From: Polaribacter sp.
Lineage (GTDB): Bacteria; Bacteroidota; Bacteroidia; Flavobacteriales; Flavobacteriaceae
Length of the DNA: 64,000 nt
NCBI GenBank assembly: GCA_018663625.1
Contig: JABJPX010000001.1
Coordinates: 1 to 64,000, forward strand
Direction: 5' to 3'
Positions 1-64,000 of the stretch are shown here, piece by piece (within the stretch, counting starts at the first letter, position 1; each line of letters starts with the position of its first letter). A program made the position numbers and the translations under genes. Below the pieces are notes generated by a model. The model did no database searches. It was not told the origin of the DNA and saw only the letters and a list, made by a program, of their open reading frames with translations.

Positions 1-37
1 ATTTTTTTTTTAGCTCGCTAGAAACAAAGCATAAAAG

Positions 38-1432
38 TTATTTTCCGATACAGAAATTGGAGAAAATATGCCCTAAAATATCCTTATCCACATCATATTC
101 CCCAGTAATATTCCCAAGGTGTCGCAAGCATTCACGAATATCAATCGAAAATAAATCTGTAGAAATTTTCAAATCAATTCCCTGTTGTACAGAAGAGATT
201 GCCGTAAGTGCATTGTTCAACGCTTCAAAATGTCTTGAGTTGGTTACAATGGTTTCATTATTACTCAATGCCCCCGTATTTACCAAAGAAGTTAAGGCCT
301 CTTTCAATACAGTAATTCCTGTCTTTTCTTTTGCAGAAAGTAAAATTAAATCCGCAATTTCCGATTCCAAAATGGCACGATCATGACAAGATAGGGTGTC
401 CGTTTTATTAGCAATCACGAGCAGTCGTTTGGTTGGAAAACGTTTTTTAATTGTTTCAATTTCATCTAAAAAGACATCGCTCGCATGCGAGAATTTATTT
501 GAGTCCAATAAGAAAACAATTAGTTGTGCATTTTCAGCCTTTTCATAGGTTTTTTTAATACCAATATTTTCCACTACATCCTCCGTTTGGCGAATTCCTG
601 CAGTATCAATAAATCGGAAAGCAACTCCCTCAATAATCAATTCATCCTCAATAGCATCTCTTGTAGTTCCAGCAATTTCAGAGACAATGGCTTTTTCTTC
701 GTTTAAAAGCGTGTTTAATAAAGTCGATTTTCCCACATTGGGTTCTCCAATAATGGCAACCGGAATCCCATTTTTCATGGCATTCCCAAATGCAAAAGAA
801 TCTATCAATCGCTTGAGAACAAACGAAATTTTTGCGACCAATTCTTTAAATTTACTACGGTCGGCAAACTCTACATCCTCCCCAGAAAAATCCAACTCCA
901 ATTCAATCAACGCCGCAAAGTCTAACAATTGAGCCCGCAATTCTTTCAGTTCATTGGTAATACCTCCCCGCATTTGCTGTATCGCCATCTGATGGCTTGC
1001 AGCAGAGTTCGAAGCAATTACATCGGCAACCGCCTCTGCCTGACTTAAATCCATTTTTCCGTTTAAGAAAGCACGCATGGTAAACTCCCCATTGTCCGCC
1101 ATTCTACAGCCTTTCTGTAAGAACAATTGAATGATTTCTTGTTGAATAAAACGAGAACCATGACACGAGATTTCTACCACATTTTCCCCTGTATAAGAAC
1201 GCGGGTTTTTAAAAACAGAGACCAATACTTCATCCAATATCACACCATTGCTCATGATATGTCCTAAATGAATCGTATGTGTTTTTGCATTTTTTAAAAC
1301 CTTATTCTTTCGAACAGACCTAAAGTTTGCATCCACAATTTGTATGGCGTTTTCACCAGAAAGTCTAATAACAGAAATTGCGCCAACTCCAGACGGAGTT
1401 GCAAGTGCGATAATGGTATCCTTATGAATCAT
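38..1432 (-). CDS. mnmE: tRNA modification GTPase MnmE
   Basis: MnmE works with MnmG to add the aminomethyl-type modification at C5 of the wobble uridine of certain tRNAs in the cytoplasm. The 464-residue length is normal for the family. The N-terminus (MIHKDTIIALATPSG) is the expected folate-binding domain start, which fixes the start codon. The G domain shows the P-loop GEPNVGKST at about 229-237, the GTTRD switch near 255, DTAG near 276 and NKTD for guanine specificity. The chain ends in CIGK, with the conserved catalytic cysteine at 461. A TATCTTTG promoter box lies only 4 bases upstream of the ATG, so the mRNA is probably leaderless or nearly so. It appears monocistronic. Confidence 0.97.
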   Translation of the reverse strand: MIHKDTIIALATPSGVGAISVIRLSGENAIQIVDANFRSVRKNKVLKNAKTHTIHLGHIMSNGVILDEVLVSVFKNPRSYTGENVVEISCHGSRFIQQEIIQLFLQKGCRMADNGEFTMRAFLNGKMDLSQAEAVADVIASNSAASHQMAIQQMRGGITNELKELRAQLLDFAALIELELDFSGEDVEFADRSKFKELVAKISFVLKRLIDSFAFGNAMKNGIPVAIIGEPNVGKSTLLNTLLNEEKAIVSEIAGTTRDAIEDELIIEGVAFRFIDTAGIRQTEDVVENIGIKKTYEKAENAQLIVFLLDSNKFSHASDVFLDEIETIKKRFPTKRLLVIANKTDTLSCHDRAILESEIADLILLSAKEKTGITVLKEALTSLVNTGALSNNETIVTNSRHFEALNNALTAISSVQQGIDLKISTDLFSIDIRECLRHLGNITGEYDVDKDILGHIFSNFCIGK

Positions 1433-1436
1433 ACTG

Positions 1437-1444
1437 CAAAGATA
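1437..1444 (-). promoter_or_regulatory. Bacteroidetes -7 box of mnmE
   Basis: On the minus strand this reads TATCTTTG, an exact match to the Bacteroidetes TAnnTTTG -7 element. It ends 4 bases before the mnmE ATG, so transcription should begin at or next to the start codon. A TTG lies 16 bases upstream, closer than the 20 seen at other promoters here, so the -33 element is uncertain. Confidence 0.6.
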
Positions 1445-1528
1445 CGTAGGTAATTTTGTTCAATAAAAAAAAGCTTGTAACAATCCACGATTCAAAGCGT
1501 CTTACTGTAATAACCTTAAGACCCCTTC

Positions 1529-1867
1529 ATGAAAAAAGACAACCAGTTACTCGTACTCACCCATTTAAGTCAGTTATTAGATTATGTTTCCGGTATCGGA
1601 GGTTTTATTGTGCCTTTAATTTTGTGGCTCACCAAAAAAGATAATATTGAAGGAATGGACCTGCACGGAAAAGCAATTTTAAACTTTAGAATCTCTATTT
1701 TTATCTATCTAATCCTCTGTGGTCCTTTGGTGCTATTGCTAGGATTGGGCATTATCGGTATCATTGCCATCGCAGTAATAGCGTTCATATTTCCTATTGT
1801 AAATGCCGTTAAAGCAAGCAACGGACAAGCACCAAAATATCCCTTTAGCATTCCATTTATAAAGTAG
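1529..1867 (+). CDS. DUF4870 family small membrane protein
   Basis: A 112-residue inner-membrane protein of the DUF4870 type, whose function is unknown. A soluble N-terminus (KKDNQLLVLTHLSQLLDYV) leads into a hydrophobic hairpin at about 20-35, a polar loop containing the family-typical LHGKAILNF segment, and two close transmembrane segments at about 55-90. The tail KYPFSIPFIK is also typical of the family. The ATG at 1529 gives the usual length; a longer reading frame overlapping it in another frame is spurious. It is divergent from mnmE and convergent with the DUF4268 gene, with a hairpin-rich repeat just after its stop. Confidence 0.85.
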   Translation: MKKDNQLLVLTHLSQLLDYVSGIGGFIVPLILWLTKKDNIEGMDLHGKAILNFRISIFIYLILCGPLVLLLGLGIIGIIAIAVIAFIFPIVNAVKASNGQAPKYPFSIPFIK

Positions 1868-1875
1868 TTTTTTTT

Positions 1876-1980
1876 GGGCGCTCCCAAGCAAAAAAGCTTG
1901 GGCAGGCTTTTGCTTCAATCTTTTTAGGGAGGTTTCCCTAAAAAGGATTTCCACGACAATCCTTAGCGCGGGCACTCCAA
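1876..1980. repeat. Hairpin-rich intergenic repeat-like element
   Basis: A GC-richer island between two convergent genes. It contains a stem CCCAAGC / GCTTGGG (1883-1889 and 1896-1902, A6 loop) and a perfect 11-bp stem CTTTTTAGGGA / TCCCTAAAAAG (1920-1930 and 1935-1945, loop GGTT). The second stem extends outward through AATC/GATT with one bulge. The ends echo each other (GGGCGCTCCC on the left, GCGCGGGCACTCC on the right). It may act as a bidirectional terminator. The layout resembles dispersed palindromic intergenic repeats of flavobacteria, but that is from memory and only one copy is seen here. Confidence 0.6.
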
Positions 1981-2004
1981 CATAATAATCGCTATCTCAA
2001 AGCA

Positions 2005-2439
2005 TTAAATATCCTTAATAACCGTTTCATATTCATAATAGAAGGCTTCAAATTCAGTCATCGAGGCAACAAAAAACTCATAGCATTGTTGCCAAGTATT
2101 TTTATTGTGAATGCTAAATTTTTCTTCAAAAGGAACGTAAATACGCTGAATTACCTTTCCATTGTCTAGCAAATATTCATCATCAAAAATAATTTCCGGC
2201 AAATGATTTTCAATTAAAAGGTTTTTTAGAGACAAAAGTTGATCGAAGTACAAGAGATTGGCCACTTCATCCGGATTTTCAAAATCCAAACACACACATG
2301 CTTTCTTTCGATCGGCCTGAAATTTAAAAGCAACCCCTTTTATTTTGGTATTGTACAACAACCATTTCCGAGGAAATGATTTTCCAAAAGAAGTCCAGAA
2401 TTCTTTGCGTAATTTTTCAGAATCGTCTTTACTAAACAT
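2005..2439 (-). CDS. DUF4268 domain-containing protein
   Basis: A 144-residue soluble protein resembling DUF4268, a domain found alone in flavobacteria and fused to nuclease-like modules elsewhere. The function of the stand-alone form is unknown. Visible features are an N-terminal segment rich in aromatic and basic residues (KLRKEFWTSFGKSFPRKWLLYNTKIKGVAFKF), a central KKACVCLDFEN strand, and an acidic C-terminus (FEAFYYEYETVIKDI). There is no signal peptide or membrane segment. It is separated from the upstream miaE by about 120 bases with no clear motif, so it may be the last gene of that unit or have its own promoter. Confidence 0.75.
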   Translation of the reverse strand: MFSKDDSEKLRKEFWTSFGKSFPRKWLLYNTKIKGVAFKFQADRKKACVCLDFENPDEVANLLYFDQLLSLKNLLIENHLPEIIFDDEYLLDNGKVIQRIYVPFEEKFSIHNKNTWQQCYEFFVASMTEFEAFYYEYETVIKDI

Positions 2440-2561
2440 GTTTCATTAGGAGTTTCAAAATATTAATAGCCTGGTATTCATCGAATAAAATAGGCAATGG
2501 GCGGCATTTAGGTTCCAGACAAGGTATACATCCCTCAAATTATTGATACAAGAGCTACTTT

Positions 2562-3143
2562 TTATCCATGAATTTTCGCCACATTTCCACGTTCTTTCAT
2601 CATGGTTGCTTCAAAGGCTAGCAAAGCATTCCATTTTTCGTCAACAATAGCTCGGTCTTGGTAAGACCTTGCCAAGGTTAAAAAAGTAGTATAGTGGTTG
2701 GCTTCCGAAATCATGAGGTTTTTGTAGAATTTAGACAATTCTTGGTCGTCCATGTTTTCAGAAAAAACCTTAAAACGCTCACAGCTTCTCGCTTCAATTA
2801 AAGCCGCCACCAATAAACGTTGCACCAAAGCAACTGTTCTATCGTGTGTTTTTGTAAAGAATTTTTGAAGTCGAATTGCGTAATCGTTCTTTTGCTCTCT
2901 CCCTAAAACCATGCCTCTTTTTACCATTAACAAATGCACCATTTTAAAGTGCTGCATTTCTTCAATCGCAATATTGCTCATCTCTTTCACCAATGCTGTT
3001 TCTTCCGAATAATTAATGATAATAGACACCGCATTTGAAGCCGCCTTTTGTTCTAAAAAAGCATGATCCGTTAATATTTGTGATAAATCTGCCTTGGCAA
3101 TGTCTGCCCAAGAAGTTTCAGTTTCAAATTGTAATCCTAACAT
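2562..3143 (-). CDS. miaE: tRNA-(ms2io6A)-hydroxylase MiaE
   Basis: A 193-residue diiron enzyme of the ferritin-like fold that hydroxylates the isopentenyl group of ms2i6A at position 37 of tRNAs. The metal-ligand pattern is visible: an early glutamate in FLEQKAASNA, the paired motif EEMQHF, a later glutamate in EARSCERF and the final SEANHY, matching the four-helix E...ExxH...E...ExxH arrangement. Its ATG overlaps the end of the upstream sulP gene by 7 bases (ATGTTAG), so translation is probably coupled. It is the last gene of the usp-sulP-miaE unit; no functional link to the transporter is obvious. Confidence 0.93.
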   Translation of the reverse strand: MLGLQFETETSWADIAKADLSQILTDHAFLEQKAASNAVSIIINYSEETALVKEMSNIAIEEMQHFKMVHLLMVKRGMVLGREQKNDYAIRLQKFFTKTHDRTVALVQRLLVAALIEARSCERFKVFSENMDDQELSKFYKNLMISEANHYTTFLTLARSYQDRAIVDEKWNALLAFEATMMKERGNVAKIHG

Positions 3144-5350
3144 TTTTCTATAATTTTACGCAAACTCGCCCCAAAATAGGCCAGTGCTTTTAATTCCTTC
3201 ACGCTTGCCAAACGTTCGTTACTAAAGATCAGTAAACCCACCTTAGACGCTTCGATATGATATTGTTTATTACTTTCTAAAAACAAAATTAATTCATCTG
3301 TAAAAAAGGTTCTAATTTTTGCTTCATTTTTTCCTAATAAATAAAAACGCTTGCTAAAATCGGGATGCTTCTCAAGGTTAATATCCTTAAAACCAGCAAA
3401 ATGATACAGGTATTCAAAAATACCTTCTTTATCTAAGGTAAAATTTGGCACCTCTTTTTGTGTATGAATATGAAGCATGGTTGCTTTGATTACTTGTTTC
3501 GCAATCATTTCACCCTCAGAGAATTGCACATCAAAAATAGTACAATCATCATTAGACAATACATTAGAAACCTTGTCTATTTTACGGGTTTTAAAATAAC
3601 CAAATTGAGGTAATTCTTCCATTTCAATAGCAGAGAACGCATCATAAGAATAATGCATTTCTTCGCTAATTTTTTGAATGTTTTTTTGTCTTTTTGTCAA
3701 TACCCCTTTTTTAGGAATCATTTGTTTTGGTAAAATCTTACGCAATGCAAAGGGATGCTCACTTCCCGATTTAGAATCATCCAAGCCAATGACTTCAAAA
3801 TCGCCTCCTTTTCGAGCAAATGCTTCCGTATAATTACTCATGTTTTCCATGACCGAATGGTCTACAAAATCGCACAAAGAAAAATCGACAATTGCTTCTT
3901 CAGTTTCTGGAATCTGATTCAGTTTCGACTTTAATTTTATAAAATTTAAAAAAGAAGAGAAGTTTTTTACACTCACATAATATTTTCCGTCCTCAGTAAA
4001 CATGAGCACATTGGGTTTCAGAATGTTTTTAACAAAGAGTAAAATATTTTTATTAATAATAACATGAAGGACGAAGGTAATGATGATTCCAACGAGAATT
4101 CCAGTAATTAAACTGGTTGAGATCGTAACCAAAAGCGTCATTAAAAAGATAATTAACTGTTCCGAGCCCACTTGAAGGACTTTTTTTAAGTTTTCTGGCG
4201 ATGCCAATTTATACCCAGTATAAACCAAAATGGCAGCCAAAGCGGGGAGTGGTATCTTTTTTAATTCTGAAGCAAATAGTAAAATAAATAAGACGAGAAA
4301 ACCTGCATGAAAAAAGTTGGCAGATCGGTTACTTCCTTTGTTGTTTACATTTACCGAACTTCTTGCAATTACAGTCACCACATTCAAGCCGCCCAAAAAA
4401 CCACTAATTACAGTAGCCAATCCCAATGCTTTAATGTCTTTATTTACATTTGAACGCCTTTTTAAAGGGTCTAATTTGTCAACTGCTTTGATACTTAATA
4501 AACTTTCGATACTTGCTATTAAAGTAATGGATATTACCGCATTTATGAAACTCAGTTCGTAAATTTTTCCAAAATCTGGAAAGGCAAATTTTGATAATAT
4601 GTCATCGGACAATTCAATCAATAAGTTTTTTTCAATAGGATACGGCGTTGTAGAAAAGAGGTCAAAATAAGAATACATCCCAACACTCAATACTACAATC
4701 CACATAGGTGCAGGGATCAATTGAAAATAACGATTCCTTATTTTACTGTAAAAAATCATAATGAGCAAACTAAACACCCCCACCAATCCAGCATAAAAGA
4801 CACTCGTATTATCTGTATTGACGAAATTTAAAACCCCTTCAGGAATTTGAACAAGTAACTCAATAATACTCCCTTTCGCTTCTAAATTCCCGAACATCAC
4901 ATGAATCTGTTTGGCAAAAATACCAATACCAATAGCTGCCAACATTCCTTGGATGGCTGAAGAAGGGAAGAAATCTCCCAAAGATCCCAAGCGAAGAAAC
5001 CCAAGAATAATCATGATAACCCCAGAAATAACAACGGCTGCCAAGGTATATAAAAAACCCTGATTCATATCGATAACACCATTAGCACCCGTTCCTAGTG
5101 TTGTAATTGCAGCTAGAATAACAACCACCAAACCGTTTCCAGGTCCAGTAATGGTTACGTTAGAACCTCCTAATATAGCAACAACGGTACCTCCAACAAT
5201 AGCAGCAATAATACCAGAAATTGGAGGGGCTCCAGAGGCCAAAGCCAAGCCCAATCCTAAGGGAAGCGCAATCAAAGAAACTACGAAACCTGAAAATAAG
5301 TTTTTTGGAATTTCCCCGATGAATGATTTAAAAATATTTTTTTGACTCAT
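3137..5350 (-). CDS. SulP family anion transporter with STAS domain and long C-terminal extension
   Basis: An inner-membrane SulP/SLC26-type transporter, predicted to move sulfate, bicarbonate or a similar anion. Residues 1-435 hold the hydrophobic core, including the family-like N-terminal segment around SGFVVSLIALPLGLGLALASG and the ISITLIASIESLLS segment near 275. A STAS domain covers about 450-525 (VDFSLCDFVDHS). At 737 residues it is about 150-200 longer than usual: residues 550-737 form an extra soluble domain containing a KRFYLLGKNEAKIRTFF motif. The start codon overlaps the usp stop (TAATG) and the 3' end overlaps miaE, so the three genes are one coupled operon. Substrate cannot be read from sequence. 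Confidence 0.93.
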   Translation of the reverse strand: MSQKNIFKSFIGEIPKNLFSGFVVSLIALPLGLGLALASGAPPISGIIAAIVGGTVVAILGGSNVTITGPGNGLVVVILAAITTLGTGANGVIDMNQGFLYTLAAVVISGVIMIILGFLRLGSLGDFFPSSAIQGMLAAIGIGIFAKQIHVMFGNLEAKGSIIELLVQIPEGVLNFVNTDNTSVFYAGLVGVFSLLIMIFYSKIRNRYFQLIPAPMWIVVLSVGMYSYFDLFSTTPYPIEKNLLIELSDDILSKFAFPDFGKIYELSFINAVISITLIASIESLLSIKAVDKLDPLKRRSNVNKDIKALGLATVISGFLGGLNVVTVIARSSVNVNNKGSNRSANFFHAGFLVLFILLFASELKKIPLPALAAILVYTGYKLASPENLKKVLQVGSEQLIIFLMTLLVTISTSLITGILVGIIITFVLHVIINKNILLFVKNILKPNVLMFTEDGKYYVSVKNFSSFLNFIKLKSKLNQIPETEEAIVDFSLCDFVDHSVMENMSNYTEAFARKGGDFEVIGLDDSKSGSEHPFALRKILPKQMIPKKGVLTKRQKNIQKISEEMHYSYDAFSAIEMEELPQFGYFKTRKIDKVSNVLSNDDCTIFDVQFSEGEMIAKQVIKATMLHIHTQKEVPNFTLDKEGIFEYLYHFAGFKDINLEKHPDFSKRFYLLGKNEAKIRTFFTDELILFLESNKQYHIEASKVGLLIFSNERLASVKELKALAYFGASLRKIIEKC

Positions 5351-6183
5351 TATTTTACAATTAATACATCTGTTGGTAATTCAGATAAAATATATTCAAT
5401 ATCGTGTGGGAAAATTCGATCGATAATTCGAATCTTGTCGGGGGCGTTCATTACCAACAAATCGGCCCGTTTTACTTTAGCATAATGCCCTATAGAGTAT
5501 CCTCTACGACCAAAAATACTTTGAGTTTTTACCGTAATATCTTCGTGATTAATTTCATTTAAAATGTTTTTTACCCGCTTGTCTTCTCTGTTTTTTATGC
5601 GTTCTTTTACAATGGTAGACTTTCGTAAAGTACGATCATCATTGACTTCTACGTGCAATTCAGATTGACTTACTTCTTCTACAATTGTAATTTTTTTACA
5701 GTGTAAATGTTTAGAGAAATCAAAGGCTGTTTTAATTGTTTTGGTGGTCTTATCGTCCTGCAATCCATTGACAACAATGTGCTTACATACGACTCTAACA
5801 ACGGAAGGTTTGATCATTAATAAAACAGAACAAGGGGCCTTTCTTGTTAATACTCTGGCAATAGAACCCACATAATATTTTAGTAATTTTTCTTTTTGAA
5901 GCGCTCCTAAAATCAGTAAATCAACCGCTTCATCTGTACATGTTTTTAGAATCACATCGACCGGTTTTCCGGTTTGCCAGATTGTTTTAAAAGGTTTTTT
6001 TAAAGGATCGGCTTCTTTTAATAAATCGGATAATTGCTCTTTTTTTTGGTCAGTTTCTTCACCAACATGCACTCCAATTAATTGGGCATCAAACATATTT
6101 GCCATTCTAACTGCTTCAAATAAATTTGATTTTAAGTTGGGTGAAAAGGCAACTCCAACTAGGATTTTATTAATTGTATTCAA
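5350..6183 (-). CDS. Universal stress protein, tandem Usp domains
   Basis: A 277-residue cytoplasmic protein with two Usp-like alpha/beta domains, about 5-125 and 130-277. The first begins NKILVGVAFSPN and carries the LLILGALQKEKLLKYYVGSIARVLTRKAPCSVLL segment that forms the nucleotide-binding end of Usp domains. The second ends with a shorter DLLVMNAP...LPTDVLIVK version. The start codon is TTG: an in-frame TAG lies just upstream and no suitable ATG exists. It is first in the operon with sulP (stop and start share one base), suggesting a regulatory or stress-linked role for the transporter, though that is inference. Confidence 0.9.
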   Translation of the reverse strand: MNTINKILVGVAFSPNLKSNLFEAVRMANMFDAQLIGVHVGEETDQKKEQLSDLLKEADPLKKPFKTIWQTGKPVDVILKTCTDEAVDLLILGALQKEKLLKYYVGSIARVLTRKAPCSVLLMIKPSVVRVVCKHIVVNGLQDDKTTKTIKTAFDFSKHLHCKKITIVEEVSQSELHVEVNDDRTLRKSTIVKERIKNREDKRVKNILNEINHEDITVKTQSIFGRRGYSIGHYAKVKRADLLVMNAPDKIRIIDRIFPHDIEYILSELPTDVLIVK

Positions 6184-6307
6184 GAATTTCTATATAAGAA
6201 TTGAGTAAGCACAATATAGAACTTTAAAGGAGAGAAAAAAATTATAAAATTAATTTTTATCATTCAGAAACATTCTTAAATTTACTAAATCATATATATA
6301 GACAAAT

Positions 6308-8122
6308 ATGTTAGAATTATCAGGAATTATCATTTTAGGAATCTTAGCACAGTGGGTCGCATGGAAATTTAAAATTCCAGCAATTTTACCACTTATTTTA
6401 GTGGGTTTATTAGTAGGACCAATTGCTGCTGAATTTTTAAGTGAAGATGGTACAAAGTGGATAGAACCTATTTGGAATGGATCCAAAGGGTTGTTTCCTG
6501 GTGAAGCACTCTATTATTTTGTTTCGTTGGCAATTAGTATCATTCTTTTTGAAGGCGGATTGACATTAAAAAGAGATGAAATTAAAAACGTTGGTCCTGT
6601 AATTACTAAGTTAATTACTTTAGGATCAGCAGTTACTTTTTTGGGTGCAGGAATTGTAGCACATTTTATTTTTGGTCTTACTTGGGAACTTTCGTTTCTT
6701 TTTTCTGGATTGATCATTGTTACAGGTCCAACAGTAATTACACCAATTTTAAGAAATATTCCACTTAAAAAAGATGTTTCTACGGTTTTAAAATGGGAAG
6801 GAATTTTAATAGATCCAATTGGCGCGTTAGTTGCCGTTTTAGTTTTTGAGTTTATTAGTGTTGGTGGTGATGGTGCTTTTACCAAAACTGCTTTGATGGA
6901 GTTTGGTAAAATTCTATTATTTGGAACTTCTTTCGGCTTCACATTTGCGCATGCTTTAATGTATGCAGTTAATAAAAAACTAGTTCCACATTATTTATTA
7001 AATGTAGTTTCTTTATCGGCTGTATTGTTGGTTTTTGTAGAATCAGAAATTTTTGCACATGAATCAGGGCTTTTAGCAGTGGTAGTTATGGGAATGGTTT
7101 TAGGAAATGGAAACTTAAAAAACCTAAAAGAATTGCTTTATTTTAAAGAGTCTTTAAGCATTTTATTGATCTCAATTTTATTTATTTTACTATCAGCAAA
7201 CATCAATATAGAAGACTTACAATTGCTATACAACTGGAAAACAGCGGTACTCTTTGCATTGATTGTTTTTGTGATCAGACCTTTGGGGGTATTTTTAAGC
7301 ACCCACAATTCCAACTTAAAACTAAATGAAAAATTATTTATTAGTTGGGTAGGGCCAAGAGGAATTGTGGCTGCAGGTATTGCATCATTGTTTGGAAGTA
7401 AGTTAATAAAACAAGGTGTTGCCGGTGCAGAATACATCACACCTTTGGTGTTTATGATTGTTTTAGGAACCGTGCTTTTAAACGCAACTACCGCCAGACT
7501 ATTTGCAAAAATGGTAGGTGTTTTCTTAAAAAGTTCAAATGCAATTTTATTTCTAGGTGCCTCAGACCCTGCGAGATTGATTGCAAAGTATTTAACAGAT
7601 GCGGGCAAAAGAGTCGTTTTAATTGACTCCAATAAAAGTTTTATTGAAACAGCAAAAAAGGAAGGTTTAGAAGCTTTCTCTACAAATATATATGATGATG
7701 ATTTAACCGATAACATCGAGTTAAACGATGTAGGATATTTAATTGCAATGACGGGAAGTGATGCCGTTAATGATTTTGCGATTACTAGCTTATCCAATGC
7801 TTTTGGAGAACATGGCGCTTATAGATTGGCAACATCCAAAGAAATAAGAACCAATAATTCTGAGAACAAAGAACTGTTTTTTTCTCCGAAAGATGATTAT
7901 ATCAATCTCTCTGAAGCTTTTAGAGACAATCCTAAAATTTATGAAGTGGTAATCGATTCGGAAGAAATGTACCATACAATGCTTTCTAAACTCTTTAACG
8001 AGTTGAAGTCGGTATTGCTGTTTGTCAAAAAGAGTGGAAAGCTGTATTTAATTCCTGAGTTTGAGAAATCAGGTTTGTCAAAAGAAAACTGTACGTTCGT
8101 CTATTTGGGTAAAAATATTTAG
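6308..8122 (+). CDS. Cation:proton antiporter (CPA1/NhaP type) with TrkA-N domain
   Basis: A 604-residue inner-membrane monovalent cation/proton antiporter. Residues 1-400 form the exchanger core of about 12-13 membrane segments, with FEGGLTL near 79-85, TGPTVITPIL near 140-149 and ISWVGPRGIVAAGIASL near 346-362, all typical of NhaP-like proteins. A cytosolic NAD-binding (TrkA-N/RCK) domain follows from about 412 (ILFLGASDPARLIAKYL...VVLIDSN) and a C-terminal domain to 604. The RCK part implies gating by nucleotide or ligand. It is divergent from usp across a 124-base gap and converges on dnaX with 4 bases between stops. Ion specificity is not certain. Confidence 0.92.
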   Translation: MLELSGIIILGILAQWVAWKFKIPAILPLILVGLLVGPIAAEFLSEDGTKWIEPIWNGSKGLFPGEALYYFVSLAISIILFEGGLTLKRDEIKNVGPVITKLITLGSAVTFLGAGIVAHFIFGLTWELSFLFSGLIIVTGPTVITPILRNIPLKKDVSTVLKWEGILIDPIGALVAVLVFEFISVGGDGAFTKTALMEFGKILLFGTSFGFTFAHALMYAVNKKLVPHYLLNVVSLSAVLLVFVESEIFAHESGLLAVVVMGMVLGNGNLKNLKELLYFKESLSILLISILFILLSANINIEDLQLLYNWKTAVLFALIVFVIRPLGVFLSTHNSNLKLNEKLFISWVGPRGIVAAGIASLFGSKLIKQGVAGAEYITPLVFMIVLGTVLLNATTARLFAKMVGVFLKSSNAILFLGASDPARLIAKYLTDAGKRVVLIDSNKSFIETAKKEGLEAFSTNIYDDDLTDNIELNDVGYLIAMTGSDAVNDFAITSLSNAFGEHGAYRLATSKEIRTNNSENKELFFSPKDDYINLSEAFRDNPKIYEVVIDSEEMYHTMLSKLFNELKSVLLFVKKSGKLYLIPEFEKSGLSKENCTFVYLGKNI

Positions 8123-8126
8123 TAGT

Positions 8127-9821
8127 TTACAGATCCAATTCAAAGGCCTGTCTCAATTTTAAAAGCAATGGATTTTTCTCTTTCAATTTATTAAACTTTT
8201 CAAGAGGCGTATAGGCAAACTTTTTTTCTACCGTTTCATTTAAAATAGCATCAATTGTAATTCCGTAATTGTTTAATCTTTCACGTAAGAATTGCAATAA
8301 TTTTGGCCTTCCTCTTTTAAATTGATCCTGCATTAATTTATTGGGAACCGTAAAGCTAATTTTAAAACCATCACCCAATTTAGGAAGGTCTGTTGCAACG
8401 ATAGAAGCCATACTACGTTCGCCTTTCTTGTTTAAAAGGTCCACATATTCTTTCCATAACTTTTGCAATTTGGCTTCGTTAAAAGCCTCTTTTGGATGGT
8501 CGTCGAAATTTTCCTCAACAGCAGATTTTTGCACTACTTTCTTTTCATGAACACTTTTTAAAGAGAGTGAAGAGGAACGCCTTTGTACATTTAGTAAAAC
8601 TGGCTTTGGCGCTTTTGGTTTCGGAGTTTCAACAACGATCTGCTCGATTGCGGCAACAGGTTTTGGAACCGAAATGGGCTCTTGAATCTTTTTCTTTGCT
8701 GGCGAAAGAGCTTGAAAAAAAGTGGCTGGTATTATGTAGTTAGCTGCTTTTTTTTTTTCTCCATCAAAAGTGATAGAGGCAATCTGCATTAAAGTCAATT
8801 CGGTGAGTAATCGCTGGTTTTTACTAGTGCGGTATTTTAAATCACAGTCATTGGCTTTGTCAATTGCCTGTAATAAAAAGGGTATGGGTGCTTTTACTGC
8901 TTGCTGTAAATATTTCTTTTTAGCATTGTCACCAACCTCCAACAACGCAATGGTAGCTTTGTCTTTGGCAACCAAGAGGTCTCTAAAATGACTTGCCAAT
9001 CCATTAATGAAATGATGGCCTTCAAATCCTTTTCCTAAAATGGTGTTGAATGCATTTAAAACATCGGGAATTTTATTCTCTAGCAATAAATCTGTCATCG
9101 AAAAGTAGGTATCGTAATCCAATACATTTAAGTTTTCGGTAACCGCTTCTCGCGTTAAGTTTTTTCCAGAAAAACTAACCACTCTGTCAAAAATAGACAA
9201 CGCATCTCGCATGGCACCATCTGCTTTTTGAGCGATGATGTGTAATGCATCATCTTCAGCAGTAATTCCTTCTTTTTCGCAAATTATTTTTAAGTAATTT
9301 TTAGCATCTAAAACTCCAATTCTTTTGAAATCGAAAATTTGACAACGCGATAAAATAGTGGGTATTATTTTATGTTTTTCTGTAGTTGCTAAAATAAAAA
9401 TAGCGTGTGCAGGAGGTTCTTCCAACGTCTTTAAAAAGGCATTAAAAGCCGACTGAGAAAGCATGTGTACCTCATCTATAATGTACACTTTATATTTCCC
9501 TGTTTGTGGAGGAATCCGCACTTGCTCAGTTAAACTTCGAATATCATCTACAGAATTGTTAGAAGCGGCATCCAACTCGAAAATATTGAAAGCAAAATCT
9601 TCGTCTGTTACGTTTTCTGACCCTTGTTCATTGATTTTCTTGGCTAAGATTCTTGCACAAGAAGTTTTTCCTACACCTCTCGGACCTGTAAATAATAAAG
9701 CCTGAGCTAAATGGTCATTTTTTATAGCGTTTTCTAACGTATTGGTAATAGCTTGTTGCCCAACAACATCCTCAAATATTTGAGGACGGTATTTACGCGC
9801 AGAAACTATAAAATGCTCCAT
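8127..9821 (-). CDS. dnaX: DNA polymerase III subunit gamma/tau
   Basis: The clamp-loader AAA+ ATPase of the replicative polymerase. Walker A GPRGVGKTS is at 46-54, the Walker B/DEVH-type box IIDEVHML at 114-121, and sensor/SRC motif SRCQIFDF at 158-165. The four cysteines of the zinc module normally found between Walker A and LDAASNN are absent; only about 25 residues lie there. After the ATPase and collar domains (to about 350) comes GEKKKAAN, encoded by an uninterrupted A11 run, then a proline/lysine-rich linker and the tau-specific domain to 564. Both other frames stop within a few codons after the run, so a gamma-sized product is likely. Confidence 0.97.
   Translation of the reverse strand: MEHFIVSARKYRPQIFEDVVGQQAITNTLENAIKNDHLAQALLFTGPRGVGKTSCARILAKKINEQGSENVTDEDFAFNIFELDAASNNSVDDIRSLTEQVRIPPQTGKYKVYIIDEVHMLSQSAFNAFLKTLEEPPAHAIFILATTEKHKIIPTILSRCQIFDFKRIGVLDAKNYLKIICEKEGITAEDDALHIIAQKADGAMRDALSIFDRVVSFSGKNLTREAVTENLNVLDYDTYFSMTDLLLENKIPDVLNAFNTILGKGFEGHHFINGLASHFRDLLVAKDKATIALLEVGDNAKKKYLQQAVKAPIPFLLQAIDKANDCDLKYRTSKNQRLLTELTLMQIASITFDGEKKKAANYIIPATFFQALSPAKKKIQEPISVPKPVAAIEQIVVETPKPKAPKPVLLNVQRRSSSLSLKSVHEKKVVQKSAVEENFDDHPKEAFNEAKLQKLWKEYVDLLNKKGERSMASIVATDLPKLGDGFKISFTVPNKLMQDQFKRGRPKLLQFLRERLNNYGITIDAILNETVEKKFAYTPLEKFNKLKEKNPLLLKLRQAFELDL
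8748..8758 (-). promoter_or_regulatory. A11 slippage/frameshift site in dnaX
   Basis: On the coding strand this is GGAG followed by eleven A and then GCAGC, at codons 355-358 at the junction between the clamp-loader domains and the tau tail. A one-base shift in one direction reads AGC AGC TAA, and in the other CAG CTA ACT ACA TAA. Either therefore ends the protein after about 360-362 residues, the size expected of a gamma subunit. Slippage at an A run producing gamma is known for dnaX of Thermus; its use here is inferred. Confidence 0.6.
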
Positions 9822-9844
9822 GTATATTTATTATCTTTGTGTAA

Positions 9845-9875
9845 CAAATGTAAGTATCTACTTCTTTTTTTACAA
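9845..9875 (-). promoter_or_regulatory. dnaX promoter
   Basis: The minus strand carries TTG (9873-9875), a 20-base spacer, and TACATTTG (9845-9852), an exact TAnnTTTG -7 box. Transcription should start near 9838, giving a leader of about 17 bases before the dnaX ATG. The 20-base spacing is the same as at the promoter before 47082. Confidence 0.6.
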
Positions 9876-10013
9876 GAATCATTTTAAACAAAATGCTAAA
9901 GTTGTAAACAATTATAAGAAAAGGTACACGTAATTTTATTTTATAAATGTTCATTTTCAAGTCACCGTATTTAGTGTGAAGTATTTACAATAATAATTTT
10001 TATTTTAGTTCCT

Positions 10014-10661
10014 ATGAAATTTTTACAAACAAGTAGTATCATAAGTTTTTCAATCCTATTAATGGCATGTTTTAGTTTTACTGAAACCAAAGAAGTTGCA
10101 GAGAAACAATACCAACCAAATGCAACTACCGAAGTTGCCTATTTTGCAAGTGGTTGTTTTTGGTGTGTAGAAGCCGTTTTTGAAAGTGTAAAGGGAGTAG
10201 AGGAAGCTGTTTCTGGCTACGCAGGGGGTTTTACAGACAATCCAACTTACCAATCTATTGGATCGGGAAAAACAGGTCATGCCGAAGCGGTTGCCGTATA
10301 TTACAATCCAGCTGAAGTATCTTTTGAAACCCTGGTCACCGTTTTCTTTGGTTCTCATGATCCTACGACTGTAAACGGTCAAAAGCCAGATTATGGAACG
10401 CAATACCGATCTATTGCTTTCTATAAAACAGAGGCACAAAAAACAATTATTGACAATGCAATTGCAGAACTGCAAAAACAATATACTAAGAAAATTGCCA
10501 CAGAGGTAACCTTGTTTACCAAGTTTTACAAAGCGGAAGACTATCACCAAGATTTCGAAAGAAGAAATCCAAACCAAGGCTATGTAAAAGCTGTTTCAAT
10601 TCCAAGATTGAATCGTTTTAAAAAGAAGTTTCCAGAGTTGTTGAAGGAAGAAAAGAAGTAG
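10014..10661 (+). CDS. msrA: Peptide-methionine (S)-S-oxide reductase MsrA, lipoprotein
   Basis: MsrA reduces methionine-S-sulfoxide in proteins. The catalytic motif GCFWCVEAVFE places the nucleophilic cysteine at 48, followed by GYAGG, the HDPTTVNGQKPDYGTQYRS block and the YHQDFERRNP C-terminal region. The N-terminus is a lipoprotein signal (ISFSILLMAC, C19), so this copy should be membrane-anchored in the periplasm and repair exported proteins. Resolving electrons would need a periplasmic thiol donor that is not encoded nearby. It is monocistronic, ending at a strong bidirectional terminator shared with the convergent acyl-CoA ligase. Confidence 0.96.
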   Translation: MKFLQTSSIISFSILLMACFSFTETKEVAEKQYQPNATTEVAYFASGCFWCVEAVFESVKGVEEAVSGYAGGFTDNPTYQSIGSGKTGHAEAVAVYYNPAEVSFETLVTVFFGSHDPTTVNGQKPDYGTQYRSIAFYKTEAQKTIIDNAIAELQKQYTKKIATEVTLFTKFYKAEDYHQDFERRNPNQGYVKAVSIPRLNRFKKKFPELLKEEKK

Positions 10662-10666
10662 GATAT

Positions 10667-10709
10667 AACCAAAAAAAAAGCGCTCATTAAGAGCGCTTTT
10701 TTTTTGGTT
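10667..10709. terminator. Bidirectional terminator between msrA and acyl-CoA ligase
   Basis: A perfect 19-bp stem with a 5-base loop (ATTAA): the core AGCGCTC/GAGCGCT is flanked by A9 on the left and T9 on the right, then AACC/GGTT. It therefore gives a GC-core hairpin plus a U tract on both strands, serving both convergent genes. Confidence 0.93.
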
Positions 10710-12484
10710 TATACATTGTAAATATCGTCGTACAAATCTTTGTATAATTTTAAGATTACGGTACGTTTCATTTTCATGGTAGGGGTTAAATGACCACCGT
10801 CTATCGACCATTCATCATTTGTAAGCCTAAAGACTTTAATCTTTTCCCAGTTACCAAAGTTTTCATTACAGGTGTCTACTTCTTCTTGTATGCGCGCTAT
10901 CACCTCTTTAGAAGCAATGATTTCATCATTGGTCGTTCCAATATTCAGTTTTTTACGCGCTATCCAATCTTTGATAAATTCAAAGTTCGGTTGTATGATG
11001 GCTGCTGGCATTTTTTGCCCTTCACCAATGACCATTACTTGTTCTATAAATCGAGATTGTTTTAGATCGCCCTCTAACAATGGTGGTACTACATATTTTC
11101 CACCTGAAGTTTTAAACATTTCTTTGGTTCTCCCCGTAATTCTTAGGAATCCATCGGCATCCAATTCACCTTTATCTCCGGTATGAAAATAGCCGTCTTT
11201 AATCACCTCAGCGGTTTTTTCTGGATCTTTATAATAGCCCATCATTACATTGGGTCCTTTTACTAAAATCTCTCCGGTATCTGCAATTTTTAAGGTAATG
11301 TCATCAATAATTTTACCAACAGTTCCGATTCTAAAACCTCCATCATCCATAGAACTTACGGTAATTACTGGAGAAGTCTCTGTCAATCCATACCCTTCCA
11401 TGATTGGCATTCCTGCCGCAGTAAATACTCTCGTCAATCGATGTTGTAAAGCAGAAGCTCCTGAAACCATTAATTTTAATTCTCCTCCCAAAGCAGCTTG
11501 CCATTTAGAAAAGATTAATTTTTTAGCCAATCCTAATTGTTTTTCATACCACCAACCATTGGCACCATAAGGCTCGTATTTTAATCCTAAATCAACCGCC
11601 CAAAAGAACAAGCGTTTTTTAATTCCAGTTAAATCAGCACCTTTCGCAATGATCTTGTCATATATTTTCTCATACAAACGAGGAACTGCCGTCATTACAT
11701 GAGGCTTAATCTCTTGCGCATTTTCACTCAATTTTTCAATCGATTCTGCAAAATGAATATGTACACCACAGTATTGATATAGATAGAGAATCATTCGCTC
11801 AAAGATGTGACACACCGGTAAAAAACTCAGTGCTTTGTCTTCACCATAACTTAAAGGAACTCTTTTTTCACTTGCCAATACATTGGTTACAATGTTATTG
11901 TGACTTAGCATTACTCCTTTAGGTCTTCCGGTAGTTCCTGAAGTATAAATTAAGGTTGCTAAATCTTCAGGCTGTACGTTGTTTTTTCGCTCTTCTACTG
12001 TATGCTGATTTTCAGTATCCGTTCCTAAGGCAAGTACCTCTTTCCAGCTTTTTTCACCTTCAATATCATTAAAAGTAAACACGTCTTTTAATTTTGTATT
12101 GCCTTTAATTTTATTGATTTTGTCCAAAACCTCTTGATCGGATACAAAAACATAGGTAGCTTCTGAGTGATTTAAGACATATTCGTAGTCATGTTCAGAA
12201 ATGGTTGGATAAATAGGGACACTTTGTGCACCCACTTGTAAGATTCCGATATCACAGATATTCCATTCATTTCGATTGTTCGAAGAAATAATTGCGACTT
12301 TATCGTTGGGTTGTACACCTAATTTCAGCAAACCTCTACTAATTGTATTGGCTTGATTTATATATTCTTGTGTAGAGATGGATTCCCATTTTCCATTGTA
12401 CTTTGTAGTAAATGCTTGGGGTAAATTGTATTTTTCTAATTGGTGGTAAGGAAAATCAAATATTCGTGTAATTGTAATAGACAT
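10709..12484 (-). CDS. Long-chain fatty acid-CoA ligase (AMP-binding)
   Basis: A 591-residue adenylate-forming enzyme that activates long-chain fatty acids to acyl-CoA using ATP. The P-loop-like motif LIYTSGTTGRPKGVMLSHNN lies at about 178-197. GYGLTETSP follows near 365 and HTGDKGELDADGFLRITGRTKEMFKTSGGK carries the adenylation aspartate and the hinge. There is no signal peptide; the enzyme is probably peripheral to the inner membrane. It lies downstream of and parallel to a close paralogue with a 73-base gap (the paralogue ATG is at 14315). The two share long identical stretches such as VLNHS, VSDQE, and STQEYI, consistent with tandem duplication. The chain length preference is unknown. Confidence 0.93.
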   Translation of the reverse strand: MSITITRIFDFPYHQLEKYNLPQAFTTKYNGKWESISTQEYINQANTISRGLLKLGVQPNDKVAIISSNNRNEWNICDIGILQVGAQSVPIYPTISEHDYEYVLNHSEATYVFVSDQEVLDKINKIKGNTKLKDVFTFNDIEGEKSWKEVLALGTDTENQHTVEERKNNVQPEDLATLIYTSGTTGRPKGVMLSHNNIVTNVLASEKRVPLSYGEDKALSFLPVCHIFERMILYLYQYCGVHIHFAESIEKLSENAQEIKPHVMTAVPRLYEKIYDKIIAKGADLTGIKKRLFFWAVDLGLKYEPYGANGWWYEKQLGLAKKLIFSKWQAALGGELKLMVSGASALQHRLTRVFTAAGMPIMEGYGLTETSPVITVSSMDDGGFRIGTVGKIIDDITLKIADTGEILVKGPNVMMGYYKDPEKTAEVIKDGYFHTGDKGELDADGFLRITGRTKEMFKTSGGKYVVPPLLEGDLKQSRFIEQVMVIGEGQKMPAAIIQPNFEFIKDWIARKKLNIGTTNDEIIASKEVIARIQEEVDTCNENFGNWEKIKVFRLTNDEWSIDGGHLTPTMKMKRTVILKLYKDLYDDIYNV

Positions 12485-12557
12485 ACTTATTTTTTTGGGT
12501 ATTGCAAATTAGGTAATTTCTCTTGATTTTGCAAATGAATAATAAAGTGTTAAAAAA

Positions 12558-14315
12558 TTATGAATTATATATTTTTTGATACAAATCTTTGTATTTTTCT
12601 TTAATTACTTTTCGTTTCATTTTTAGAGTAGGTGTAAGGTGTCCTTCTTCAATAGACCATTCATCAGTTGTCAATTCAAAACGCTTAATTTGTTCCCACT
12701 TTCCAAATTTTTGATTGTGAAAATCTATTTCTTTTTGAATTCGATTGATAAAACGTTCATGGGTGAGTATGGTTGCTGGGTCAAGTCGTTTGCGGGTTGC
12801 CCAATCTTTTGCAAATTCAAAATTTACTTGAATCAAAGCTGCAGGCATCTTTTCAGATTCTCCAATAATCATTATTTGTTCTATAAAACGAGATTGTTTC
12901 AATTCGCTTTCTAATACGGCAGGTGCAATGTATTTTCCGCCAGAAGTTTTAAACATTTCTTTCTTTCGGTCGGTAATTTTTAGAAAACCTTCAGCATCAA
13001 TTTCACCAATATCTCCTGTGTGTAAGTATCCGTCAATAATGGTTTTTTGGGTCATTTCTTCGTTTTTGTAATAGCCCATCATTACAGAAGATCCTTTCAT
13101 TAATATTTCACCATCTGAAGCAATTTTTACATCAAGACCTGCTAGTGGTTTGCCTACAGTTCCAATCTTTAGCCCTTCATTTCTGAGATCGTTTAAGGTA
13201 ATTGCTGGTGATGATTCTGTCATTCCATATCCTTCAAAAATAGGGATTCCTGCCGCTAAAAAAACTCGAATTAAACGATCTTGCATTGGAGCACTTCCAC
13301 TGAGCATGAACTCTAAATTTCCTCCCAAGGCTTCTTGCCATTTTGAGAAAATAAGTTTTCTGGCAATGTTTAATTTAAAAGTATAAAAGGAACCATTCTT
13401 TCCATATGGTTTATATATTTCTCCTAAAGAGATTGCCCAAAAGAACAATGCTTTTTTAATCCCTGATAACTGACTTCCTTTGTCTACAATTTTATCAAAT
13501 ATTTTCTCCAATAATCGTGGTACAACAGCTAAGAAATGAGGTTTTACTTCTCGAATATTATCGCCCAATAGTTCGATGCTTTCTGCAAAGTGAATCTGGT
13601 ACCCTAAATACTGATAGTAATAAGAGGCAGCACGTTCAAAGATATGACAGATCGGTAAGTAGCTTAAAATTCTTTTGTGATCTCCTGATACATCTAATGC
13701 TTGGGATGTTTTGAAAACATTTCCTACGATATTTTGATGTGAAAGCATGACGCCTTTTGGAGTCCCTGTAGTTCCAGATGTATAAATAATGGTTGCCAAG
13801 TCTTCGGGTAATACCCTTTTTTTCAAACCTGCAATCTCTTCCGATCGATCCGTTGCGGTTCCCATCTCTAAAAAGGCGTTCCAACTAAAATCTTCTTCAG
13901 ATGCTTGCAAAGAAAACACTTTTTTAACATGTGTACTGTCTTGCACTTTTTTTACTTTATCATACAGTTCTTGGTCTGAGACAAAACAATACTTTGCATC
14001 TGAATGATTTAAAACATAGGCATAATCTTTCTCTGATAGCGTAGCGTACAGCGGAACGTTTTGGGCTCCAATTTGAAGTAAACCTGTATCTAAAATATGC
14101 CAATTCGGATTGTTATTGGTTGTTATTACAGCAATTTTATCGTTTTTTTCAATGCCTAAAGCTAATAAAGAAGCACTCACTTTATGTGCCTGATCAATAT
14201 ATTCTTGTGTACTTATTTTTATCCATTGATTGTCTTCCTTGTATAGAAAACATTCTTTTTGTGGATGGTTTGCAAGCTGGTAATCGGCAAAGTCAAATAG
14301 GCGCGTTGGTTTCAT
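12558..14315 (-). CDS. Long-chain fatty acid-CoA ligase, paralogue
   Basis: A 585-residue AMP-forming acyl-CoA synthetase, colinear with the neighbouring ligase. IIYTSGTTGTPKGVMLSHQN is the nucleotide-binding loop, GYGMTESSPAIT the A5-type motif, and HTGDIGEIDAEGFLKITDRKKEMFKTSGGK the adenylation and hinge region. The start is placed at the ATG at 14315 (MKPTRLFDFADYQL), which aligns with the paralogue's N-terminus. A longer frame reaching 14474 would add 53 non-homologous residues and run into the purL terminator. Upstream of the start is about 150 bases of AT-rich DNA that should hold its promoter. Confidence 0.92.
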   Translation of the reverse strand: MKPTRLFDFADYQLANHPQKECFLYKEDNQWIKISTQEYIDQAHKVSASLLALGIEKNDKIAVITTNNNPNWHILDTGLLQIGAQNVPLYATLSEKDYAYVLNHSDAKYCFVSDQELYDKVKKVQDSTHVKKVFSLQASEEDFSWNAFLEMGTATDRSEEIAGLKKRVLPEDLATIIYTSGTTGTPKGVMLSHQNIVGNVFKTSQALDVSGDHKRILSYLPICHIFERAASYYYQYLGYQIHFAESIELLGDNIREVKPHFLAVVPRLLEKIFDKIVDKGSQLSGIKKALFFWAISLGEIYKPYGKNGSFYTFKLNIARKLIFSKWQEALGGNLEFMLSGSAPMQDRLIRVFLAAGIPIFEGYGMTESSPAITLNDLRNEGLKIGTVGKPLAGLDVKIASDGEILMKGSSVMMGYYKNEEMTQKTIIDGYLHTGDIGEIDAEGFLKITDRKKEMFKTSGGKYIAPAVLESELKQSRFIEQIMIIGESEKMPAALIQVNFEFAKDWATRKRLDPATILTHERFINRIQKEIDFHNQKFGKWEQIKRFELTTDEWSIEEGHLTPTLKMKRKVIKEKYKDLYQKIYNS

Positions 14316-14463
14316 GGGGTAGTATTTATAGCAATATATGAAAAATATTTTTAGATAGAATGAAGAGAATGTGTTCTCACAATCGATATTTCCTTTTTGG
14401 TATTTGCTAATTAGACCATTCTTTTCGTCCCTCCTTGTAGGATTAAGATTTATTTTTGGGCAA

Positions 14464-14499
14464 AAAAAAAACAAACTTTATAATAAAGTTTGTTTTTTT
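14464..14499 (-). terminator. Terminator of purL
   Basis: An AT-rich stem AAACAAACTTTA / TAAAGTTTGTTT around a TAA loop, with T tracts on both sides (on the minus strand, stem then a run of T). It lies 20 bases after the purL stop, in the right place and orientation to end the purL transcript before the acyl-CoA ligase gene. Confidence 0.8.
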
Positions 14500-14518
14500 A
14501 TCGTCTGTAAATTTTTAT

Positions 14519-17500
14519 TTATTTTTTGGTATTAATCCAGTCTTTAGCATTCACAAAAGCTGCTAACCAAGGAGAAACTTGATCTTTTCTTCCGGCAGGA
14601 TAGTTTGCCCAATTCCATTGGAAAGTAGAGCGCTCAATATGAGGCATGGTGACTAAATGACGTCCAGAGGCATCACACAACATGGCTGTGTTAAAGTCCG
14701 AACCGTTGGGGTTGTTTGGATATCCTTCATATCCGTATTTTGCAACAATGTGATAGTTTTCTTCTGGTTCTGGTAAGCTAAATTTTCCTTCTCCGTGAGA
14801 GATCCATACGCCCAATTCCGTTCCTGCCAATGAAGATAACATGACAGAATTATTTTCTTGAATCGTTACGGAAGTAAATGAAGATTCATGTTTTTTAGAG
14901 TCGTTGTGAATTAGCTTCCCATGTACTTTGTGTTTAGGATTGATTAAATCCAATTCCATCCATAATTGTGCGCCATTACAAATACCAACAGATAACGTGT
15001 CTTCTCGTTTAAAGAAATTCTTCAATGCTTTTTTTGCTTTTGCATTGTATAAGAAAGCACCAGCCCATCCTTTTGCAGAACCTAAAACATCTGAGTTCGA
15101 AAATCCTCCTACGGCACCAATAAATTGAATGTCTTCTAAGGTTTCACGCCCGGAAATTAAATCGGTCATGTGCACGTCTTTTACATCAAAACCGGCTAAG
15201 TACATCGCATTTGCCATTTCTCTCTCTGAGTTACTTCCTTTTTCTCTAAGGATGGCTGCTTTTGGACGTATTGCTTTTGCAGATGCTTTTGGCAATTTTC
15301 CTGTAAATTTCTTTGGGAAGGTATACTGTAAAGGTTGTTTTTTATAATTGTCAAAACGTGTTTTGGCCAACCCGTTTGCTGTTTGTTTTTGATCTAACAG
15401 GAAAGAAGTTTTGTACCAAGTGTCTCTGGTTTCTGCAACATCAAAAGAGAAGTTGTCTTCTCCGTTTTTGAGGGTTACTTTTCCACTATTGTTTGCGGTT
15501 CCAATTGTAAATACTTCAATGTTGTTTTCTTTTAAAACACCTTCTACAGCTGTATCAGCTTGAAAAACAATCCCTGCGTTTTCAGCAAATAATATCTTTA
15601 TTGAATCTTCTTCGTTCAATTCTGAAATATCAAAATCAGCTCCTAAGTTGACGTCTGCAAAACACATTTCTAATAAAGTCGTGATCAATCCACCAGAAGC
15701 AACATCGTGTCCAGCTACAATTTTATCTGTTTTAATTAATTCTTGAATCGTATTAAAAACCGTTTTTACATATCCTGCATTTTTTACATCAGGTGCTTCG
15801 TTTCCAATGGTATTTAGTACCTGATTGAAAGAACTTCCGCCTAATTTAAAGGCATCTTGTGAAATGTTGATATAGTAAATATTTCCTCCGTCAACTTGTA
15901 AAAGAGGTTCTACTACTTGAGAAATCTCACTACAATTCCCCGCAGCCGAAATAATAACAGTTCCTGGAGAGATTACCTCACTGTCTGGATACTTCTGTTT
16001 CATGGATAAGGAATCCTTTCCTGTTGGAACATTGATTCCTAAGTCGATAGAAAATTCTGAAATGGCCTTTACAGCTTTGTACAAACGTGCATCTTCACCT
16101 TCATTTTTACAAGGCCACATCCAGTTTGCAGATAAAGAAACGCTTGTTAGGTTGTCTTTTAGTGGTGCCCAAATCATATTGGTCAATGCTTCTGTAATCG
16201 AATTTCTACTTCCTGCTTCTGGATGAATTAATCCTGAAATAGGGGAGTGCCCAATAGAAGTTGCAACCCCTTCTTTTCCATGATAGTCAAGTGCCATTAC
16301 ACCTACATTGTTCAATGGAATTTGTAAAGGGCCTACACATTGTTGTTTGGCAACTTTCCCACCCACACATCGATCGACTTTGTTGGTCAACCAATCTTTA
16401 CACCCTACGGCTTCTAATTGTAAAACTTGATTTAAGTAGATGTTTAAATTTTTCTTTTTATATCTTGGGTTCTTGTATTTTCGAACAATCGTTTTGTCGG
16501 TAAGTATTGTTTTCGGAGAGCTGCCAAACATGTCCTCTAAAGCCAAATCCATTGGTTTGTCACCTTTGGATTTTGATTCAAAAGTAAAACGATCATTTCC
16601 AGTAACTTCCCCAACGGTATACATTGGTGAACGTTCACGTTCTGCAATCCTTTGCAAGGTATCTACATGCTTCTCAGCAATAACGAGTCCCATTCTTTCC
16701 TGAGATTCATTCCCAATAATTTCTTTTGCGGATAAGGTAGGATCACCTACAGGCAATTTGTCCAAATCAATTTTTCCACCAGTATCTTCAATGAGCTCAG
16801 ACAAACAGTTTAAATGCCCACCTGCACCATGATCATGTATAGAAACAATAAAGTTTTCTTCACTTTCTACCATACCACGTACTGCATTGGCGGCACGTTT
16901 TTGCATTTCAGGATTGGATCGTTGTACGGCGTTTAATTCAATTCCTGAAGCAAATTCTCCAGTATCTGCAGAGGAAACAGCTGCTCCACCCATACCAATT
17001 CGGTAATTTTCACCACCAAGAATTACAATTTTATCGCCTTCTTTTGGTGTGTCTTTGATCGCTTGATCTGCTTTTCCATATCCAATCCCACCGGCTTGCA
17101 TGATGACTTTGTCATAGCCTAGTTTTCTTGGTTTGGCGTCACTCGATGCCGCATTTTCTTCGTGTTCAAAAGTCAATACAGAACCAGTAATTAAAGGTTG
17201 TCCAAATTTGTTTCCAAAATCGGATGCACCATTGGAAGCTTTAATCAAAATATCCATCGGAGTTTGGTACAACCATTCTCTAGCTTCAAATTTATTTTCC
17301 CAATACCTGTTTTCTTCTAAACGAGAATAGGATGTCATGTACACCGCGGTTCCTGCTAATGGCAACGAACCTTTTCCACCTGCCAATCGATCTCTAATTT
17401 CTCCTCCAGAGCCAGTTGCAGCTCCATTAAAAGGCTCTACAGTGGTTGGGAAATTATGGGTTTCTGCTTTGAGAGAGATGACAGAATCAAAATCTTGGGT

Positions 17501-18202
17501 TTCATAAAAATCAGGTTTGTCCGCAGTTTTGGGAGCAAACTGTGAAACGGTTGGTCCTTTTACAAAAGCTACGTTGTCTTTATATGCTGAAACAATATCG
17601 TTTGGAAATTGTTTTGAAGTTTCTTTGATCATTTTGAATAGGGAAGTAGGTTGTTCTTCTCCGTCAATGATAAAGGTGCCATTAAATATTTTATGTCTAC
17701 AGTGTTCTGAGTTTACTTGGCTGAAACCAAATACTTCCGAGTCTGTTAATTTTCGGCCTATTTTTTTAGCAACACCCTCTAAATACGCCACCTCTTCTTC
17801 ACTTAAAGAAAGGCCTTCTTGCGAATTATAAGCTGCAATATCATCGATATCTAAAATGGCTTCTGGTTGGATTTCAATGGTAAATGATTTTTGATCTAAG
17901 CCTTTGTATTTTTCTGAAATCATTGGATCAAAATCAGAAAAATCTTCCGAAACTGCTGTAAATTCTTCTATTCTAAGAATGTTTGAAATCCCCATGTTTT
18001 GGGTGATTTCTACAGCATTTGTACTCCATGGAGTAATCATTGCGGCTCTTGGTCCAATAAAAAAAGCGTCAATTGAAGACACTTCTATTTTGGGTTGATC
18101 TCCAAACAACCAAGTTAGTTTTGCAATGGTTGTTTTGGTTAATTCTTTTGTTGTTTGAACAGCAAAGAGTTTACTGTCTGTGTTTCCGAAAAAGTGAATC
18201 AT
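14519..18202 (-). CDS. purL: Phosphoribosylformylglycinamidine synthase (large PurL)
   Basis: A 1,227-residue single-chain FGAM synthase, fourth step of purine biosynthesis, converting FGAR, glutamine and ATP to FGAM. The N-terminal and linker parts (about 1-170) precede the ATP-using domains, where [17 protein letters not shown] near 160-176 and [28 protein letters not shown] near 250 are diagnostic. The C-terminal glutaminase domain begins near 1005 ([19 protein letters not shown]), with the nucleophile C1075 in [10 protein letters not shown] and a later WISHGEGKF histidine. This fused form is the one used by Bacteroidetes and gammaproteobacteria. It has its own promoter and terminator, so it is monocistronic. 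Confidence 0.98.
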   Translation of the reverse strand: [1227 protein letters not shown]

Positions 18203-18233
18203 TCTATTTTTTTTGGTGTGTTGTTGTATCTCG

Positions 18234-18241
18234 CAAATTTA
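18234..18241 (-). promoter_or_regulatory. purL -7 box
   Basis: Minus-strand TAAATTTG, an exact TAnnTTTG match 31 bases upstream of the purL ATG. A TTG lies 22 bases further upstream (18264-18266) and could be the -33 element. The implied leader is about 25 bases. Confidence 0.5.
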
Positions 18242-18311
18242 CTTTTTTTAGTTCAGAAGCCCTCAATTTATTTTAGAGAATATTTAGAGTTATTCACGGA
18301 GTTATAAACGA

Positions 18312-18343
18312 AAAAGAGGCATTCTCTCTAGAATGCCTCTTTT
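18312..18343 (-). terminator. Terminator of the endonuclease gene
   Basis: A perfect 13-bp stem AAAAGAGGCATTC / GAATGCCTCTTTT with a 6-base loop TCTCTA, 26 bases after the stop of the secreted endonuclease gene. It separates that gene from purL. Confidence 0.88.
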
Positions 18344-18369
18344 GTAATTGTTTGCAAGAAAAATGCGAC

Positions 18370-20499
18370 TTATCTTCGAATCAATTTCTTGGTAATCGAT
18401 TTATTTTCAGAAGTAATCTTCAATAAATAAATTCCATTAGAAAGTGTAGAAATATCGATGTTCTTTTTTTCGATCGTCACAGTTTCATTTTTGATTAACT
18501 TCCCTAGAATGCTATAAACATTAACTTGTATCTCTTTTGTTGTATTGAAATACAAGGTGTTTCCGTTGTTTGGATTTGGATATACTTGAAAGTTTTCAAG
18601 GTTATTTTCAGGCACACTAAGTGTAGCACTGTGCGATCCAATACCATCAAAAGTATTTGCAGCAAAGGAATCCCATTCATTGATGTCATAGGTAGTATTT
18701 GGAGATAATATATCTTCCTTTCTTCTCAATGTTATATTTTGAGCAAAGTTACCACTGTTCCCAAATGTACCCACAATATCTATCAATACCCCGTCTTTAA
18801 AAAAACCAATTGGATCATTTCCATTAAAATTCATTGGTGAAGTATCAGGATGAAATAAATCTGCATTATCAATCAGTTCTTGTGCAGTTGCTCCAGAATT
18901 AAGAATCACAAAAACATCCCCTGTAGTAATGCTTTGAACAGTACCACTATCTAATGCTAATTCATCAATCCATTCACCAGCACCATTAGACTGTTTCATT
19001 ATTGAATACCCTTCAAGACTGATCGCAGAACTCGTTAAATTAACGATTTCTATCGCTTTCTGAGTTCCTCCTGCTGGTTCTACATATTCAGAAATAAATA
19101 ATTCATTAATTCCGTTAGATTGACCATCAGTTGTAGTAACAGATAAAGATTCACTTTGTGCAGATTCGTTGTTTGCTGCATCTTTTGCTGAAACTGATAC
19201 TTGATAGGTTGTAGAAACGGTCAATCCAGTTATTGTATAGTTTAAATCTGTTGTGGATGCTTCAAACACACCATCTACAAAAACACGGTATTCAGTTACG
19301 GCAGTATCATCGGTGGCTGCATCCCAGTTTGCTTTGAATGCAGTACCTGAAATATTTGTTGCTGTAATGTTGGTAGGTACAGAAGGAGCCGTTGTGTCTG
19401 AAGTGGTAGTAGCATTTAAAACTGTACTCTTATCAGATTTATTATTAATCAAATCTCTTGCTTCTACTTGTATTGCATAAGAAGTGCTTGGTGCTAATCC
19501 TGTAATTTGGTAATTTACATTTGCACTTTGTCCGGTCAATACATCATCTACATAAATATTGTATCCAGTAACTTCAACATTATCGGTTGAAGCTGTCCAA
19601 TTGATATCAATTGTAGTTGTGGTTTCATTACTTGCAACCACATCCATTGGTTGCGTAGGGGCTTCCGTATCGCTACTCGTATAAATTCCCCAAGTATCTT
19701 CAGCAGAATCTCCTCCCCAAATTCGGGTGGCTAAATAAGGATTGTCAATAAGTGGATTTCTGTTTCCTTGTGCGGCTGAATTGTCTGCTGTGTTTTCGTG
19801 ATATGTATTTCTATTTCTTTCAAAATCAGATACTGGATCTTCGACATTCCATTTTAAAAATAAATCAATCATGTCGTCTTCTGTTAAACTACTATCCCCA
19901 ATACCCACATTCGTAGGGAGGCAAATATCATCATAACGGATATACATATACATCATCATTCTCGCAACATCCCCTTTCCATTCATCACCAGGATACCAAC
20001 CACCGTTAGATTCTCCTGAATTTCCAGAACCTTCCGCAAAGCGTTTGTTTCCTCTAGAACTATTTGTCGGTTTGTCTACGGGTCTCAGTGAATGTGCATC
20101 TTGTCCAGGTATCGTTGAAGTTGTAATTGCAGGAGTACCAAGAGACTGCGGATATACATGTTCTCGATTCCAAACAAAATTTCCATTACTACCATTATCT
20201 TGTAGCGTATTATCTCTTGTTCTATCATTGGTACTGTCACTATCAGAGCCATCTTCCCAGCCATAAATAAGTATTACTTCGTCAGGATTTTCTGGATTCG
20301 CATCTGTAATTTTAGAAGCGATCCAAACATCGGGAGTGTATTGTAAAAAATTTGTGTGTGTATTGACAATTTTTTCGTTTAAAGCATTTTTTAACGCCAA
20401 ACCAGTCAACGTTAAATCCACATCGTTGTAATAAGATTCTTGTGAAAAGCTACTGAGTGAAGCACTAACAATTGTAACAATAAAAAATATTTTTTTCAT
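18370..20499 (-). CDS. Secreted endonuclease I with FN3, lamin-tail and T9SS sorting domains
   Basis: A 709-residue extracellular nuclease. A signal peptide (MKKIFFIVTIVSASLSSFSQ) is followed by an endonuclease I domain at about 20-270 with WNREHVYPQSLG, DAHSLRPVD, NSSRGNKRF and WKGDVARMMMYMYIRY, the usual metal and catalytic motifs. Two fibronectin III repeats follow (about 280-365 and 370-460, both with TAPS/TQP starts), then a lamin-tail-like domain (ELFISEYVEPAGG...) to about 590. The C-terminus (FQVYPNPNNG...NGIYLLKITSENKSITKKLIRR) is a type A type IX secretion sorting domain. The ATG at 20499 begins a clean signal peptide; a longer frame to 20535 does not. It likely degrades extracellular DNA for nutrients. 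Confidence 0.93.
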   Translation of the reverse strand: MKKIFFIVTIVSASLSSFSQESYYNDVDLTLTGLALKNALNEKIVNTHTNFLQYTPDVWIASKITDANPENPDEVILIYGWEDGSDSDSTNDRTRDNTLQDNGSNGNFVWNREHVYPQSLGTPAITTSTIPGQDAHSLRPVDKPTNSSRGNKRFAEGSGNSGESNGGWYPGDEWKGDVARMMMYMYIRYDDICLPTNVGIGDSSLTEDDMIDLFLKWNVEDPVSDFERNRNTYHENTADNSAAQGNRNPLIDNPYLATRIWGGDSAEDTWGIYTSSDTEAPTQPMDVVASNETTTTIDINWTASTDNVEVTGYNIYVDDVLTGQSANVNYQITGLAPSTSYAIQVEARDLINNKSDKSTVLNATTTSDTTAPSVPTNITATNISGTAFKANWDAATDDTAVTEYRVFVDGVFEASTTDLNYTITGLTVSTTYQVSVSAKDAANNESAQSESLSVTTTDGQSNGINELFISEYVEPAGGTQKAIEIVNLTSSAISLEGYSIMKQSNGAGEWIDELALDSGTVQSITTGDVFVILNSGATAQELIDNADLFHPDTSPMNFNGNDPIGFFKDGVLIDIVGTFGNSGNFAQNITLRRKEDILSPNTTYDINEWDSFAANTFDGIGSHSATLSVPENNLENFQVYPNPNNGNTLYFNTTKEIQVNVYSILGKLIKNETVTIEKKNIDISTLSNGIYLLKITSENKSITKKLIRR

Positions 20500-20532
20500 T
20501 TTTAAGGGTATTTTTTGTGAATCAATAAAATT

Positions 20533-20540
20533 CAAATTTA
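20533..20540 (-). promoter_or_regulatory. -7 box of the endonuclease gene
   Basis: Minus-strand TAAATTTG, an exact TAnnTTTG match 33 bases upstream of the ATG at 20499. No clear -33 TTG is seen at the expected distance. The box lies inside the longer reading frame, which also argues for the downstream start. Confidence 0.45.
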
Positions 20541-20559
20541 ATTTAAAATATGGTAACTT

Positions 20560-21771
20560 TTATTTTTTTTCTAATAAAGCCATGTAAAATCCATCAAAAC
20601 CAGAAATGTGCGCCATTACTTTTTTATCTGAAACAAATGTAAAATCTTTTCCAGCTTCAGAAGCTAAGAAGGTTTTCACTTGATTTTGATTTTCTGAAGG
20701 TAAAATAGAACAGGTTGCATACACCATTTTTCCACCTGGTTTCACCATCTTCGAATAGCTTTGTAATATTTCCTGTTGTATTTTTTTGATGTTGTCAATA
20801 AATTCAGGTTGCAACTTCCATTTAGAATCTGGGTTTCTTCGAATTACACCCAATCCAGAACATGGCGCATCAATTAAAACACGGTCTGCTTTTCCATGTA
20901 ATTTTTTGATGGGTTTGGTTGAATCGATGACACGCATATCGATGTTGTGTGCTTTGTTTCTTTTGGCTCTTACCTTTAGCTTACGAAGTTTACTTTCGTA
21001 AATATCCATGGCGATAATTTGCCCTTTATTTTGCATTAATGAAGCCAAGTGCAGTGTTTTTCCACCAGCTCCTGCACAGGTATCTACCACTTTCATTCCT
21101 GGTTTCACATCCAAATAGGCAGCTACCAATTGAGAAGAAGCATCTTGTACTTCAAAATATCCATTGTGAAATGCTTCTGTTCTAAAAACATTAGCTCTTT
21201 CTGGTAAAACCAATGCATCTGGGTGCTGGGGTACGAATGCGGTATCGATGTTTTCAGCTTTTAATTTTTTTTGTAATACTTCTCGTGAAACGTTTAAGGT
21301 ATTTGTTCTAAGAATAACACTCGCTTGAATGTTTAAGGCGGCGATTTCTTTGGTCCAAATTTCTTCTCCTAATTCTTCAACACAAAGTGTATCCATCCAA
21401 TCTGGAACAGATTCTCTGAATTTTCTTGTGCGTGATAATTCTGCAAAACGTCCTTTTATTTTTCTTTCGGGTACATCTCCAATTTGATTCCAATCTGGTA
21501 ACGCAATTCCTCTCAATATACACCATACAGAAAAGATTCTCCAAATATTATCTCTGTCGTAAGGAGTCTTTACTTCCGCAATTTCTGCATACAGTCGATT
21601 CCAACGCACAATTTCATAAATGGTTTCTGCAACAAATTTACGGTCTCTTGCTCCCCAACGCTTGTCGCGTTTTAAGGCTTTTTCTACTGCTTTGTCAGCA
21701 TAAACACCTTCATTAAATATATCTCTAATACTATCTATAACTGCAAAAGTCAAGTTTCTGTGTAATCTCAT
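20560..21771 (-). CDS. RsmB/NOP family rRNA cytosine-C5 methyltransferase
   Basis: A 403-residue SAM-dependent RNA m5C methyltransferase, probably acting on 16S rRNA. The N-terminal half resembles the NusB-like RNA-binding region. The Rossmann domain has motif I VVDTCAGAGGKTLHLAS near 228-244, the motif IV DAPCSGLGVIRRNPDSKW with C304, and motif VI ATCSILPSENQ with C354, the release and nucleophile cysteine pair of the family. The ATG at 21771 is chosen over an upstream TTG because the promoter box ends 21 bases before it and the upstream codons fall at the transcription start. It is divergent from recG. Confidence 0.92.
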   Translation of the reverse strand: MRLHRNLTFAVIDSIRDIFNEGVYADKAVEKALKRDKRWGARDRKFVAETIYEIVRWNRLYAEIAEVKTPYDRDNIWRIFSVWCILRGIALPDWNQIGDVPERKIKGRFAELSRTRKFRESVPDWMDTLCVEELGEEIWTKEIAALNIQASVILRTNTLNVSREVLQKKLKAENIDTAFVPQHPDALVLPERANVFRTEAFHNGYFEVQDASSQLVAAYLDVKPGMKVVDTCAGAGGKTLHLASLMQNKGQIIAMDIYESKLRKLKVRAKRNKAHNIDMRVIDSTKPIKKLHGKADRVLIDAPCSGLGVIRRNPDSKWKLQPEFIDNIKKIQQEILQSYSKMVKPGGKMVYATCSILPSENQNQVKTFLASEAGKDFTFVSDKKVMAHISGFDGFYMALLEKK

Positions 21772-21792
21772 TGTATAGTTTCTATCGGGCTG

Positions 21793-21800
21793 CAAAGATA
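21793..21800 (-). promoter_or_regulatory. -7 box of the rRNA methyltransferase gene
   Basis: Minus-strand TATCTTTG, an exact TAnnTTTG element, followed by 21 bases before the ATG at 21771. The expected leader is about 15 bases. No good -33 TTG is present. Confidence 0.5.
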
Positions 21801-21914
21801 CGTTAATTTAAGGGATTTTTTTCCTGCTTTTTCATTTCCATCAATGATAAAGAATCAAAAATTGTTTTTTGTGAATCTTGAATTCTTTATTTTCGTTGTT
21901 GTAAATGATATCGC

Positions 21915-24035
21915 GTGAATTTAAACTACCCAATTACATACATAAAAGGCATTAGTGCTCAACGAGCATCGCTTTTGTATGCCGAATTGGGAATCAAATC
22001 TTGTAATGATTTATTGCATTTTTTTCCGTTTCGATATATTGATAAAACACAGTTTTATGCAATTAAAGAATTGCAACCCAATTCTTCTGAAGTACAGATT
22101 GTGGGTAAAATTACACGCATAAAATCGATAGCTCAAAAGAGAGGGAGTAGACTTGTAGCAACTTTTCAAGATGCTTCCGGTACGATAGAATTGGTTTGGT
22201 TTAAAGGTCAGAAATGGATCCAAGATTCCCTCAAAATAAACGAACCCTATGTCGTATATGGAAAGTTGAATCACTACAATGGAAATTTTAGTATTCCGCA
22301 TCCAGAATTTGAATTGGCTTCTGAATACAAAAAAAAGTTGCAAACCAAAATGCAACCGGTATATCCCTCAACAGAGAAGTTAACAAACTCGGGCGTTTCT
22401 AATAAGTTGATTCGTGGCTATATTCAAAACCTATTACAGCAAGTTTTTGATGGAATTCAAGAAAGTCTTTCTCAAGAAATTATGGGTGATTTTCAATTGA
22501 TTTCAAAAAGAGATGCGTTGTTGAATGTTCATTTTCCAAAAAGTCAAGAACAATTAGCAAAAGCAGAATTCCGATTAAAATTTGAAGAATTATTTTTTAT
22601 TCAACTGCAATTGGCGCGTAAAAAATTGATTCATAAAGCAAAAATTAAAGGGCCTGTATTTGAAAATGTTGGGGACGTTTTTAATCAATTCTATAAAGAA
22701 AAGCTACCGTTCGATTTAACGAATGCGCAAAAACGAGTTTTAAAGGAAATCCGAAAAGACGTAGCTTCTAGAGCACAGATGAACCGATTACTACAAGGAG
22801 ATGTAGGTTCTGGAAAAACAATTGTTGCCTTGTTGTCGATGTTGTTGGCGATTGATAATGGATATCAGGCAACGATTATGGCGCCTACAGAGATTTTGGC
22901 AAAACAACATTATATTGCTGTTTCCGAGCTTTTGGAAAGAATGAATATCAATGTAGATATTCTTACAGGTTCTGTAAAAATAAAAAAACGAAGAGAAATT
23001 CATGCCAATTTAGAAAACGGACAACTACACATTCTTGTGGGAACACATGCCTTACTCGAGGACAAGGTGAAGTTTCACAATCTAGGAATTGCCGTAATTG
23101 ACGAACAGCATCGTTTTGGGGTAGCACAACGCTCAAAACTTTGGGCAAAAGGCGCTCAAATCGACGATGGAGGAGCTATAGTTCCTCCACATATTCTTGT
23201 AATGACAGCAACCCCGATTCCAAGAACATTGGCCATGTCGGTGTATGGCAATTTAGATATTTCAGTGATAGATGAACTGCCTCCAGGAAGAAAAGAAGTA
23301 AAAACGGTACATCGTTATGATAGCAATCGCCTCTCTGTTTTTAAGTTTATGCGAGATGAAATTGAAAAAGGAAGACAAATTTATTTGGTCTATCCTTTAA
23401 TTCAAGAATCTGCGGCCATGGATTATAAAGATTTAATGGATGGATATGAAGGGGTTTCAAGAGAGTTTCCACCACCAAAATACCAAATCAGTATTGTACA
23501 TGGGCAAATGAAGCCTGCAGACAAAGAATTTGAAATGCAACGTTTCGTAAAAGGGGAAACACAAATCATGGTGGCTACTACGGTGATTGAAGTTGGTGTG
23601 AATGTTCCCAATGCCAGTGTTATGGTTATTGAAAGTGCCGAACGTTTTGGGCTTTCGCAATTGCATCAGCTTAGAGGAAGAGTTGGGCGAGGAGCAGATC
23701 AAAGTTATTGTATTTTTATCACGAGTTATAAACTCTCGACAGAAGCAAAAACACGTTTAAAAACCATGGTGGAAACTACAGACGGATTTAAAATAGCCGA
23801 AGTAGATTTAAAATTAAGAGGTCCTGGGAATATTATGGGTACCCAACAAAGTGGTGTGTTGAATTTGAAAATTGCAGATGTTGTCAAAGACGGCGCTACT
23901 TTGGTGAAAGCAAGAAATGCTGCAATAGGTTTGTTACAAGAAGATACTAATTTATCGAAGCCGGAAAATAAAGGTATTTTAACAACTTTTACTGCCATCT
24001 ATAAATCTATCGGAATTTGGGCAAATATTAGTTAG
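21915..24035 (+). CDS. recG: ATP-dependent DNA helicase RecG
   Basis: A 706-residue branched-DNA translocase that remodels stalled forks and recombination intermediates. The N-terminal wedge/OB domain spans about 60-150 (VQIVGKITRIKSIAQKRG...GKLNHYNGNFSIPHPEF). The helicase domains show Walker A GDVGSGKT at 295-302, the DEQH box in AVIDEQHRFG, TATPIPRTLAMSVYG, and the C-terminal QLRGRVGRG motif VI with the RecG-specific GPGNIMGTQQSG near 640. The start is GTG at 21915: an in-frame stop lies three codons upstream and the first residues YPITYIKGI match the family N-terminus. A weak TATTTTCG box lies at 21888. It converges on the small exported protein. Confidence 0.96.
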   Translation: MNLNYPITYIKGISAQRASLLYAELGIKSCNDLLHFFPFRYIDKTQFYAIKELQPNSSEVQIVGKITRIKSIAQKRGSRLVATFQDASGTIELVWFKGQKWIQDSLKINEPYVVYGKLNHYNGNFSIPHPEFELASEYKKKLQTKMQPVYPSTEKLTNSGVSNKLIRGYIQNLLQQVFDGIQESLSQEIMGDFQLISKRDALLNVHFPKSQEQLAKAEFRLKFEELFFIQLQLARKKLIHKAKIKGPVFENVGDVFNQFYKEKLPFDLTNAQKRVLKEIRKDVASRAQMNRLLQGDVGSGKTIVALLSMLLAIDNGYQATIMAPTEILAKQHYIAVSELLERMNINVDILTGSVKIKKRREIHANLENGQLHILVGTHALLEDKVKFHNLGIAVIDEQHRFGVAQRSKLWAKGAQIDDGGAIVPPHILVMTATPIPRTLAMSVYGNLDISVIDELPPGRKEVKTVHRYDSNRLSVFKFMRDEIEKGRQIYLVYPLIQESAAMDYKDLMDGYEGVSREFPPPKYQISIVHGQMKPADKEFEMQRFVKGETQIMVATTVIEVGVNVPNASVMVIESAERFGLSQLHQLRGRVGRGADQSYCIFITSYKLSTEAKTRLKTMVETTDGFKIAEVDLKLRGPGNIMGTQQSGVLNLKIADVVKDGATLVKARNAAIGLLQEDTNLSKPENKGILTTFTAIYKSIGIWANIS

Positions 24036-24050
24036 ACTTAAAATTCCTCT

Positions 24051-24518
24051 CTATTTTTTTGCATTCAGGCTCCATCTATACCCAACGTTTACAATTGCTT
24101 TTGATGCAAATGAAACATAATTGTTTGCATTGAGAGGATTCAATTCAACGGAGGTAATCCAATACCCATTTTTTCGGGTAGCAAAACTAGATTGTAAAAA
24201 AATATTAAAAGGGAAGGGCCTTATTCCTACAATCACTTTTGTAGTATTAAACATTTTACCAATACCAATTTTACCAGTAATAAGTGATGGAAGCGCAAAA
24301 CCAGCTTGATATTCAAAAATGATATCATTTTTATTTACATAGGTTTTTCCCCATAGAACAGAGCTTCCTGGGAATGGAAAATTCTCATCAGCAATGAACG
24401 CGATTCCAACATTCCACTCAATAAAAGAATTTTCTGAAGTGATTGAATTGCTTTTTTGTGCATTACTGGTTAGAAAGAAAAATAGGAGTAAAAGCGAACT
24501 AAAGATTGTTTTTTTCAT
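24051..24518 (-). CDS. Small exported protein, possible outer-membrane beta-barrel
   Basis: A 155-residue protein with a clear Sec signal peptide (MKKTIFSSLLLLFFFLTSNAQ) and a mature part of about 135 residues. I do not recognise the family. The mature part alternates polar and hydrophobic residues in short strands (IIFEYQAGFALPSLITGKIGIGKMF, KVIVGIRPFPFNIFLQSSF, AIVNVGYRWSLNAK), and ends with an aromatic near the C-terminus, as small barrels or barrel-like surface proteins do. It converges on recG with a 15-base gap. It lies 216 bases downstream of the symporter gene, with no clear terminator in between, so it could be expressed separately. Confidence 0.7.
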   Translation of the reverse strand: MKKTIFSSLLLLFFFLTSNAQKSNSITSENSFIEWNVGIAFIADENFPFPGSSVLWGKTYVNKNDIIFEYQAGFALPSLITGKIGIGKMFNTTKVIVGIRPFPFNIFLQSSFATRKNGYWITSVELNPLNANNYVSFASKAIVNVGYRWSLNAKK

Positions 24519-24734
24519 GGGATATTATTGAAGTATTAAATACACTCATTTAGCAACTAATATACGAAATAAAAAAAATCATGAAAAAGAGCGCCTATTT
24601 TTAATTTCATTTCACCAATAAGTACTCCTTTATATTTCGATTTTTTCGAGTTTTAAAAAACACGTTTAATTGCTGCTTTTTATTCTTTTGGAAATCAAGC
24701 TTTTGTTATTAGCAAACTGCTCAAAAAGGGATTC

Positions 24735-26381
24735 TTATGCAAAATACACATAGACTCCAACGACAATAACACAAATAGCAATTCCAACTAGCTTGGTGTA
24801 CTTCCAGGAAGTAATGTCTACTTGTTTGGTATATTCTTGAACATAGGCTTCTTTTCTTGGGTAGCATTTTCCTATCAATAACATGATTGCAATGTTTGAT
24901 AAAAACAGAATGGCCATAATATCTAAAAAGTGAGGGTATGCCTGGGCTTCAATTAAAGCCAATTGAGCAGTGTCTGTGATACCAGCTGTTTTTGCATTTT
25001 CTAATGCGGAATTGATGAAATAGGGCTGCATAAAAAACTGACTAATAATATATAGCAAACACCCGGAAACAAGACCAATTTTTGCTGCAATAGCAGGAAC
25101 TCTTTTGGTAAGATACCCAACAACAATAATTGTTAAAATAGGAATACTATAAATTCCATTTATTTCTTGTAAATAATCAAACAAACTTCCAGCATTGGCA
25201 ATTAACGGTGCAATAAACATGGCTGCAATAGCAAGGACGATTCCAAACATTTTTCCATACTTTACTACTGTTTTCTCATCTGCATCTTTGTTGATGTGTT
25301 GTTTGTAAATATCGATTCCAAACAAGGTAACAGAGCTATTTAAAACGCTATTAAAAGAACTTAAAATAGCACCAAATAAAACGGCTGCAAAAAAGCCAAC
25401 CCATGCTTCGGGCAATACTTTTCTAACCAATTCTGGATAGGCACTGTCTGCAGATTCTAAATTTCCTTGAAATAAATGAAAAGCGATTAAACCTGGTAAG
25501 ACTACAATGATTGGCCCTAGAATTTTTATAAAAGAGGCCAACAGCAATCCTTTTTGACCTTCTTTCAAATTCTTAGCCCCCAATGCTCTTTGTATAATTT
25601 GTTGATTGGTTCCCCAGTAAAACAGTTGCACTAAAATCATTCCTGTAAATATGGTATAAAAAGGGACTGGATCTGTTGCACTTCCCATGGATTTAAATTT
25701 CTCTGGATTTTCAGTAATAAGCACAGACAATCCATCCATAATACTTCCATCTTCACCAATCATCATTAAACCAAAAATAGGAATTAAGATTCCTCCAATT
25801 AACAATCCAATGGCATTGATAGAGTCTGAAATTGCAACCGCTTTTAATCCGCCAAAAACAGCATATATAGATCCAATGATTCCAATTCCCCAAACACAAA
25901 TCCAAATAGATTGTTTGTGAGTAACGCCTAATAATTCTGGCACATTAAACATTCCGCTAATTGCTAAGGACCCAGAATATAAGATAACGGGCAATAGTAC
26001 AATTACGTAACCAGAAAGAAATAAACCAGAGGTGAGTGTTTTTGTTGTAACATCAAATCTTTTTGCTAAAAAACCAGGAACAGTTGTCAAACCTCCTTTT
26101 AAATATTTTGGCAATAAAAAAATCGCTGTGATTACCATTGCGATCGCAGCCAGCGTTTCCCATACCATTACAGAGAGTCCACTTTCATAGGCAGAACCAT
26201 TCAGACCCACTATTTGTTCAGTTGATAAATTGGTAAGTAGAAGAGATCCCGCTATCACTCCAGCAGTTAAACTTCTACCACCTAAAAAATAACCATCTGA
26301 AGAAACAGTTTCTTTTCTAGTTTTCAAATAAGCTATGATAGCAACTAAAGCTGTAAATCCTATAAATGTGAGAAATTGCAT
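24735..26381 (-). CDS. Sodium/solute symporter (SSS/SGLT family)
   Basis: A 548-residue inner-membrane Na+-coupled symporter with about 14 membrane segments. The SSS family block near the N-terminus (DGYFLGGRSLTAGVIAGSLLLTNLSTEQIVGLNGSAYESGL) covers the sodium-site helix, and GGLKAVAISDSINAIGLLIG near 178 is the second signature. It resembles the SGLT-like sugar transporters of Bacteroidetes. It is transcribed divergently from the MFS-GH32-fructokinase genes across a region with a LacI-type operator. Glucose or fructose released from sucrose or fructans is therefore a likely substrate, but galactose or other solutes are not excluded. Confidence 0.9.
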   Translation of the reverse strand: MQFLTFIGFTALVAIIAYLKTRKETVSSDGYFLGGRSLTAGVIAGSLLLTNLSTEQIVGLNGSAYESGLSVMVWETLAAIAMVITAIFLLPKYLKGGLTTVPGFLAKRFDVTTKTLTSGLFLSGYVIVLLPVILYSGSLAISGMFNVPELLGVTHKQSIWICVWGIGIIGSIYAVFGGLKAVAISDSINAIGLLIGGILIPIFGLMMIGEDGSIMDGLSVLITENPEKFKSMGSATDPVPFYTIFTGMILVQLFYWGTNQQIIQRALGAKNLKEGQKGLLLASFIKILGPIIVVLPGLIAFHLFQGNLESADSAYPELVRKVLPEAWVGFFAAVLFGAILSSFNSVLNSSVTLFGIDIYKQHINKDADEKTVVKYGKMFGIVLAIAAMFIAPLIANAGSLFDYLQEINGIYSIPILTIIVVGYLTKRVPAIAAKIGLVSGCLLYIISQFFMQPYFINSALENAKTAGITDTAQLALIEAQAYPHFLDIMAILFLSNIAIMLLIGKCYPRKEAYVQEYTKQVDITSWKYTKLVGIAICVIVVGVYVYFA

Positions 26382-26467
26382 AAATTTTGTTTGATTTATT
26401 TAATTGCAAAGTACAAAAGAATATTGCCTTTTATAAAAAATAATGAAAAAGATATTTTATTCAATTT

Positions 26468-26483
26468 TCGAAAACGATTTCGA
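26468..26483. promoter_or_regulatory. LacI-type operator in the divergent sugar-locus promoter
   Basis: TCGAAAACGATTTCGA, a 16-bp inverted repeat with a central CG and only one mismatched pair, the geometry bound by LacI-family dimers. It lies 87 bases upstream of the symporter ATG and 78 bases upstream of the MFS ATG, so one site could control both directions. Its core CGAAAACGATTTCG matches the perfect palindrome upstream of susC at 13 of 14 positions. The obvious cognate regulator is the LacI protein encoded at 30447-31478. Confidence 0.65.
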
Positions 26484-26560
26484 TTTTAGATTTACTGTTT
26501 ATTATACATAATTATCTTTTTTTAACTGCTTTGTATTAGTTTTAAAAAAATACTTATAAT

Positions 26561-27886
26561 ATGAATAAAAAAATACTACTCTGGTCAATAACAGCAGCAA
26601 TGGCAGGGTTTCTTTTTGGGTTTGATATTGTTGTGATTTCAGGAGCAGATAAAAAATTACAAGCATTATGGCAGTCTTCAGATGCTTTTCACGGTTCCGT
26701 TGTAATGGCAATGGCGCTATGGGGTACTGTTTTTGGCGCTTTATTTGGTGGAATTCCTACCAATAAATTTGGGAGGAAGAAAACATTGATATGGATTGGT
26801 GTCTTTTATTTTGTTTCTGCGATTGGCTCCTCTTTAGTGAATGACCCCTATCTGTTTGCTTTTTTTAGATTTATAGGAGGTATTGGTGTTGGAGCTTCTA
26901 CAATTGCGGCTCCTGCCTATGTTTCAGAAATTTCACCAGCGAATGACAGAGGTAGATTGGTCGCACTTTATCAATTTAATATTGTTTTAGGAATTTTAAT
27001 TGCTTTTTTATCAAATTATTTATTGCGCGATATTGGAGAAAACGCATGGCGTTGGATGATTGGTATTGAAGCCGTTCCTGCATTAATTTATACCGTACTT
27101 ATTTTTACGGTTCCCAATAGCCCCAGATGGCTTATTTCAAAAAATAGAGATGCTAAAGCTAGAGAAGTTTTAGAATTGATTAATCCTGATGAAAATCCAG
27201 AAAAATTATTACTAGAAATAAAAACAGAAAATGATAGCCACGCTGAAGGAGAAAATATTTTCATGAAAAAGTATCGTTTTCCATTAATTTTGGCCTTTTT
27301 AATTGCGTTTTTTAATCAATTTTCAGGAATTAATGCATTTCTGTATTACGCACCACGAATTTTTGAAGAAGCAGGTTTGGGTGAAAGTACTGCCTTATTA
27401 AGTAGTGTTGGAATTGGAGTTACAAATTTAGTATTTACATTATTAGGCGTGTTTTTAATAGACCGTTTAGGGAGAAAAACACTCATGTATATCGGTTCAA
27501 TTGGTTATATCATTTCCTTAAGTTTGGTTTCACTAGCTTTTTTCTTTGATTGGGGTGGGATGGCAGTTCCTATCTTTCTGTTCTTATTTATTGCGTCTCA
27601 CGCAATCGGTCAAGGTGCTGTAATTTGGGTCTTTATTTCAGAGATTTTTCCAAGTCATTTACGTGCAAAAGGCCAATCTTTTGGGTCATCTACTCACTGG
27701 GTCTTAGCAGCTATAATTCCATCATTAGTTCCCGTATTTTTCTCTACAATTGGAGCGGGTGTAGTTTTTATGGTATTTGCAATTATGATGGTATTTCAAC
27801 TGTTATTTGTCATTTTTATGATGCCAGAAACAAAGGGACAATCTTTAGAATCATTGAGTAAAAAATTAATTAGAAATGAAAAATAA
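26561..27886 (+). CDS. MFS sugar porter (sugar:H+ symporter)
   Basis: A 441-residue 12-helix transporter of the sugar porter family. Diagnostic motifs are NKFGRKKTLI in the 2-3 loop, PNSPRWLI before the central loop, the mirrored DRLGRKTLM in the 8-9 loop, and PETKGQSLE after the last helix. It should import fructose, glucose or sucrose-derived hexose. It is the first gene of a three-gene unit: its last 11 bases overlap the GH32 start, and the fructokinase follows after 10 bases. A LacI-type operator is upstream. Exact substrate is inferred from its neighbours. Confidence 0.93.
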   Translation: MNKKILLWSITAAMAGFLFGFDIVVISGADKKLQALWQSSDAFHGSVVMAMALWGTVFGALFGGIPTNKFGRKKTLIWIGVFYFVSAIGSSLVNDPYLFAFFRFIGGIGVGASTIAAPAYVSEISPANDRGRLVALYQFNIVLGILIAFLSNYLLRDIGENAWRWMIGIEAVPALIYTVLIFTVPNSPRWLISKNRDAKAREVLELINPDENPEKLLLEIKTENDSHAEGENIFMKKYRFPLILAFLIAFFNQFSGINAFLYYAPRIFEEAGLGESTALLSSVGIGVTNLVFTLLGVFLIDRLGRKTLMYIGSIGYIISLSLVSLAFFFDWGGMAVPIFLFLFIASHAIGQGAVIWVFISEIFPSHLRAKGQSFGSSTHWVLAAIIPSLVPVFFSTIGAGVVFMVFAIMMVFQLLFVIFMMPETKGQSLESLSKKLIRNEK

Positions 27887-29495
27887 AAAAGCGTATTATG
27901 GAATACACTTGCTTTTAATTGCAGGAGTATTTGTTTTTTCTGTAGGTTGTAAAAACAATATAGAGAAGAAAGGTTCAAAAGAAATTGCTGCAACTGAGAT
28001 CTCTGCTGAAGAACAATTGTACAGACCTAACTTTCACTTTACACCAAAAGCCAATTGGATGAATGACCCGAATGGGATGTTTTATTTTAACGGAACTTAC
28101 CATTTGTACTACCAATATTATCCAGACGGTAATGTTTGGGGCCCGATGCATTGGGGACACGCTACGAGTACTAATATGATTGCTTGGGAAGAAGAACCTA
28201 TTGCAATTTATCCAGATGATTTAGGACTGATTTTTTCAGGGAGTGCTGTTGTAGATGTCAATAATACATCTGGTTTTGGTAAAGACGGTATTGTACCAAT
28301 TGTAGCTATGTATACCTATCATAATATGAAAGGAGAACAAGCGGGTGATTTGGATTTTCAAACGCAAGCCATTGCTTATTCTTTGGATGAAGGGATGACT
28401 TGGGTGAAGTATGATAAAAACCCAGTGATCCCCAATTCAGGGATCAAAGATTTCAGAGATCCAAAGGTTATTTGGGATGTGGATCATAGTAAATGGATTA
28501 TGACCTTAGCAGCAGGAGATAAGGTGCTTTTTTATAGTTCATTAAATTTAAGAGAGTGGATTCTTGAATCTTCTTTTGGAGCAGCGTTTGGACAACATGA
28601 TGGCATGTGGGAATGTCCAGATTTATTTCCAATTAAAGTGAGTGGACAAGACGAAACTAAATGGGTGTTGCTTGTAAGCATCAATCCGGCAGCTCCAAAC
28701 GGAGGAAGTGGTACACAGTATTTTGTGGGCGACTTTGACGGTCAAAAATTTACATTAGATACGGATTTTAAACAACAATTACAGCAAGACAGAGCAGTTT
28801 GGTTGGATTATGGGAGAGACAATTATGCGGGTGTAACTTGGTCAAACATTCCTAAAAAAGATGGTCGTAAACTATTTATTGGTTGGATGTCGAATTGGGA
28901 ATATGCAAGAGATGTACCCACAGAAACTTGGAGAAGTGCTATGACCATTCCAAGAGAGTTAAAGCTTAAAAAGAATGAAAAAGAGTTTGTACTTTCGTCT
29001 GCTCCAGTCTCAGAATTATCAAAATATGTTTCTAAAACGATTGTAAAAGAAACGTTGACGGTCAACAACCAGAAAACAATTATCACTCAAAGTGAGATCG
29101 ATTTGTCTCGTGTACGAATCCAGTTAGAAATGAATCACTTAAAAAGTGATAAGTATGATTTTACGTTTCAAAATTCATTTGGAGATCGCCTTTCTTTTGG
29201 AATAGACAACATTAAAAAACAGTACTATTTGAACCGACAAAATTCAGGAAAGGTGACTTTTTCAGATAAGTTTGCGAATACCATCTCTAAAGCACCAATA
29301 AAGAACCCCTCTAATATGCTTAAAATAGGGGTACTTGTAGATAAAACTTCCATTGAAGTTTTTTATAATGATGGAGAAACAATAATGACCGAAATATTTT
29401 TCCCCAATGAACCGTTTGAGGCCTTTTCTATAAATACTTCAGATGCTGCATTGATTTTAGAAAACATTAAAATTGAAGAGTTTCAATTAAATTAA
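27876..29495 (+). CDS. GH32 beta-fructosidase lipoprotein
   Basis: A 539-residue glycoside hydrolase family 32 enzyme (invertase/levanase/inulinase type) that releases fructose from sucrose or beta-fructans. The signal ends in the lipobox VFSVGC (C25), placing it as a periplasmic or surface lipoprotein. The five-bladed propeller has WMNDPNG at 61-67 with nucleophile D64, RDP with transition-state aspartate D195, and the acid/base E246 in WECPDL. The C-terminal beta-sandwich runs from about 370 to 539 and ends with the typical GDRLSFGIDN and SIEVFYNDGE features. No endo-acting partner or SusCD is present in this locus, which favours sucrose or short fructo-oligosaccharides. Confidence 0.95.
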   Translation: MKNKKAYYGIHLLLIAGVFVFSVGCKNNIEKKGSKEIAATEISAEEQLYRPNFHFTPKANWMNDPNGMFYFNGTYHLYYQYYPDGNVWGPMHWGHATSTNMIAWEEEPIAIYPDDLGLIFSGSAVVDVNNTSGFGKDGIVPIVAMYTYHNMKGEQAGDLDFQTQAIAYSLDEGMTWVKYDKNPVIPNSGIKDFRDPKVIWDVDHSKWIMTLAAGDKVLFYSSLNLREWILESSFGAAFGQHDGMWECPDLFPIKVSGQDETKWVLLVSINPAAPNGGSGTQYFVGDFDGQKFTLDTDFKQQLQQDRAVWLDYGRDNYAGVTWSNIPKKDGRKLFIGWMSNWEYARDVPTETWRSAMTIPRELKLKKNEKEFVLSSAPVSELSKYVSKTIVKETLTVNNQKTIITQSEIDLSRVRIQLEMNHLKSDKYDFTFQNSFGDRLSFGIDNIKKQYYLNRQNSGKVTFSDKFANTISKAPIKNPSNMLKIGVLVDKTSIEVFYNDGETIMTEIFFPNEPFEAFSINTSDAALILENIKIEEFQLN

Positions 29496-29505
29496 TTAAA
29501 GAAAA

Positions 29506-30387
29506 ATGTCAAATATTGTCTGTTTTGGTGAAGTTTTATGGGATGTGTTTCCGAACAATAAAATGATAGGAGGAGCACCGCTTAATGTTGCTTTAAGATT
29601 GCATTCTTTTCAGAACAACGTAACTGTAATTAGCAGTGTAGGGAAAGATTTCAATGGAAATGAATTGCTAGATACCCTCGAAAAAGAAGGTTTAAATACT
29701 GCGTTTTTTCAAGTTAATGAAACATTTTCAACCAGTGAAGTTCTTGTAAATTTAGATGCAAAAGGAGGAGCTACTTATTGTATTAAATATCCTTGTGCAT
29801 GGGATTATATTGCCTTAGAGGACGCGATGATAGCAACTGTGTCAAAATCACAAGCGTTCATATTTGGAAGTCTAATCGCTAGGAGTGAAGAGTCATATAA
29901 TACGTTATTAACGCTTTTAAAATCTGCGTCTTTCAAAGTTTTTGATGTCAACTTAAGACCTCCTCATTTTAAAATCAATGTAATAGAGGAGCTAATGCAG
30001 CAGGCAGATTTTATAAAATTTAATGATGAAGAGCTTTTTGAAATTTGTGCTTCACTTCAGTTTCATTCAAAAGACTTACAAAAGAATATTTTGTTCATTT
30101 CAAAACATACCAATACGCATCTTATTTGTGTAACACTTGGTAAAAATGGCGCCATTATATATAGTGATAAAACTTTTTCTTATAATACAGGTTACATGGT
30201 AACAGTGAAGGATACTGTTGGTGCGGGAGATTCATTTTTAGCAACATTGATACATCATTTGTTGCTCAAAGAAACTCCACAAAGCGCAATTGACAAGGCA
30301 TGTGCTGTTGGTGCTTTGGTGGCTTCTAATGCGGGTGCAAACCCAAAAGTAACACAGCAAAGTATTGTGGACTTAATGAAACAATAA
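29506..30387 (+). CDS. PfkB family carbohydrate kinase (fructokinase)
   Basis: A 293-residue cytoplasmic kinase of the ribokinase/PfkB superfamily. The N-terminal signature FGEVLWDVFPNNKMIGGAPLNVA at 7-29 is characteristic of bacterial fructokinases, and the C-terminal DTVGAGDSFLA at 236-246 holds the catalytic base D242 in the anion hole. Expected reaction: fructose plus ATP to fructose-6-phosphate. It follows the GH32 gene by 10 bases and completes the path from extracellular fructoside to glycolysis. It converges on the lacI-type gene. Confidence 0.92.
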   Translation: MSNIVCFGEVLWDVFPNNKMIGGAPLNVALRLHSFQNNVTVISSVGKDFNGNELLDTLEKEGLNTAFFQVNETFSTSEVLVNLDAKGGATYCIKYPCAWDYIALEDAMIATVSKSQAFIFGSLIARSEESYNTLLTLLKSASFKVFDVNLRPPHFKINVIEELMQQADFIKFNDEELFEICASLQFHSKDLQKNILFISKHTNTHLICVTLGKNGAIIYSDKTFSYNTGYMVTVKDTVGAGDSFLATLIHHLLLKETPQSAIDKACAVGALVASNAGANPKVTQQSIVDLMKQ

Positions 30388-30446
30388 TGTAGAAGTTAGA
30401 AATATAGTATTGTTCTTACTATTTAATTTCTTCAAAAAGAATTGCA

Positions 30447-31478
30447 TCAGAAACTTTTGGTAGATTCTCTTTTTACGAGATCAGTTTCAAGAGTAATGGT
30501 GCGTGGTGGTATTGGGTTTTTATCTTTAATTGCCTTAATTTCTGCATGAAATTGATGAAATGTCTTTTGCCCCATTTCAAAACCGGGTTGATTGATTGTA
30601 GTTAATGAGGGGGAAGTCACAGATGACATGAACCAATTGCTAAAACCAACAATACTGATGTCTTCAGGAATGCGAACCCCTTGTTTTCTGAATTCATTTA
30701 TGGCTCCGATTGCAATTAAATCTGTATTTATAAAAATACCATCAACATCATCATGGTCTTTTAAGAGTTGTTTTGCGTTTTTTTGACCTTCTTCAAAACT
30801 CTTATCCTCACACTCACAAATGTAAACGAGTGAAGCATCATAAGGGATGTTATTGTCTAACAATGCCTTTTTGTATCCTAAGAAACGATCTATTGAATTT
30901 TGAGGTAAAAGAGCTCCTCTAAAATGTGCAATTCGTTTGCATCCAGAATCGATTAAATGTTGTGTTGCTTTATAGGCAGCATTTCGGTCATCAATAATTA
31001 TTTTTGAACATTTTACAATTTTGGCAATCTTATCAAACATGACCAAGGTTTTGTCTTGCGCCAATACCGCATTTAAATGATCGTAATTAGCGGTTTCATT
31101 TGCTAGGGAAATTAGAATGCCATCTACTCCGTGACTTATAAGCAGATTAATTTGTTTTTTTTCTAACTCGTAAGAGTCATTGGATTGAAGTATGATAACC
31201 AAATAGCCTTCATTTTCAGCTTCTTTAAGAATGCCTTCTATCACATTTGAGAAAAAATAATGAACTATTACAGGGATAATTAAACCAATAGTTTTTGATT
31301 CTTTGGTTCTTAAATTGACTGCAAAAGAGTTGGGTTTGTAATTTAATTCTTTTGCTAAATTACAAACCAGATCTCTGGTTTTTTTACTAACGTCAGGATA
31401 GTCATTTAGCGCCTTCGAAACCGTAGCAACTGAAATCCCTAAGGTTTTAGAAATAAATTTTAAACTTGCTTTTTGCAT
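30447..31478 (-). CDS. LacI family transcriptional regulator
   Basis: A 343-residue repressor-type regulator. The N-terminal HTH (ASLKFISKTLGISVATVSKALNDYPDVSKKTRDLV) with hinge helix region to about 60 is followed by a periplasmic-binding-protein-like effector domain (SKTIGLIIPVIVHYFFSNVIEGI...). It faces the MFS-GH32-fructokinase unit tail to tail, and is the only LacI gene in the window. It is the best candidate for the operators at 26468-26483 and 42097-42114. The effector may be fructose, sucrose or a phosphorylated sugar; sequence alone does not say. Confidence 0.93.
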   Translation of the reverse strand: MQKASLKFISKTLGISVATVSKALNDYPDVSKKTRDLVCNLAKELNYKPNSFAVNLRTKESKTIGLIIPVIVHYFFSNVIEGILKEAENEGYLVIILQSNDSYELEKKQINLLISHGVDGILISLANETANYDHLNAVLAQDKTLVMFDKIAKIVKCSKIIIDDRNAAYKATQHLIDSGCKRIAHFRGALLPQNSIDRFLGYKKALLDNNIPYDASLVYICECEDKSFEEGQKNAKQLLKDHDDVDGIFINTDLIAIGAINEFRKQGVRIPEDISIVGFSNWFMSSVTSPSLTTINQPGFEMGQKTFHQFHAEIKAIKDKNPIPPRTITLETDLVKRESTKSF

Positions 31479-31786
31479 TGTATAGCAGTTGATTTATAGT
31501 TTTAAGGTACTCATTTCCAATAAAAAGAAAAAATACATATGAGAAACTGTTTGGTCTACTTCTTTCGCTAAATATTATTCAATAATATACAATCAAAAAT
31601 AGAACATTTATTTTACAAAGAAGAATGAAACCTAAAAAAACAATTAATTTTATCGTTTAAAAAGACTGATTTTAGATTGATTCATAGTCAAAAAAAAATA
31701 AACTAAATCACCTAAAATTATACGCTAATTTTAAAAATGTTTTCGGTAATTTTTGTATTTTTATTTTTCAAATTCAATTCAATAAA
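31479..31786. other. 308-base intergenic region between lacI-type gene and azurin
   Basis: AT-rich divergent region that must hold promoters for both genes. I see a 17-bp AT-only inverted repeat at 31572-31588 (ATATTATT C AATAATAT) of doubtful meaning. ATGTTTTCGGTAA at 31737-31749 matches one half of the susC operator, directly followed by TAATTTTTG, a near match to the -7 box for azurin. No open reading frame or RNA gene is evident. Confidence 0.5.
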
Positions 31787-32308
31787 ATGAAACATATTTT
31801 AACGACAATTATCAGTTTATCATTATTAGTAAGCTGCGGAAAACAACAAAAAAATGACATTTCAAAAGATCAAGAGGTAGTTTCGGTTCCCGTAGCTAAA
31901 ACTAAAAAAAACAATGTTACTATAGATGCTAATGGTACTGCAAATATTTTAATGACCTCTAATGATGTAATGAAGTTTAATTTTAAAAAAATGACTGTTA
32001 AAGCGGGGCAAAAAGTGATTTTGACGCTTAAGCACACAGGGAAATTGGACAAAAGGATCATGGGACATAATGTTGTAATTTTACAAAAAGGAGTAAAGCT
32101 TTCAGCATTTGCAAGTTTGGCAGCTGCAGCAAAAAATAATGATTATATTCCAGAAGGTAGTACAGATATCATAGCCCATACCAAAATGATTGGTGGTGGA
32201 GAATCCGCTACTGTTGAATTTACTGCTCCAGAAGCCGGAATCTATGATTTTATTTGTAGTTTCCCAGCGCACTTTGCGATGATGAAAGGGAAGTTTATTG
32301 TAGAGTAA
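31787..32308 (+). CDS. Azurin-like copper lipoprotein
   Basis: A 173-residue blue copper protein, an electron carrier in the periplasm. The lipobox LLVSC (C17) anchors it to a membrane, and a low-complexity linker precedes the cupredoxin domain at about 42-173. The copper ligands are all visible: H94 in MGHNVVIL, C157 and H162 in CSFPAH, and M166 four residues later, which is the azurin spacing. It is a single gene ending at a hairpin shared with the convergent DUF1080 gene. Its place beside a flavoprotein sugar dehydrogenase raises the idea that it accepts electrons from it, but respiratory partners elsewhere are equally possible. Confidence 0.94.
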   Translation: MKHILTTIISLSLLVSCGKQQKNDISKDQEVVSVPVAKTKKNNVTIDANGTANILMTSNDVMKFNFKKMTVKAGQKVILTLKHTGKLDKRIMGHNVVILQKGVKLSAFASLAAAAKNNDYIPEGSTDIIAHTKMIGGGESATVEFTAPEAGIYDFICSFPAHFAMMKGKFIVE

Positions 32309-32316
32309 TGTTTAAA

Positions 32317-32356
32317 AAATACTTGAATTTTAAAGTACCTTAAAATTCAAGTATTT
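32317..32356. terminator. Hairpin terminator shared by azurin and DUF1080 gene
   Basis: A perfect 17-bp inverted repeat, AAATACTTGAATTTTAA and its complement, around a 6-base loop AGTACC. The right arm is the last codons and stop of the convergent DUF1080 gene (ILEF-stop). It has A-run/T-run flanks suited to termination from either side. Confidence 0.7.
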
Positions 32357-33143
32357 CAATGTTCTTAAATTCTATTGGATGGCTTTCACTCTGTAAAGAA
32401 ATATATCCACTTTTTAGTGATTCCCCATCCTTCTGTTGCACTTTTTTAGAACTGGTCTCTAAAAACTGACCACCAAAGGTTGGATTAGCGTATGAGATTA
32501 CCCTATTTTTGTTAATATAATGCGTTATAGAATCTTTTCTCACCTCGATTTCCACAGAAACCCACTCTTCACCGTAATATGTTTTCCCTTTTGAAGGAAT
32601 ACAATGAGCTGTTTCTTTAAGACCATTAATTTCGACATGGGTACCAGGTGTGCATAAGTTTCCTGTGGGACGTGCAATTTCCTTCTTTACACCTCCTAAA
32701 AACTGTACTTCCAGAGATATTGGAAACCCTTGTTCTATTAACATGGTTTCTGGAGCTTGGCAATGGATCATTACACCACTGTTCTTTTCAGCCCAAGAAG
32801 CACCACCTTTCGCCTGTTTACCAACAAATCGATACTGTAATCTTAAAGTGTAATAAGAAAAAGGAGTCTTGTAAAACAAATGCCCATATTCGTTTGTAAA
32901 ATTATCATAAGCATCATAGGATACCTTTAAATGACCTTCTGATACACTGAAAGTATTTTTGTAATTATGGCCATATGCATAACCATTAAATTTAGGACTC
33001 CATCCCTCTAGGTCTTTACCATTAAATAGTGGTTTCCATTGCTTTTTAGACTCAGTTTTAATGAGCGTATTTTCTTTGGTTTTTTGGCAACTAAAAAAAG
33101 CAACAAGAACAATGAAATAACTATATTTAAGAAGTGTATACAT
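32340..33143 (-). CDS. DUF1080 lipoprotein (3-keto-glycoside hydrolase-like)
   Basis: A 267-residue lipoprotein (lipobox VAFFSC, C19) consisting of one DUF1080 concanavalin-like beta-sandwich. The domain starts WKPLFNGKDLEGW near 42 and shows KGGASWAEKNSGVMIHCQ in the middle and SGYISLQSESHPIEFKNIEI at the end, all typical. Some DUF1080 proteins cleave 3-keto-glucosides by an elimination or hydrolysis route after C3 oxidation, and the name 3-keto-disaccharide hydrolase is used for the domain. The neighbours GMC oxidoreductase and small subunit supply exactly such an oxidation. It is downstream of them in the same direction, 33 bases after the small-subunit stop. Substrate unproven. Confidence 0.88.
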   Translation of the reverse strand: MYTLLKYSYFIVLVAFFSCQKTKENTLIKTESKKQWKPLFNGKDLEGWSPKFNGYAYGHNYKNTFSVSEGHLKVSYDAYDNFTNEYGHLFYKTPFSYYTLRLQYRFVGKQAKGGASWAEKNSGVMIHCQAPETMLIEQGFPISLEVQFLGGVKKEIARPTGNLCTPGTHVEINGLKETAHCIPSKGKTYYGEEWVSVEIEVRKDSITHYINKNRVISYANPTFGGQFLETSSKKVQQKDGESLKSGYISLQSESHPIEFKNIEILEF

Positions 33144-33176
33144 TGTTTTGTCGCTTTTATGTTTTTAAAATTTAGA

Positions 33177-33776
33177 TTAAAGAGAATAAGCTTTTCCTCC
33201 TGTTAGCTCTTGTAAATCACCGCTATAATAAGCGGAAGGTATAGGGTCATAGACAAGGATATTTTCACCTACTTGCTCTGAATTTCTATACCCAGTAATT
33301 GTCAACCATTTGAGTTGTCCTAAAAACTCAGATTGTGTCATCGATTTAGCTTCCGGGTTTTCTTCTCTTTCAATATCTATATCACCTTTCACCAATAAAT
33401 ATCGATCTAATATTGCGGTATAATTATCCTCTGTTAATTGATCTATCGGAGTAGTTTCATTCGGTTTTAAGGTTGCAATCAATCTTTCAAAAGCAGTCCT
33501 CGTAATAGCTTGGTCTTCGATGCTTAATACTTCATCAATATATTTGTCTATAAATTGTGGTACATTGACTTCAGATGCAGCAGGAGTAGAGGCTGTTTTT
33601 GGTAAAATGATGTCTACCAAATCTGTCAATACTGTTTTTTCATTGGGTGTTAAAAATTTAGGAACCCAAGTTTCTGTATTTGTTGTGCAGCTTTGAAAAA
33701 TGCTTAGCAAGCTGGGTGCAGCAATTGTAAACCCTGCTGCAAGTCCTATGTTTTTGAGTGCGTCTCTACGTTTCAT
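33177..33776 (-). CDS. Gluconate 2-dehydrogenase subunit 3 family protein, Tat lipoprotein
   Basis: A 199-residue small subunit of a membrane-associated flavoprotein dehydrogenase. The N-terminus MKRRDALKNIGLAAGF is a twin-arginine-like signal, followed by a hydrophobic stretch and a lipobox-like SIFQSC (C30). The rest is helical and fits the subunit 3 family (LTPNEKTVLTDLVDIILPKTASTPAASEVNVPQFIDKYI near 42-80). It sits 13 bases downstream of the GMC gene, whose product lacks a signal, so this subunit probably carries the folded flavoprotein through the Tat pore and holds it to the membrane. Confidence 0.9.
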   Translation of the reverse strand: MKRRDALKNIGLAAGFTIAAPSLLSIFQSCTTNTETWVPKFLTPNEKTVLTDLVDIILPKTASTPAASEVNVPQFIDKYIDEVLSIEDQAITRTAFERLIATLKPNETTPIDQLTEDNYTAILDRYLLVKGDIDIEREENPEAKSMTQSEFLGQLKWLTITGYRNSEQVGENILVYDPIPSAYYSGDLQELTGGKAYSL

Positions 33777-33788
33777 AATTTATGAGTA

Positions 33789-35486
33789 TTAAGCGTTCTT
33801 TTTAAGTTTTTTTGCGGCATGGTTTGCTGCTCTCGCTGTAAATGCCATGTAGGTCAATGATGGATTTTGACAGCCAGAAGAAGTCATAAATGCACCATCG
33901 GTAACATAGACGTTATTACAAGCATGTATTTGATTGTATTTGTTAAGAACAGATGTTTTTGGGTCTTTTCCCATTCGAGCTGTTCCCATTTCATGAATTC
34001 CAAGTCCCATCGCTTTACCACCATTATCGTATCCTCTTACATTTTTATATCCAGCAGCTTTCAACATTTTTATAGCTTCCTCCTGCATATCTTTTCGCAT
34101 TTTAAATTCATTTTCTCCAAATGCAGCATCAAAAGTAATGGTTGGTAAACCCCATTCATCTTTTTTGTTTTCGTCTAAATACATTCTGTTACTGTGGTCA
34201 GGCAAGGTTTCTCCAAAAGCCAATAAGTTTACATTCCACTCTCCAGGTTTTAAAATGGCATCCACTAATTTTGGACCGTATTTCAATTCTGCTACCATTT
34301 CTGAAGTGTCTTCTCTACTTGCACCTCCCTGATAACCGTAGCCTCTTAAGAAGTCTTTCTTATCGGTCTTACCTCCTAAATTTCTAAATCTTGGAATGTA
34401 AATTCCATTGGCTCTTCTCCCTTTAATATGTTTATCATCAAATCCTTCTGCGGTTGCTTGTGCTCCAACATGAAAGTGGTGGTCCATAATATTGTGCCCT
34501 AGTTCTCCACTGTCATTCCCCAATCCATTCGGAAATCTTTCTGATTTTGATTGTAATAGAATCGATGCGGATGCCATAGCAGATGCACACAAAAAGATTA
34601 CTTTGGCATGATAAACATGTTTTTTTTTTGTTTCTGCATCAATAACACGAACTCCTGTCGCTTGTTTGGTTTTTTCGTCATAAATAACCTCATGCACAAT
34701 AGAATTAGGTCTTAAAGTCATATTTCCTGTTGCCTCTGCGGCTGGTAATGTAGAAGAGTTGCTACTAAAATATGCACCATAAGGACAACCTCTCATACAT
34801 CTGTCTCGATACTGGCAGGTACTTCTACCCAATCCTTCTTTGGTTCCTTCTGTAATATGTGCTGTTCTACCAATGGTAAGCAAGCGATCATCATCAAATT
34901 TTTCCGATATTTGTTCTTGAAGGTGTTCTTCCACACAATTTAAATTCATCGGTTTTAGTAGCTTTTGATCTGGAAAGTGTTTCAAACCTAAGTTTTGACC
35001 ACTTACTCCTATGTATTCTTCCACTTTATCGTACCAAGGTTCGATATCTTTATATCGAACTGGCCAATCAACAGCAATTCCATCCTTTTTGTTTGCTTCA
35101 AAATCAACATCACTTAGACGGTAACTTTGTCGTCCCCACATTAATGAGCGTCCGCCAACATGATAGCCACGAATCCAATCAAAACGTCTTTCTTCATTGT
35201 AAGGATGCTTTAAATCATCAACAAAAAAGTGTTGTCGAGCTTCCTGTGTTGTATAGCCTGTTCTGTGTTGTTTGTGTTTTCGTTCTCGAGTTTCTCTGCT
35301 TGCTTTTCCACCATTGGGTAAGTCCCATGGATCTAAATGAGCTGTCGGGTAGTCTTCTACGTGTTTTACCATTCTTCCTCTTTCAAGAACCAATGTCTTT
35401 AAACCGTTTTCGCAAAGTTCTTTTGCTGCCCAGCCCCCAGAAATTCCTGTTCCAACTACTATCGCGTCGAATTGATGGTTTTCCAT
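33789..35486 (-). CDS. GMC family oxidoreductase (sugar 3-dehydrogenase-like)
   Basis: A 565-residue FAD-dependent oxidoreductase, likely oxidising a hydroxyl of a sugar or glycoside. The dinucleotide motif VVGTGISGGWAAKEL starts at residue 8, and the C-terminal GMC domain ends with the HEMGTARMG histidine region and the NVYVTDGAFMTSSGCQNPSLTYMAF motif. STCQYRDRCMRGCPYG contains C-x5-C-x3-C, which could hold the iron-sulfur cluster known from related glucose dehydrogenases. The start is put at 35486 (MENHQFDAIVVG), because the longer frame to 35582 adds 32 unrelated residues. It is the first gene of the GMC-subunit 3-DUF1080 unit and divergent from the AraC gene. Confidence 0.92.
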   Translation of the reverse strand: MENHQFDAIVVGTGISGGWAAKELCENGLKTLVLERGRMVKHVEDYPTAHLDPWDLPNGGKASRETRERKHKQHRTGYTTQEARQHFFVDDLKHPYNEERRFDWIRGYHVGGRSLMWGRQSYRLSDVDFEANKKDGIAVDWPVRYKDIEPWYDKVEEYIGVSGQNLGLKHFPDQKLLKPMNLNCVEEHLQEQISEKFDDDRLLTIGRTAHITEGTKEGLGRSTCQYRDRCMRGCPYGAYFSSNSSTLPAAEATGNMTLRPNSIVHEVIYDEKTKQATGVRVIDAETKKKHVYHAKVIFLCASAMASASILLQSKSERFPNGLGNDSGELGHNIMDHHFHVGAQATAEGFDDKHIKGRRANGIYIPRFRNLGGKTDKKDFLRGYGYQGGASREDTSEMVAELKYGPKLVDAILKPGEWNVNLLAFGETLPDHSNRMYLDENKKDEWGLPTITFDAAFGENEFKMRKDMQEEAIKMLKAAGYKNVRGYDNGGKAMGLGIHEMGTARMGKDPKTSVLNKYNQIHACNNVYVTDGAFMTSSGCQNPSLTYMAFTARAANHAAKKLKKNA

Positions 35487-35577
35487 AATTGTCTTTGTAA
35501 TTAATTGATATGTTGTTTTTATTGCTATATTATTGTCAGATTCTAAATTAAATCTACTATAAATTATTGATTTATCA

Positions 35578-35597
35578 GCCAAATTAATTAATTTGGC
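35578..35597. promoter_or_regulatory. Perfect 20-bp palindrome between GMC and AraC genes
   Basis: GCCAAATTAATTAATTTGGC, a perfect inverted repeat with GC ends, in the divergent region 92 bases from the GMC ATG and 26 bases before the likely GTG start of the AraC-type regulator. The position suits an operator controlling both genes. No binding protein can be assigned. Confidence 0.5.
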
Positions 35598-35622
35598 AAC
35601 TTATAATGTTCAATATTATTCA

Positions 35623-36642
35623 GTGAAATTAAATATACAAAATATAACACCTTTTGAGGTTGACGGAATTGAGTATCATGCTGATACTTGTTTGCCATTA
35701 ATAGATGCTGTTTCTAGAAAGAAACTAAAGTTCAATGCTTTGGCGAGATACACGTATCCTGGAAAGCGTTTGACTGATGACACATTAGGGATCAATAGCA
35801 TTGGATATTGGGATGCGAATGAGCCGCAAGACTGGGGTTTAGATTGGCATCGCAATGAAGGCATTGAAATTCATTTTTTAGAATCGGGAACAATGCCTTA
35901 TGCACAAGAAGGAGTAGAGATGAATTTGAGTCCTAATTCCTTAACAATAACTAGGCCTTGGGAGATGCATAAGGTGGGTGGGCCAAATATAGGTATGGGC
36001 CGATTCTACTGGGTCATTTTAGATCTTGGTGTTCGACGCCCACATCAAAACTGGTCTTGGCCAGATTGGATTGTTTTAGCGCCAAATGACCTCGAGAAAT
36101 TAACCACTATTTTAAGACAAAATGAAAATGTTTCTTGGAAAGGGGACAAACGAATTTTAGATTGTTTTCAGCAAATTGGGAAAGCAGTTGATGGAGATGT
36201 TGATGGGAGCAATGCCTCTAAAATAAGACTGTTGGTCAATAGTTTACTGTTGTTTCTTCTTGATTTGTTGGTCGTTGATAAGGTAAAGTTGGATGAAGAA
36301 TTGGTAAATAGTTCTCGAAGTGTTCAGTTGTTGTTAAAAGAATTAGAAGGAAGTTTGTCTGAGAATTGGACCGTTGAAAAAATGGCAAAATCTTCAGGAG
36401 TAGGTTTAACGCGTTTTACTTTTCATTGCAGGCAATTAACGAACTTAACACCAATGAAGTATTTAATGCATAGACGCATTGAAATGTCCAAGAGAATTTT
36501 GCAGGAACAATTGGATTTAAGTATTTCGGATGTCGCCTATTTATGTGGATTTTCTACCAGTCAATACTTTGCAACGATGTTTAAAAAACAAGTAAAATGC
36601 ACACCAGTTTCTTACCGTAAAAAAGCTTTTGTAACACCTTAG
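35623..36642 (+). CDS. AraC family transcriptional regulator
   Basis: A cytoplasmic DNA-binding regulator of about 340 residues. The N-terminal half is a cupin-like effector domain (DWGLDWHRNEGIEIHFLESGTMPY...LTITRPWEMHKVGG), and the C-terminal 100 residues carry two HTH motifs (WTVEKMAKSSGVGLTRFTFHCRQLTNLTPMKYLMHRRI and LSISDVAYLCGFSTSQYFATMFKKQ), as in AraC/XylS proteins. No suitable ATG exists: the frame can start at GTG 35623 (chosen, VKLNIQNITPFEVDG) or TTG 35593, which would overlap the 20-bp palindrome. It stands between the two arms of the sugar-oxidation locus and probably activates them. Confidence 0.88.
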   Translation: MKLNIQNITPFEVDGIEYHADTCLPLIDAVSRKKLKFNALARYTYPGKRLTDDTLGINSIGYWDANEPQDWGLDWHRNEGIEIHFLESGTMPYAQEGVEMNLSPNSLTITRPWEMHKVGGPNIGMGRFYWVILDLGVRRPHQNWSWPDWIVLAPNDLEKLTTILRQNENVSWKGDKRILDCFQQIGKAVDGDVDGSNASKIRLLVNSLLLFLLDLLVVDKVKLDEELVNSSRSVQLLLKELEGSLSENWTVEKMAKSSGVGLTRFTFHCRQLTNLTPMKYLMHRRIEMSKRILQEQLDLSISDVAYLCGFSTSQYFATMFKKQVKCTPVSYRKKAFVTP

Positions 36643-36739
36643 TTTTTTTGTTTAAAATTTTTCACTGAATAATTATACACACAGTTTTATGTTTCATTTT
36701 ATAATTTTCAACCTCATAAATTTTAAATAATCAAATCTA

Positions 36740-37708
36740 ATGGACGCAAGAATCCTTCCAAAATCAAAAACTGTTTTATTATTAACACTTCTTTTATCAG
36801 TAGTTTTTAGCTGTAAAAACGAGCCTAAAAAAGTAGCACCTGCGAATACAGGGTCTCCTTTCTTTAAACTCTCATTAGCACAATGGTCTCTTCATAAATA
36901 TGTTCTTAATGAAAAAAAATCACCTTTTCATTTTGCTTCACAAGCAAAAGAAATGGGATTTGAAGGTTTAGAATATGTAAGTCAATTGTATGCTGGAGAA
37001 ATAGAGAAATTAGGTTTTGTTGCAGTAATTGATTCACTCAAAACTATAAGTGAAACTGAAAATATGCAAAACGTTTTGATTATGGTTGATAATGAAGGCG
37101 ATTTAGCTGATCCTGATGAAGCAAAACGAGATGTTGCTGTGGAAAATCATAAACGCTGGGTAGATGCAGCAGCAGTTTTAGGGTGTCATTCCATTCGAGT
37201 GAATACTTTTGGAACCAATGCTCCTGAAATTTGGAAAAATTCTGTGGTAGATGGTCTTAGAAAATTATCGATCTATGCTGCCTCAAAAAACATCAATGTG
37301 CTTTGTGAAAATCATGGTTGGTTGTCGTCAGATGCTGAAAAATTAATGAAAGCTATTCAGGATGTTAATATGGATAATTGTGGAACATTACCAGATTTTG
37401 GAAATTGGTGTACAAAAAGAACCGATCCTTTCGCTAAATGGGGAGACTGTGAAGAAGTGTACCCAGACAAATATAGAGGTATCCAATTAATGATGCCCAA
37501 AGCGAAGGCAGTAAGTGCAAAATCGTATGATTTTGATGCTGAAGGCAATGAAACAACTATCGACTTTATCCGAATGATGCAAATTGTAAAAGATGCAGGT
37601 TATACTGGTTTTGTTGGTGTTGAGTATGAAGGAAGTCGTTTAGACGATGCTTCAGGAATTAAAGCAACGAGAGATTTGCTTTTGAAAGCAGCAAAGGAAA
37701 TTCAATAA
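36740..37708 (+). CDS. Sugar phosphate isomerase/epimerase-like lipoprotein
   Basis: A 322-residue TIM-barrel protein of the AP endonuclease 2/xylose isomerase-like superfamily. The N-terminus carries a lipoprotein signal (LLTLLLSVVFSC, C25), so unlike most relatives it works outside the cytoplasm. Barrel features include KLSLAQWSLHKY at the first strand, VLCENHGW and GTLPDFGNW in the metal-binding middle, and GFVGVEYEGS at the end, giving Glu/Asp ligands. It opens a run of genes in one direction: permease after 36 bases, then oxidoreductase. In the context of C3 oxidation it may isomerise a keto-sugar in the periplasm. Confidence 0.85.
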   Translation: MDARILPKSKTVLLLTLLLSVVFSCKNEPKKVAPANTGSPFFKLSLAQWSLHKYVLNEKKSPFHFASQAKEMGFEGLEYVSQLYAGEIEKLGFVAVIDSLKTISETENMQNVLIMVDNEGDLADPDEAKRDVAVENHKRWVDAAAVLGCHSIRVNTFGTNAPEIWKNSVVDGLRKLSIYAASKNINVLCENHGWLSSDAEKLMKAIQDVNMDNCGTLPDFGNWCTKRTDPFAKWGDCEEVYPDKYRGIQLMMPKAKAVSAKSYDFDAEGNETTIDFIRMMQIVKDAGYTGFVGVEYEGSRLDDASGIKATRDLLLKAAKEIQ

Positions 37709-37744
37709 AATAGTAGAAGTTTTGAAAATAAAAAATAGAATACG

Positions 37745-38974
37745 ATGAAAAAAACAGTACAATTTCAATTATCATTTATGATGTTTCTCGAATTTTTTAT
37801 TTGGGGAGGATGGTTTGTGACGATGGGTTCTTTCTTAGGAAGTAATCTAAATGCATCTGGAGCAGAAACAGGGATGGCCTACTCAACACAGTCTTGGGGA
37901 GCCATTATTGCTCCGTTTATTATTGGTATGATTGCAGATCGTTATTTTAATGCCGAGAAAATTCTTGGTGTGTTGCACCTAGTGGGAGCAGTTTTAATGT
38001 ATATGATGGCACAATCAACTGAATTTAGTACGTTTTATCCTTATGTATTAGGATATATGATTGCTTATATGCCTACTTTGGCTTTGGTCAATTCGGTTTC
38101 TTTTAACCAGATGAGTGATCCTGCAAAACAATTTCCTATGGTTCGAGTATGGGGAACTATTGGTTGGATTTTAGCAGGTTTAGCGATTAGTTTTATTTTT
38201 AAATGGGATTCAGAATCAAATATTGCAAACGGAATGTTATCGAATACATTTATAATGGTTGCCATTGCTTCCTTAGTTTTAGGTGTCTTTAGTTTCTTTT
38301 TACCGAAAACACCTCCAACGTCAAATAAGGAAGAAAAAGCTACTATTTCTGATATTTTAGGGTTGGATGCATTGAAGTTATTTAAGGATCGCAACTTTTT
38401 AGTATTCTTTATTTCTTCTTTTTTAATCTGTATTCCACTCGCATTTTATTATCAAAATATAAGTTTGTTTTTAACGGAATACAAAGTAGATAATTCGACT
38501 GCTTGGGCCTCTTTAGGACAAGTTTCAGAAGTTGCTTTTATGCTGTTGTTGCCTTTCTTCTTTAAAAAATATGGTTTTAAAAATACTGTATTGTTTGGAA
38601 TGTTTGCTTGGGTAATTCGTTATGTATTATTTGCATATGGGAATAATGGAGACCTGTTCTTTATGTTGGTAACTGGGATTGCATTGCACGGAATTTGTTA
38701 TGATTTTTTCTTTGTTTCTGGGCAAATTTATACAGACTCTAAAGCTGGAGATAAAGTAAAAAGTGCCGCACAGGGTCTAATTACATTAGCAACGTATGGA
38801 ATTGGTATGTTGGTTGGTTTTTGGGTAGCAGGAAATATTGTCGATAAAAACTTAATTGCAAACGGTGCGCATAGTTGGAAAGATATTTGGCTGTTTCCAG
38901 CCATCTTTGCAACTGCTGTACTTGTAATTTTTGCCTTGTTTTTTAAAAACGAAAAAGTAGATTATAAATCTTAA
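37745..38974 (+). CDS. MFS permease of the nucleoside:H+ symporter (NupG-like) type
   Basis: A 409-residue inner-membrane transporter with 12 predicted helices. The N-terminal QLSFMMFLEFFIWGGWFVTMGSFLGSNL and MVRVWGTIGWILAGLAISF are features of NupG/XapB-like MFS proteins, and members of this group in Bacteroidetes are often found with sugar isomerases and Gfo/Idh oxidoreductases. It therefore more likely imports a keto-sugar or monosaccharide than a nucleoside; that is an inference from its neighbours. The oxidoreductase gene starts 8 bases after its stop. Confidence 0.88.
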   Translation: MKKTVQFQLSFMMFLEFFIWGGWFVTMGSFLGSNLNASGAETGMAYSTQSWGAIIAPFIIGMIADRYFNAEKILGVLHLVGAVLMYMMAQSTEFSTFYPYVLGYMIAYMPTLALVNSVSFNQMSDPAKQFPMVRVWGTIGWILAGLAISFIFKWDSESNIANGMLSNTFIMVAIASLVLGVFSFFLPKTPPTSNKEEKATISDILGLDALKLFKDRNFLVFFISSFLICIPLAFYYQNISLFLTEYKVDNSTAWASLGQVSEVAFMLLLPFFFKKYGFKNTVLFGMFAWVIRYVLFAYGNNGDLFFMLVTGIALHGICYDFFFVSGQIYTDSKAGDKVKSAAQGLITLATYGIGMLVGFWVAGNIVDKNLIANGAHSWKDIWLFPAIFATAVLVIFALFFKNEKVDYKS

Positions 38975-38982
38975 AAAAAGAA

Positions 38983-40125
38983 ATGAATTCTAAAATAAAA
39001 TTAGGAATATTAGGAGGAGGTGGTGATTCATTAATCGGTGTGTTGCATCGTGTAGCTGCTTCGATGTTTGATAAATATGAACTGGTTGGTGGTGTGTTTA
39101 ATCTTAATTGGGATGAAAATGTAGGTTTTGCTAAAAATATTGGATTGCCTACAAATAGAATATACAAAGATTTTGATACGCTAATTGCTCAAGAGTTGAA
39201 ACTTCCTGAACAAGAGCGAATGCAAGTCGTTTCTATTTTAACACCCAATTTTTTGCACTTTTCAATGGCAAAAAAACTATTAGAAAATGGTTTTCATGTC
39301 ATTTGTGAAAAACCAATGACGACTACTTCTTCTGAAGCAGCAATCTTAAAAGAAACATTACAAAAAGCCAAAACAGTTTTTGCTGTTACTTACACGTATA
39401 CAGGGTATCCAATGATTCGTCAAATGCGAGAAATGGTAAAAGAAGGTGTACTTGGAAATATTCAAAAAATAGATGCACAGTATTATCAAGGTTGGATTAA
39501 TCCAATTATTCATGATACCGAAAAACGTTCAAATACTTGGAGACTTAATCCAGAAAAATCTGGACTGAGCTGTTGTGTGGGGGATATCGGTACCCATGCT
39601 TTTGAAATGTTAGAATATGTTTCGGGTGTTACCATAGAAAGTATTTTAGCCGATTTAAACTATCTCTATTCAGACAATAAAATGGACATTGACGGTACGA
39701 TTTTACTTCGTTGTTCAAACAACGTAAAAGGTGTTATTTGTACGAGTCAGATTGCTACAGGTGAAGAAAATAGTTTTGTTGTTAAAATCTATGGAGACAA
39801 AGCGGGAATTAAATGGGAACAAGAAAATCCGAATTTCTTGTATTTAATGGAAGAAGGAAAACCGCTCCAAGTCTTAAAGCCGGGACACACTTATAATAGC
39901 GAGTTGTCTTTAGGAGGAACAAAGTTACCGCCAGGGCATCCTGAAGGAATTTTTGATGCGATGGGGAATATTTACAAAGGTGTTGCAAAGGCGATTCATA
40001 AAGAACCGTATAATTCGGGTGAATTTCCTACGATGACAGACGGTATTCGTGGCGTAAGTTTTATAGAAAAAGCCGTAGCCTCCCATCAGCAAGGAAATGT
40101 ATGGGTTGCAATGAACGAACTATAA
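38983..40125 (+). CDS. Gfo/Idh/MocA family oxidoreductase
   Basis: A 380-residue NAD(P)-dependent cytoplasmic dehydrogenase. The Rossmann domain begins LGILGGGGDSLIGVLHRVAA at 7-26 and includes the catalytic-region ICEKPM motif near 107. The C-terminal beta-sheet domain contains RLNPEKSGLSCCVGDIGTHAFEMLEYVSG with the conserved aspartate and histidine (GDIGTHA). There is no signal peptide. In the 3-keto-sugar route such enzymes reduce 3-keto-glucose to glucose or act on related keto-sugars. It lies 8 bases after the permease and 114 bases before the cytoplasmic isomerase. Confidence 0.93.
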   Translation: MNSKIKLGILGGGGDSLIGVLHRVAASMFDKYELVGGVFNLNWDENVGFAKNIGLPTNRIYKDFDTLIAQELKLPEQERMQVVSILTPNFLHFSMAKKLLENGFHVICEKPMTTTSSEAAILKETLQKAKTVFAVTYTYTGYPMIRQMREMVKEGVLGNIQKIDAQYYQGWINPIIHDTEKRSNTWRLNPEKSGLSCCVGDIGTHAFEMLEYVSGVTIESILADLNYLYSDNKMDIDGTILLRCSNNVKGVICTSQIATGEENSFVVKIYGDKAGIKWEQENPNFLYLMEEGKPLQVLKPGHTYNSELSLGGTKLPPGHPEGIFDAMGNIYKGVAKAIHKEPYNSGEFPTMTDGIRGVSFIEKAVASHQQGNVWVAMNEL

Positions 40126-40239
40126 GGGTTTGTTTATAATTATTGCTAACTAATAATATAATTTATAAGTTCAATGGATAAAAGAGAGGTATTGGTATTT
40201 TCTTTCTCTTTTAGAACTTTTAATAATCCAAAATAAAAG

Positions 40240-41295
40240 ATGACAACAATAAAAGGACCTGCTGTGTTTTTAGCACAGTTTATGGACGATAAAACGCCTT
40301 TCAATTCACTCGATGGTTTGTGCAAATGGGCATCAGATTTAGGGTATAAAGGAGTACAAATTCCTACGCTAGATAAATCGATTATTGATTTAGATGTTGC
40401 CGCCAATAGTCAAACCTATTGCGATGCATTTAAAGGCAAAATAAATAGTTATGGACTTGAAATTACAGAATTGTCTACTCACATTCAGGGTCAGTTAGTT
40501 GCCGTTCATTCTGCGCATGACGTGATGTTTGATGTATTTGTCCCGAAAGCACTTCAAGGGAAACCAAAAGAAAGAACTTTATGGGCCATTGATCAAATGA
40601 AAAAAGCAGCCATCGTTAGCAGACGTTTGGGTTTAAAAACACATGCTACATTTTCAGGGTCTTTACTTTGGCCGATGATTCATCCATGGCCACAACAACC
40701 TAAAGGTTTGATTGAAACAGGATTTAAGGAATTGGCAGACCGATGGGTGCCCATTTTAGATACTTTTGAAGACAATGGAGTAGATGTTTGTTATGAGGTA
40801 CATCCAGTAGAGGATATTCATGATGGCGATACTTTTGAACGATTTTTAGCGGCAACAGGAAACCACAAACGTGTAAATATGTTGTACGATCCATCTCATT
40901 TTGTATTACAACAATTGGATTATTTAAAATACATAGATCATTACCATGAATTTATTAAAGCGTTCCATGTAAAAGATGCTGAATTTCATCCAACAGGTAA
41001 AAAAGGGACTTTTGGAGGGTATAATGATTGGAAACACCGAGCTGGCCGTTATCGTTCGCCAGGAGACGGACAAGTAGATTTTAAGCAAGTCTTTTCGAAA
41101 CTTACCGAATACGGTTGCGATGTTTGGGCTGTATTGGAATGGGAATGTGTGATTAAAAGTCCTGAACAAGGTGCTCGTGAAGGTGTTGATTTTATAAAAA
41201 AGCATATTATTGAAGCAACCAACAAGCGTTTTGACGATTTTGCAGGGAGTGATAAAATGGATGAAAATTATTTAAAACAAATTTTAGGGATATAA
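40240..41295 (+). CDS. Sugar phosphate isomerase/epimerase, cytoplasmic
   Basis: A 351-residue TIM-barrel isomerase/epimerase without signal peptide. Metal ligands fit the xylose-isomerase-like fold: Glu in CYEVHPVED, Asp/His in MLYDPSHFVLQ, His/Asp in FHVKDAEFHP, and a final Glu in AVLEWECV. An arginine-rich loop (HRAGRYRSPGDGQVDF) before the last strand is typical of this subgroup near Gfo/Idh genes. It is likely to interconvert a keto-sugar made by the neighbouring oxidoreductases. The second DUF1080 gene begins two bases after its stop. Confidence 0.9.
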   Translation: MTTIKGPAVFLAQFMDDKTPFNSLDGLCKWASDLGYKGVQIPTLDKSIIDLDVAANSQTYCDAFKGKINSYGLEITELSTHIQGQLVAVHSAHDVMFDVFVPKALQGKPKERTLWAIDQMKKAAIVSRRLGLKTHATFSGSLLWPMIHPWPQQPKGLIETGFKELADRWVPILDTFEDNGVDVCYEVHPVEDIHDGDTFERFLAATGNHKRVNMLYDPSHFVLQQLDYLKYIDHYHEFIKAFHVKDAEFHPTGKKGTFGGYNDWKHRAGRYRSPGDGQVDFKQVFSKLTEYGCDVWAVLEWECVIKSPEQGAREGVDFIKKHIIEATNKRFDDFAGSDKMDENYLKQILGI

Positions 41296-41297
41296 GT

Positions 41298-42083
41298 ATG
41301 AAAAGATTTTTTGCAATATTAGGATGCAGCATAGCCATGATGGGCTGTGATCAAACGGTAAAAGAAATTTCAGTGTTAGAAAGTGTAGAAGAAGCTGCAC
41401 CAATGGAGCCTGCAGAAACAGAGGTCTGGTCACCAAAACCAAAAACAGTTTCAGTAGACGAAACAACTGGTATTCCATCGGATGCGATTGTTTTGTTTGA
41501 TGGTATCCATTTTGATGAATGGATTTCTTCAAAAGATTCTACAGCAGTACAATGGATTTTGAACAAGGATAAGAGTATGACTGTTAAAGACAAATCAGGA
41601 GATATTCAAACCAAAAGAAATTTCGGTTCGGTTCAACTGCATCTTGAATGGCGTTCTAATATTGCGAAAAGAGCAAATGGACAAAATAGAAGCAATAGCG
41701 GTGTTTTTCTTCAAAACCGATATGAGGTACAGATTTTAGACAATAACGACAACGAAACCTATGTCAATGGGCAAGTAGGGGCTATTTATAAACAGTCGAT
41801 ACCCTTGGCTAAAGCTTCTTCGAAAACCGGAGAATGGAATGCTTACGACATTATTTATCATGCTCCTGAGTTTGATGCCAAAGGACTGCTTTCAAAACAT
41901 GCGACTATTACTGTTCTTCATAATGGTGTTTTAATTCAAGATCATTATTTAATAAAAGGGAGCACAGAGTATATTGGCTGGCCCAAAAATCAAGCGCATG
42001 GGAAAGCACCCGTTAAGCTACAGGACCACCAAGATCAAAGTGGTGTTAGCTATCGAAACATTTGGGTTCGAGAGCTAAAATAG
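41298..42083 (+). CDS. DUF1080 lipoprotein, second copy
   Basis: A 261-residue lipoprotein (IAMMGC, C17) with a DUF1080 domain from about residue 55. It contains VLFDGIHFDEWISSKDSTAVQWILNKDKSMTV, the typical opening, then HLEWRSNIAKRANGQNRSNSGVFLQNRYEVQILDN and the closing GVSYRNIWVRELK. It differs from the copy at 32340 in its acidic linker and in the NSGVFLQNRYEVQ block, so the two are distant paralogues that may act on different glycosides. It is the last gene of the isomerase-permease-oxidoreductase run and lies just before the susC promoter region. Confidence 0.88.
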   Translation: MKRFFAILGCSIAMMGCDQTVKEISVLESVEEAAPMEPAETEVWSPKPKTVSVDETTGIPSDAIVLFDGIHFDEWISSKDSTAVQWILNKDKSMTVKDKSGDIQTKRNFGSVQLHLEWRSNIAKRANGQNRSNSGVFLQNRYEVQILDNNDNETYVNGQVGAIYKQSIPLAKASSKTGEWNAYDIIYHAPEFDAKGLLSKHATITVLHNGVLIQDHYLIKGSTEYIGWPKNQAHGKAPVKLQDHQDQSGVSYRNIWVRELK

Positions 42084-42096
42084 TCTCACATTTAGC

Positions 42097-42114
42097 ACCG
42101 AAAACGTTTTCGGT
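42097..42114. promoter_or_regulatory. Perfect LacI-type operator upstream of susC
   Basis: ACCGAAAACGTTTTCGGT is a perfect 18-bp palindrome with central CG, the hallmark of LacI-family operators. It lies 14 bases before the susC -7 box, covering the place where the -33 element would be, so binding should block transcription. It shares 13 of 14 core bases with the site at 26468-26483. Confidence 0.75.
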
Positions 42115-42127
42115 AAAATTTTAAGGC

Positions 42128-42135
42128 TATTTTTG
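42128..42135 (+). promoter_or_regulatory. susC -7 box
   Basis: TATTTTTG, an exact TAnnTTTG match just downstream of the LacI-type operator. The ATG of susC is 105 bases further on, giving a leader of about 100 bases. Confidence 0.6.
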
Positions 42136-42240
42136 TGAATTCATTAATAAAATCATAATTATTTGTTAATATTACAATTGATATAAGTGTTCTTTACAAG
42201 AATTAACAAATTTAATTAACTTTTTTAAACTCAAATTTAA

Positions 42241-45222
42241 ATGAAAAACAAACTACTTAAAAAACTGGTCTTACCGATTCTCTTATTGGTTGGTGGTTTT
42301 ATGTATGGACAAACCGTTACAGGTGTTGTTTCTGACGCCTCTGGTACTTTGCCAGGCGTAAGTGTAAGCGTGAAAGGAACTTCTGTTGGAACAGAAACTG
42401 ACTTTGATGGAAAGTATTCTGTAACAGCTAAACAAGGAGACGTTTTAGTCTTTAGATCTTTAGGTTACAAAACAACTGAGAAAACAGTAGATTCAGATAC
42501 TGTTAATGTAACTTTAGCTCAAGATGCAACTCAATTAGATGAGATTGTTGTTGTGGGTTATGGAAACAGTACTAAAAAAGAAATTACTTCATCGGTTACC
42601 AAAGTAACAGAAGAAGAATTTAACAGAGGTACTATTAATGCTCCTTCTCAATTACTTCAGGGTAAAGTTGCGGGTTTAAGTATTTATAACAAAGGAGGTA
42701 ATCCTAATGAAGATGCCGTTATTCGTTTAAGAGGTATTTCTACAGTAGGAGCAAACTCTTCACCACTAGTTGTTGTAGATGGCGTTATTGGAGCTTCTTT
42801 AAATAATGTTGATCCAAGTGATATTGAAACAATGACTGTTTTAAAAGATGGATCTGCTGCTGCAATCTACGGATCTCGTGGTTCTAGTGGAGTTATTATT
42901 GTAACTACCAAAAGAGGTAAAGCTGGTACAACGGAAGTTGCTTACAGTGGTTCTGTTGCAGTTGCTTCAATTTTAAATACAATCGACGTAATGTCTGGAG
43001 ATGAATTTTCTGCTGCAGGTGGTACAGATTTAGGTAGTAGAACAAACTGGTTAGACGAAGTAACAAGATCTGCAGTAACAAATATCCACAACATCTCTAT
43101 GTCTGGTGGTTATGAAAACACTACTTTTAGATTATCTACTAACATTAGAGAGTCTCAAGGGATTTTACAGAAATCTGGTTTTGACCAATTCAACACAAGA
43201 TTACAAGCTACGACTCGAATTTTAGATGACAAATTGAAAATTAACTTCAATGCATCTTATACAAGTAGAGATACTGATTACGGATTCAATGAAGCTTTAA
43301 GATATGCTGTATTGTACAATCCAACAGCTCCAGTATATGGTGCGGATTCACCGTATCCTTATAACGCTGATCCTTATGGAGGTTATTTTGAAACCTTAGG
43401 TTTGTTTGATAGTTTTAACCCAGTTTCTATTATCAATCAAAATACAAATCAAGGAAGTAGAAATGAGTTTACTTATAGTGGTAACTTCAAGTATGACTTT
43501 TCTGATAACTTTTCTGCAAGTGCTATTTATTCTGAACAAGCTTCAAAATACACAAACGGAGAGTACTACACAACAACTTCTTTGTTTAGAGGAAATGCTT
43601 CTAGTCCAACACGTAAAGGTTTAGCGCGTTTAACTTCAGGAGAAAACAGATTTAAGTTATTTGAACTTTATGGAGATTACAACTTAGACTTAAGCGAAAA
43701 GACCAATATGAAATTTACAGCGGGTTATTCTTGGCAACAAGAAAACTTTAATAGCTATTTCTTATCTGCTGGAGATTTTCCAAATGATAACTTAGCATAT
43801 ATTGATGCATTAGAGTGGTCTCAGGATCAAGTGAATGCTGGTCAATTAGAAGTGAGTAGTGATCGTTCACCAGATCAAAAAATTATTGCATTTTTTGGTA
43901 GAATGAATGTTTCTTATGACGATGCGATCTATTTCAATGCATCGATGCGTAGAGAAGGTTCTACAAAATTAGGAGAAAACAACAAGTGGGGTCTTTTTCC
44001 AGCTTTAGGTTTAGGAGTAGATGTGAATAAATATTTACAATTAGAGAATGTGAACTTATTAAAAGTTCGTTTAGGATACGGTGTTACTGGTTCTTTACCT
44101 TCTCAATATGGTCTTCAGTATGCACGTTTCAATCCTGCTGGAGATTTATTAAGTACTCAACAAGCAACGGATGCAAATCCAGACTTGAAGTGGGAAGAAA
44201 AAGCAGAAACAAACTTTGGTATCGAATACAATGCGGGTAGATTGTCTGCTACATTAGATTTGTATACACGTAAAGTTTCTGATTTTATTTTAGAAAGAAC
44301 TGTTGATGCAGCTGTATATCCAACGGGATCACGTGTTGAAAATGGTGGAGATTTGTCTACGAATGGTTTTGAATTGGCTGTAAACTATGACATCATTAAA
44401 AACGAAACATTAACGTATAACTCAGGATTGGTGTTGTCTAGCTACAAATCAACTTTAGATTCTTTCGATAGAAGTGGATTAAGAGGAAATTTAGGTGCAC
44501 CAGGACAGAATGATACAAATGTAGTTTTAGTTGCTCCAGGACAAGAAATTGGTCAAATTTATGGACCAGTATGGGATGGAACAATAACTGATGGAAGTCA
44601 GAACTTCTTAGATCTTAACGGAGATGGAGTAATGCAAACAGACCAATTGTATGACAATGCAATTGATGCTGACGGTGACGGAAACATTGATGGAGATTTA
44701 ACGAAATTAGGAAATGGTATTCCAGATTTCGAATTAGGATGGTCTCACAGTATTTCTTATAAGAATTGGGATGTAAATGCGTTTTTCAGAGGAGCATTTG
44801 GACACAGTATGGTAAACAACTTTAGAGTGTTTTATGAGCCAAGAGTAGGTTCTCAAGGATCTTATAACTTCGTAAATACTGAGTTAGCTGATCCAGCAAT
44901 CACAAACGCTAAATTTAGTTCTTTATATGTTGAAAAAGCAGATTTCGTAAAATTAGACAACTTATCAGTTGGATATACTTTCGATATTGCTGAAAGCAAC
45001 AAGTACTTCAAAAATGTTAGATTGTCATTAAGTGGACAAAATTTATTTACAATTACGAATTATTCAGGTGCAGATCCAGAACCAGCGCTACAGGATAGAG
45101 GTTCAGTTGATAATGGTGGATTCTTAGGTTCTAATGCAGATCCATTAACACCAGGGATTGACAGAAGATATAACTATTTTTCTGCAAGAACGATCACTGT
45201 AGGATTAAATATTAACTTTTAA
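42241..45222 (+). CDS. SusC/RagA family TonB-dependent outer membrane transporter
   Basis: A 993-residue outer-membrane transporter that imports glycans or oligosaccharides with its SusD partner using TonB energy. A signal peptide ending near MYGQ is followed by a carboxypeptidase-like beta-sandwich at about 25-95 (VTGVVSDASGTLPGVSVSVKGTSVGTETDFDGKYSV), then DEIVVVGYG near 100-108 and the plug, with SAAAIYGSRGSSGVIIVTTKRG. The 22-strand barrel fills the rest, and the end ARTITVGLNINF has the terminal aromatic needed for assembly. susD follows after 11 bases. Upstream is a LacI-type operator, so expression is probably sugar-induced. Confidence 0.96.
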   Translation: MKNKLLKKLVLPILLLVGGFMYGQTVTGVVSDASGTLPGVSVSVKGTSVGTETDFDGKYSVTAKQGDVLVFRSLGYKTTEKTVDSDTVNVTLAQDATQLDEIVVVGYGNSTKKEITSSVTKVTEEEFNRGTINAPSQLLQGKVAGLSIYNKGGNPNEDAVIRLRGISTVGANSSPLVVVDGVIGASLNNVDPSDIETMTVLKDGSAAAIYGSRGSSGVIIVTTKRGKAGTTEVAYSGSVAVASILNTIDVMSGDEFSAAGGTDLGSRTNWLDEVTRSAVTNIHNISMSGGYENTTFRLSTNIRESQGILQKSGFDQFNTRLQATTRILDDKLKINFNASYTSRDTDYGFNEALRYAVLYNPTAPVYGADSPYPYNADPYGGYFETLGLFDSFNPVSIINQNTNQGSRNEFTYSGNFKYDFSDNFSASAIYSEQASKYTNGEYYTTTSLFRGNASSPTRKGLARLTSGENRFKLFELYGDYNLDLSEKTNMKFTAGYSWQQENFNSYFLSAGDFPNDNLAYIDALEWSQDQVNAGQLEVSSDRSPDQKIIAFFGRMNVSYDDAIYFNASMRREGSTKLGENNKWGLFPALGLGVDVNKYLQLENVNLLKVRLGYGVTGSLPSQYGLQYARFNPAGDLLSTQQATDANPDLKWEEKAETNFGIEYNAGRLSATLDLYTRKVSDFILERTVDAAVYPTGSRVENGGDLSTNGFELAVNYDIIKNETLTYNSGLVLSSYKSTLDSFDRSGLRGNLGAPGQNDTNVVLVAPGQEIGQIYGPVWDGTITDGSQNFLDLNGDGVMQTDQLYDNAIDADGDGNIDGDLTKLGNGIPDFELGWSHSISYKNWDVNAFFRGAFGHSMVNNFRVFYEPRVGSQGSYNFVNTELADPAITNAKFSSLYVEKADFVKLDNLSVGYTFDIAESNKYFKNVRLSLSGQNLFTITNYSGADPEPALQDRGSVDNGGFLGSNADPLTPGIDRRYNYFSARTITVGLNINF

Positions 45223-45233
45223 TAAAAATAGAA

Positions 45234-46844
45234 ATGAAATATACTTATAAATTATTTACAATTTGTTTCGCATTACTTACGGTAAGTGCTTGTACAGATT
45301 TAGATGAAGTTCTAATTGGAGAAGTGAATTCTTCATTTAACGGAACAGAACCTTCTTTTGGAACATTTGACGGTGGTGGTTCAGGCCCAGCCGATGCAGT
45401 TAGTTCTGCATACAATGAATTAAGAAATGCAGGTTCTGCAAATCATGGTGGATACTGGTCAGTGAATTCTGTATCTTCAGATGAAATGGCGATTACACAA
45501 AAAGGTGGTGACTGGTATGATGGTGGTATTTGGATTAATATGCACAGACATACATTTACATCTACAAACGGTCCTATTAAGGATGCGTGGAACCAGCAAT
45601 ATGCTGCTATTGGAGCTTGTAATACTGCACTTGCAGATGGTGGTTTAAATGCAGATCAAGTTGCTCAAGTAAGAGCACTTAGAGCATTTTTCTACTTCCG
45701 TTTATTAGACATGTATGGAAGAGTGAAAATAGTTACAACTCCTGGAGTGGATGCACCTCAAGCTACAAGAGCTGCGGTTTATGACTTTGTTGAGTCTGAA
45801 TTATTAGCTTCTTTAGGGATTTCAAGCGTATCTATGGCAATGGATTTAACTTCAAGTCCATTAGGAACTTCAAGAGATGCTTATAGAATCAATCAATTTG
45901 CTGCTTTAGGTTTATTATCTAAGTTGTATTTGAATGCAGAAGTGTATACAGGTACTGCTATGTATTCTGAAGCTGCGATTGCTGCAGGATATGTAATTGA
46001 CAATGGAGGTTACATGTTATGTGACACAGGTTGTTCTAAGCCAAACGAAGGTAGAAGACCTTCTGTAGCTACAGATCCTGAAAACTTAGAAGGTTATGCG
46101 GCTGTATTTGCTCCGAATAACCAAGGTAATCCTGAAATTATTTGGTCAATTGCTTACGACAACGTTACTGGACCAAACATGAACTTTGCACAAATGTCAT
46201 TGCATTATTCAAGTCAATTTACTTGGAATCTTCAAAGTCAACCTTGGAATGGGTATTCTGCTTTAGAAGATTTCTATAATTCTTATGATGTTGCCGACAA
46301 GCGTAAAGCTGCCAACTTTATTATTGGTGCGCAATCAGATTATGAAGGTTCTGTAATTTTAGATTATGCTGCTACTGGTGGAGATTTAGAATTAACGTAT
46401 ACTGCTGCAATTAATGAATTGGAGCCAAATGCTTCAAGAAAAGGTGGTGCTCGTTTAGGGAAGTTTAGCTTTAGACAAGGACAACTTGACAATATGGATA
46501 ATGATTTCCCTATTATTCGTTTAGGTGAATTGTATTTAATACGTGCTGAAGGAAACGCAAGAGCTGCAGGAGACTGGAGTTTAGCAGCTACTGATGTAAA
46601 CACTTTAAGAGCAAGAGCTGGTGTACCTGCAATGTCTGGTATTACTGCAGATAGCTTTTTGGCAGAAAGAGGTAGAGAAATGTTTATGGAAGTAACTCGT
46701 AGACAAGATTTAATTCGTTTTGGTAAATGGGGTAGCTCATGGTGGGAAAAGAACAACAGTGATGTACATAGAACTGTATTCCCTATTCCACAAGAACAAA
46801 TTGATGCAAGTAACGGTACTTTAACACAAAATACGGGTTACTAA
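45234..46844 (+). CDS. SusD/RagB family nutrient-binding lipoprotein
   Basis: A 536-residue surface lipoprotein (LLTVSAC, C20) that lids the SusC barrel and captures the glycan. The N-terminal SusD region contains AYNELRNAG and the TPR-like helices with LRAFFYFRLLDMYGRVKIVTTPG, where the YGRV-type segment is characteristic. The C-terminal RagB/SusD part has FPIIRLGELYLIRAEGNARAAGD, VNTLRARAGV and FLAERGREMFMEVTRRQDLIRFGKW, all typical. A hairpin terminator 40 bases after the stop ends the susCD transcript. Ligand is not readable; the downstream enzymes suggest an alpha-glucoside. Confidence 0.95.
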   Translation: MKYTYKLFTICFALLTVSACTDLDEVLIGEVNSSFNGTEPSFGTFDGGGSGPADAVSSAYNELRNAGSANHGGYWSVNSVSSDEMAITQKGGDWYDGGIWINMHRHTFTSTNGPIKDAWNQQYAAIGACNTALADGGLNADQVAQVRALRAFFYFRLLDMYGRVKIVTTPGVDAPQATRAAVYDFVESELLASLGISSVSMAMDLTSSPLGTSRDAYRINQFAALGLLSKLYLNAEVYTGTAMYSEAAIAAGYVIDNGGYMLCDTGCSKPNEGRRPSVATDPENLEGYAAVFAPNNQGNPEIIWSIAYDNVTGPNMNFAQMSLHYSSQFTWNLQSQPWNGYSALEDFYNSYDVADKRKAANFIIGAQSDYEGSVILDYAATGGDLELTYTAAINELEPNASRKGGARLGKFSFRQGQLDNMDNDFPIIRLGELYLIRAEGNARAAGDWSLAATDVNTLRARAGVPAMSGITADSFLAERGREMFMEVTRRQDLIRFGKWGSSWWEKNNSDVHRTVFPIPQEQIDASNGTLTQNTGY

Positions 46845-46883
46845 TTTGTAGAATTATTACAGATTATATCAATAAATTATAGT

Positions 46884-46915
46884 AACGGGTTGTCGTATGG
46901 CAACCCGTTTTTTTT
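46884..46915 (+). terminator. Terminator after susCD
   Basis: AACGGGTTG / CAACCCGTT, a perfect 9-bp stem with an 8-base loop, followed by a run of T. It should end most transcripts from the susC promoter before the VCBS operon. Confidence 0.88.
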
Positions 46916-46970
46916 AGCTGCTATTTTATGTTAAATTTTAGCTTTTTAAAGGAATATTTTAGTTTATCAG

Positions 46971-47001
46971 TTGTAAATCATCACAATAAAACTTAGATTT
47001 G
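46971..47001 (+). promoter_or_regulatory. Promoter of the VCBS-haloperoxidase-GH13-trehalase operon
   Basis: TTG (46971-46973), a 20-base spacer, then TAGATTTG (46994-47001), an exact TAnnTTTG -7 box. The leader to the ATG at 47082 is about 75 bases. No LacI-type palindrome is near it, so this unit may be controlled differently from susCD. Confidence 0.65.
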
Positions 47002-47081
47002 TTTGTCTATATATACAGTGCAGTACAGACTGTTTTATCAATTTCGTATTAATATTTAGACCCATTTATACGGCCCTTTTT

Positions 47082-50000
47082 ATGAATTTAAAACTTGGAT
47101 TTCTTTCAATACTTTTTTTACTTTTTTTTTCTTGTGATCAAGAAGAAAAAGTAAAAACATTATTTGAATTACAAGAGAATACAGGTGTTCAGTTTGCAAA
47201 TACATTAGTGGAAACAGAAAATTTGAATCCATACACCTATAAAAATTTTTATAATGGTGGTGGTGTTGCTTTGGGTGATATTAATAACGATGGATTATTA
47301 GACATTTATTTTTCTGGAAATCTTGTTGAAAATCAATTGTACCTGAATAAAGGGGATTGGAAGTTTGAAAACATCACTAAAAAAGCAGGGGTCTTAAGTA
47401 CAGATAATTGGTCTTCTGGTGTTACTTTTGTAGATATCAATTCTGATGGATTGTTAGATATTTACGTTTGTCAAGCAGGCCCTCCAAGAGATAACAACAG
47501 ACACAATCAACTTTTTATCAATAATGGTAATTTAACTTTTAGTGAACAGTCTAAAAAATATGGTTTAGATATTACAGGATTAGGCGTACAAGCCAATTTT
47601 TTCGACTATGACAAAGATGGAGATTTGGATTGTTATCTTTTAAACAATTCAATTCGTTCTGTTGGAAACTATGATTTAATCAAAGATCAACGGGATAATG
47701 CCACTGAAAAAGGAAATAAATTACTGCGAAATGATAATAATGTTTTTGTTGATGTTACCAAAGAAGCTCATATTTATTCCAGTGCTATTGGATTTGGTTT
47801 AGGTATCACAATCAGTGATTATAATAAGGATACTTGGCCCGATATTTTTATTTCAAATGATTTTTTTGAAAGAGATTACCTTTATGTAAATCAGCAAGAT
47901 GGCACTTTTAAGGAACAACTAACGGAACAATTTCATTCCATTTCAATGGGTTCTATGGGAGCAGATGCAGCAGATTTAAACAATGATGGAAACACGGATA
48001 TTATGGTGACTGAAATGTTACCAAAAACTATCCAAAGACAACGTACCAAAACCTTATTTGAATCGTGGGATAAGAATGCATTGGCGGTAAAAAATGGGTA
48101 TCATTACCAGTTTTCAAGAAATGCGTTACATCAAAATATGGGCGATGACACCTTTTTCGAAATAAGCCGTTTTTCTGATGTTCATGCATCCGAATGGAGT
48201 TGGTCTACTTTACTATTTGATGCAGACAATGACGGATTAAAAGATATCTTTATTAGTAATGGTATTTATAAAGATTTGTTAGATAGAGATTATTTAACCT
48301 ACATGGCCAATGAGGATCAAATAAAAGAGTTGATTCAAACGGACAAACAAGTCATGAAAAAATTAATTGATAGAATGCCTTCAAAAGCAGTTGCCAATGC
48401 AATTTATAAGAATACTGGCGATTTTCAATTTAAAGATCAAACAATAGAATGGGGCCTACAAAAACCCAGTTTTAGTAATGGAACTGCTTATGGCGATTTA
48501 GACAATGATGGCGATCTTGACCTCGTTGTAAATAATGTAAATATGCCTGCATTTATTTATAAAAATACGACAGATAGCACAAAGCAAAAAAGCATTACTG
48601 TTCAACTAAAAGGAACATTAAAAAACACCCAATCAATTGGATCAAAAGTTGAAGTGTATTACAATAATAACAAATACAGTGTTTTAGAAAATTTCCCATC
48701 AAGAGGATTTCAAAGCTCGGTATCTCACCAACTTACTTTTGGTTTGGGCAATTGCATTAACATAGACAGTCTTAAAATAGAATGGGTTTCGGGTTCGGAA
48801 TCAACTTTTACAGCTTTAAAAACAAATTCAGTGTACACTTTTCAGGATCCTAATACGCCCTTAAAAGGAAATTCAAAAAAAGAAGTTTCACAAAGAAGTA
48901 CATTAAAATTAACCGAGGCAGTTGTGAATTTTAAGCACAAAGAAAACAAAGCTGTAGATTTTAATAGAGAACAGTTATTACCAGAAATGTACAATAATGA
49001 AGGCCCACACATTACCAGTGCAGATATTAATAATGATGGACAGCAAGATTTTTATATTGGAGGTGCTAAAGGGCAAACAGGAACACTTTTTATATCTCAA
49101 AAAGACCAATCGTATAAAGAACTATCAAAGCCTTTTCAAATGCATGCTTCTTCGGAAGATACAGATGCGCTCTTCTTTGATAGCGATAATGATGGTGATT
49201 TAGATTTGTATGTAACTAGTGGTGGAAAATCATTTTCAAAATATGATTATTCATTATATGATCGTTTGTATATTAATGATGGTAATAACAACTTTACAAC
49301 TTCTAAAACGGTCTTACCTTTTAAAACCCCTATTAGTACATCAACAGTAACTGCGTACGATTATGATCAAGATGGAGATCAAGATTTATTTGTTGGAGAA
49401 CGGTTTAAAGTAGAAACCTATGGTGTTCCTTGTGATGGTTATCTTTTAGAAAATAAAGGGAATAACCGGTACGAAATCTCAAACGAAAAAGCTCTAAAAA
49501 ATATGGGTTTGATCACGGATGCAGCATGGAAAGATCTTAATAATGATGGAAAAAAAGAACTTATTGTTGCAGGAGAATGGATGGCAATTCAGGTTTTTAA
49601 GGTTGCCTCAGGCAAATTAATTAACGCAACAAAAGAACTTGGATTGGAAAATACCAATGGATTCTGGAAAAAACTGCAGATTGTAGATGTAGATGCAGAT
49701 GGAGACCTCGATATTATTGCCGGAAATAAAGGTGAAAACACATTTTTTAAAAACACCATGAGAATGTATGTTGCTGATTTTGATAGCAACGGCACTGAAG
49801 AGTCTATTATTTGTTACAAAAAAGGGAACGATTACTATCCAATTGTTGACAGAGATGAACTAATAGGTCAAATTGCGAGTTTAAAACAAAAACTACTGTA
49901 TTATAAAGCGTATGCAAACGCTACAATGGGCTCTATCTTTACAAAAGAACAGCTAGATAAAGCAAGAGTTTTTGATGTGAATACAGTTCAGACAACTCTT

Positions 50001-50339
50001 TTTGTGAATACTGATAATAAATACATACCTGTAAAATTGCCGAATGAAATTCAATATTCAAATGTCACAGCAATTGCAACAACAGACGTCAATAAGGATG
50101 GGTATTTAGATCTTTTATTCGGAGGAAATCAATACCTTGTAAAACCGCAGTTTGGAAGACAAGATGCCTCTGAGGGCTGGTTACTCTATGGTAGTAAGCA
50201 GAAAAATATTTTTGAAAAAATAATATCATTACAAATAAAAGGACAAATAAGAGATTTTAATATCCTTGAAATAAATCATAAAAAACACCTATTAACAACA
50301 CTCAATAATGAAAGTTTACAAATTTATGAAATACAATAA
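47082..50339 (+). CDS. VCBS/FG-GAP repeat lipoprotein with UnbV/ASPIC domain (copy 1)
   Basis: A 1,085-residue lipoprotein (LLFFSC, C18). It has about seven calcium-loop repeats in the first half (GDINNDGLLDIY, VDINSDGLLDIY, DYDKDGDLDCY, SDYNKDTWPDIF, ADLNNDGNTDIM, DADNDGLKDIF, GDLDNDGDLDLV). A UnbV/ASPIC domain follows at about 505-590 (GSKVEVYY...RGFQSS...FGLG), then six further repeats (for example ADINNDGQQDFYIGGAKG and VDVDADGDLDIIAGNKG). This implies two beta-propellers around a central sandwich, with many Ca2+ sites, on the cell surface. Enzyme activity is not evident; binding or glycan handling next to SusCD is the likely role. The next gene overlaps its end. Confidence 0.92.
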   Translation: MNLKLGFLSILFLLFFSCDQEEKVKTLFELQENTGVQFANTLVETENLNPYTYKNFYNGGGVALGDINNDGLLDIYFSGNLVENQLYLNKGDWKFENITKKAGVLSTDNWSSGVTFVDINSDGLLDIYVCQAGPPRDNNRHNQLFINNGNLTFSEQSKKYGLDITGLGVQANFFDYDKDGDLDCYLLNNSIRSVGNYDLIKDQRDNATEKGNKLLRNDNNVFVDVTKEAHIYSSAIGFGLGITISDYNKDTWPDIFISNDFFERDYLYVNQQDGTFKEQLTEQFHSISMGSMGADAADLNNDGNTDIMVTEMLPKTIQRQRTKTLFESWDKNALAVKNGYHYQFSRNALHQNMGDDTFFEISRFSDVHASEWSWSTLLFDADNDGLKDIFISNGIYKDLLDRDYLTYMANEDQIKELIQTDKQVMKKLIDRMPSKAVANAIYKNTGDFQFKDQTIEWGLQKPSFSNGTAYGDLDNDGDLDLVVNNVNMPAFIYKNTTDSTKQKSITVQLKGTLKNTQSIGSKVEVYYNNNKYSVLENFPSRGFQSSVSHQLTFGLGNCINIDSLKIEWVSGSESTFTALKTNSVYTFQDPNTPLKGNSKKEVSQRSTLKLTEAVVNFKHKENKAVDFNREQLLPEMYNNEGPHITSADINNDGQQDFYIGGAKGQTGTLFISQKDQSYKELSKPFQMHASSEDTDALFFDSDNDGDLDLYVTSGGKSFSKYDYSLYDRLYINDGNNNFTTSKTVLPFKTPISTSTVTAYDYDQDGDQDLFVGERFKVETYGVPCDGYLLENKGNNRYEISNEKALKNMGLITDAAWKDLNNDGKKELIVAGEWMAIQVFKVASGKLINATKELGLENTNGFWKKLQIVDVDADGDLDIIAGNKGENTFFKNTMRMYVADFDSNGTEESIICYKKGNDYYPIVDRDELIGQIASLKQKLLYYKAYANATMGSIFTKEQLDKARVFDVNTVQTTLFVNTDNKYIPVKLPNEIQYSNVTAIATTDVNKDGYLDLLFGGNQYLVKPQFGRQDASEGWLLYGSKQKNIFEKIISLQIKGQIRDFNILEINHKKHLLTTLNNESLQIYEIQ

Positions 50340-50901
50340 TCGTACGCTCGTGTTTCTTATTTTAAGTACCTTATTCTTGTACTCTTGTAAATCCGATTAT
50401 ACAAAATTGGTAGAAAGAGAATTGGCAACGGGCATTAAAAATGATACTCTTGTGTACAATTTAAAGTTTGGTGACACGAGAAAAGAATTTTATGAAATCT
50501 GTTGGGATCTAAATAGCAAAGGATTGGTTACCCATGGTGGAAATAATAACTATGTAAAAAGGGTTTTACGTTCAAAAGATAGTACACTTAAAACTAAAGC
50601 CATTAAAATGCTGTTTTATGCACAATTTAGCAATCGAGACATCATCACAGGAATGAATTTAAAGTTCACTTATTCTGCTTGGGCTCCTTGGAACAAGACC
50701 TTACAAGCAGACAATCTATTTCCTGTAGTTCAAGACACAATACTAAAATGGTACCCTGGAAATCCTTTTATAGAAGTAAAAAAAGGACTTTTAGTAAAAA
50801 TCGATGGAAACCGACAAATACAAATTTCTAAAGAGTCGGAGAAAGACGTTGCCGTTTTAATAGAAAACTTAGCATACAAATACAACGCTTTAGTCAATTA
50901 A
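50326..50901 (+). CDS. Small lipoprotein of unknown family
   Basis: A 191-residue lipoprotein (MKYNNRTLVFLILSTLFLYSC, C21) that I cannot assign to a family. The mature part has a short charged helix (YTKLVERELATG), a segment with LKFGDTRKEFYEICWDLNSKGLVTHGG, a strand-rich middle (MLFYAQFSNRDIITGMNLKFTYSAWAPW) and a C-terminal helix (KDVAVLIENLAYKYNALVN). The ATG at 50326 is preferred over 50308 because it begins the signal sequence directly; it overlaps the preceding gene by 14 bases. It lies between two VCBS paralogues with 3 bases to the next start, so it is made together with them and probably serves the same complex. Confidence 0.82.
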   Translation: MKYNNRTLVFLILSTLFLYSCKSDYTKLVERELATGIKNDTLVYNLKFGDTRKEFYEICWDLNSKGLVTHGGNNNYVKRVLRSKDSTLKTKAIKMLFYAQFSNRDIITGMNLKFTYSAWAPWNKTLQADNLFPVVQDTILKWYPGNPFIEVKKGLLVKIDGNRQIQISKESEKDVAVLIENLAYKYNALVN

Positions 50902-50904
50902 GAA

Positions 50905-53900
50905 ATGAAAAATTTATATCCTCTTTTTTTATTGGTAATTCTGGCTGCTTGTACTAATAATACAGATCAGAAACCACAATTTGAACTCTTGTCAGCCGAA
51001 ACAACCAATGTTTTTTTTAGTAACGATTTAGTATCTACCACAGATTTTAATGTTTATCGTTATCGTAATTTTTACAACGGTGGCGGTGTTGCTATTGGTG
51101 ATGTAAACAATGATGGTTTGCAAGATATTTATTTAACTTCAAACTTAAATGAAAACAAGTTGTACCTAAATAAAGGGAGTTTTCAATTTGAAGATGCTAC
51201 AGAAACTGCTAATGTTGGTGGGACAAAAGCATGGTCTACAGGTGTTTCAATGGTCGATATTAATGCCGACGGACTTTTAGATATTTATGTATGTAATTCA
51301 GGAGACGTTGCTGGAGATAACAAACAAAATGAGTTGTTTATCAACCAAGGCGATGGTACATTTACAGAAGAAGCGATGGCTTATGGCCTGGCTGATTTAG
51401 GATTTTCTACACATGCATCATTCTTTGATTATGATAAAGATGGGGATTTAGATGTGTATTTACTAAATAATTCTTACCAAGCGATTGGAAGTTTTAACCT
51501 AACCAAAAACGAGCGTCCAGTGCGCGATGTATTAGGAGGTGATAAGTTATTTGAAAATAATAACAATCACTTTACGGATGTGAGTGAAAAAGCAGGCATT
51601 TATGGCAGTGTCATTGGATTTGGATTGGGTGTTACCGTTAGTGATATAAATAACGATGGCTGGGAAGACATTTATGTATCTAATGACTTTTTTGAAAGAG
51701 ATTACCTCTATATCAATCAGCAAAATGGAACCTTTAAAGAACAATTAACCAATGCAATTAATTCGATTAGTGGTGCTTCTATGGGTGCCGATGCAGCCGA
51801 TATTAACAATGATGGTTATAGCGATATTTTTGTAACAGAAATGTTGCCAAACGAATACGAACGATTGAAAACCGTTACTACCTTTGAAGACTGGAATAAG
51901 TACCAATACAATCTTAAAAACGACTATTACCATCAGTTTACCCGAAATATGTTGCAATTAAATAACCGCAATGAAACATTTAGTGAAGTGGGGCGATTTA
52001 GTGGGGTAGATGCTTCTGACTGGAGTTGGGGTGCTCTCTTTTTTGACATGAACAATGATGGGGCTAAAGATTTATTTATTGCAAATGGGATTTATAAAGA
52101 TTTAACAAATCAAGATTATTTGCGCTATGTTTCCAACGAAGAAGTGTTGATGTCTATTGTAAAAGACAATAAAGTAGACTACAAAAAATTGATTGATATT
52201 ATTCCTTCAAACAAAGTAAAAAATCATGCGTATATCAATAAAAGTGACCTAACTTTTGAACGTGAAAATAATGGATTAAATACAGAAGGATTTTCCAACG
52301 GTGCTGCCTATGGTGATTTGGACAATGATGGTGATTTAGATTTGGTGGTAAACAACGTAAATATGCCGTTGTTTATTTATAAAAATAATTTAGATACTAC
52401 CAAATCCAACTATCTTAAATTAGTTTTAAAAGGAGAAGGAGCAAATACAAATGCGATTGGAGCCAAAATAAAATTAACTACAAAAAAGGGTGATTATTAT
52501 TTAGAGCAACAACCTGTTAGAGGTTTTCAATCTTCTATGGACAACCGTCCTAATTTTGGTTTTCATGGTAAGGATAATGTTTCGTTAACCGTAACTTGGC
52601 CTTCTGGGAAAAGAACACAACTAGAAAATGTTGTTGTGAATAAAACGTTGACGCTTTCTGAAAAAGATGCAGAATTAGTTTCAAAAGACCAACGTTTAAT
52701 TGCAAAAAATATATTTGTAAAAGACAATAAGACCATTCAGTTTGTCCACAAAGAAAACAATTACATTGATTTTAATGTAGACCGATTATTGCCTTTTATG
52801 AGAAGTACAGAAGGACCAAAAATATCGGTGGCAGATGTAAATAATGACGGTACTAAAGATCTTTTTATTGGAGGTTCTAAAAACAATATTGCTTCTTTAT
52901 TCATTCAAAAAGAAAATACTTTTAAAGCTGTAAAAACAACTGTTTTTGACAAACAACGAGCTGCTGAAGATACCGAAAGTGCCCTTTTTGATGCGGATGG
53001 TGATGGAGATTTGGATCTATATGTTTGTAGTGGAAGTATCGAAACATCTATCTACAGTGCTAATTATTTAGACAAACTATATTTAAATGATGGTAAAGGA
53101 AATTTTACAGTCTCCAAACAACTTTTGCCGATTGCCAATAAATATCATGCTTCGAGTACCGTTACGGTTGCAGATATTGATAATGATAATGATCTGGATT
53201 TATTTGTTGGAGAAAGAGCCATTCCGAATTCTTATGGAGTTCCGGGTTCAGGTTTTTTATTAATAAATGACGGATTAGGTAATTTTACAGAGCAATCTGA
53301 AGGTTTAGCACCTCAATTGAAAAATTTAGGCATGATTACAGATGCCATTTTTGTAGATATCAATAAAAATGGCTACCAAGATTTGATAGTAGTCGGTGAA
53401 TTTATGGGGATTGAAGTTTTTAAAAATGAAAATGGAAGATTTACAAAATTAGAAGATAGTCCGTTGTCAGCGATTAAAGGTTGGTGGAAAACTATTGAAA
53501 AAGGCGATTTAGATGCGGATGGAAATGTAGATTTGATCCTTGGAAATCATGGTTTGAATAGCAGATTTAAAGCCTCTAAAAAAAATCCGATTAAATTATT
53601 ACTAAATGATTTTGATAATAACGGATTTCTAGATCCAATTCTTTGTTTTACAGGAGAGAACGAAAATGTATATCCGTATGCACTCCGACACAATTTAATA
53701 GATCAATTAAAATATTTAAGTAAAAAGTACCCAGATTACGCATCTTTTAAATCGGCAACTATTTCGGACATTTTTACCAAAGAACAACTTCAGGAAACCA
53801 CTATTTTAGAAGTAAATACATTAAGTTCAATACTTCTTATTAATAAAGGTGATTATCAATTTGAAGTTCAAGAATTACCTCAAGAAACACAGTTTTCACC

Positions 53901-54168
53901 CGTGTATGCGATAGCAGTGTCTGACTTTGACAAAGACGGAGATCAAGACCTCTTTTTAGGTGGGAATTTAGACGGTGTTCAACCAGAGTTTGGTCGCTAT
54001 GACGCATCCTTTGGAACATATTTAGAAAATATTGGGGCACATCAATTTAAATTTCATCAAACAGGAAGTGGTATAAAAGTAAAAGGACAGGTACGAGATC
54101 TTAAAATAATTAAAGACCAATTATTTATCTCCAAAAACAGCGATTCATTAGAAGTATATAACTATTAA
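50905..54168 (+). CDS. VCBS/FG-GAP repeat lipoprotein with UnbV/ASPIC domain (copy 2)
   Basis: A 1,087-residue lipoprotein (LVILAAC, C16) colinear with copy 1. Repeats include GDVNNDGLQDIYLTSN, VDINADGLLDIYVCNSG, DYDKDGDLDVYLLNNS, SDINNDGWEDIYVSNDF, ADINNDGYSDIFVTEMLP, DMNNDGAKDLFIANGIY and GDLDNDGDLDLVVNNVN. The UnbV/ASPIC domain is at about 510-590 (NAIGAKIKLTTKKGDYYLEQQPVRGFQSSMDNRPNFGF), followed by a second repeat set with FDADGDGDLDLYVCSGS and DFDKDGDQDLFLGGN. It is closest to copy 1, sharing whole segments such as SNDFFERDYLY and FKEQLT, so these two probably duplicated most recently. Copy 3 begins one base after its stop. Confidence 0.92.
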   Translation: MKNLYPLFLLVILAACTNNTDQKPQFELLSAETTNVFFSNDLVSTTDFNVYRYRNFYNGGGVAIGDVNNDGLQDIYLTSNLNENKLYLNKGSFQFEDATETANVGGTKAWSTGVSMVDINADGLLDIYVCNSGDVAGDNKQNELFINQGDGTFTEEAMAYGLADLGFSTHASFFDYDKDGDLDVYLLNNSYQAIGSFNLTKNERPVRDVLGGDKLFENNNNHFTDVSEKAGIYGSVIGFGLGVTVSDINNDGWEDIYVSNDFFERDYLYINQQNGTFKEQLTNAINSISGASMGADAADINNDGYSDIFVTEMLPNEYERLKTVTTFEDWNKYQYNLKNDYYHQFTRNMLQLNNRNETFSEVGRFSGVDASDWSWGALFFDMNNDGAKDLFIANGIYKDLTNQDYLRYVSNEEVLMSIVKDNKVDYKKLIDIIPSNKVKNHAYINKSDLTFERENNGLNTEGFSNGAAYGDLDNDGDLDLVVNNVNMPLFIYKNNLDTTKSNYLKLVLKGEGANTNAIGAKIKLTTKKGDYYLEQQPVRGFQSSMDNRPNFGFHGKDNVSLTVTWPSGKRTQLENVVVNKTLTLSEKDAELVSKDQRLIAKNIFVKDNKTIQFVHKENNYIDFNVDRLLPFMRSTEGPKISVADVNNDGTKDLFIGGSKNNIASLFIQKENTFKAVKTTVFDKQRAAEDTESALFDADGDGDLDLYVCSGSIETSIYSANYLDKLYLNDGKGNFTVSKQLLPIANKYHASSTVTVADIDNDNDLDLFVGERAIPNSYGVPGSGFLLINDGLGNFTEQSEGLAPQLKNLGMITDAIFVDINKNGYQDLIVVGEFMGIEVFKNENGRFTKLEDSPLSAIKGWWKTIEKGDLDADGNVDLILGNHGLNSRFKASKKNPIKLLLNDFDNNGFLDPILCFTGENENVYPYALRHNLIDQLKYLSKKYPDYASFKSATISDIFTKEQLQETTILEVNTLSSILLINKGDYQFEVQELPQETQFSPVYAIAVSDFDKDGDQDLFLGGNLDGVQPEFGRYDASFGTYLENIGAHQFKFHQTGSGIKVKGQVRDLKIIKDQLFISKNSDSLEVYNY

Positions 54169-54169
54169 T

Positions 54170-57100
54170 ATGATAAAAAAAATCATTTTTACAGCACTTA
54201 TTTTGGTAGGCTGCTCAAAAGAGCAAGTTGTAGAGAAAACCACAGAAAAAGAACTCTTTTTGGAAGTGAATGCTTCTGCTTCGGGTATTGATTTTTCAAA
54301 TGATTTAACAGCAAAAGGAGACTTAAATATTATCGAATATCTCTATTATTATAATGGAGGTGGAGTTTCTTTAGGTGATATTAATAATGATGGTTTGGAT
54401 GATATTTACTTAACAGCAAATCAAAAACCAGATAAATTGTACCTCAATCTTGGGAGCTTAAAGTTTAAAGATATTTCATTGTCAAGTAAAATAACTCAGG
54501 ATAGTACATGGTCTACAGGGGTGACGATGGTGGATATTAATAACGACGGACACTTAGATATCTATGTTTGTAAAGTTGGAAATTACAAAGGATTAAAGGC
54601 GAAAAATGAGTTGTATATCAATAATGGAGATGCTACTTTTCAAGAAAGTGCAAAAGCGTACGGATTGGACTTTTCAGGATTTTCTACACAGGCTTCTTTT
54701 TTTGATTATGATCAAGATGGCGATATGGACATGTATTTGTTAAATCACTCTGTGCATTCAACGTATTCTTATGGAAACATTAAATTGAGAAAGAAGCCTG
54801 CAACTTTTTCGGGCGATATTTTGTTTGAAAATAAAATTGAAACAGGAAAGATTAAATTTGAAGATGTTACTAAAAAAGCAGGAATCTATAATAGTGCACT
54901 TGGATACGGTTTGGCAATTGCAACATCTGATGTAAATAATGATGGGCTATTGGATATTTATGTAGGTAATGATTTTCATGAAAATGATTACCTATACATC
55001 AATAACGGAAACAAAACCTTTACCGAGTCTAACGCTGACTATTTTAATAGCACTTCACGATTTACGATGGGAGTTGATGTAGCAGACATTAATAACGATG
55101 CACAGTTGGATTTGATTACCTTAGACATGATGCCCTATAAAGCTGACGTGTTTTTGAAATCTGGCGGAGAAGATTCTGATAAAATTAATGAAATAAAAAA
55201 GGCATTTGGATTTCAACAGCAATATGCAAGAAATCATTTGCAAATAAATAAAGGAAGCCATTTTTCTGATGTGGCGCTTCAAACTGAAACTCATGCAACA
55301 GATTGGAGTTGGTCACCGTTATTATTGGATTATAATAATGATGGATTGCAAGATATTTATATTACAAATGGGATTTATAAGCGTCCAAATGATTTAGATT
55401 ACGTAAATTATATAAGCAATGTGGATTTTGCAAAATACGAAGCAAATCAGCAGGATACCTTAGAGAAAAAATTAATAGAAACAATGCCAATGTTGGGATT
55501 GTCAAATGTCTTATTTCAAAACAACGGAAATTTAGACTTTCATAAAACAGCCATCAATGCTGCCAAAAAAACGAGTTACTCTAATGGTGCTGCTTATTCA
55601 GATTTAGATTTAGATGGCGATTTAGATCTTGTGGTAAACAATCTGAATGATAAAGCCACTTTGTTAGAAAACAAGACAATAGGGGCAAACTATCTGACCC
55701 TTCAACTATTCGAAAAAAATAAAAGTCTCAATACCAATGGGGCCAAAGTATATCTCTATGCAGGTGATAATGTTTTTTATAAAGAACAAACTACCGTTCG
55801 AGGATTCTTATCAAGTTCTACAAGAAAAGTACATTTTGGATTGGGAGCTATTACCGCTGTAGATTCTTTAGTAGTGTTATGGAATCATGGGACCAAAACA
55901 CTTCAAAAAGAAGTTTCCATAAATAAAGAAATCACCCTTAATAAAGAAGAAACTTCAGTTCATACTTTTTCACCTTTTAAGAAAGTGATACAAGAAGAAT
56001 TTTTATACACACATATCGAAAATAATTTCTTAGACTACGAAAGAGAAGCATTAATGCCAGAGAAATTATCTACAGAAGGGCCTTCTGTGGTTCAAGCTGA
56101 TTTTAATGGTGATGGCTTAAAAGATCTTTTTATTGGAGGTGCCAGAAACCAAGAACCTGTATTGTATTTTCAAACAAAACAGGGAAAATATACACCAATA
56201 AATACGCCAGTATTTGAACTTGATAAAATGTACGAAGATGTAGACGCCATTGCTTTTGATATTGATAACGATGCTGATTTAGACATCTATGCACTCAGTG
56301 GTGGAAATGACTTCAAAGAAGGCCACTCAATGTTAGAAGACCGTGTTTATTTGAATGACGGTAAAGGAAATTTCACAAAACTTGAAGCAAGATTATTAGC
56401 AACCAATGGGGGGAGCGTTTCTTCTTTTGATTTTAATAAAGATGGGTTTCAAGATTTATTTATTGGAAATCGATCCATTCCTGAAGCCTATGGTTTAACA
56501 CCGTTTAGCTTTATACTTAAGAATACAGGTAATAACAATTTTGAAATTGCAGCAAAAAAACGTTTTGGAATGATTACCGATAGCAAATGGGCCGATTTAG
56601 AAAATGATGGACAAGTCGAACTAATCCTTGCTGGAGATTGGATGCCGATTACTGTTTATTCATATACAAAAGAAGGACAGTTCGAAAACCAAACGAAAAA
56701 ACTAGGCTTAGATAAAACCCATGGAATGTGGAATGTTTTGGAAATAAACGATATTAATAAGGATGGATTGTTAGATATTTTTGGAGGAAATACAGGAACT
56801 AATTTCAAGTGGAAAGCTTCTGAGAAAAATCCAGTAAAAATTTATTTAGATGACTTTGATGGAAACAAACAATTGGATCAATTGATCTTTTACAACTATT
56901 TTGGTATCGATGTCCCATTTGCATCCAAAGATAAATTGGTGCAACAAATTCCAAAGTTAAAAAAGCAATTTTTAAAATACGCTGCTTTTTCAGAAGTACA
57001 AACTATAGAAGATCTAAAATTAAAAGATGAAAAATCGATTTTAGAAATTAAATATATTTACGAACTGCGTTCCATGCTATATGTAAATAGTGCGAGTGGT

Positions 57101-57394
57101 TTTTCACCAATATCCCTTCCGAAAGAAGCACAATTAAGTACAATAGAAGACATTCACGTAACAGGGAATGATATATTTTACACAGGAAATTATGATGGAT
57201 TTGTAACTGAACTGGGAAACAGTATGTCCAACTCTGGAGGTGTTTTACATTTCTCTGAAACGGGAATTACCTCAAAAAAATCATTGCAATTGCCAAAAGA
57301 TTTTCTTGGAAGAAAAATTATGAAATTAAACGAACAAGAGTACTTAGTGCTCTCTAATAATGGAAAATCATACATTTTAAATATAAAAAAATAA
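54170..57394 (+). CDS. VCBS/FG-GAP repeat lipoprotein with UnbV/ASPIC domain (copy 3)
   Basis: A 1,074-residue lipoprotein (ALILVGC, C15) with the same two-propeller layout but more divergent. Calcium loops include GDINNDGLDDIYLTAN, VDINNDGHLDIYVCKVG, DYDQDGDMDMYLLNHS, SDVNNDGLLDIYVGNDF, ADINNDAQLDLITLDMMP and DLDLDGDLDLVVNNLN. The central UnbV/ASPIC segment is NTNGAKVYLYAGDNVFYKEQTTVRGFLSSSTRKVHFGLG near 530-570. Where copies 1 and 2 read SNDFFERDYLY it reads GNDFHENDYLY, and several loop residues change, suggesting a different ligand. The haloperoxidase-like gene starts 4 bases after its stop. Confidence 0.92.
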   Translation: MIKKIIFTALILVGCSKEQVVEKTTEKELFLEVNASASGIDFSNDLTAKGDLNIIEYLYYYNGGGVSLGDINNDGLDDIYLTANQKPDKLYLNLGSLKFKDISLSSKITQDSTWSTGVTMVDINNDGHLDIYVCKVGNYKGLKAKNELYINNGDATFQESAKAYGLDFSGFSTQASFFDYDQDGDMDMYLLNHSVHSTYSYGNIKLRKKPATFSGDILFENKIETGKIKFEDVTKKAGIYNSALGYGLAIATSDVNNDGLLDIYVGNDFHENDYLYINNGNKTFTESNADYFNSTSRFTMGVDVADINNDAQLDLITLDMMPYKADVFLKSGGEDSDKINEIKKAFGFQQQYARNHLQINKGSHFSDVALQTETHATDWSWSPLLLDYNNDGLQDIYITNGIYKRPNDLDYVNYISNVDFAKYEANQQDTLEKKLIETMPMLGLSNVLFQNNGNLDFHKTAINAAKKTSYSNGAAYSDLDLDGDLDLVVNNLNDKATLLENKTIGANYLTLQLFEKNKSLNTNGAKVYLYAGDNVFYKEQTTVRGFLSSSTRKVHFGLGAITAVDSLVVLWNHGTKTLQKEVSINKEITLNKEETSVHTFSPFKKVIQEEFLYTHIENNFLDYEREALMPEKLSTEGPSVVQADFNGDGLKDLFIGGARNQEPVLYFQTKQGKYTPINTPVFELDKMYEDVDAIAFDIDNDADLDIYALSGGNDFKEGHSMLEDRVYLNDGKGNFTKLEARLLATNGGSVSSFDFNKDGFQDLFIGNRSIPEAYGLTPFSFILKNTGNNNFEIAAKKRFGMITDSKWADLENDGQVELILAGDWMPITVYSYTKEGQFENQTKKLGLDKTHGMWNVLEINDINKDGLLDIFGGNTGTNFKWKASEKNPVKIYLDDFDGNKQLDQLIFYNYFGIDVPFASKDKLVQQIPKLKKQFLKYAAFSEVQTIEDLKLKDEKSILEIKYIYELRSMLYVNSASGFSPISLPKEAQLSTIEDIHVTGNDIFYTGNYDGFVTELGNSMSNSGGVLHFSETGITSKKSLQLPKDFLGRKIMKLNEQEYLVLSNNGKSYILNIKK

Positions 57395-57398
57395 AAAG

Positions 57399-58754
57399 AT
57401 GAAGAATTCAATTTATAGTTTCACAAAGCGACTCTTTTTTGTGGCTTTAATTGGTGTTTTGACACAATGTCAGAAACCATCAACACCTATTATAATTAGT
57501 CCCGATACCTATCATGCTTCTGTAGATAAGGTAACAAATATTATGATTCATGATATTTTTTCACCTCCTGTTGCAAGTCGAATTTTTGCATATCCTAACG
57601 TTGCCGCTTATGAGATATTGGTGCAAAAAGATACCACGTATGCCTCTTTAGTTCATACCGTAAATGGTTTGAATTTCATGCCGAAAATGGATGACAATAA
57701 AAAGATAAATGCAAACGTAGCGGCTTTAATTGCCCACATGGAGGTGAGTAAAATATTGATCTTTTCTGAAGAGAAACTAGATGTTTTAAAAGATAGTTTG
57801 TACCAGAAATGGCAAAACACCAACGAACAAGAATTTTTAGCCTCTAAAACCTATGCTTTAAAAGTGGTTTCAAATATTAAAAAGTGGATGGATGCAGACA
57901 ATTATAATCAAACGCGAACCATGCCTAAATATACAGTAGACACAGACGACGCATCAAGATGGCAACCAACACCTCCTGCATATATGGACGCAATTGAGCC
58001 TCACTGGAATAAAATTAGACCTTTTTTATTACAATCTGCAGACCAGTTTAAGCCATTACCTCACCCAGAATTTTCATTAGAAAAAGGATCACAGTTTTAC
58101 AAAGAATTGTTAGAAGTATACACTATTAGTGAAAACATTACTAAGAAAGGAGACCAATCTGAAGAAGTTGCCATTGCACAATTTTGGGATTGTAACCCTT
58201 ATGTTTCTGTAACCAGAGGGCATTTTATGTTTGCTACTAAGAAAATAACTCCAGGAGCACACTGGATTGGAATTGTGAAAATAGCCGCCAAGAAAACAAA
58301 TGCAAATTTAATGCAAACCGTAAATGCCTATACCAAAACATCATTAGCAATTGCTGATGCTTTTATTAGTTGTTGGGATGAAAAATACAGGACAAATTTA
58401 ATTCGCCCAGAAACGTTAATTAATCAAAATATTGATGCAGATTGGTTGCCTATTTTACAAACACCTCCTTTCCCAGAGTATACAAGTGGTCACTCTGTGG
58501 TTTCAGGTGCTGCCTCTGTTGTTTTAACAGCCCTCTTTGGAGATAATTTTGCTTTTGATGACGATACAGAATTACAATTTGGGTTGCCGATACGTAGTTT
58601 TAGTTCTTTTTACGATGCCTCAAGTGAAGCCGCAATTAGTAGAATGTATGGTGGAATTCATTATAGAGCAGCTGTCGATAATGGATTGGAACAAGGGAAA
58701 AATTTAGGTCATTTTATCGTTGATAAAATCGACACCAACAAAGAAGTTAATTAG
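57399..58754 (+). CDS. Vanadium-dependent haloperoxidase / PAP2-fold lipoprotein
   Basis: A 451-residue lipoprotein (LIGVLTQC, C24) of the PAP2/vanadium haloperoxidase superfamily. The vanadate/phosphate pocket is complete: K329 then six residues to R336-P337 (KYRTNLIRP), S363-G364-H365 in EYTSGH, and R415 six residues before H421 in SRMYGGIHYR. Canonical haloperoxidases have PSGH; here T replaces P, as in many bacterial relatives of uncertain activity. It may be a haloperoxidase or an acid phosphatase of surface substrates. It follows the third VCBS gene by 4 bases and precedes GH13 by 29 bases, in the same operon. Confidence 0.9.
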   Translation: MKNSIYSFTKRLFFVALIGVLTQCQKPSTPIIISPDTYHASVDKVTNIMIHDIFSPPVASRIFAYPNVAAYEILVQKDTTYASLVHTVNGLNFMPKMDDNKKINANVAALIAHMEVSKILIFSEEKLDVLKDSLYQKWQNTNEQEFLASKTYALKVVSNIKKWMDADNYNQTRTMPKYTVDTDDASRWQPTPPAYMDAIEPHWNKIRPFLLQSADQFKPLPHPEFSLEKGSQFYKELLEVYTISENITKKGDQSEEVAIAQFWDCNPYVSVTRGHFMFATKKITPGAHWIGIVKIAAKKTNANLMQTVNAYTKTSLAIADAFISCWDEKYRTNLIRPETLINQNIDADWLPILQTPPFPEYTSGHSVVSGAASVVLTALFGDNFAFDDDTELQFGLPIRSFSSFYDASSEAAISRMYGGIHYRAAVDNGLEQGKNLGHFIVDKIDTNKEVN

Positions 58755-58783
58755 CAATATTAAAGTGTTTTATCAATAAGAGT

Positions 58784-60478
58784 ATGAAGCCCAACGATAG
58801 AAATGATACACCAGTAATTTTAGAAAAAGATGCGAAAGCATGGTGGAAAGAAGGTGTTTTATACCAAATTTATCCTCAGAGTTTTAAGGATACAACAGGT
58901 GATGGTTTTGGTGATTTTCAGGGGGTTATTCAAAAACTCGACTACCTCGAAAGTTTAGGAATTACTATGGTTTGGATGAATCCTTTTTTTGGTTCTCCAT
59001 TGGTAGACAATGGATATGATGTAAGTAATTATACAGCCATTCACCCAAGATATGGAACAATGGAAGATTTTCAAGAAATGCTTGATGGTCTTCATTGTAG
59101 AGGAATTAAATTTGTATTAGATGTAGTTGTAAATCATAGTAGTAATGAGCATCCATGGTTTCAGCAATCGCGAAGTTCTCGAGACAATCCGTATCGCGAT
59201 TATTACCATTGGTGGCCTGCAGAAAATGGGACTCCACCATTTAGAGACAGTATTTTTGATCCTGAGGGAGCTTGGCAATTCGACCAACAAACAAATGCTT
59301 ATTATTTGCATTATTTTGCCAAAGAACAACCCGATTTGAATTGGGAAAATCCAAAAGTAAGACAAGAAATTTATGCTATTATGAAGTTTTGGGCAGAGAA
59401 AGGAGTTGATGGTTTTCGAATGGATGCTTTTCAGTATGCAAGTAAAGACACCACCTTTCCAGAATGGCCAAAAGGACACGAGAAAGAATATGACAAGTGG
59501 TATGGTATGCGACCACAATTGCATGATTATTTGAAAGAAATGTACACTGAGGTGATTGAGCCTTATGACTTATTCGCAGTAGCAGAAGGAGCTGGAACCT
59601 CATTTAAAGATGCTCATGATTTAGTGGATGCAGATAGAAATGAGTTGCAAGTGGCGTATCATTTTGATTGCAGAGATATTTCAAAAGATTTAGAAGGGTA
59701 CCAACTTTCTGAATTTAAAGCTGTTTTCACAAAATGGGATGCTGCTTTTAAAAACAATGGTTGGTTAGCTATTTATCTTTCAAACCATGATGTTGCGCGA
59801 CTTATAGATCGATATGGGAATACCGATGCAGCCTTTAGAACTCCGTCTGCACAAATGTTGAATACCTTTTTGTTGAGCATGAGGGGAACACCTTATACCT
59901 ACTATGGAGATGAATTGGGAATGACCAATATAGACATGCCAAAAATAGAAGAATATGTAGATGTTTCTGCGATTGGCGATTATAATAGAGCAAAAGCAGA
60001 AGGAGAGGATATGGATCAATTTATGAAGAAATTGAATTTCAATTCTCGTGAAAATGCACGTACACCAATGCAATGGGATTCTACTAAAAACGGAGGTTTT
60101 ACAGAAGGGAAACCATGGAGAAAAGTAAATGATAATCATCAAACAATTAATGTTGTAGCTCAAAATAAAGACCCTAAAAGTATTTTAAATCATTTTCGAA
60201 AGATGGTGAAACTTCGAAAAGACAATCCAGTTTTAGTTTATGGTCAATATCAAATACTACAAGAAAGACATTCTGAAATTTATGCATATACCAGAACTTT
60301 AGACCAACAGCAGGTGCTTGTACTCTTGAATTTTTCAAAAAAACAAGCAACAATCACATTAGAGGAAACGATAAAGACGGGAACTCTTTGGATTAATAAT
60401 TATGATAGGTTGGATGCTAAAGAGGGACAAATTACCTTACAACCTTACCAAGCCATAATTTGTGAATTAATAAACTAA
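58784..60478 (+). CDS. GH13 alpha-glucosidase (cytoplasmic)
   Basis: A 564-residue GH13 enzyme resembling oligo-1,6-glucosidase and trehalose-6-phosphate hydrolase types, releasing glucose from short alpha-glucosides. No signal peptide. Key motifs: WWKEGVLYQIYPQSFKDTTGDGFGD near 20-44, DVVVNHSS at 113-120, the nucleophile D214 in DGFRMDAF, acid/base E268 in FAVAEGAG and stabiliser D336 in LSNHDVAR. The C-terminal beta domain runs from about 470 to 564. Its place with a disaccharide-type transporter and a trehalase suggests that trehalose, maltose or kojibiose-like sugars enter the cell intact; which one is uncertain. Confidence 0.93.
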   Translation: MKPNDRNDTPVILEKDAKAWWKEGVLYQIYPQSFKDTTGDGFGDFQGVIQKLDYLESLGITMVWMNPFFGSPLVDNGYDVSNYTAIHPRYGTMEDFQEMLDGLHCRGIKFVLDVVVNHSSNEHPWFQQSRSSRDNPYRDYYHWWPAENGTPPFRDSIFDPEGAWQFDQQTNAYYLHYFAKEQPDLNWENPKVRQEIYAIMKFWAEKGVDGFRMDAFQYASKDTTFPEWPKGHEKEYDKWYGMRPQLHDYLKEMYTEVIEPYDLFAVAEGAGTSFKDAHDLVDADRNELQVAYHFDCRDISKDLEGYQLSEFKAVFTKWDAAFKNNGWLAIYLSNHDVARLIDRYGNTDAAFRTPSAQMLNTFLLSMRGTPYTYYGDELGMTNIDMPKIEEYVDVSAIGDYNRAKAEGEDMDQFMKKLNFNSRENARTPMQWDSTKNGGFTEGKPWRKVNDNHQTINVVAQNKDPKSILNHFRKMVKLRKDNPVLVYGQYQILQERHSEIYAYTRTLDQQQVLVLLNFSKKQATITLEETIKTGTLWINNYDRLDAKEGQITLQPYQAIICELIN

Positions 60479-60516
60479 ATCAACAAACAAATACAAAAAC
60501 TAACACAAACACAACC

Positions 60517-61830
60517 ATGAAACTAAAGAAACCCAGTTTGACCTTTTGGCAAATTTTTAATATGAATGTTGGATTCTTAGGAATTCAATATAGTTTTGGA
60601 TTACAGCAAACTGCTATTAATCCAATTTTCTTATATCTAGGAGCTCCAGAAGAAATGTTACCCATTTTGAATATTGCAGGTCCAGTAACTGGATTACTTG
60701 TACAACCCATAATTGGTGCAATGTCAGATAAAACATGGTCTTCTCGTTGGGGAAGAAGAAAACCGTATTTTTTAATAGGCGCGTTGTTGGGTAGTTTGTG
60801 CTTGTTCGTATTTCCACACAGTCCTGTACTATGGTTTGCCGTTGGTTTACTATGGATTTTAGATGTTGGAAACAATATGGCTATGGAACCTTACAGAGCT
60901 TTTGTAGGTGATAAATTACCAGAAAAGCAATTAAGTCTAGGTTTTCAAATGCAAAGCTTATTTGTTGGTGCTGGTATCTTGTTAGCAAACGGTTCTATTG
61001 TTTTATTTCAATATTGGTTTGGAGGAGAATCAGTTGAAATGGCAGCAACGATACCTCAGTGGCTGTATTACTCTTTTTATATAGGTGCATTTTTATCATT
61101 AACTACCATTTTATGGTCGGTTTTTAAAACCCCTGAAATTCCACCTTCAGAGGAAGAATTTGTCGAAATTAATGCAATTAAGAGTTTATCTTTAAGTCAA
61201 CGAATATCTCAACCATTTTCAGAAATTGCAGAAGCCATTAAAAAAATGCCAAACTTTATGTGGAGAATTAGTGCTGTTTATCTTTTTCAGTGGTATGCGC
61301 TCTTTATTTATTGGCAATTTACAACTCCATTATTCAAATTAACATTAGGTTTTTCTACTTCAGAAGCAGCTTCACAAGCAGCTAAAATGAGTTTAACGTA
61401 TAATATTGTTACAATGGTGGTTGCATTGGCATTAGTGCCATTAACATTGCGTTTTGGCGGAAAAAAAATATATGCATTTAGTTTAATTGGAACTGCAATC
61501 GCGTTGTTTGCCATTCCTTATATTTCTGATCCAATGTTAGTAATGGTACCAATGATTTTATTTGGAATTGGTTGGGCAGCGATGATGGGAATTCCTTACA
61601 CAATGGTTTCTAAAATTGTACCTCAAGATAAAAGAGGTGTCTATATGGGTATTTTAAATATGATGATTGTAATTCCAATGTTTATTCAAACCTTAACTTT
61701 TGGACCAATCTATAAATACTTACTTGGCGGAAATGCTATAAATGCAATGTTGTTTGCTGGTGTATTTTTTGCTTTAGCAGCCATTTTAGCGTTTCGTTTA
61801 AATGAGCGTAAATCAGTAATTGAAGACTAA
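60517..61830 (+). CDS. MFS transporter of the SLC45/GPH disaccharide type
   Basis: A 437-residue inner-membrane transporter with 12 helices. The start FWQIFNMNVGFLGIQYSFGLQQTAINPIFLYLGA, the loop SDKTWSSRWGRRKPYFLIGA, and NMAMEPYRAFVGDKLPEKQ are typical of the bacterial SLC45-like proteins that carry sucrose or maltose in symport with H+. It follows GH13 by 38 bases, and the next MFS gene starts 10 bases after its stop, so it should feed the cytoplasmic GH13 and trehalase with an intact disaccharide. No LacI-type site is seen upstream. Confidence 0.91.
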   Translation: MKLKKPSLTFWQIFNMNVGFLGIQYSFGLQQTAINPIFLYLGAPEEMLPILNIAGPVTGLLVQPIIGAMSDKTWSSRWGRRKPYFLIGALLGSLCLFVFPHSPVLWFAVGLLWILDVGNNMAMEPYRAFVGDKLPEKQLSLGFQMQSLFVGAGILLANGSIVLFQYWFGGESVEMAATIPQWLYYSFYIGAFLSLTTILWSVFKTPEIPPSEEEFVEINAIKSLSLSQRISQPFSEIAEAIKKMPNFMWRISAVYLFQWYALFIYWQFTTPLFKLTLGFSTSEAASQAAKMSLTYNIVTMVVALALVPLTLRFGGKKIYAFSLIGTAIALFAIPYISDPMLVMVPMILFGIGWAAMMGIPYTMVSKIVPQDKRGVYMGILNMMIVIPMFIQTLTFGPIYKYLLGGNAINAMLFAGVFFALAAILAFRLNERKSVIED

Positions 61831-61840
61831 TTTACTTTAT

Positions 61841-63070
61841 ATGAAAAATATAGGCATTAAAATTTCACTTTACCTTAATTACTTTGTTTTTGCAATCCTT
61901 TTAAATAGTGTCGGAATTGTTATTTCTAAATCAATTAATGTATATTTTGTAACTGAATCTCAAGCTTCTGTTTTGGAGGCATTTAAAGATTTGCCTATTG
62001 CAATAGTTTCTTTCTTTATTGCCTCATTCTTACCTCGTTTTGGTTATAAAAAAGGAATGTTAGTAGGTTTAGCAATTGTATTTTTTGGTTGCTTACAAAT
62101 GGTTTTTGGGAATGCTTTTCTTTATACTAAAATACTGTTTTTAAGTATTGGTGTAAGTTTTGCACTTATTAAACTATCTGTTTATTCTCTAATAGGAATT
62201 ATAACCAATTCTAAAAAAGAACATGCTGCTTTAATGAGTTCTATTGAAGGTTTCTTTATGGTTGGTATCGCATTCGCATACATATTATTCCCAGCGTTTT
62301 ATTCTGACGATGTAAACTCCTGGTTGAACGTTTATTATGTATTGTGTGTACTGATCGCTATTTCTTTTGTTTTTTTGCTTTTTTCTAAGGTTGAATATCA
62401 AGTAGAATCTTCTGCTTCAACTTTAAAGGAAGATCTAATACAATCTGTTAAATTAATCATTGTGCCGCTCGTTTTGGTTTTTATTATATCGGCATTTTTG
62501 TTTGTAATGATAGAACAAGGAATTATGACATGGTTACCAAGGTTTAACGAAAAAATATTTTTGTTTTCTGAAAATCTAAGCGTACAAATGGCAGTTATAT
62601 TTGCCTTGTCTTTAGCGCTTGGTAGATTTATAGCTGGTTTTCTAACTAAAAGAATGCCATGGGTATATCTCGTAATAATCTGTATCGTTATTTCTGGTGG
62701 TATTTTATTAGGTGTGTTGCCGCAGTTAAGTGAAAATATTGAAACATTATCAATAATTGAAAACACTACTGATGTTCCTGTTCTTGGATTTATCTTACCT
62801 TTAATTGGCTTATTTATTGCTCCAATTTATCCGCTTTTAAATTCAACAGTTTTAAGTTCATTACCAAAAAGTTTACATTCACCAATGTCTGGTTTAATCA
62901 TAATTTTTTCTGCTATAGGAGGCACAATTGGTTCAAGAGTTATAGGTGAATTATTTGAAAGTATTGGCGGAGCAAATGCATTTTACTTTTTGTTAATTCC
63001 GATGAGTTTACTAATTGTTTTTGTGCTACTTATTGATAGAATGTCTAAAAAACAAGAAGTTACTGTATGA
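61841..63070 (+). CDS. MFS transporter, sugar permease-like
   Basis: A 409-residue 12-helix MFS transporter (MKNIGIKISLYLNYFVFAILLNSVGIVI...). It has ESQASVLEAFKDLPIAIVSFFIASFLPRFGYKKGMLVGL covering the 2-3 loop and a mirrored ALGRFIAGFLTKRMPW in the second half. It is not of the SLC45 type and fits the broader FHS/sugar-permease group. The ATG at 61841 is chosen; a TTG at 61820 would overlap the preceding stop and add 7 residues. Its stop overlaps the trehalase ATG (ATGA), implying coupled translation. Possibly imports trehalose or moves glucose; substrate open. Confidence 0.88.
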   Translation: MKNIGIKISLYLNYFVFAILLNSVGIVISKSINVYFVTESQASVLEAFKDLPIAIVSFFIASFLPRFGYKKGMLVGLAIVFFGCLQMVFGNAFLYTKILFLSIGVSFALIKLSVYSLIGIITNSKKEHAALMSSIEGFFMVGIAFAYILFPAFYSDDVNSWLNVYYVLCVLIAISFVFLLFSKVEYQVESSASTLKEDLIQSVKLIIVPLVLVFIISAFLFVMIEQGIMTWLPRFNEKIFLFSENLSVQMAVIFALSLALGRFIAGFLTKRMPWVYLVIICIVISGGILLGVLPQLSENIETLSIIENTTDVPVLGFILPLIGLFIAPIYPLLNSTVLSSLPKSLHSPMSGLIIIFSAIGGTIGSRVIGELFESIGGANAFYFLLIPMSLLIVFVLLIDRMSKKQEVTV

Positions 63071-64000
63071 TTTTCTTTCATTTAAATATTAAAAAAACTC
63101 TCGAAAATTTATTAATACAGGAAGACACAGATGGCGATAAAAAAATAACCATCGAAGATAAAGGACCTAAAGTATTTACAATTCCATCTGACATCGGAGA
63201 CGATTATATTGTAAAGGGCACTTATCATCTTTCAAATTTATTACAAGAATTAGTTATTGCAAAAAACGAAGGAAAAACAATTGCAAAAATACCTATAAAT
63301 CATATAGAAGAATTACCTGTTGATAGGGTTTCTAGAATGATAAAAGATTTTTTTTGGAGCGGATTAACAAGAACTCTTGATGAAAAAGGGATAGAAAACC
63401 TTATAAACGACTCTAAAAACGAGACGTTAATATCTAACAAATTAAGAGTTTATGTCCCTTATAAAGATAAGATTGCTTATGATTACTACAAAAAATTAGA
63501 AACAGGTTTTCCTATTGAAGCGATTCAACTTCCTGAAAAAATAACTTCAAATTTTGTAAAAAGTATCAACTCAAAACCAGGGATTTTATCACTAAAATTA
63601 GAAGAAAAAAATGGTGAAGTTAGTGGAATTCCTTTCGTGGTTCCTGGAGGGAGATTTAATGAAATGTATGGTTGGGATAGCTATTTTCAATCTATTGGGT
63701 TAATAATAGATGGTAAGATTGATTTAGCAAAAGCAGCAGCAGATCATTTTCAATATGAAATTGAGCATTATGGAAAAATTTTAAATGCTAATAGATCTTA
63801 TTATTTAACCAGAACACAACCCCCTTTTTATACCAGTTTAATTTGTGAAGTTTTTGAAATAACCAAAGATAAAATTTGGCTAAAATCTCATTTAAAAACA
63901 GCTATAAAAGAGTATGAAACTGTTTGGATGGTTAATGGAAAGCGCTTAACTAAAAACGGATTAAATCGTTTTTTAGCTGAAGGTATTGGTATACCTCCAG
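63067..64000 (+). CDS. GH37 trehalase, 3' part beyond window
   Basis: The first 311 codons of a trehalase hydrolysing alpha,alpha-trehalose to two glucose. The family signature PGGRFNEMYGWDSY is at 193-206, preceded by SVWSGL-like FFWSGLTRTLD near 98 and followed by NRSYYLTRTQPPF near 241, both standard for GH37. There is no signal peptide, so it is cytoplasmic. Residues 20-31 (DTDGDKKITIED) form an EF-hand-like calcium loop near the N-terminus. The ATG overlaps the stop of the upstream MFS gene by 4 bases (ATGA). The frame is open to the window edge; the second GH37 signature and acid/base residues lie outside. Confidence 0.93.
   Translation, partial: MIFFHLNIKKTLENLLIQEDTDGDKKITIEDKGPKVFTIPSDIGDDYIVKGTYHLSNLLQELVIAKNEGKTIAKIPINHIEELPVDRVSRMIKDFFWSGLTRTLDEKGIENLINDSKNETLISNKLRVYVPYKDKIAYDYYKKLETGFPIEAIQLPEKITSNFVKSINSKPGILSLKLEEKNGEVSGIPFVVPGGRFNEMYGWDSYFQSIGLIIDGKIDLAKAAADHFQYEIEHYGKILNANRSYYLTRTQPPFYTSLICEVFEITKDKIWLKSHLKTAIKEYETVWMVNGKRLTKNGLNRFLAEGIGIPP

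What the first reader, a model, noticed from the sequence alone, without database searches (positions are those of the whole stretch)
47082..63070. Undescribed-looking system: three VCBS/UnbV lipoproteins, a haloperoxidase-like lipoprotein and trehalose enzymes in one operon
About 17 kb of genes with gaps of 1-38 bases or overlaps encode three ~1,080-residue double-propeller lipoproteins, a small unknown lipoprotein, a PAP2/vanadium-haloperoxidase-fold lipoprotein, GH13, two MFS carriers and GH37. The lipoproteins make up two-thirds of the coding length yet no classical surface glycosidase is present. They may form a calcium-dependent surface complex that captures or releases an alpha-glucoside, with the haloperoxidase-like enzyme acting as phosphatase or oxidant on the polymer. 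All functional statements beyond the domain content are inference.
Basis: partly seen in the sequence, partly recalled or inferred. Interest (0 to 1): 0.72.

Follow-up and report, generated by a model that had tools for sequence, protein, structure and literature searches.

The report
Surface lipoproteins paired with bacterial iodoperoxidase
A sugar-uptake operon of a marine bacterium carries a probable surface enzyme of the kind that oxidises iodide, and comparison across many genomes suggests that this enzyme works with a particular large beta-propeller lipoprotein, a partnership I found no description of in the open papers I could search.

Summary
The gene list is right. The block is SusC-SusD-VA-smLP-VB-VC-VHPO plus sugar genes that run past the window and include a GH13 lipoprotein, so "no surface glycosidase" is an edge effect. 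The PAP2 protein is an ortholog of the Zobellia vanadium iodoperoxidase (4CIT, E 5e-200) with the same active-site stretches. The unit is conserved: of 145 distinct VHPO proteins in fetched stretches, 113 have a VCBS/UnbV gene (V) directly upstream, 2 directly downstream. The V genes form position-specific clades in two diverged operon types; nearby sugar genes change (alpha-glucoside, xylose). One V clade (P1/VS) looks like a dedicated partner: in the genus 38 of 38 genomes with it have VHPO, against 9 of 128 without; in the family 37 of 38 against 25 of 111. In 12 genomes, this one included, VS is unlinked, yet VHPO is present elsewhere; in one, a VHPO remnant lies behind an intact VS. Three relatives lack the SusCD/V/sugar block at the same site but keep VHPO; VS and VHPO are under purifying selection. 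Best reading: a surface halide-oxidising pair attached to SusCD sugar operons. Activity, contact and peroxide source are untested; relatedness is uncorrected.

The parts
42241..45222 (+). SusC-type TonB-dependent receptor
   Evidence: Pfam Plug, TonB barrel, CarbopepD_reg_2
45234..46844 (+). SusD-type lipoprotein
   Evidence: Pfam SusD_RagB, SusD-like_3
47082..50339 (+). VA: VCBS/FG-GAP + UnbV double-propeller lipoprotein, 1085 aa
   Evidence: Pfam; own clade of 11 in the tree
50308..50901 (+). smLP: small lipoprotein, no family; found only in type I operons among the loci examined
   Evidence: no Pfam or NCBIfam hit; seven orthologs 45-57% identical; model pLDDT 81 without a confident PDB match
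50905..54168 (+). VB: VCBS/UnbV lipoprotein, 1087 aa
   Evidence: Pfam; own clade of 16
54170..57394 (+). VC: VCBS/UnbV lipoprotein next to VHPO, 1074 aa
   Evidence: Pfam; own clade of 17; model pLDDT 81.7, best PDB match CRTAC1 9etn
57399..58754 (+). VHPO: vanadium-dependent haloperoxidase (iodoperoxidase type), predicted lipoprotein
   Evidence: 4cit/4usz E 5e-200 with shared active-site stretches; PAP2
58784..60478 (+). GH13, oligo-1,6-glucosidase / phosphotrehalase-like, no signal peptide seen by eye
60517..61830 (+). MFS carrier, weakly related to sucrose/proton symporters
61820..63070 (+). MFS carrier
63067..64000 (+). GH37 trehalase, start of a 630-aa gene that continues past the window

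Best explanation
The block is a SusCD outer-membrane sugar-uptake operon that carries a halide-oxidising surface module. VHPO is a lipid-anchored vanadium iodoperoxidase. A calcium-type double-propeller lipoprotein of the V family is its working partner: the P1/VS clade in most genomes, and in window-type (type I) operons probably VC next to it and/or VS encoded elsewhere in the genome. The partner would hold VHPO at the outer surface, with or without SusCD; VA and VB would be SusCD-side lipoproteins. VHPO would use hydrogen peroxide from outside or from sugar oxidation to oxidise iodide to hypoiodous acid, which removes peroxide and arms the cell surface. Co-transcription would tie this to growth on particular sugars; here the cassette fits trehalose, sucrose and other alpha-glucosides. 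Shown: gene order, orthology, active-site residues, co-occurrence, trans cases, remnant, purifying selection. Inferred: contact between V and VHPO, surface position, halide specificity, co-transcription, benefit to the cell.
For: Match to 4cit with shared KYR.NLIRP, YTSGH and SRMYGGIHYRAA stretches; the Z. uliginosa match to 4cit follows three V genes. V directly upstream of 113 and directly downstream of 2 of 145 distinct VHPOs. Two operon types, V only 34-46% alike, both carry VHPO, 59-69% alike between types. Type I VC (50% id or more) in 19 other family genomes: 12 adjacent to VHPO, 4 on the same contig within about 15 kb (one of these on the other strand), 2 with VHPO on another contig, 1 without. 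VS/P1: genus 38/38 VHPO+ against 9/128 without VS; family 37/38 against 25/111. Control: genomes with other V genes but no VS, 9 of 47 VHPO+. VS unlinked to VHPO in 12 genomes, all VHPO+. VHPO remnant behind intact VS in L272. dN/dS against the window genome 0.08-0.10 for VS (6 genomes) and 0.09-0.18 for VHPO (5 genomes).
Against: No activity, interaction or expression data. VHPO occurs without VS/P1 in 9 of 47 genus and 25 of 62 family genomes; 15 of 145 VHPOs have no same-strand V in the fetched stretch, L056 and L113 having xylose-type genes there instead. One family genome, G047, has the P1-type V and no VHPO. Three to five of the genomes that keep VHPO alone show that it does not need the operon's V genes. 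Genomes are related and the counts are not corrected for that; the planned species-tree test could not be run. In 28 of the 38 genus cases V and VHPO are adjacent, where co-occurrence is partly trivial. In type I operons the V next to VHPO (VC) groups with the first V of type II, not with P1/VS, so the neighbour is not always the same clade. V genes are common beside SusCD without VHPO. No peroxide-producing enzyme was identified in the operon.
Confidence: 0.5

Rival explanations
1. An ordinary alpha-glucoside (trehalose-type) utilisation locus in which VHPO and the V proteins are a generic surface kit; VHPO sits there only for regulation (for example peroxide or algal-defence detoxification while feeding) and has no physical partner among the V proteins.
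For: V genes from VHPO-negative genomes lie behind SusC-SusD in 17 of 20 loci; trehalose-like PULs of North Sea Flavobacteriia are in print (PMC6298971, passages); VHPO is present without SusCD/V/sugar genes at the same site in G285, G246, G304.
Against: VS is kept in trans in those same three genomes and was not found without VHPO in the genus; adjacency survives with reversed gene order in G042 and G045.
Confidence: 0.25
2. The V proteins bind a glycan and VHPO makes hypohalous acid that attacks the polymer or its phenolic decorations, opening it for SusCD; an oxidative glycan-degrading locus.
For: Recurrent V-V-V-VHPO order behind SusCD in two operon types; a GH13 lipoprotein further along.
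Against: Cassettes for quite different sugars lie with the same core; two-gene VS-VHPO loci without SusCD in the stretch (L255, L256, L258, L261, L262) and solo VHPO loci show no SusCD beside them.
Confidence: 0.12
3. The PAP2 protein is a phosphatase acting on phosphorylated sugars.
For: The PAP2 family also holds phosphatases (general knowledge).
Against: Nearest solved relative is a vanadium haloperoxidase at E 5e-200 with the same active-site stretches.
Confidence: 0.05

Closest known systems
Vanadium iodoperoxidase of Zobellia galactanivorans (PDB 4CIT/4USZ)
   Same: Near full-length match, same active-site stretches, similar lipoprotein-type N-terminus
   Different: Its own gene neighbourhood could not be read here (PMC4249250 not held); no V partner was seen in the texts and listings I had
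CRTAC1 / ASPIC-UnbV FG-GAP proteins (PDB 9etn)
   Same: Best sequence and fold match of the V proteins, over about half the length
   Different: V proteins are twice as long and have a lipoprotein signal; 18% identity in the structural match
Trehalose-like alpha-1,1-glucan PULs of North Sea Flavobacteriia (PUL103, PUL116; PMC6298971)
   Same: SusCD with a predicted trehalose-type substrate in marine Flavobacteriaceae; another MAR_2010 isolate (L043, MAR_2010_72) carries this operon
   Different: The main text holds no haloperoxidase, UnbV, VCBS or FG-GAP (word counts); those two PULs were not compared directly and supplements were not seen
Iodine accumulation by Arenibacter sp. C-21 (PMC5064120)
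   Same: Flavobacterium that takes up iodine with a glucose, oxygen and calcium requirement and has at least five homologs of 4USZ (whole text read); three Arenibacter records here have V and VHPO in one run (L082, L107, L112)
   Different: No gene was linked to the phenotype; C-21 itself was not examined here

Membership tests
Vanadium-dependent haloperoxidase, iodoperoxidase type | Sequence orthology to a characterised member | tested here: met
   4cit E 5e-200 over residues 15-445
Vanadium-dependent haloperoxidase, iodoperoxidase type | Vanadate-site motifs (KX6RP, SGH, SR-X5-H; motifs recalled) | tested here: met
   KYRTNLIRP at 329, YTSGH at 361, SRMYGGIH at 414, aligned with 4cit
Vanadium-dependent haloperoxidase, iodoperoxidase type | Vanadate binding and halide oxidation | not testable with these tools
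   needs protein
SusCD polysaccharide utilisation locus | Tandem susC-susD | tested here: met
   42241-46844
SusCD polysaccharide utilisation locus | Carbohydrate-active enzymes in the same gene run | tested here: met
   GH13, GH37 and, past the window, GH13 lipoprotein and sucrose-phosphorylase-like GH13
SusCD polysaccharide utilisation locus | Local regulator | tested here: inconclusive
   LacI divergent from susC in relative L121; in the window AraC and LacI genes lie about 6 and 11 kb upstream of susC
ASPIC/UnbV FG-GAP (CRTAC1-like) proteins | FG-GAP repeats plus UnbV domain | tested here: met
   Pfam above cut-off in all three
ASPIC/UnbV FG-GAP (CRTAC1-like) proteins | Propeller fold | tested here: met
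   model of VC, 9etn E 1e-27; VA and VB not modelled
Trehalose-like PUL103/PUL116 | SusC/SusD orthology to those PULs | not tested
   their sequences were not fetched
PAP2 phosphatase acting on sugars | Phosphatase activity | not testable with these tools
   orthology argues against it

The most novel reading that the evidence does not exclude
Vanadium iodoperoxidases of many Flavobacteriaceae are two-component surface enzymes: a dedicated calcium-type double-propeller lipoprotein (P1/VS clade) depends on VHPO and works with it in cis or in trans, and this module is built into two diverged SusCD operon types, linking sugar uptake to halide oxidation and possibly explaining glucose- and calcium-dependent iodine uptake in such bacteria.
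Probability: 0.4. Interest if true: 0.75.

Novelty: new variant of a known kind. Interest (0 to 1): 0.6.

Why it matters
Some marine Flavobacteria accumulate iodine, but what their iodoperoxidases do at the cell, and with which partners, is open as far as I could read. A partner protein that is kept when the enzyme sits elsewhere in the genome gives a direct genetic handle. It also offers a first specific role for one clade of the common, uncharacterised VCBS/UnbV lipoproteins of Bacteroidota, and a testable link to the published glucose, oxygen and calcium requirement of iodine uptake in Arenibacter.

Tried and rejected
Phosphatase reading: set aside on the match to 4cit. Sugar-specific reading: set aside because the cassette changes between genomes. 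"No surface glycosidase": window edge. smLP: fold search gave no confident match (best 4ygt, E 4e-3, TM 0.33), so no function is claimed. Mirror-tree and surface-residue analyses of V against VHPO were considered and not done.

Papers: eleven searches were sent; one search failed on wording; ten ran. Searches (UnbV, SusD, haloperoxidase; FG-GAP, haloperoxidase) returned none. The listings show no title or abstract start that describes V next to VHPO, but several were capped (28: 20 of 45; 50: 15 of 101; 51: 15 of 82; 97: 10 of 63; 100: 15 of 346). Only open-licence papers are held. Seen: PMC5064120 whole text; passages of PMC9296495, PMC8490876, PMC6298971, PMC10643221, PMC11871015. Not held: the Fournier 2014 paper on the Zobellia enzyme, which may describe its neighbours, and the 2007 paper on strain C-21.
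Full report
What is there. The stated genes are all present with the stated domains. The run starts at SusC (42241) and SusD (45234) and passes the window end. On the same contig (L116) it goes on through GH37 (630 aa), a GH13 protein with a lipoprotein signal (472 aa), MFS, a PfkB kinase and a GH13 protein just under the sucrose-phosphorylase cut-off (329 against 334 bits), up to a MutS-domain gene on the other strand. From smLP to VHPO the gaps are 3, 1 and 4 bases; VA and smLP overlap by 32; 237 bases separate SusD and VA.

The enzyme. The PAP2 protein matches the vanadium-dependent haloperoxidase 4cit/4usz at E 5e-200 over residues 15-445 and shares the stretches KYR.NLIRP, YTSGHSVVSGAASVVL and AAISRMYGGIHYRAA. 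That these are the vanadate-site motifs I take from knowledge; that the Zobellia enzyme is an iodoperoxidase I take from a paper title seen in reference lists. A Zobellia uliginosa VHPO that follows three V genes (L114) matches 4cit from end to end with 910 bits. A loose lipobox pattern was found in 113 of 117 VHPO ORFs, duplicates included; the window protein has LTQC, which is atypical.

Conservation. 430 relatives of VHPO were found in genome contigs by pattern, of which the best 80 were kept; 62 of 149 family genomes have a match at E 1e-10, two of them (G085, G110) only distant ones. Pooling fetched stretches and counting distinct VHPO proteins, 113 of 145 have a V gene on the same strand directly upstream (within 250 bases), 2 directly downstream (G042, G045), 10 have one 1.9-15.5 kb upstream, 5 are cut by an end of the stretch, and 15 have none. 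Of those 15, L051 has only 1.1 kb upstream, L294 is a distant relative, L299 has the V operon on the other strand, and L283 and L301 show part of a V at the end of the stretch. The pool is not a random sample: it holds the closest 80 relatives, 37 family genomes, and genus genomes some of which were fetched because they carry VS.

Two operon types. A FastTree tree of 228 V proteins (249 collected, 18 duplicates and 7 outside 1000-1200 aa dropped, 4 added) gives clades that follow the position in the operon: type I VA (11), VB (16), VC (17); type II P1 next to VHPO (69), P2 (64), P3 (48, four of them labelled P2 by my counting), each with support 1.0. Compared with the window, type II V proteins are 34-46%, SusC 29-41% and VHPO 59-69% identical; type I VHPOs range from 46 to 72%. 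smLP was found only in type I. VC, the V next to VHPO in type I, groups with P3, not with P1. So VHPO was joined twice, or once with later rearrangement; this is not decided.

The cassette changes. MFS1-MFS2-GH37 follow VHPO in the window and in L042, L043, L044, L115, L240, L241, L242, L248 and L250, with GH13 too in L043, L248 and L250; L251 shows the same genes downstream of the G070 VHPO. Xylose isomerase and xylulokinase genes with an SSF carrier stand before VHPO in L056 and, by blast, in L301; genes of the same sizes in L098, L113, L132, L142 were not tested one by one. L124 has an SSF carrier and a molybdopterin oxidoreductase before its V genes. L292 has a protein before VHPO whose N-terminus looks like a glycerol kinase by eye (not tested).

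Reciprocity. Type I VC at 50% identity or more occurs in 19 other family genomes; 12 are adjacent to VHPO, 4 share the contig within about 15 kb (G018, G011, G065 on the same strand, G095 on the other), 2 have VHPO on another contig (G037, G035), and 1 (G081, 66% complete) has none. V genes in general are not tied to VHPO: 20 V loci, chosen from the upper part of the hit list in VHPO-negative genus genomes, had SusC-SusD upstream, with at most one other gene between, in 17.

The partner clade. The window's genome has one more full-length V, on contig C56, which I call VS; it groups with type II P1. In 166 genomes of the genus VS/P1-type V (E 1e-250 or better) is in 38 and VHPO (E 1e-30 or better) in 47. 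All 38 have VHPO; 119 genomes have neither; 9 have VHPO only. Of the 9, G199, G265 and G269 are distant 35-37% matches; G226 and G235 have a V cut by a contig end directly before VHPO, and G273 a cut VC; G225, G238 and G239 have VHPO behind other genes with a V further off. Among the 47 genomes that have some V but not VS, these 9 have VHPO; among 81 with no V, none. In the family sample 37 of 38 genomes with this V have VHPO, and 25 of 111 without it do, among them the type I genomes. The exception is G047, with no VHPO in the search and none on the fetched contig. Fisher values are 3e-29 and 3e-17 but ignore relatedness, and in 28 of the 38 genus genomes V and VHPO are neighbours.

Trans cases. 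In ten genus genomes (G000, G281, G285, G304, G246, G211, G164, G204, G245, G280) and two others (G070, G068) VS lies at least 200 kb from VHPO or on another contig, and VHPO is present. By similarity these may be about four lineages; that number is my estimate. Five genus genomes show what may be the older state, a two-gene VS-VHPO run at site 1, between sdhA/sdhB (named by eye) and an RNase H-purN pair (Pfam on L117): L255, L256, L258, L261, L262. In nine of the ten genus trans genomes site 1 holds VS without VHPO (L117, L271, L272, L275-L278, L280, L281; in L278, L280 and L281 one to three extra ORFs stand between VS and the RNase H gene); in L279 other ORFs separate VS from sdhB. In L272 pieces of a VHPO (about residues 2-164) lie right behind the intact VS, and that genome, G211, has an intact VHPO in its type I operon; the same tblastn found nothing in the other nine stretches.

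VHPO without the operon. Loss is the likelier direction because G211, G164 and G204 have the full operon, but it was not tested on a tree. VS is intact elsewhere in all three. dN/dS against the window genome is 0.08-0.10 for VS and 0.09-0.10 for VHPO in these three (Nei-Gojobori). G245 and G280 have VHPO beside a cupredoxin, with no SusCD or V in the fetched stretch.

Structure. The VC model (pLDDT 81.7, pTM 0.83) matches CRTAC1 9etn first (E 1e-27, about half the length). VA, VB and VC carry 11, 13 and 9 strict D-x-[DN]-x-[DN]-G-x-x-D motifs. smLP has no confident fold match.

Reading. These facts fit a VHPO that works with a V protein and is useful without sugar uptake, but that also sits in SusCD-V-V-V operons of two kinds. 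The halide, the peroxide source and the benefit are inference. The Arenibacter report of glucose-, oxygen- and calcium-dependent iodine uptake with at least five 4USZ homologs (PMC5064120, whole text) is a natural place to test it; three Arenibacter records here carry V and VHPO (L082, L107, L112), though C-21 itself was not examined. A vIPO3 gene of Zobellia was up on the brown alga A. nodosum compared with alginate (PMC9296495, passage); whether it belongs to this group was not tested.

Limits. The statement that the pair is not in print rests, over open-licence papers and partly capped listings.

Noticed in passing
32340-42083: A cluster around an AraC gene that fits the 3-keto-glucoside route: two 3-keto-disaccharide hydrolase-family genes, Gluconate_2-dh3, a GMC-like oxidoreductase (sub-threshold hits), two AP_endonuc_2 genes, GFO_IDH and a nucleoside-type symporter. 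Part of it also lies directly before SusC in G211, G164 and G204 (L243-L245).
   Followed up: partly
26561-31478: GH32, sugar porter, PfkB and LacI genes (sucrose or fructan type). This LacI is 54-56% identical to the LacI that stands divergent from susC in relatives L119 and L120, so the operon's regulator may have been moved away here.
   Followed up: partly
31787-32308: Cupredoxin gene whose homolog stands directly beside VHPO in G245 and G280, in G245 with a LacI gene too (L236, L237); a possible electron carrier or a chance survivor.
   Followed up: no
L114:11353-12252: A gene of about 300 aa follows VHPO in many type II operons, with only a sub-threshold GyrI-like match.
   Followed up: no
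L216, L221, L233: V genes without recognised SusCD directly upstream.
   Followed up: no
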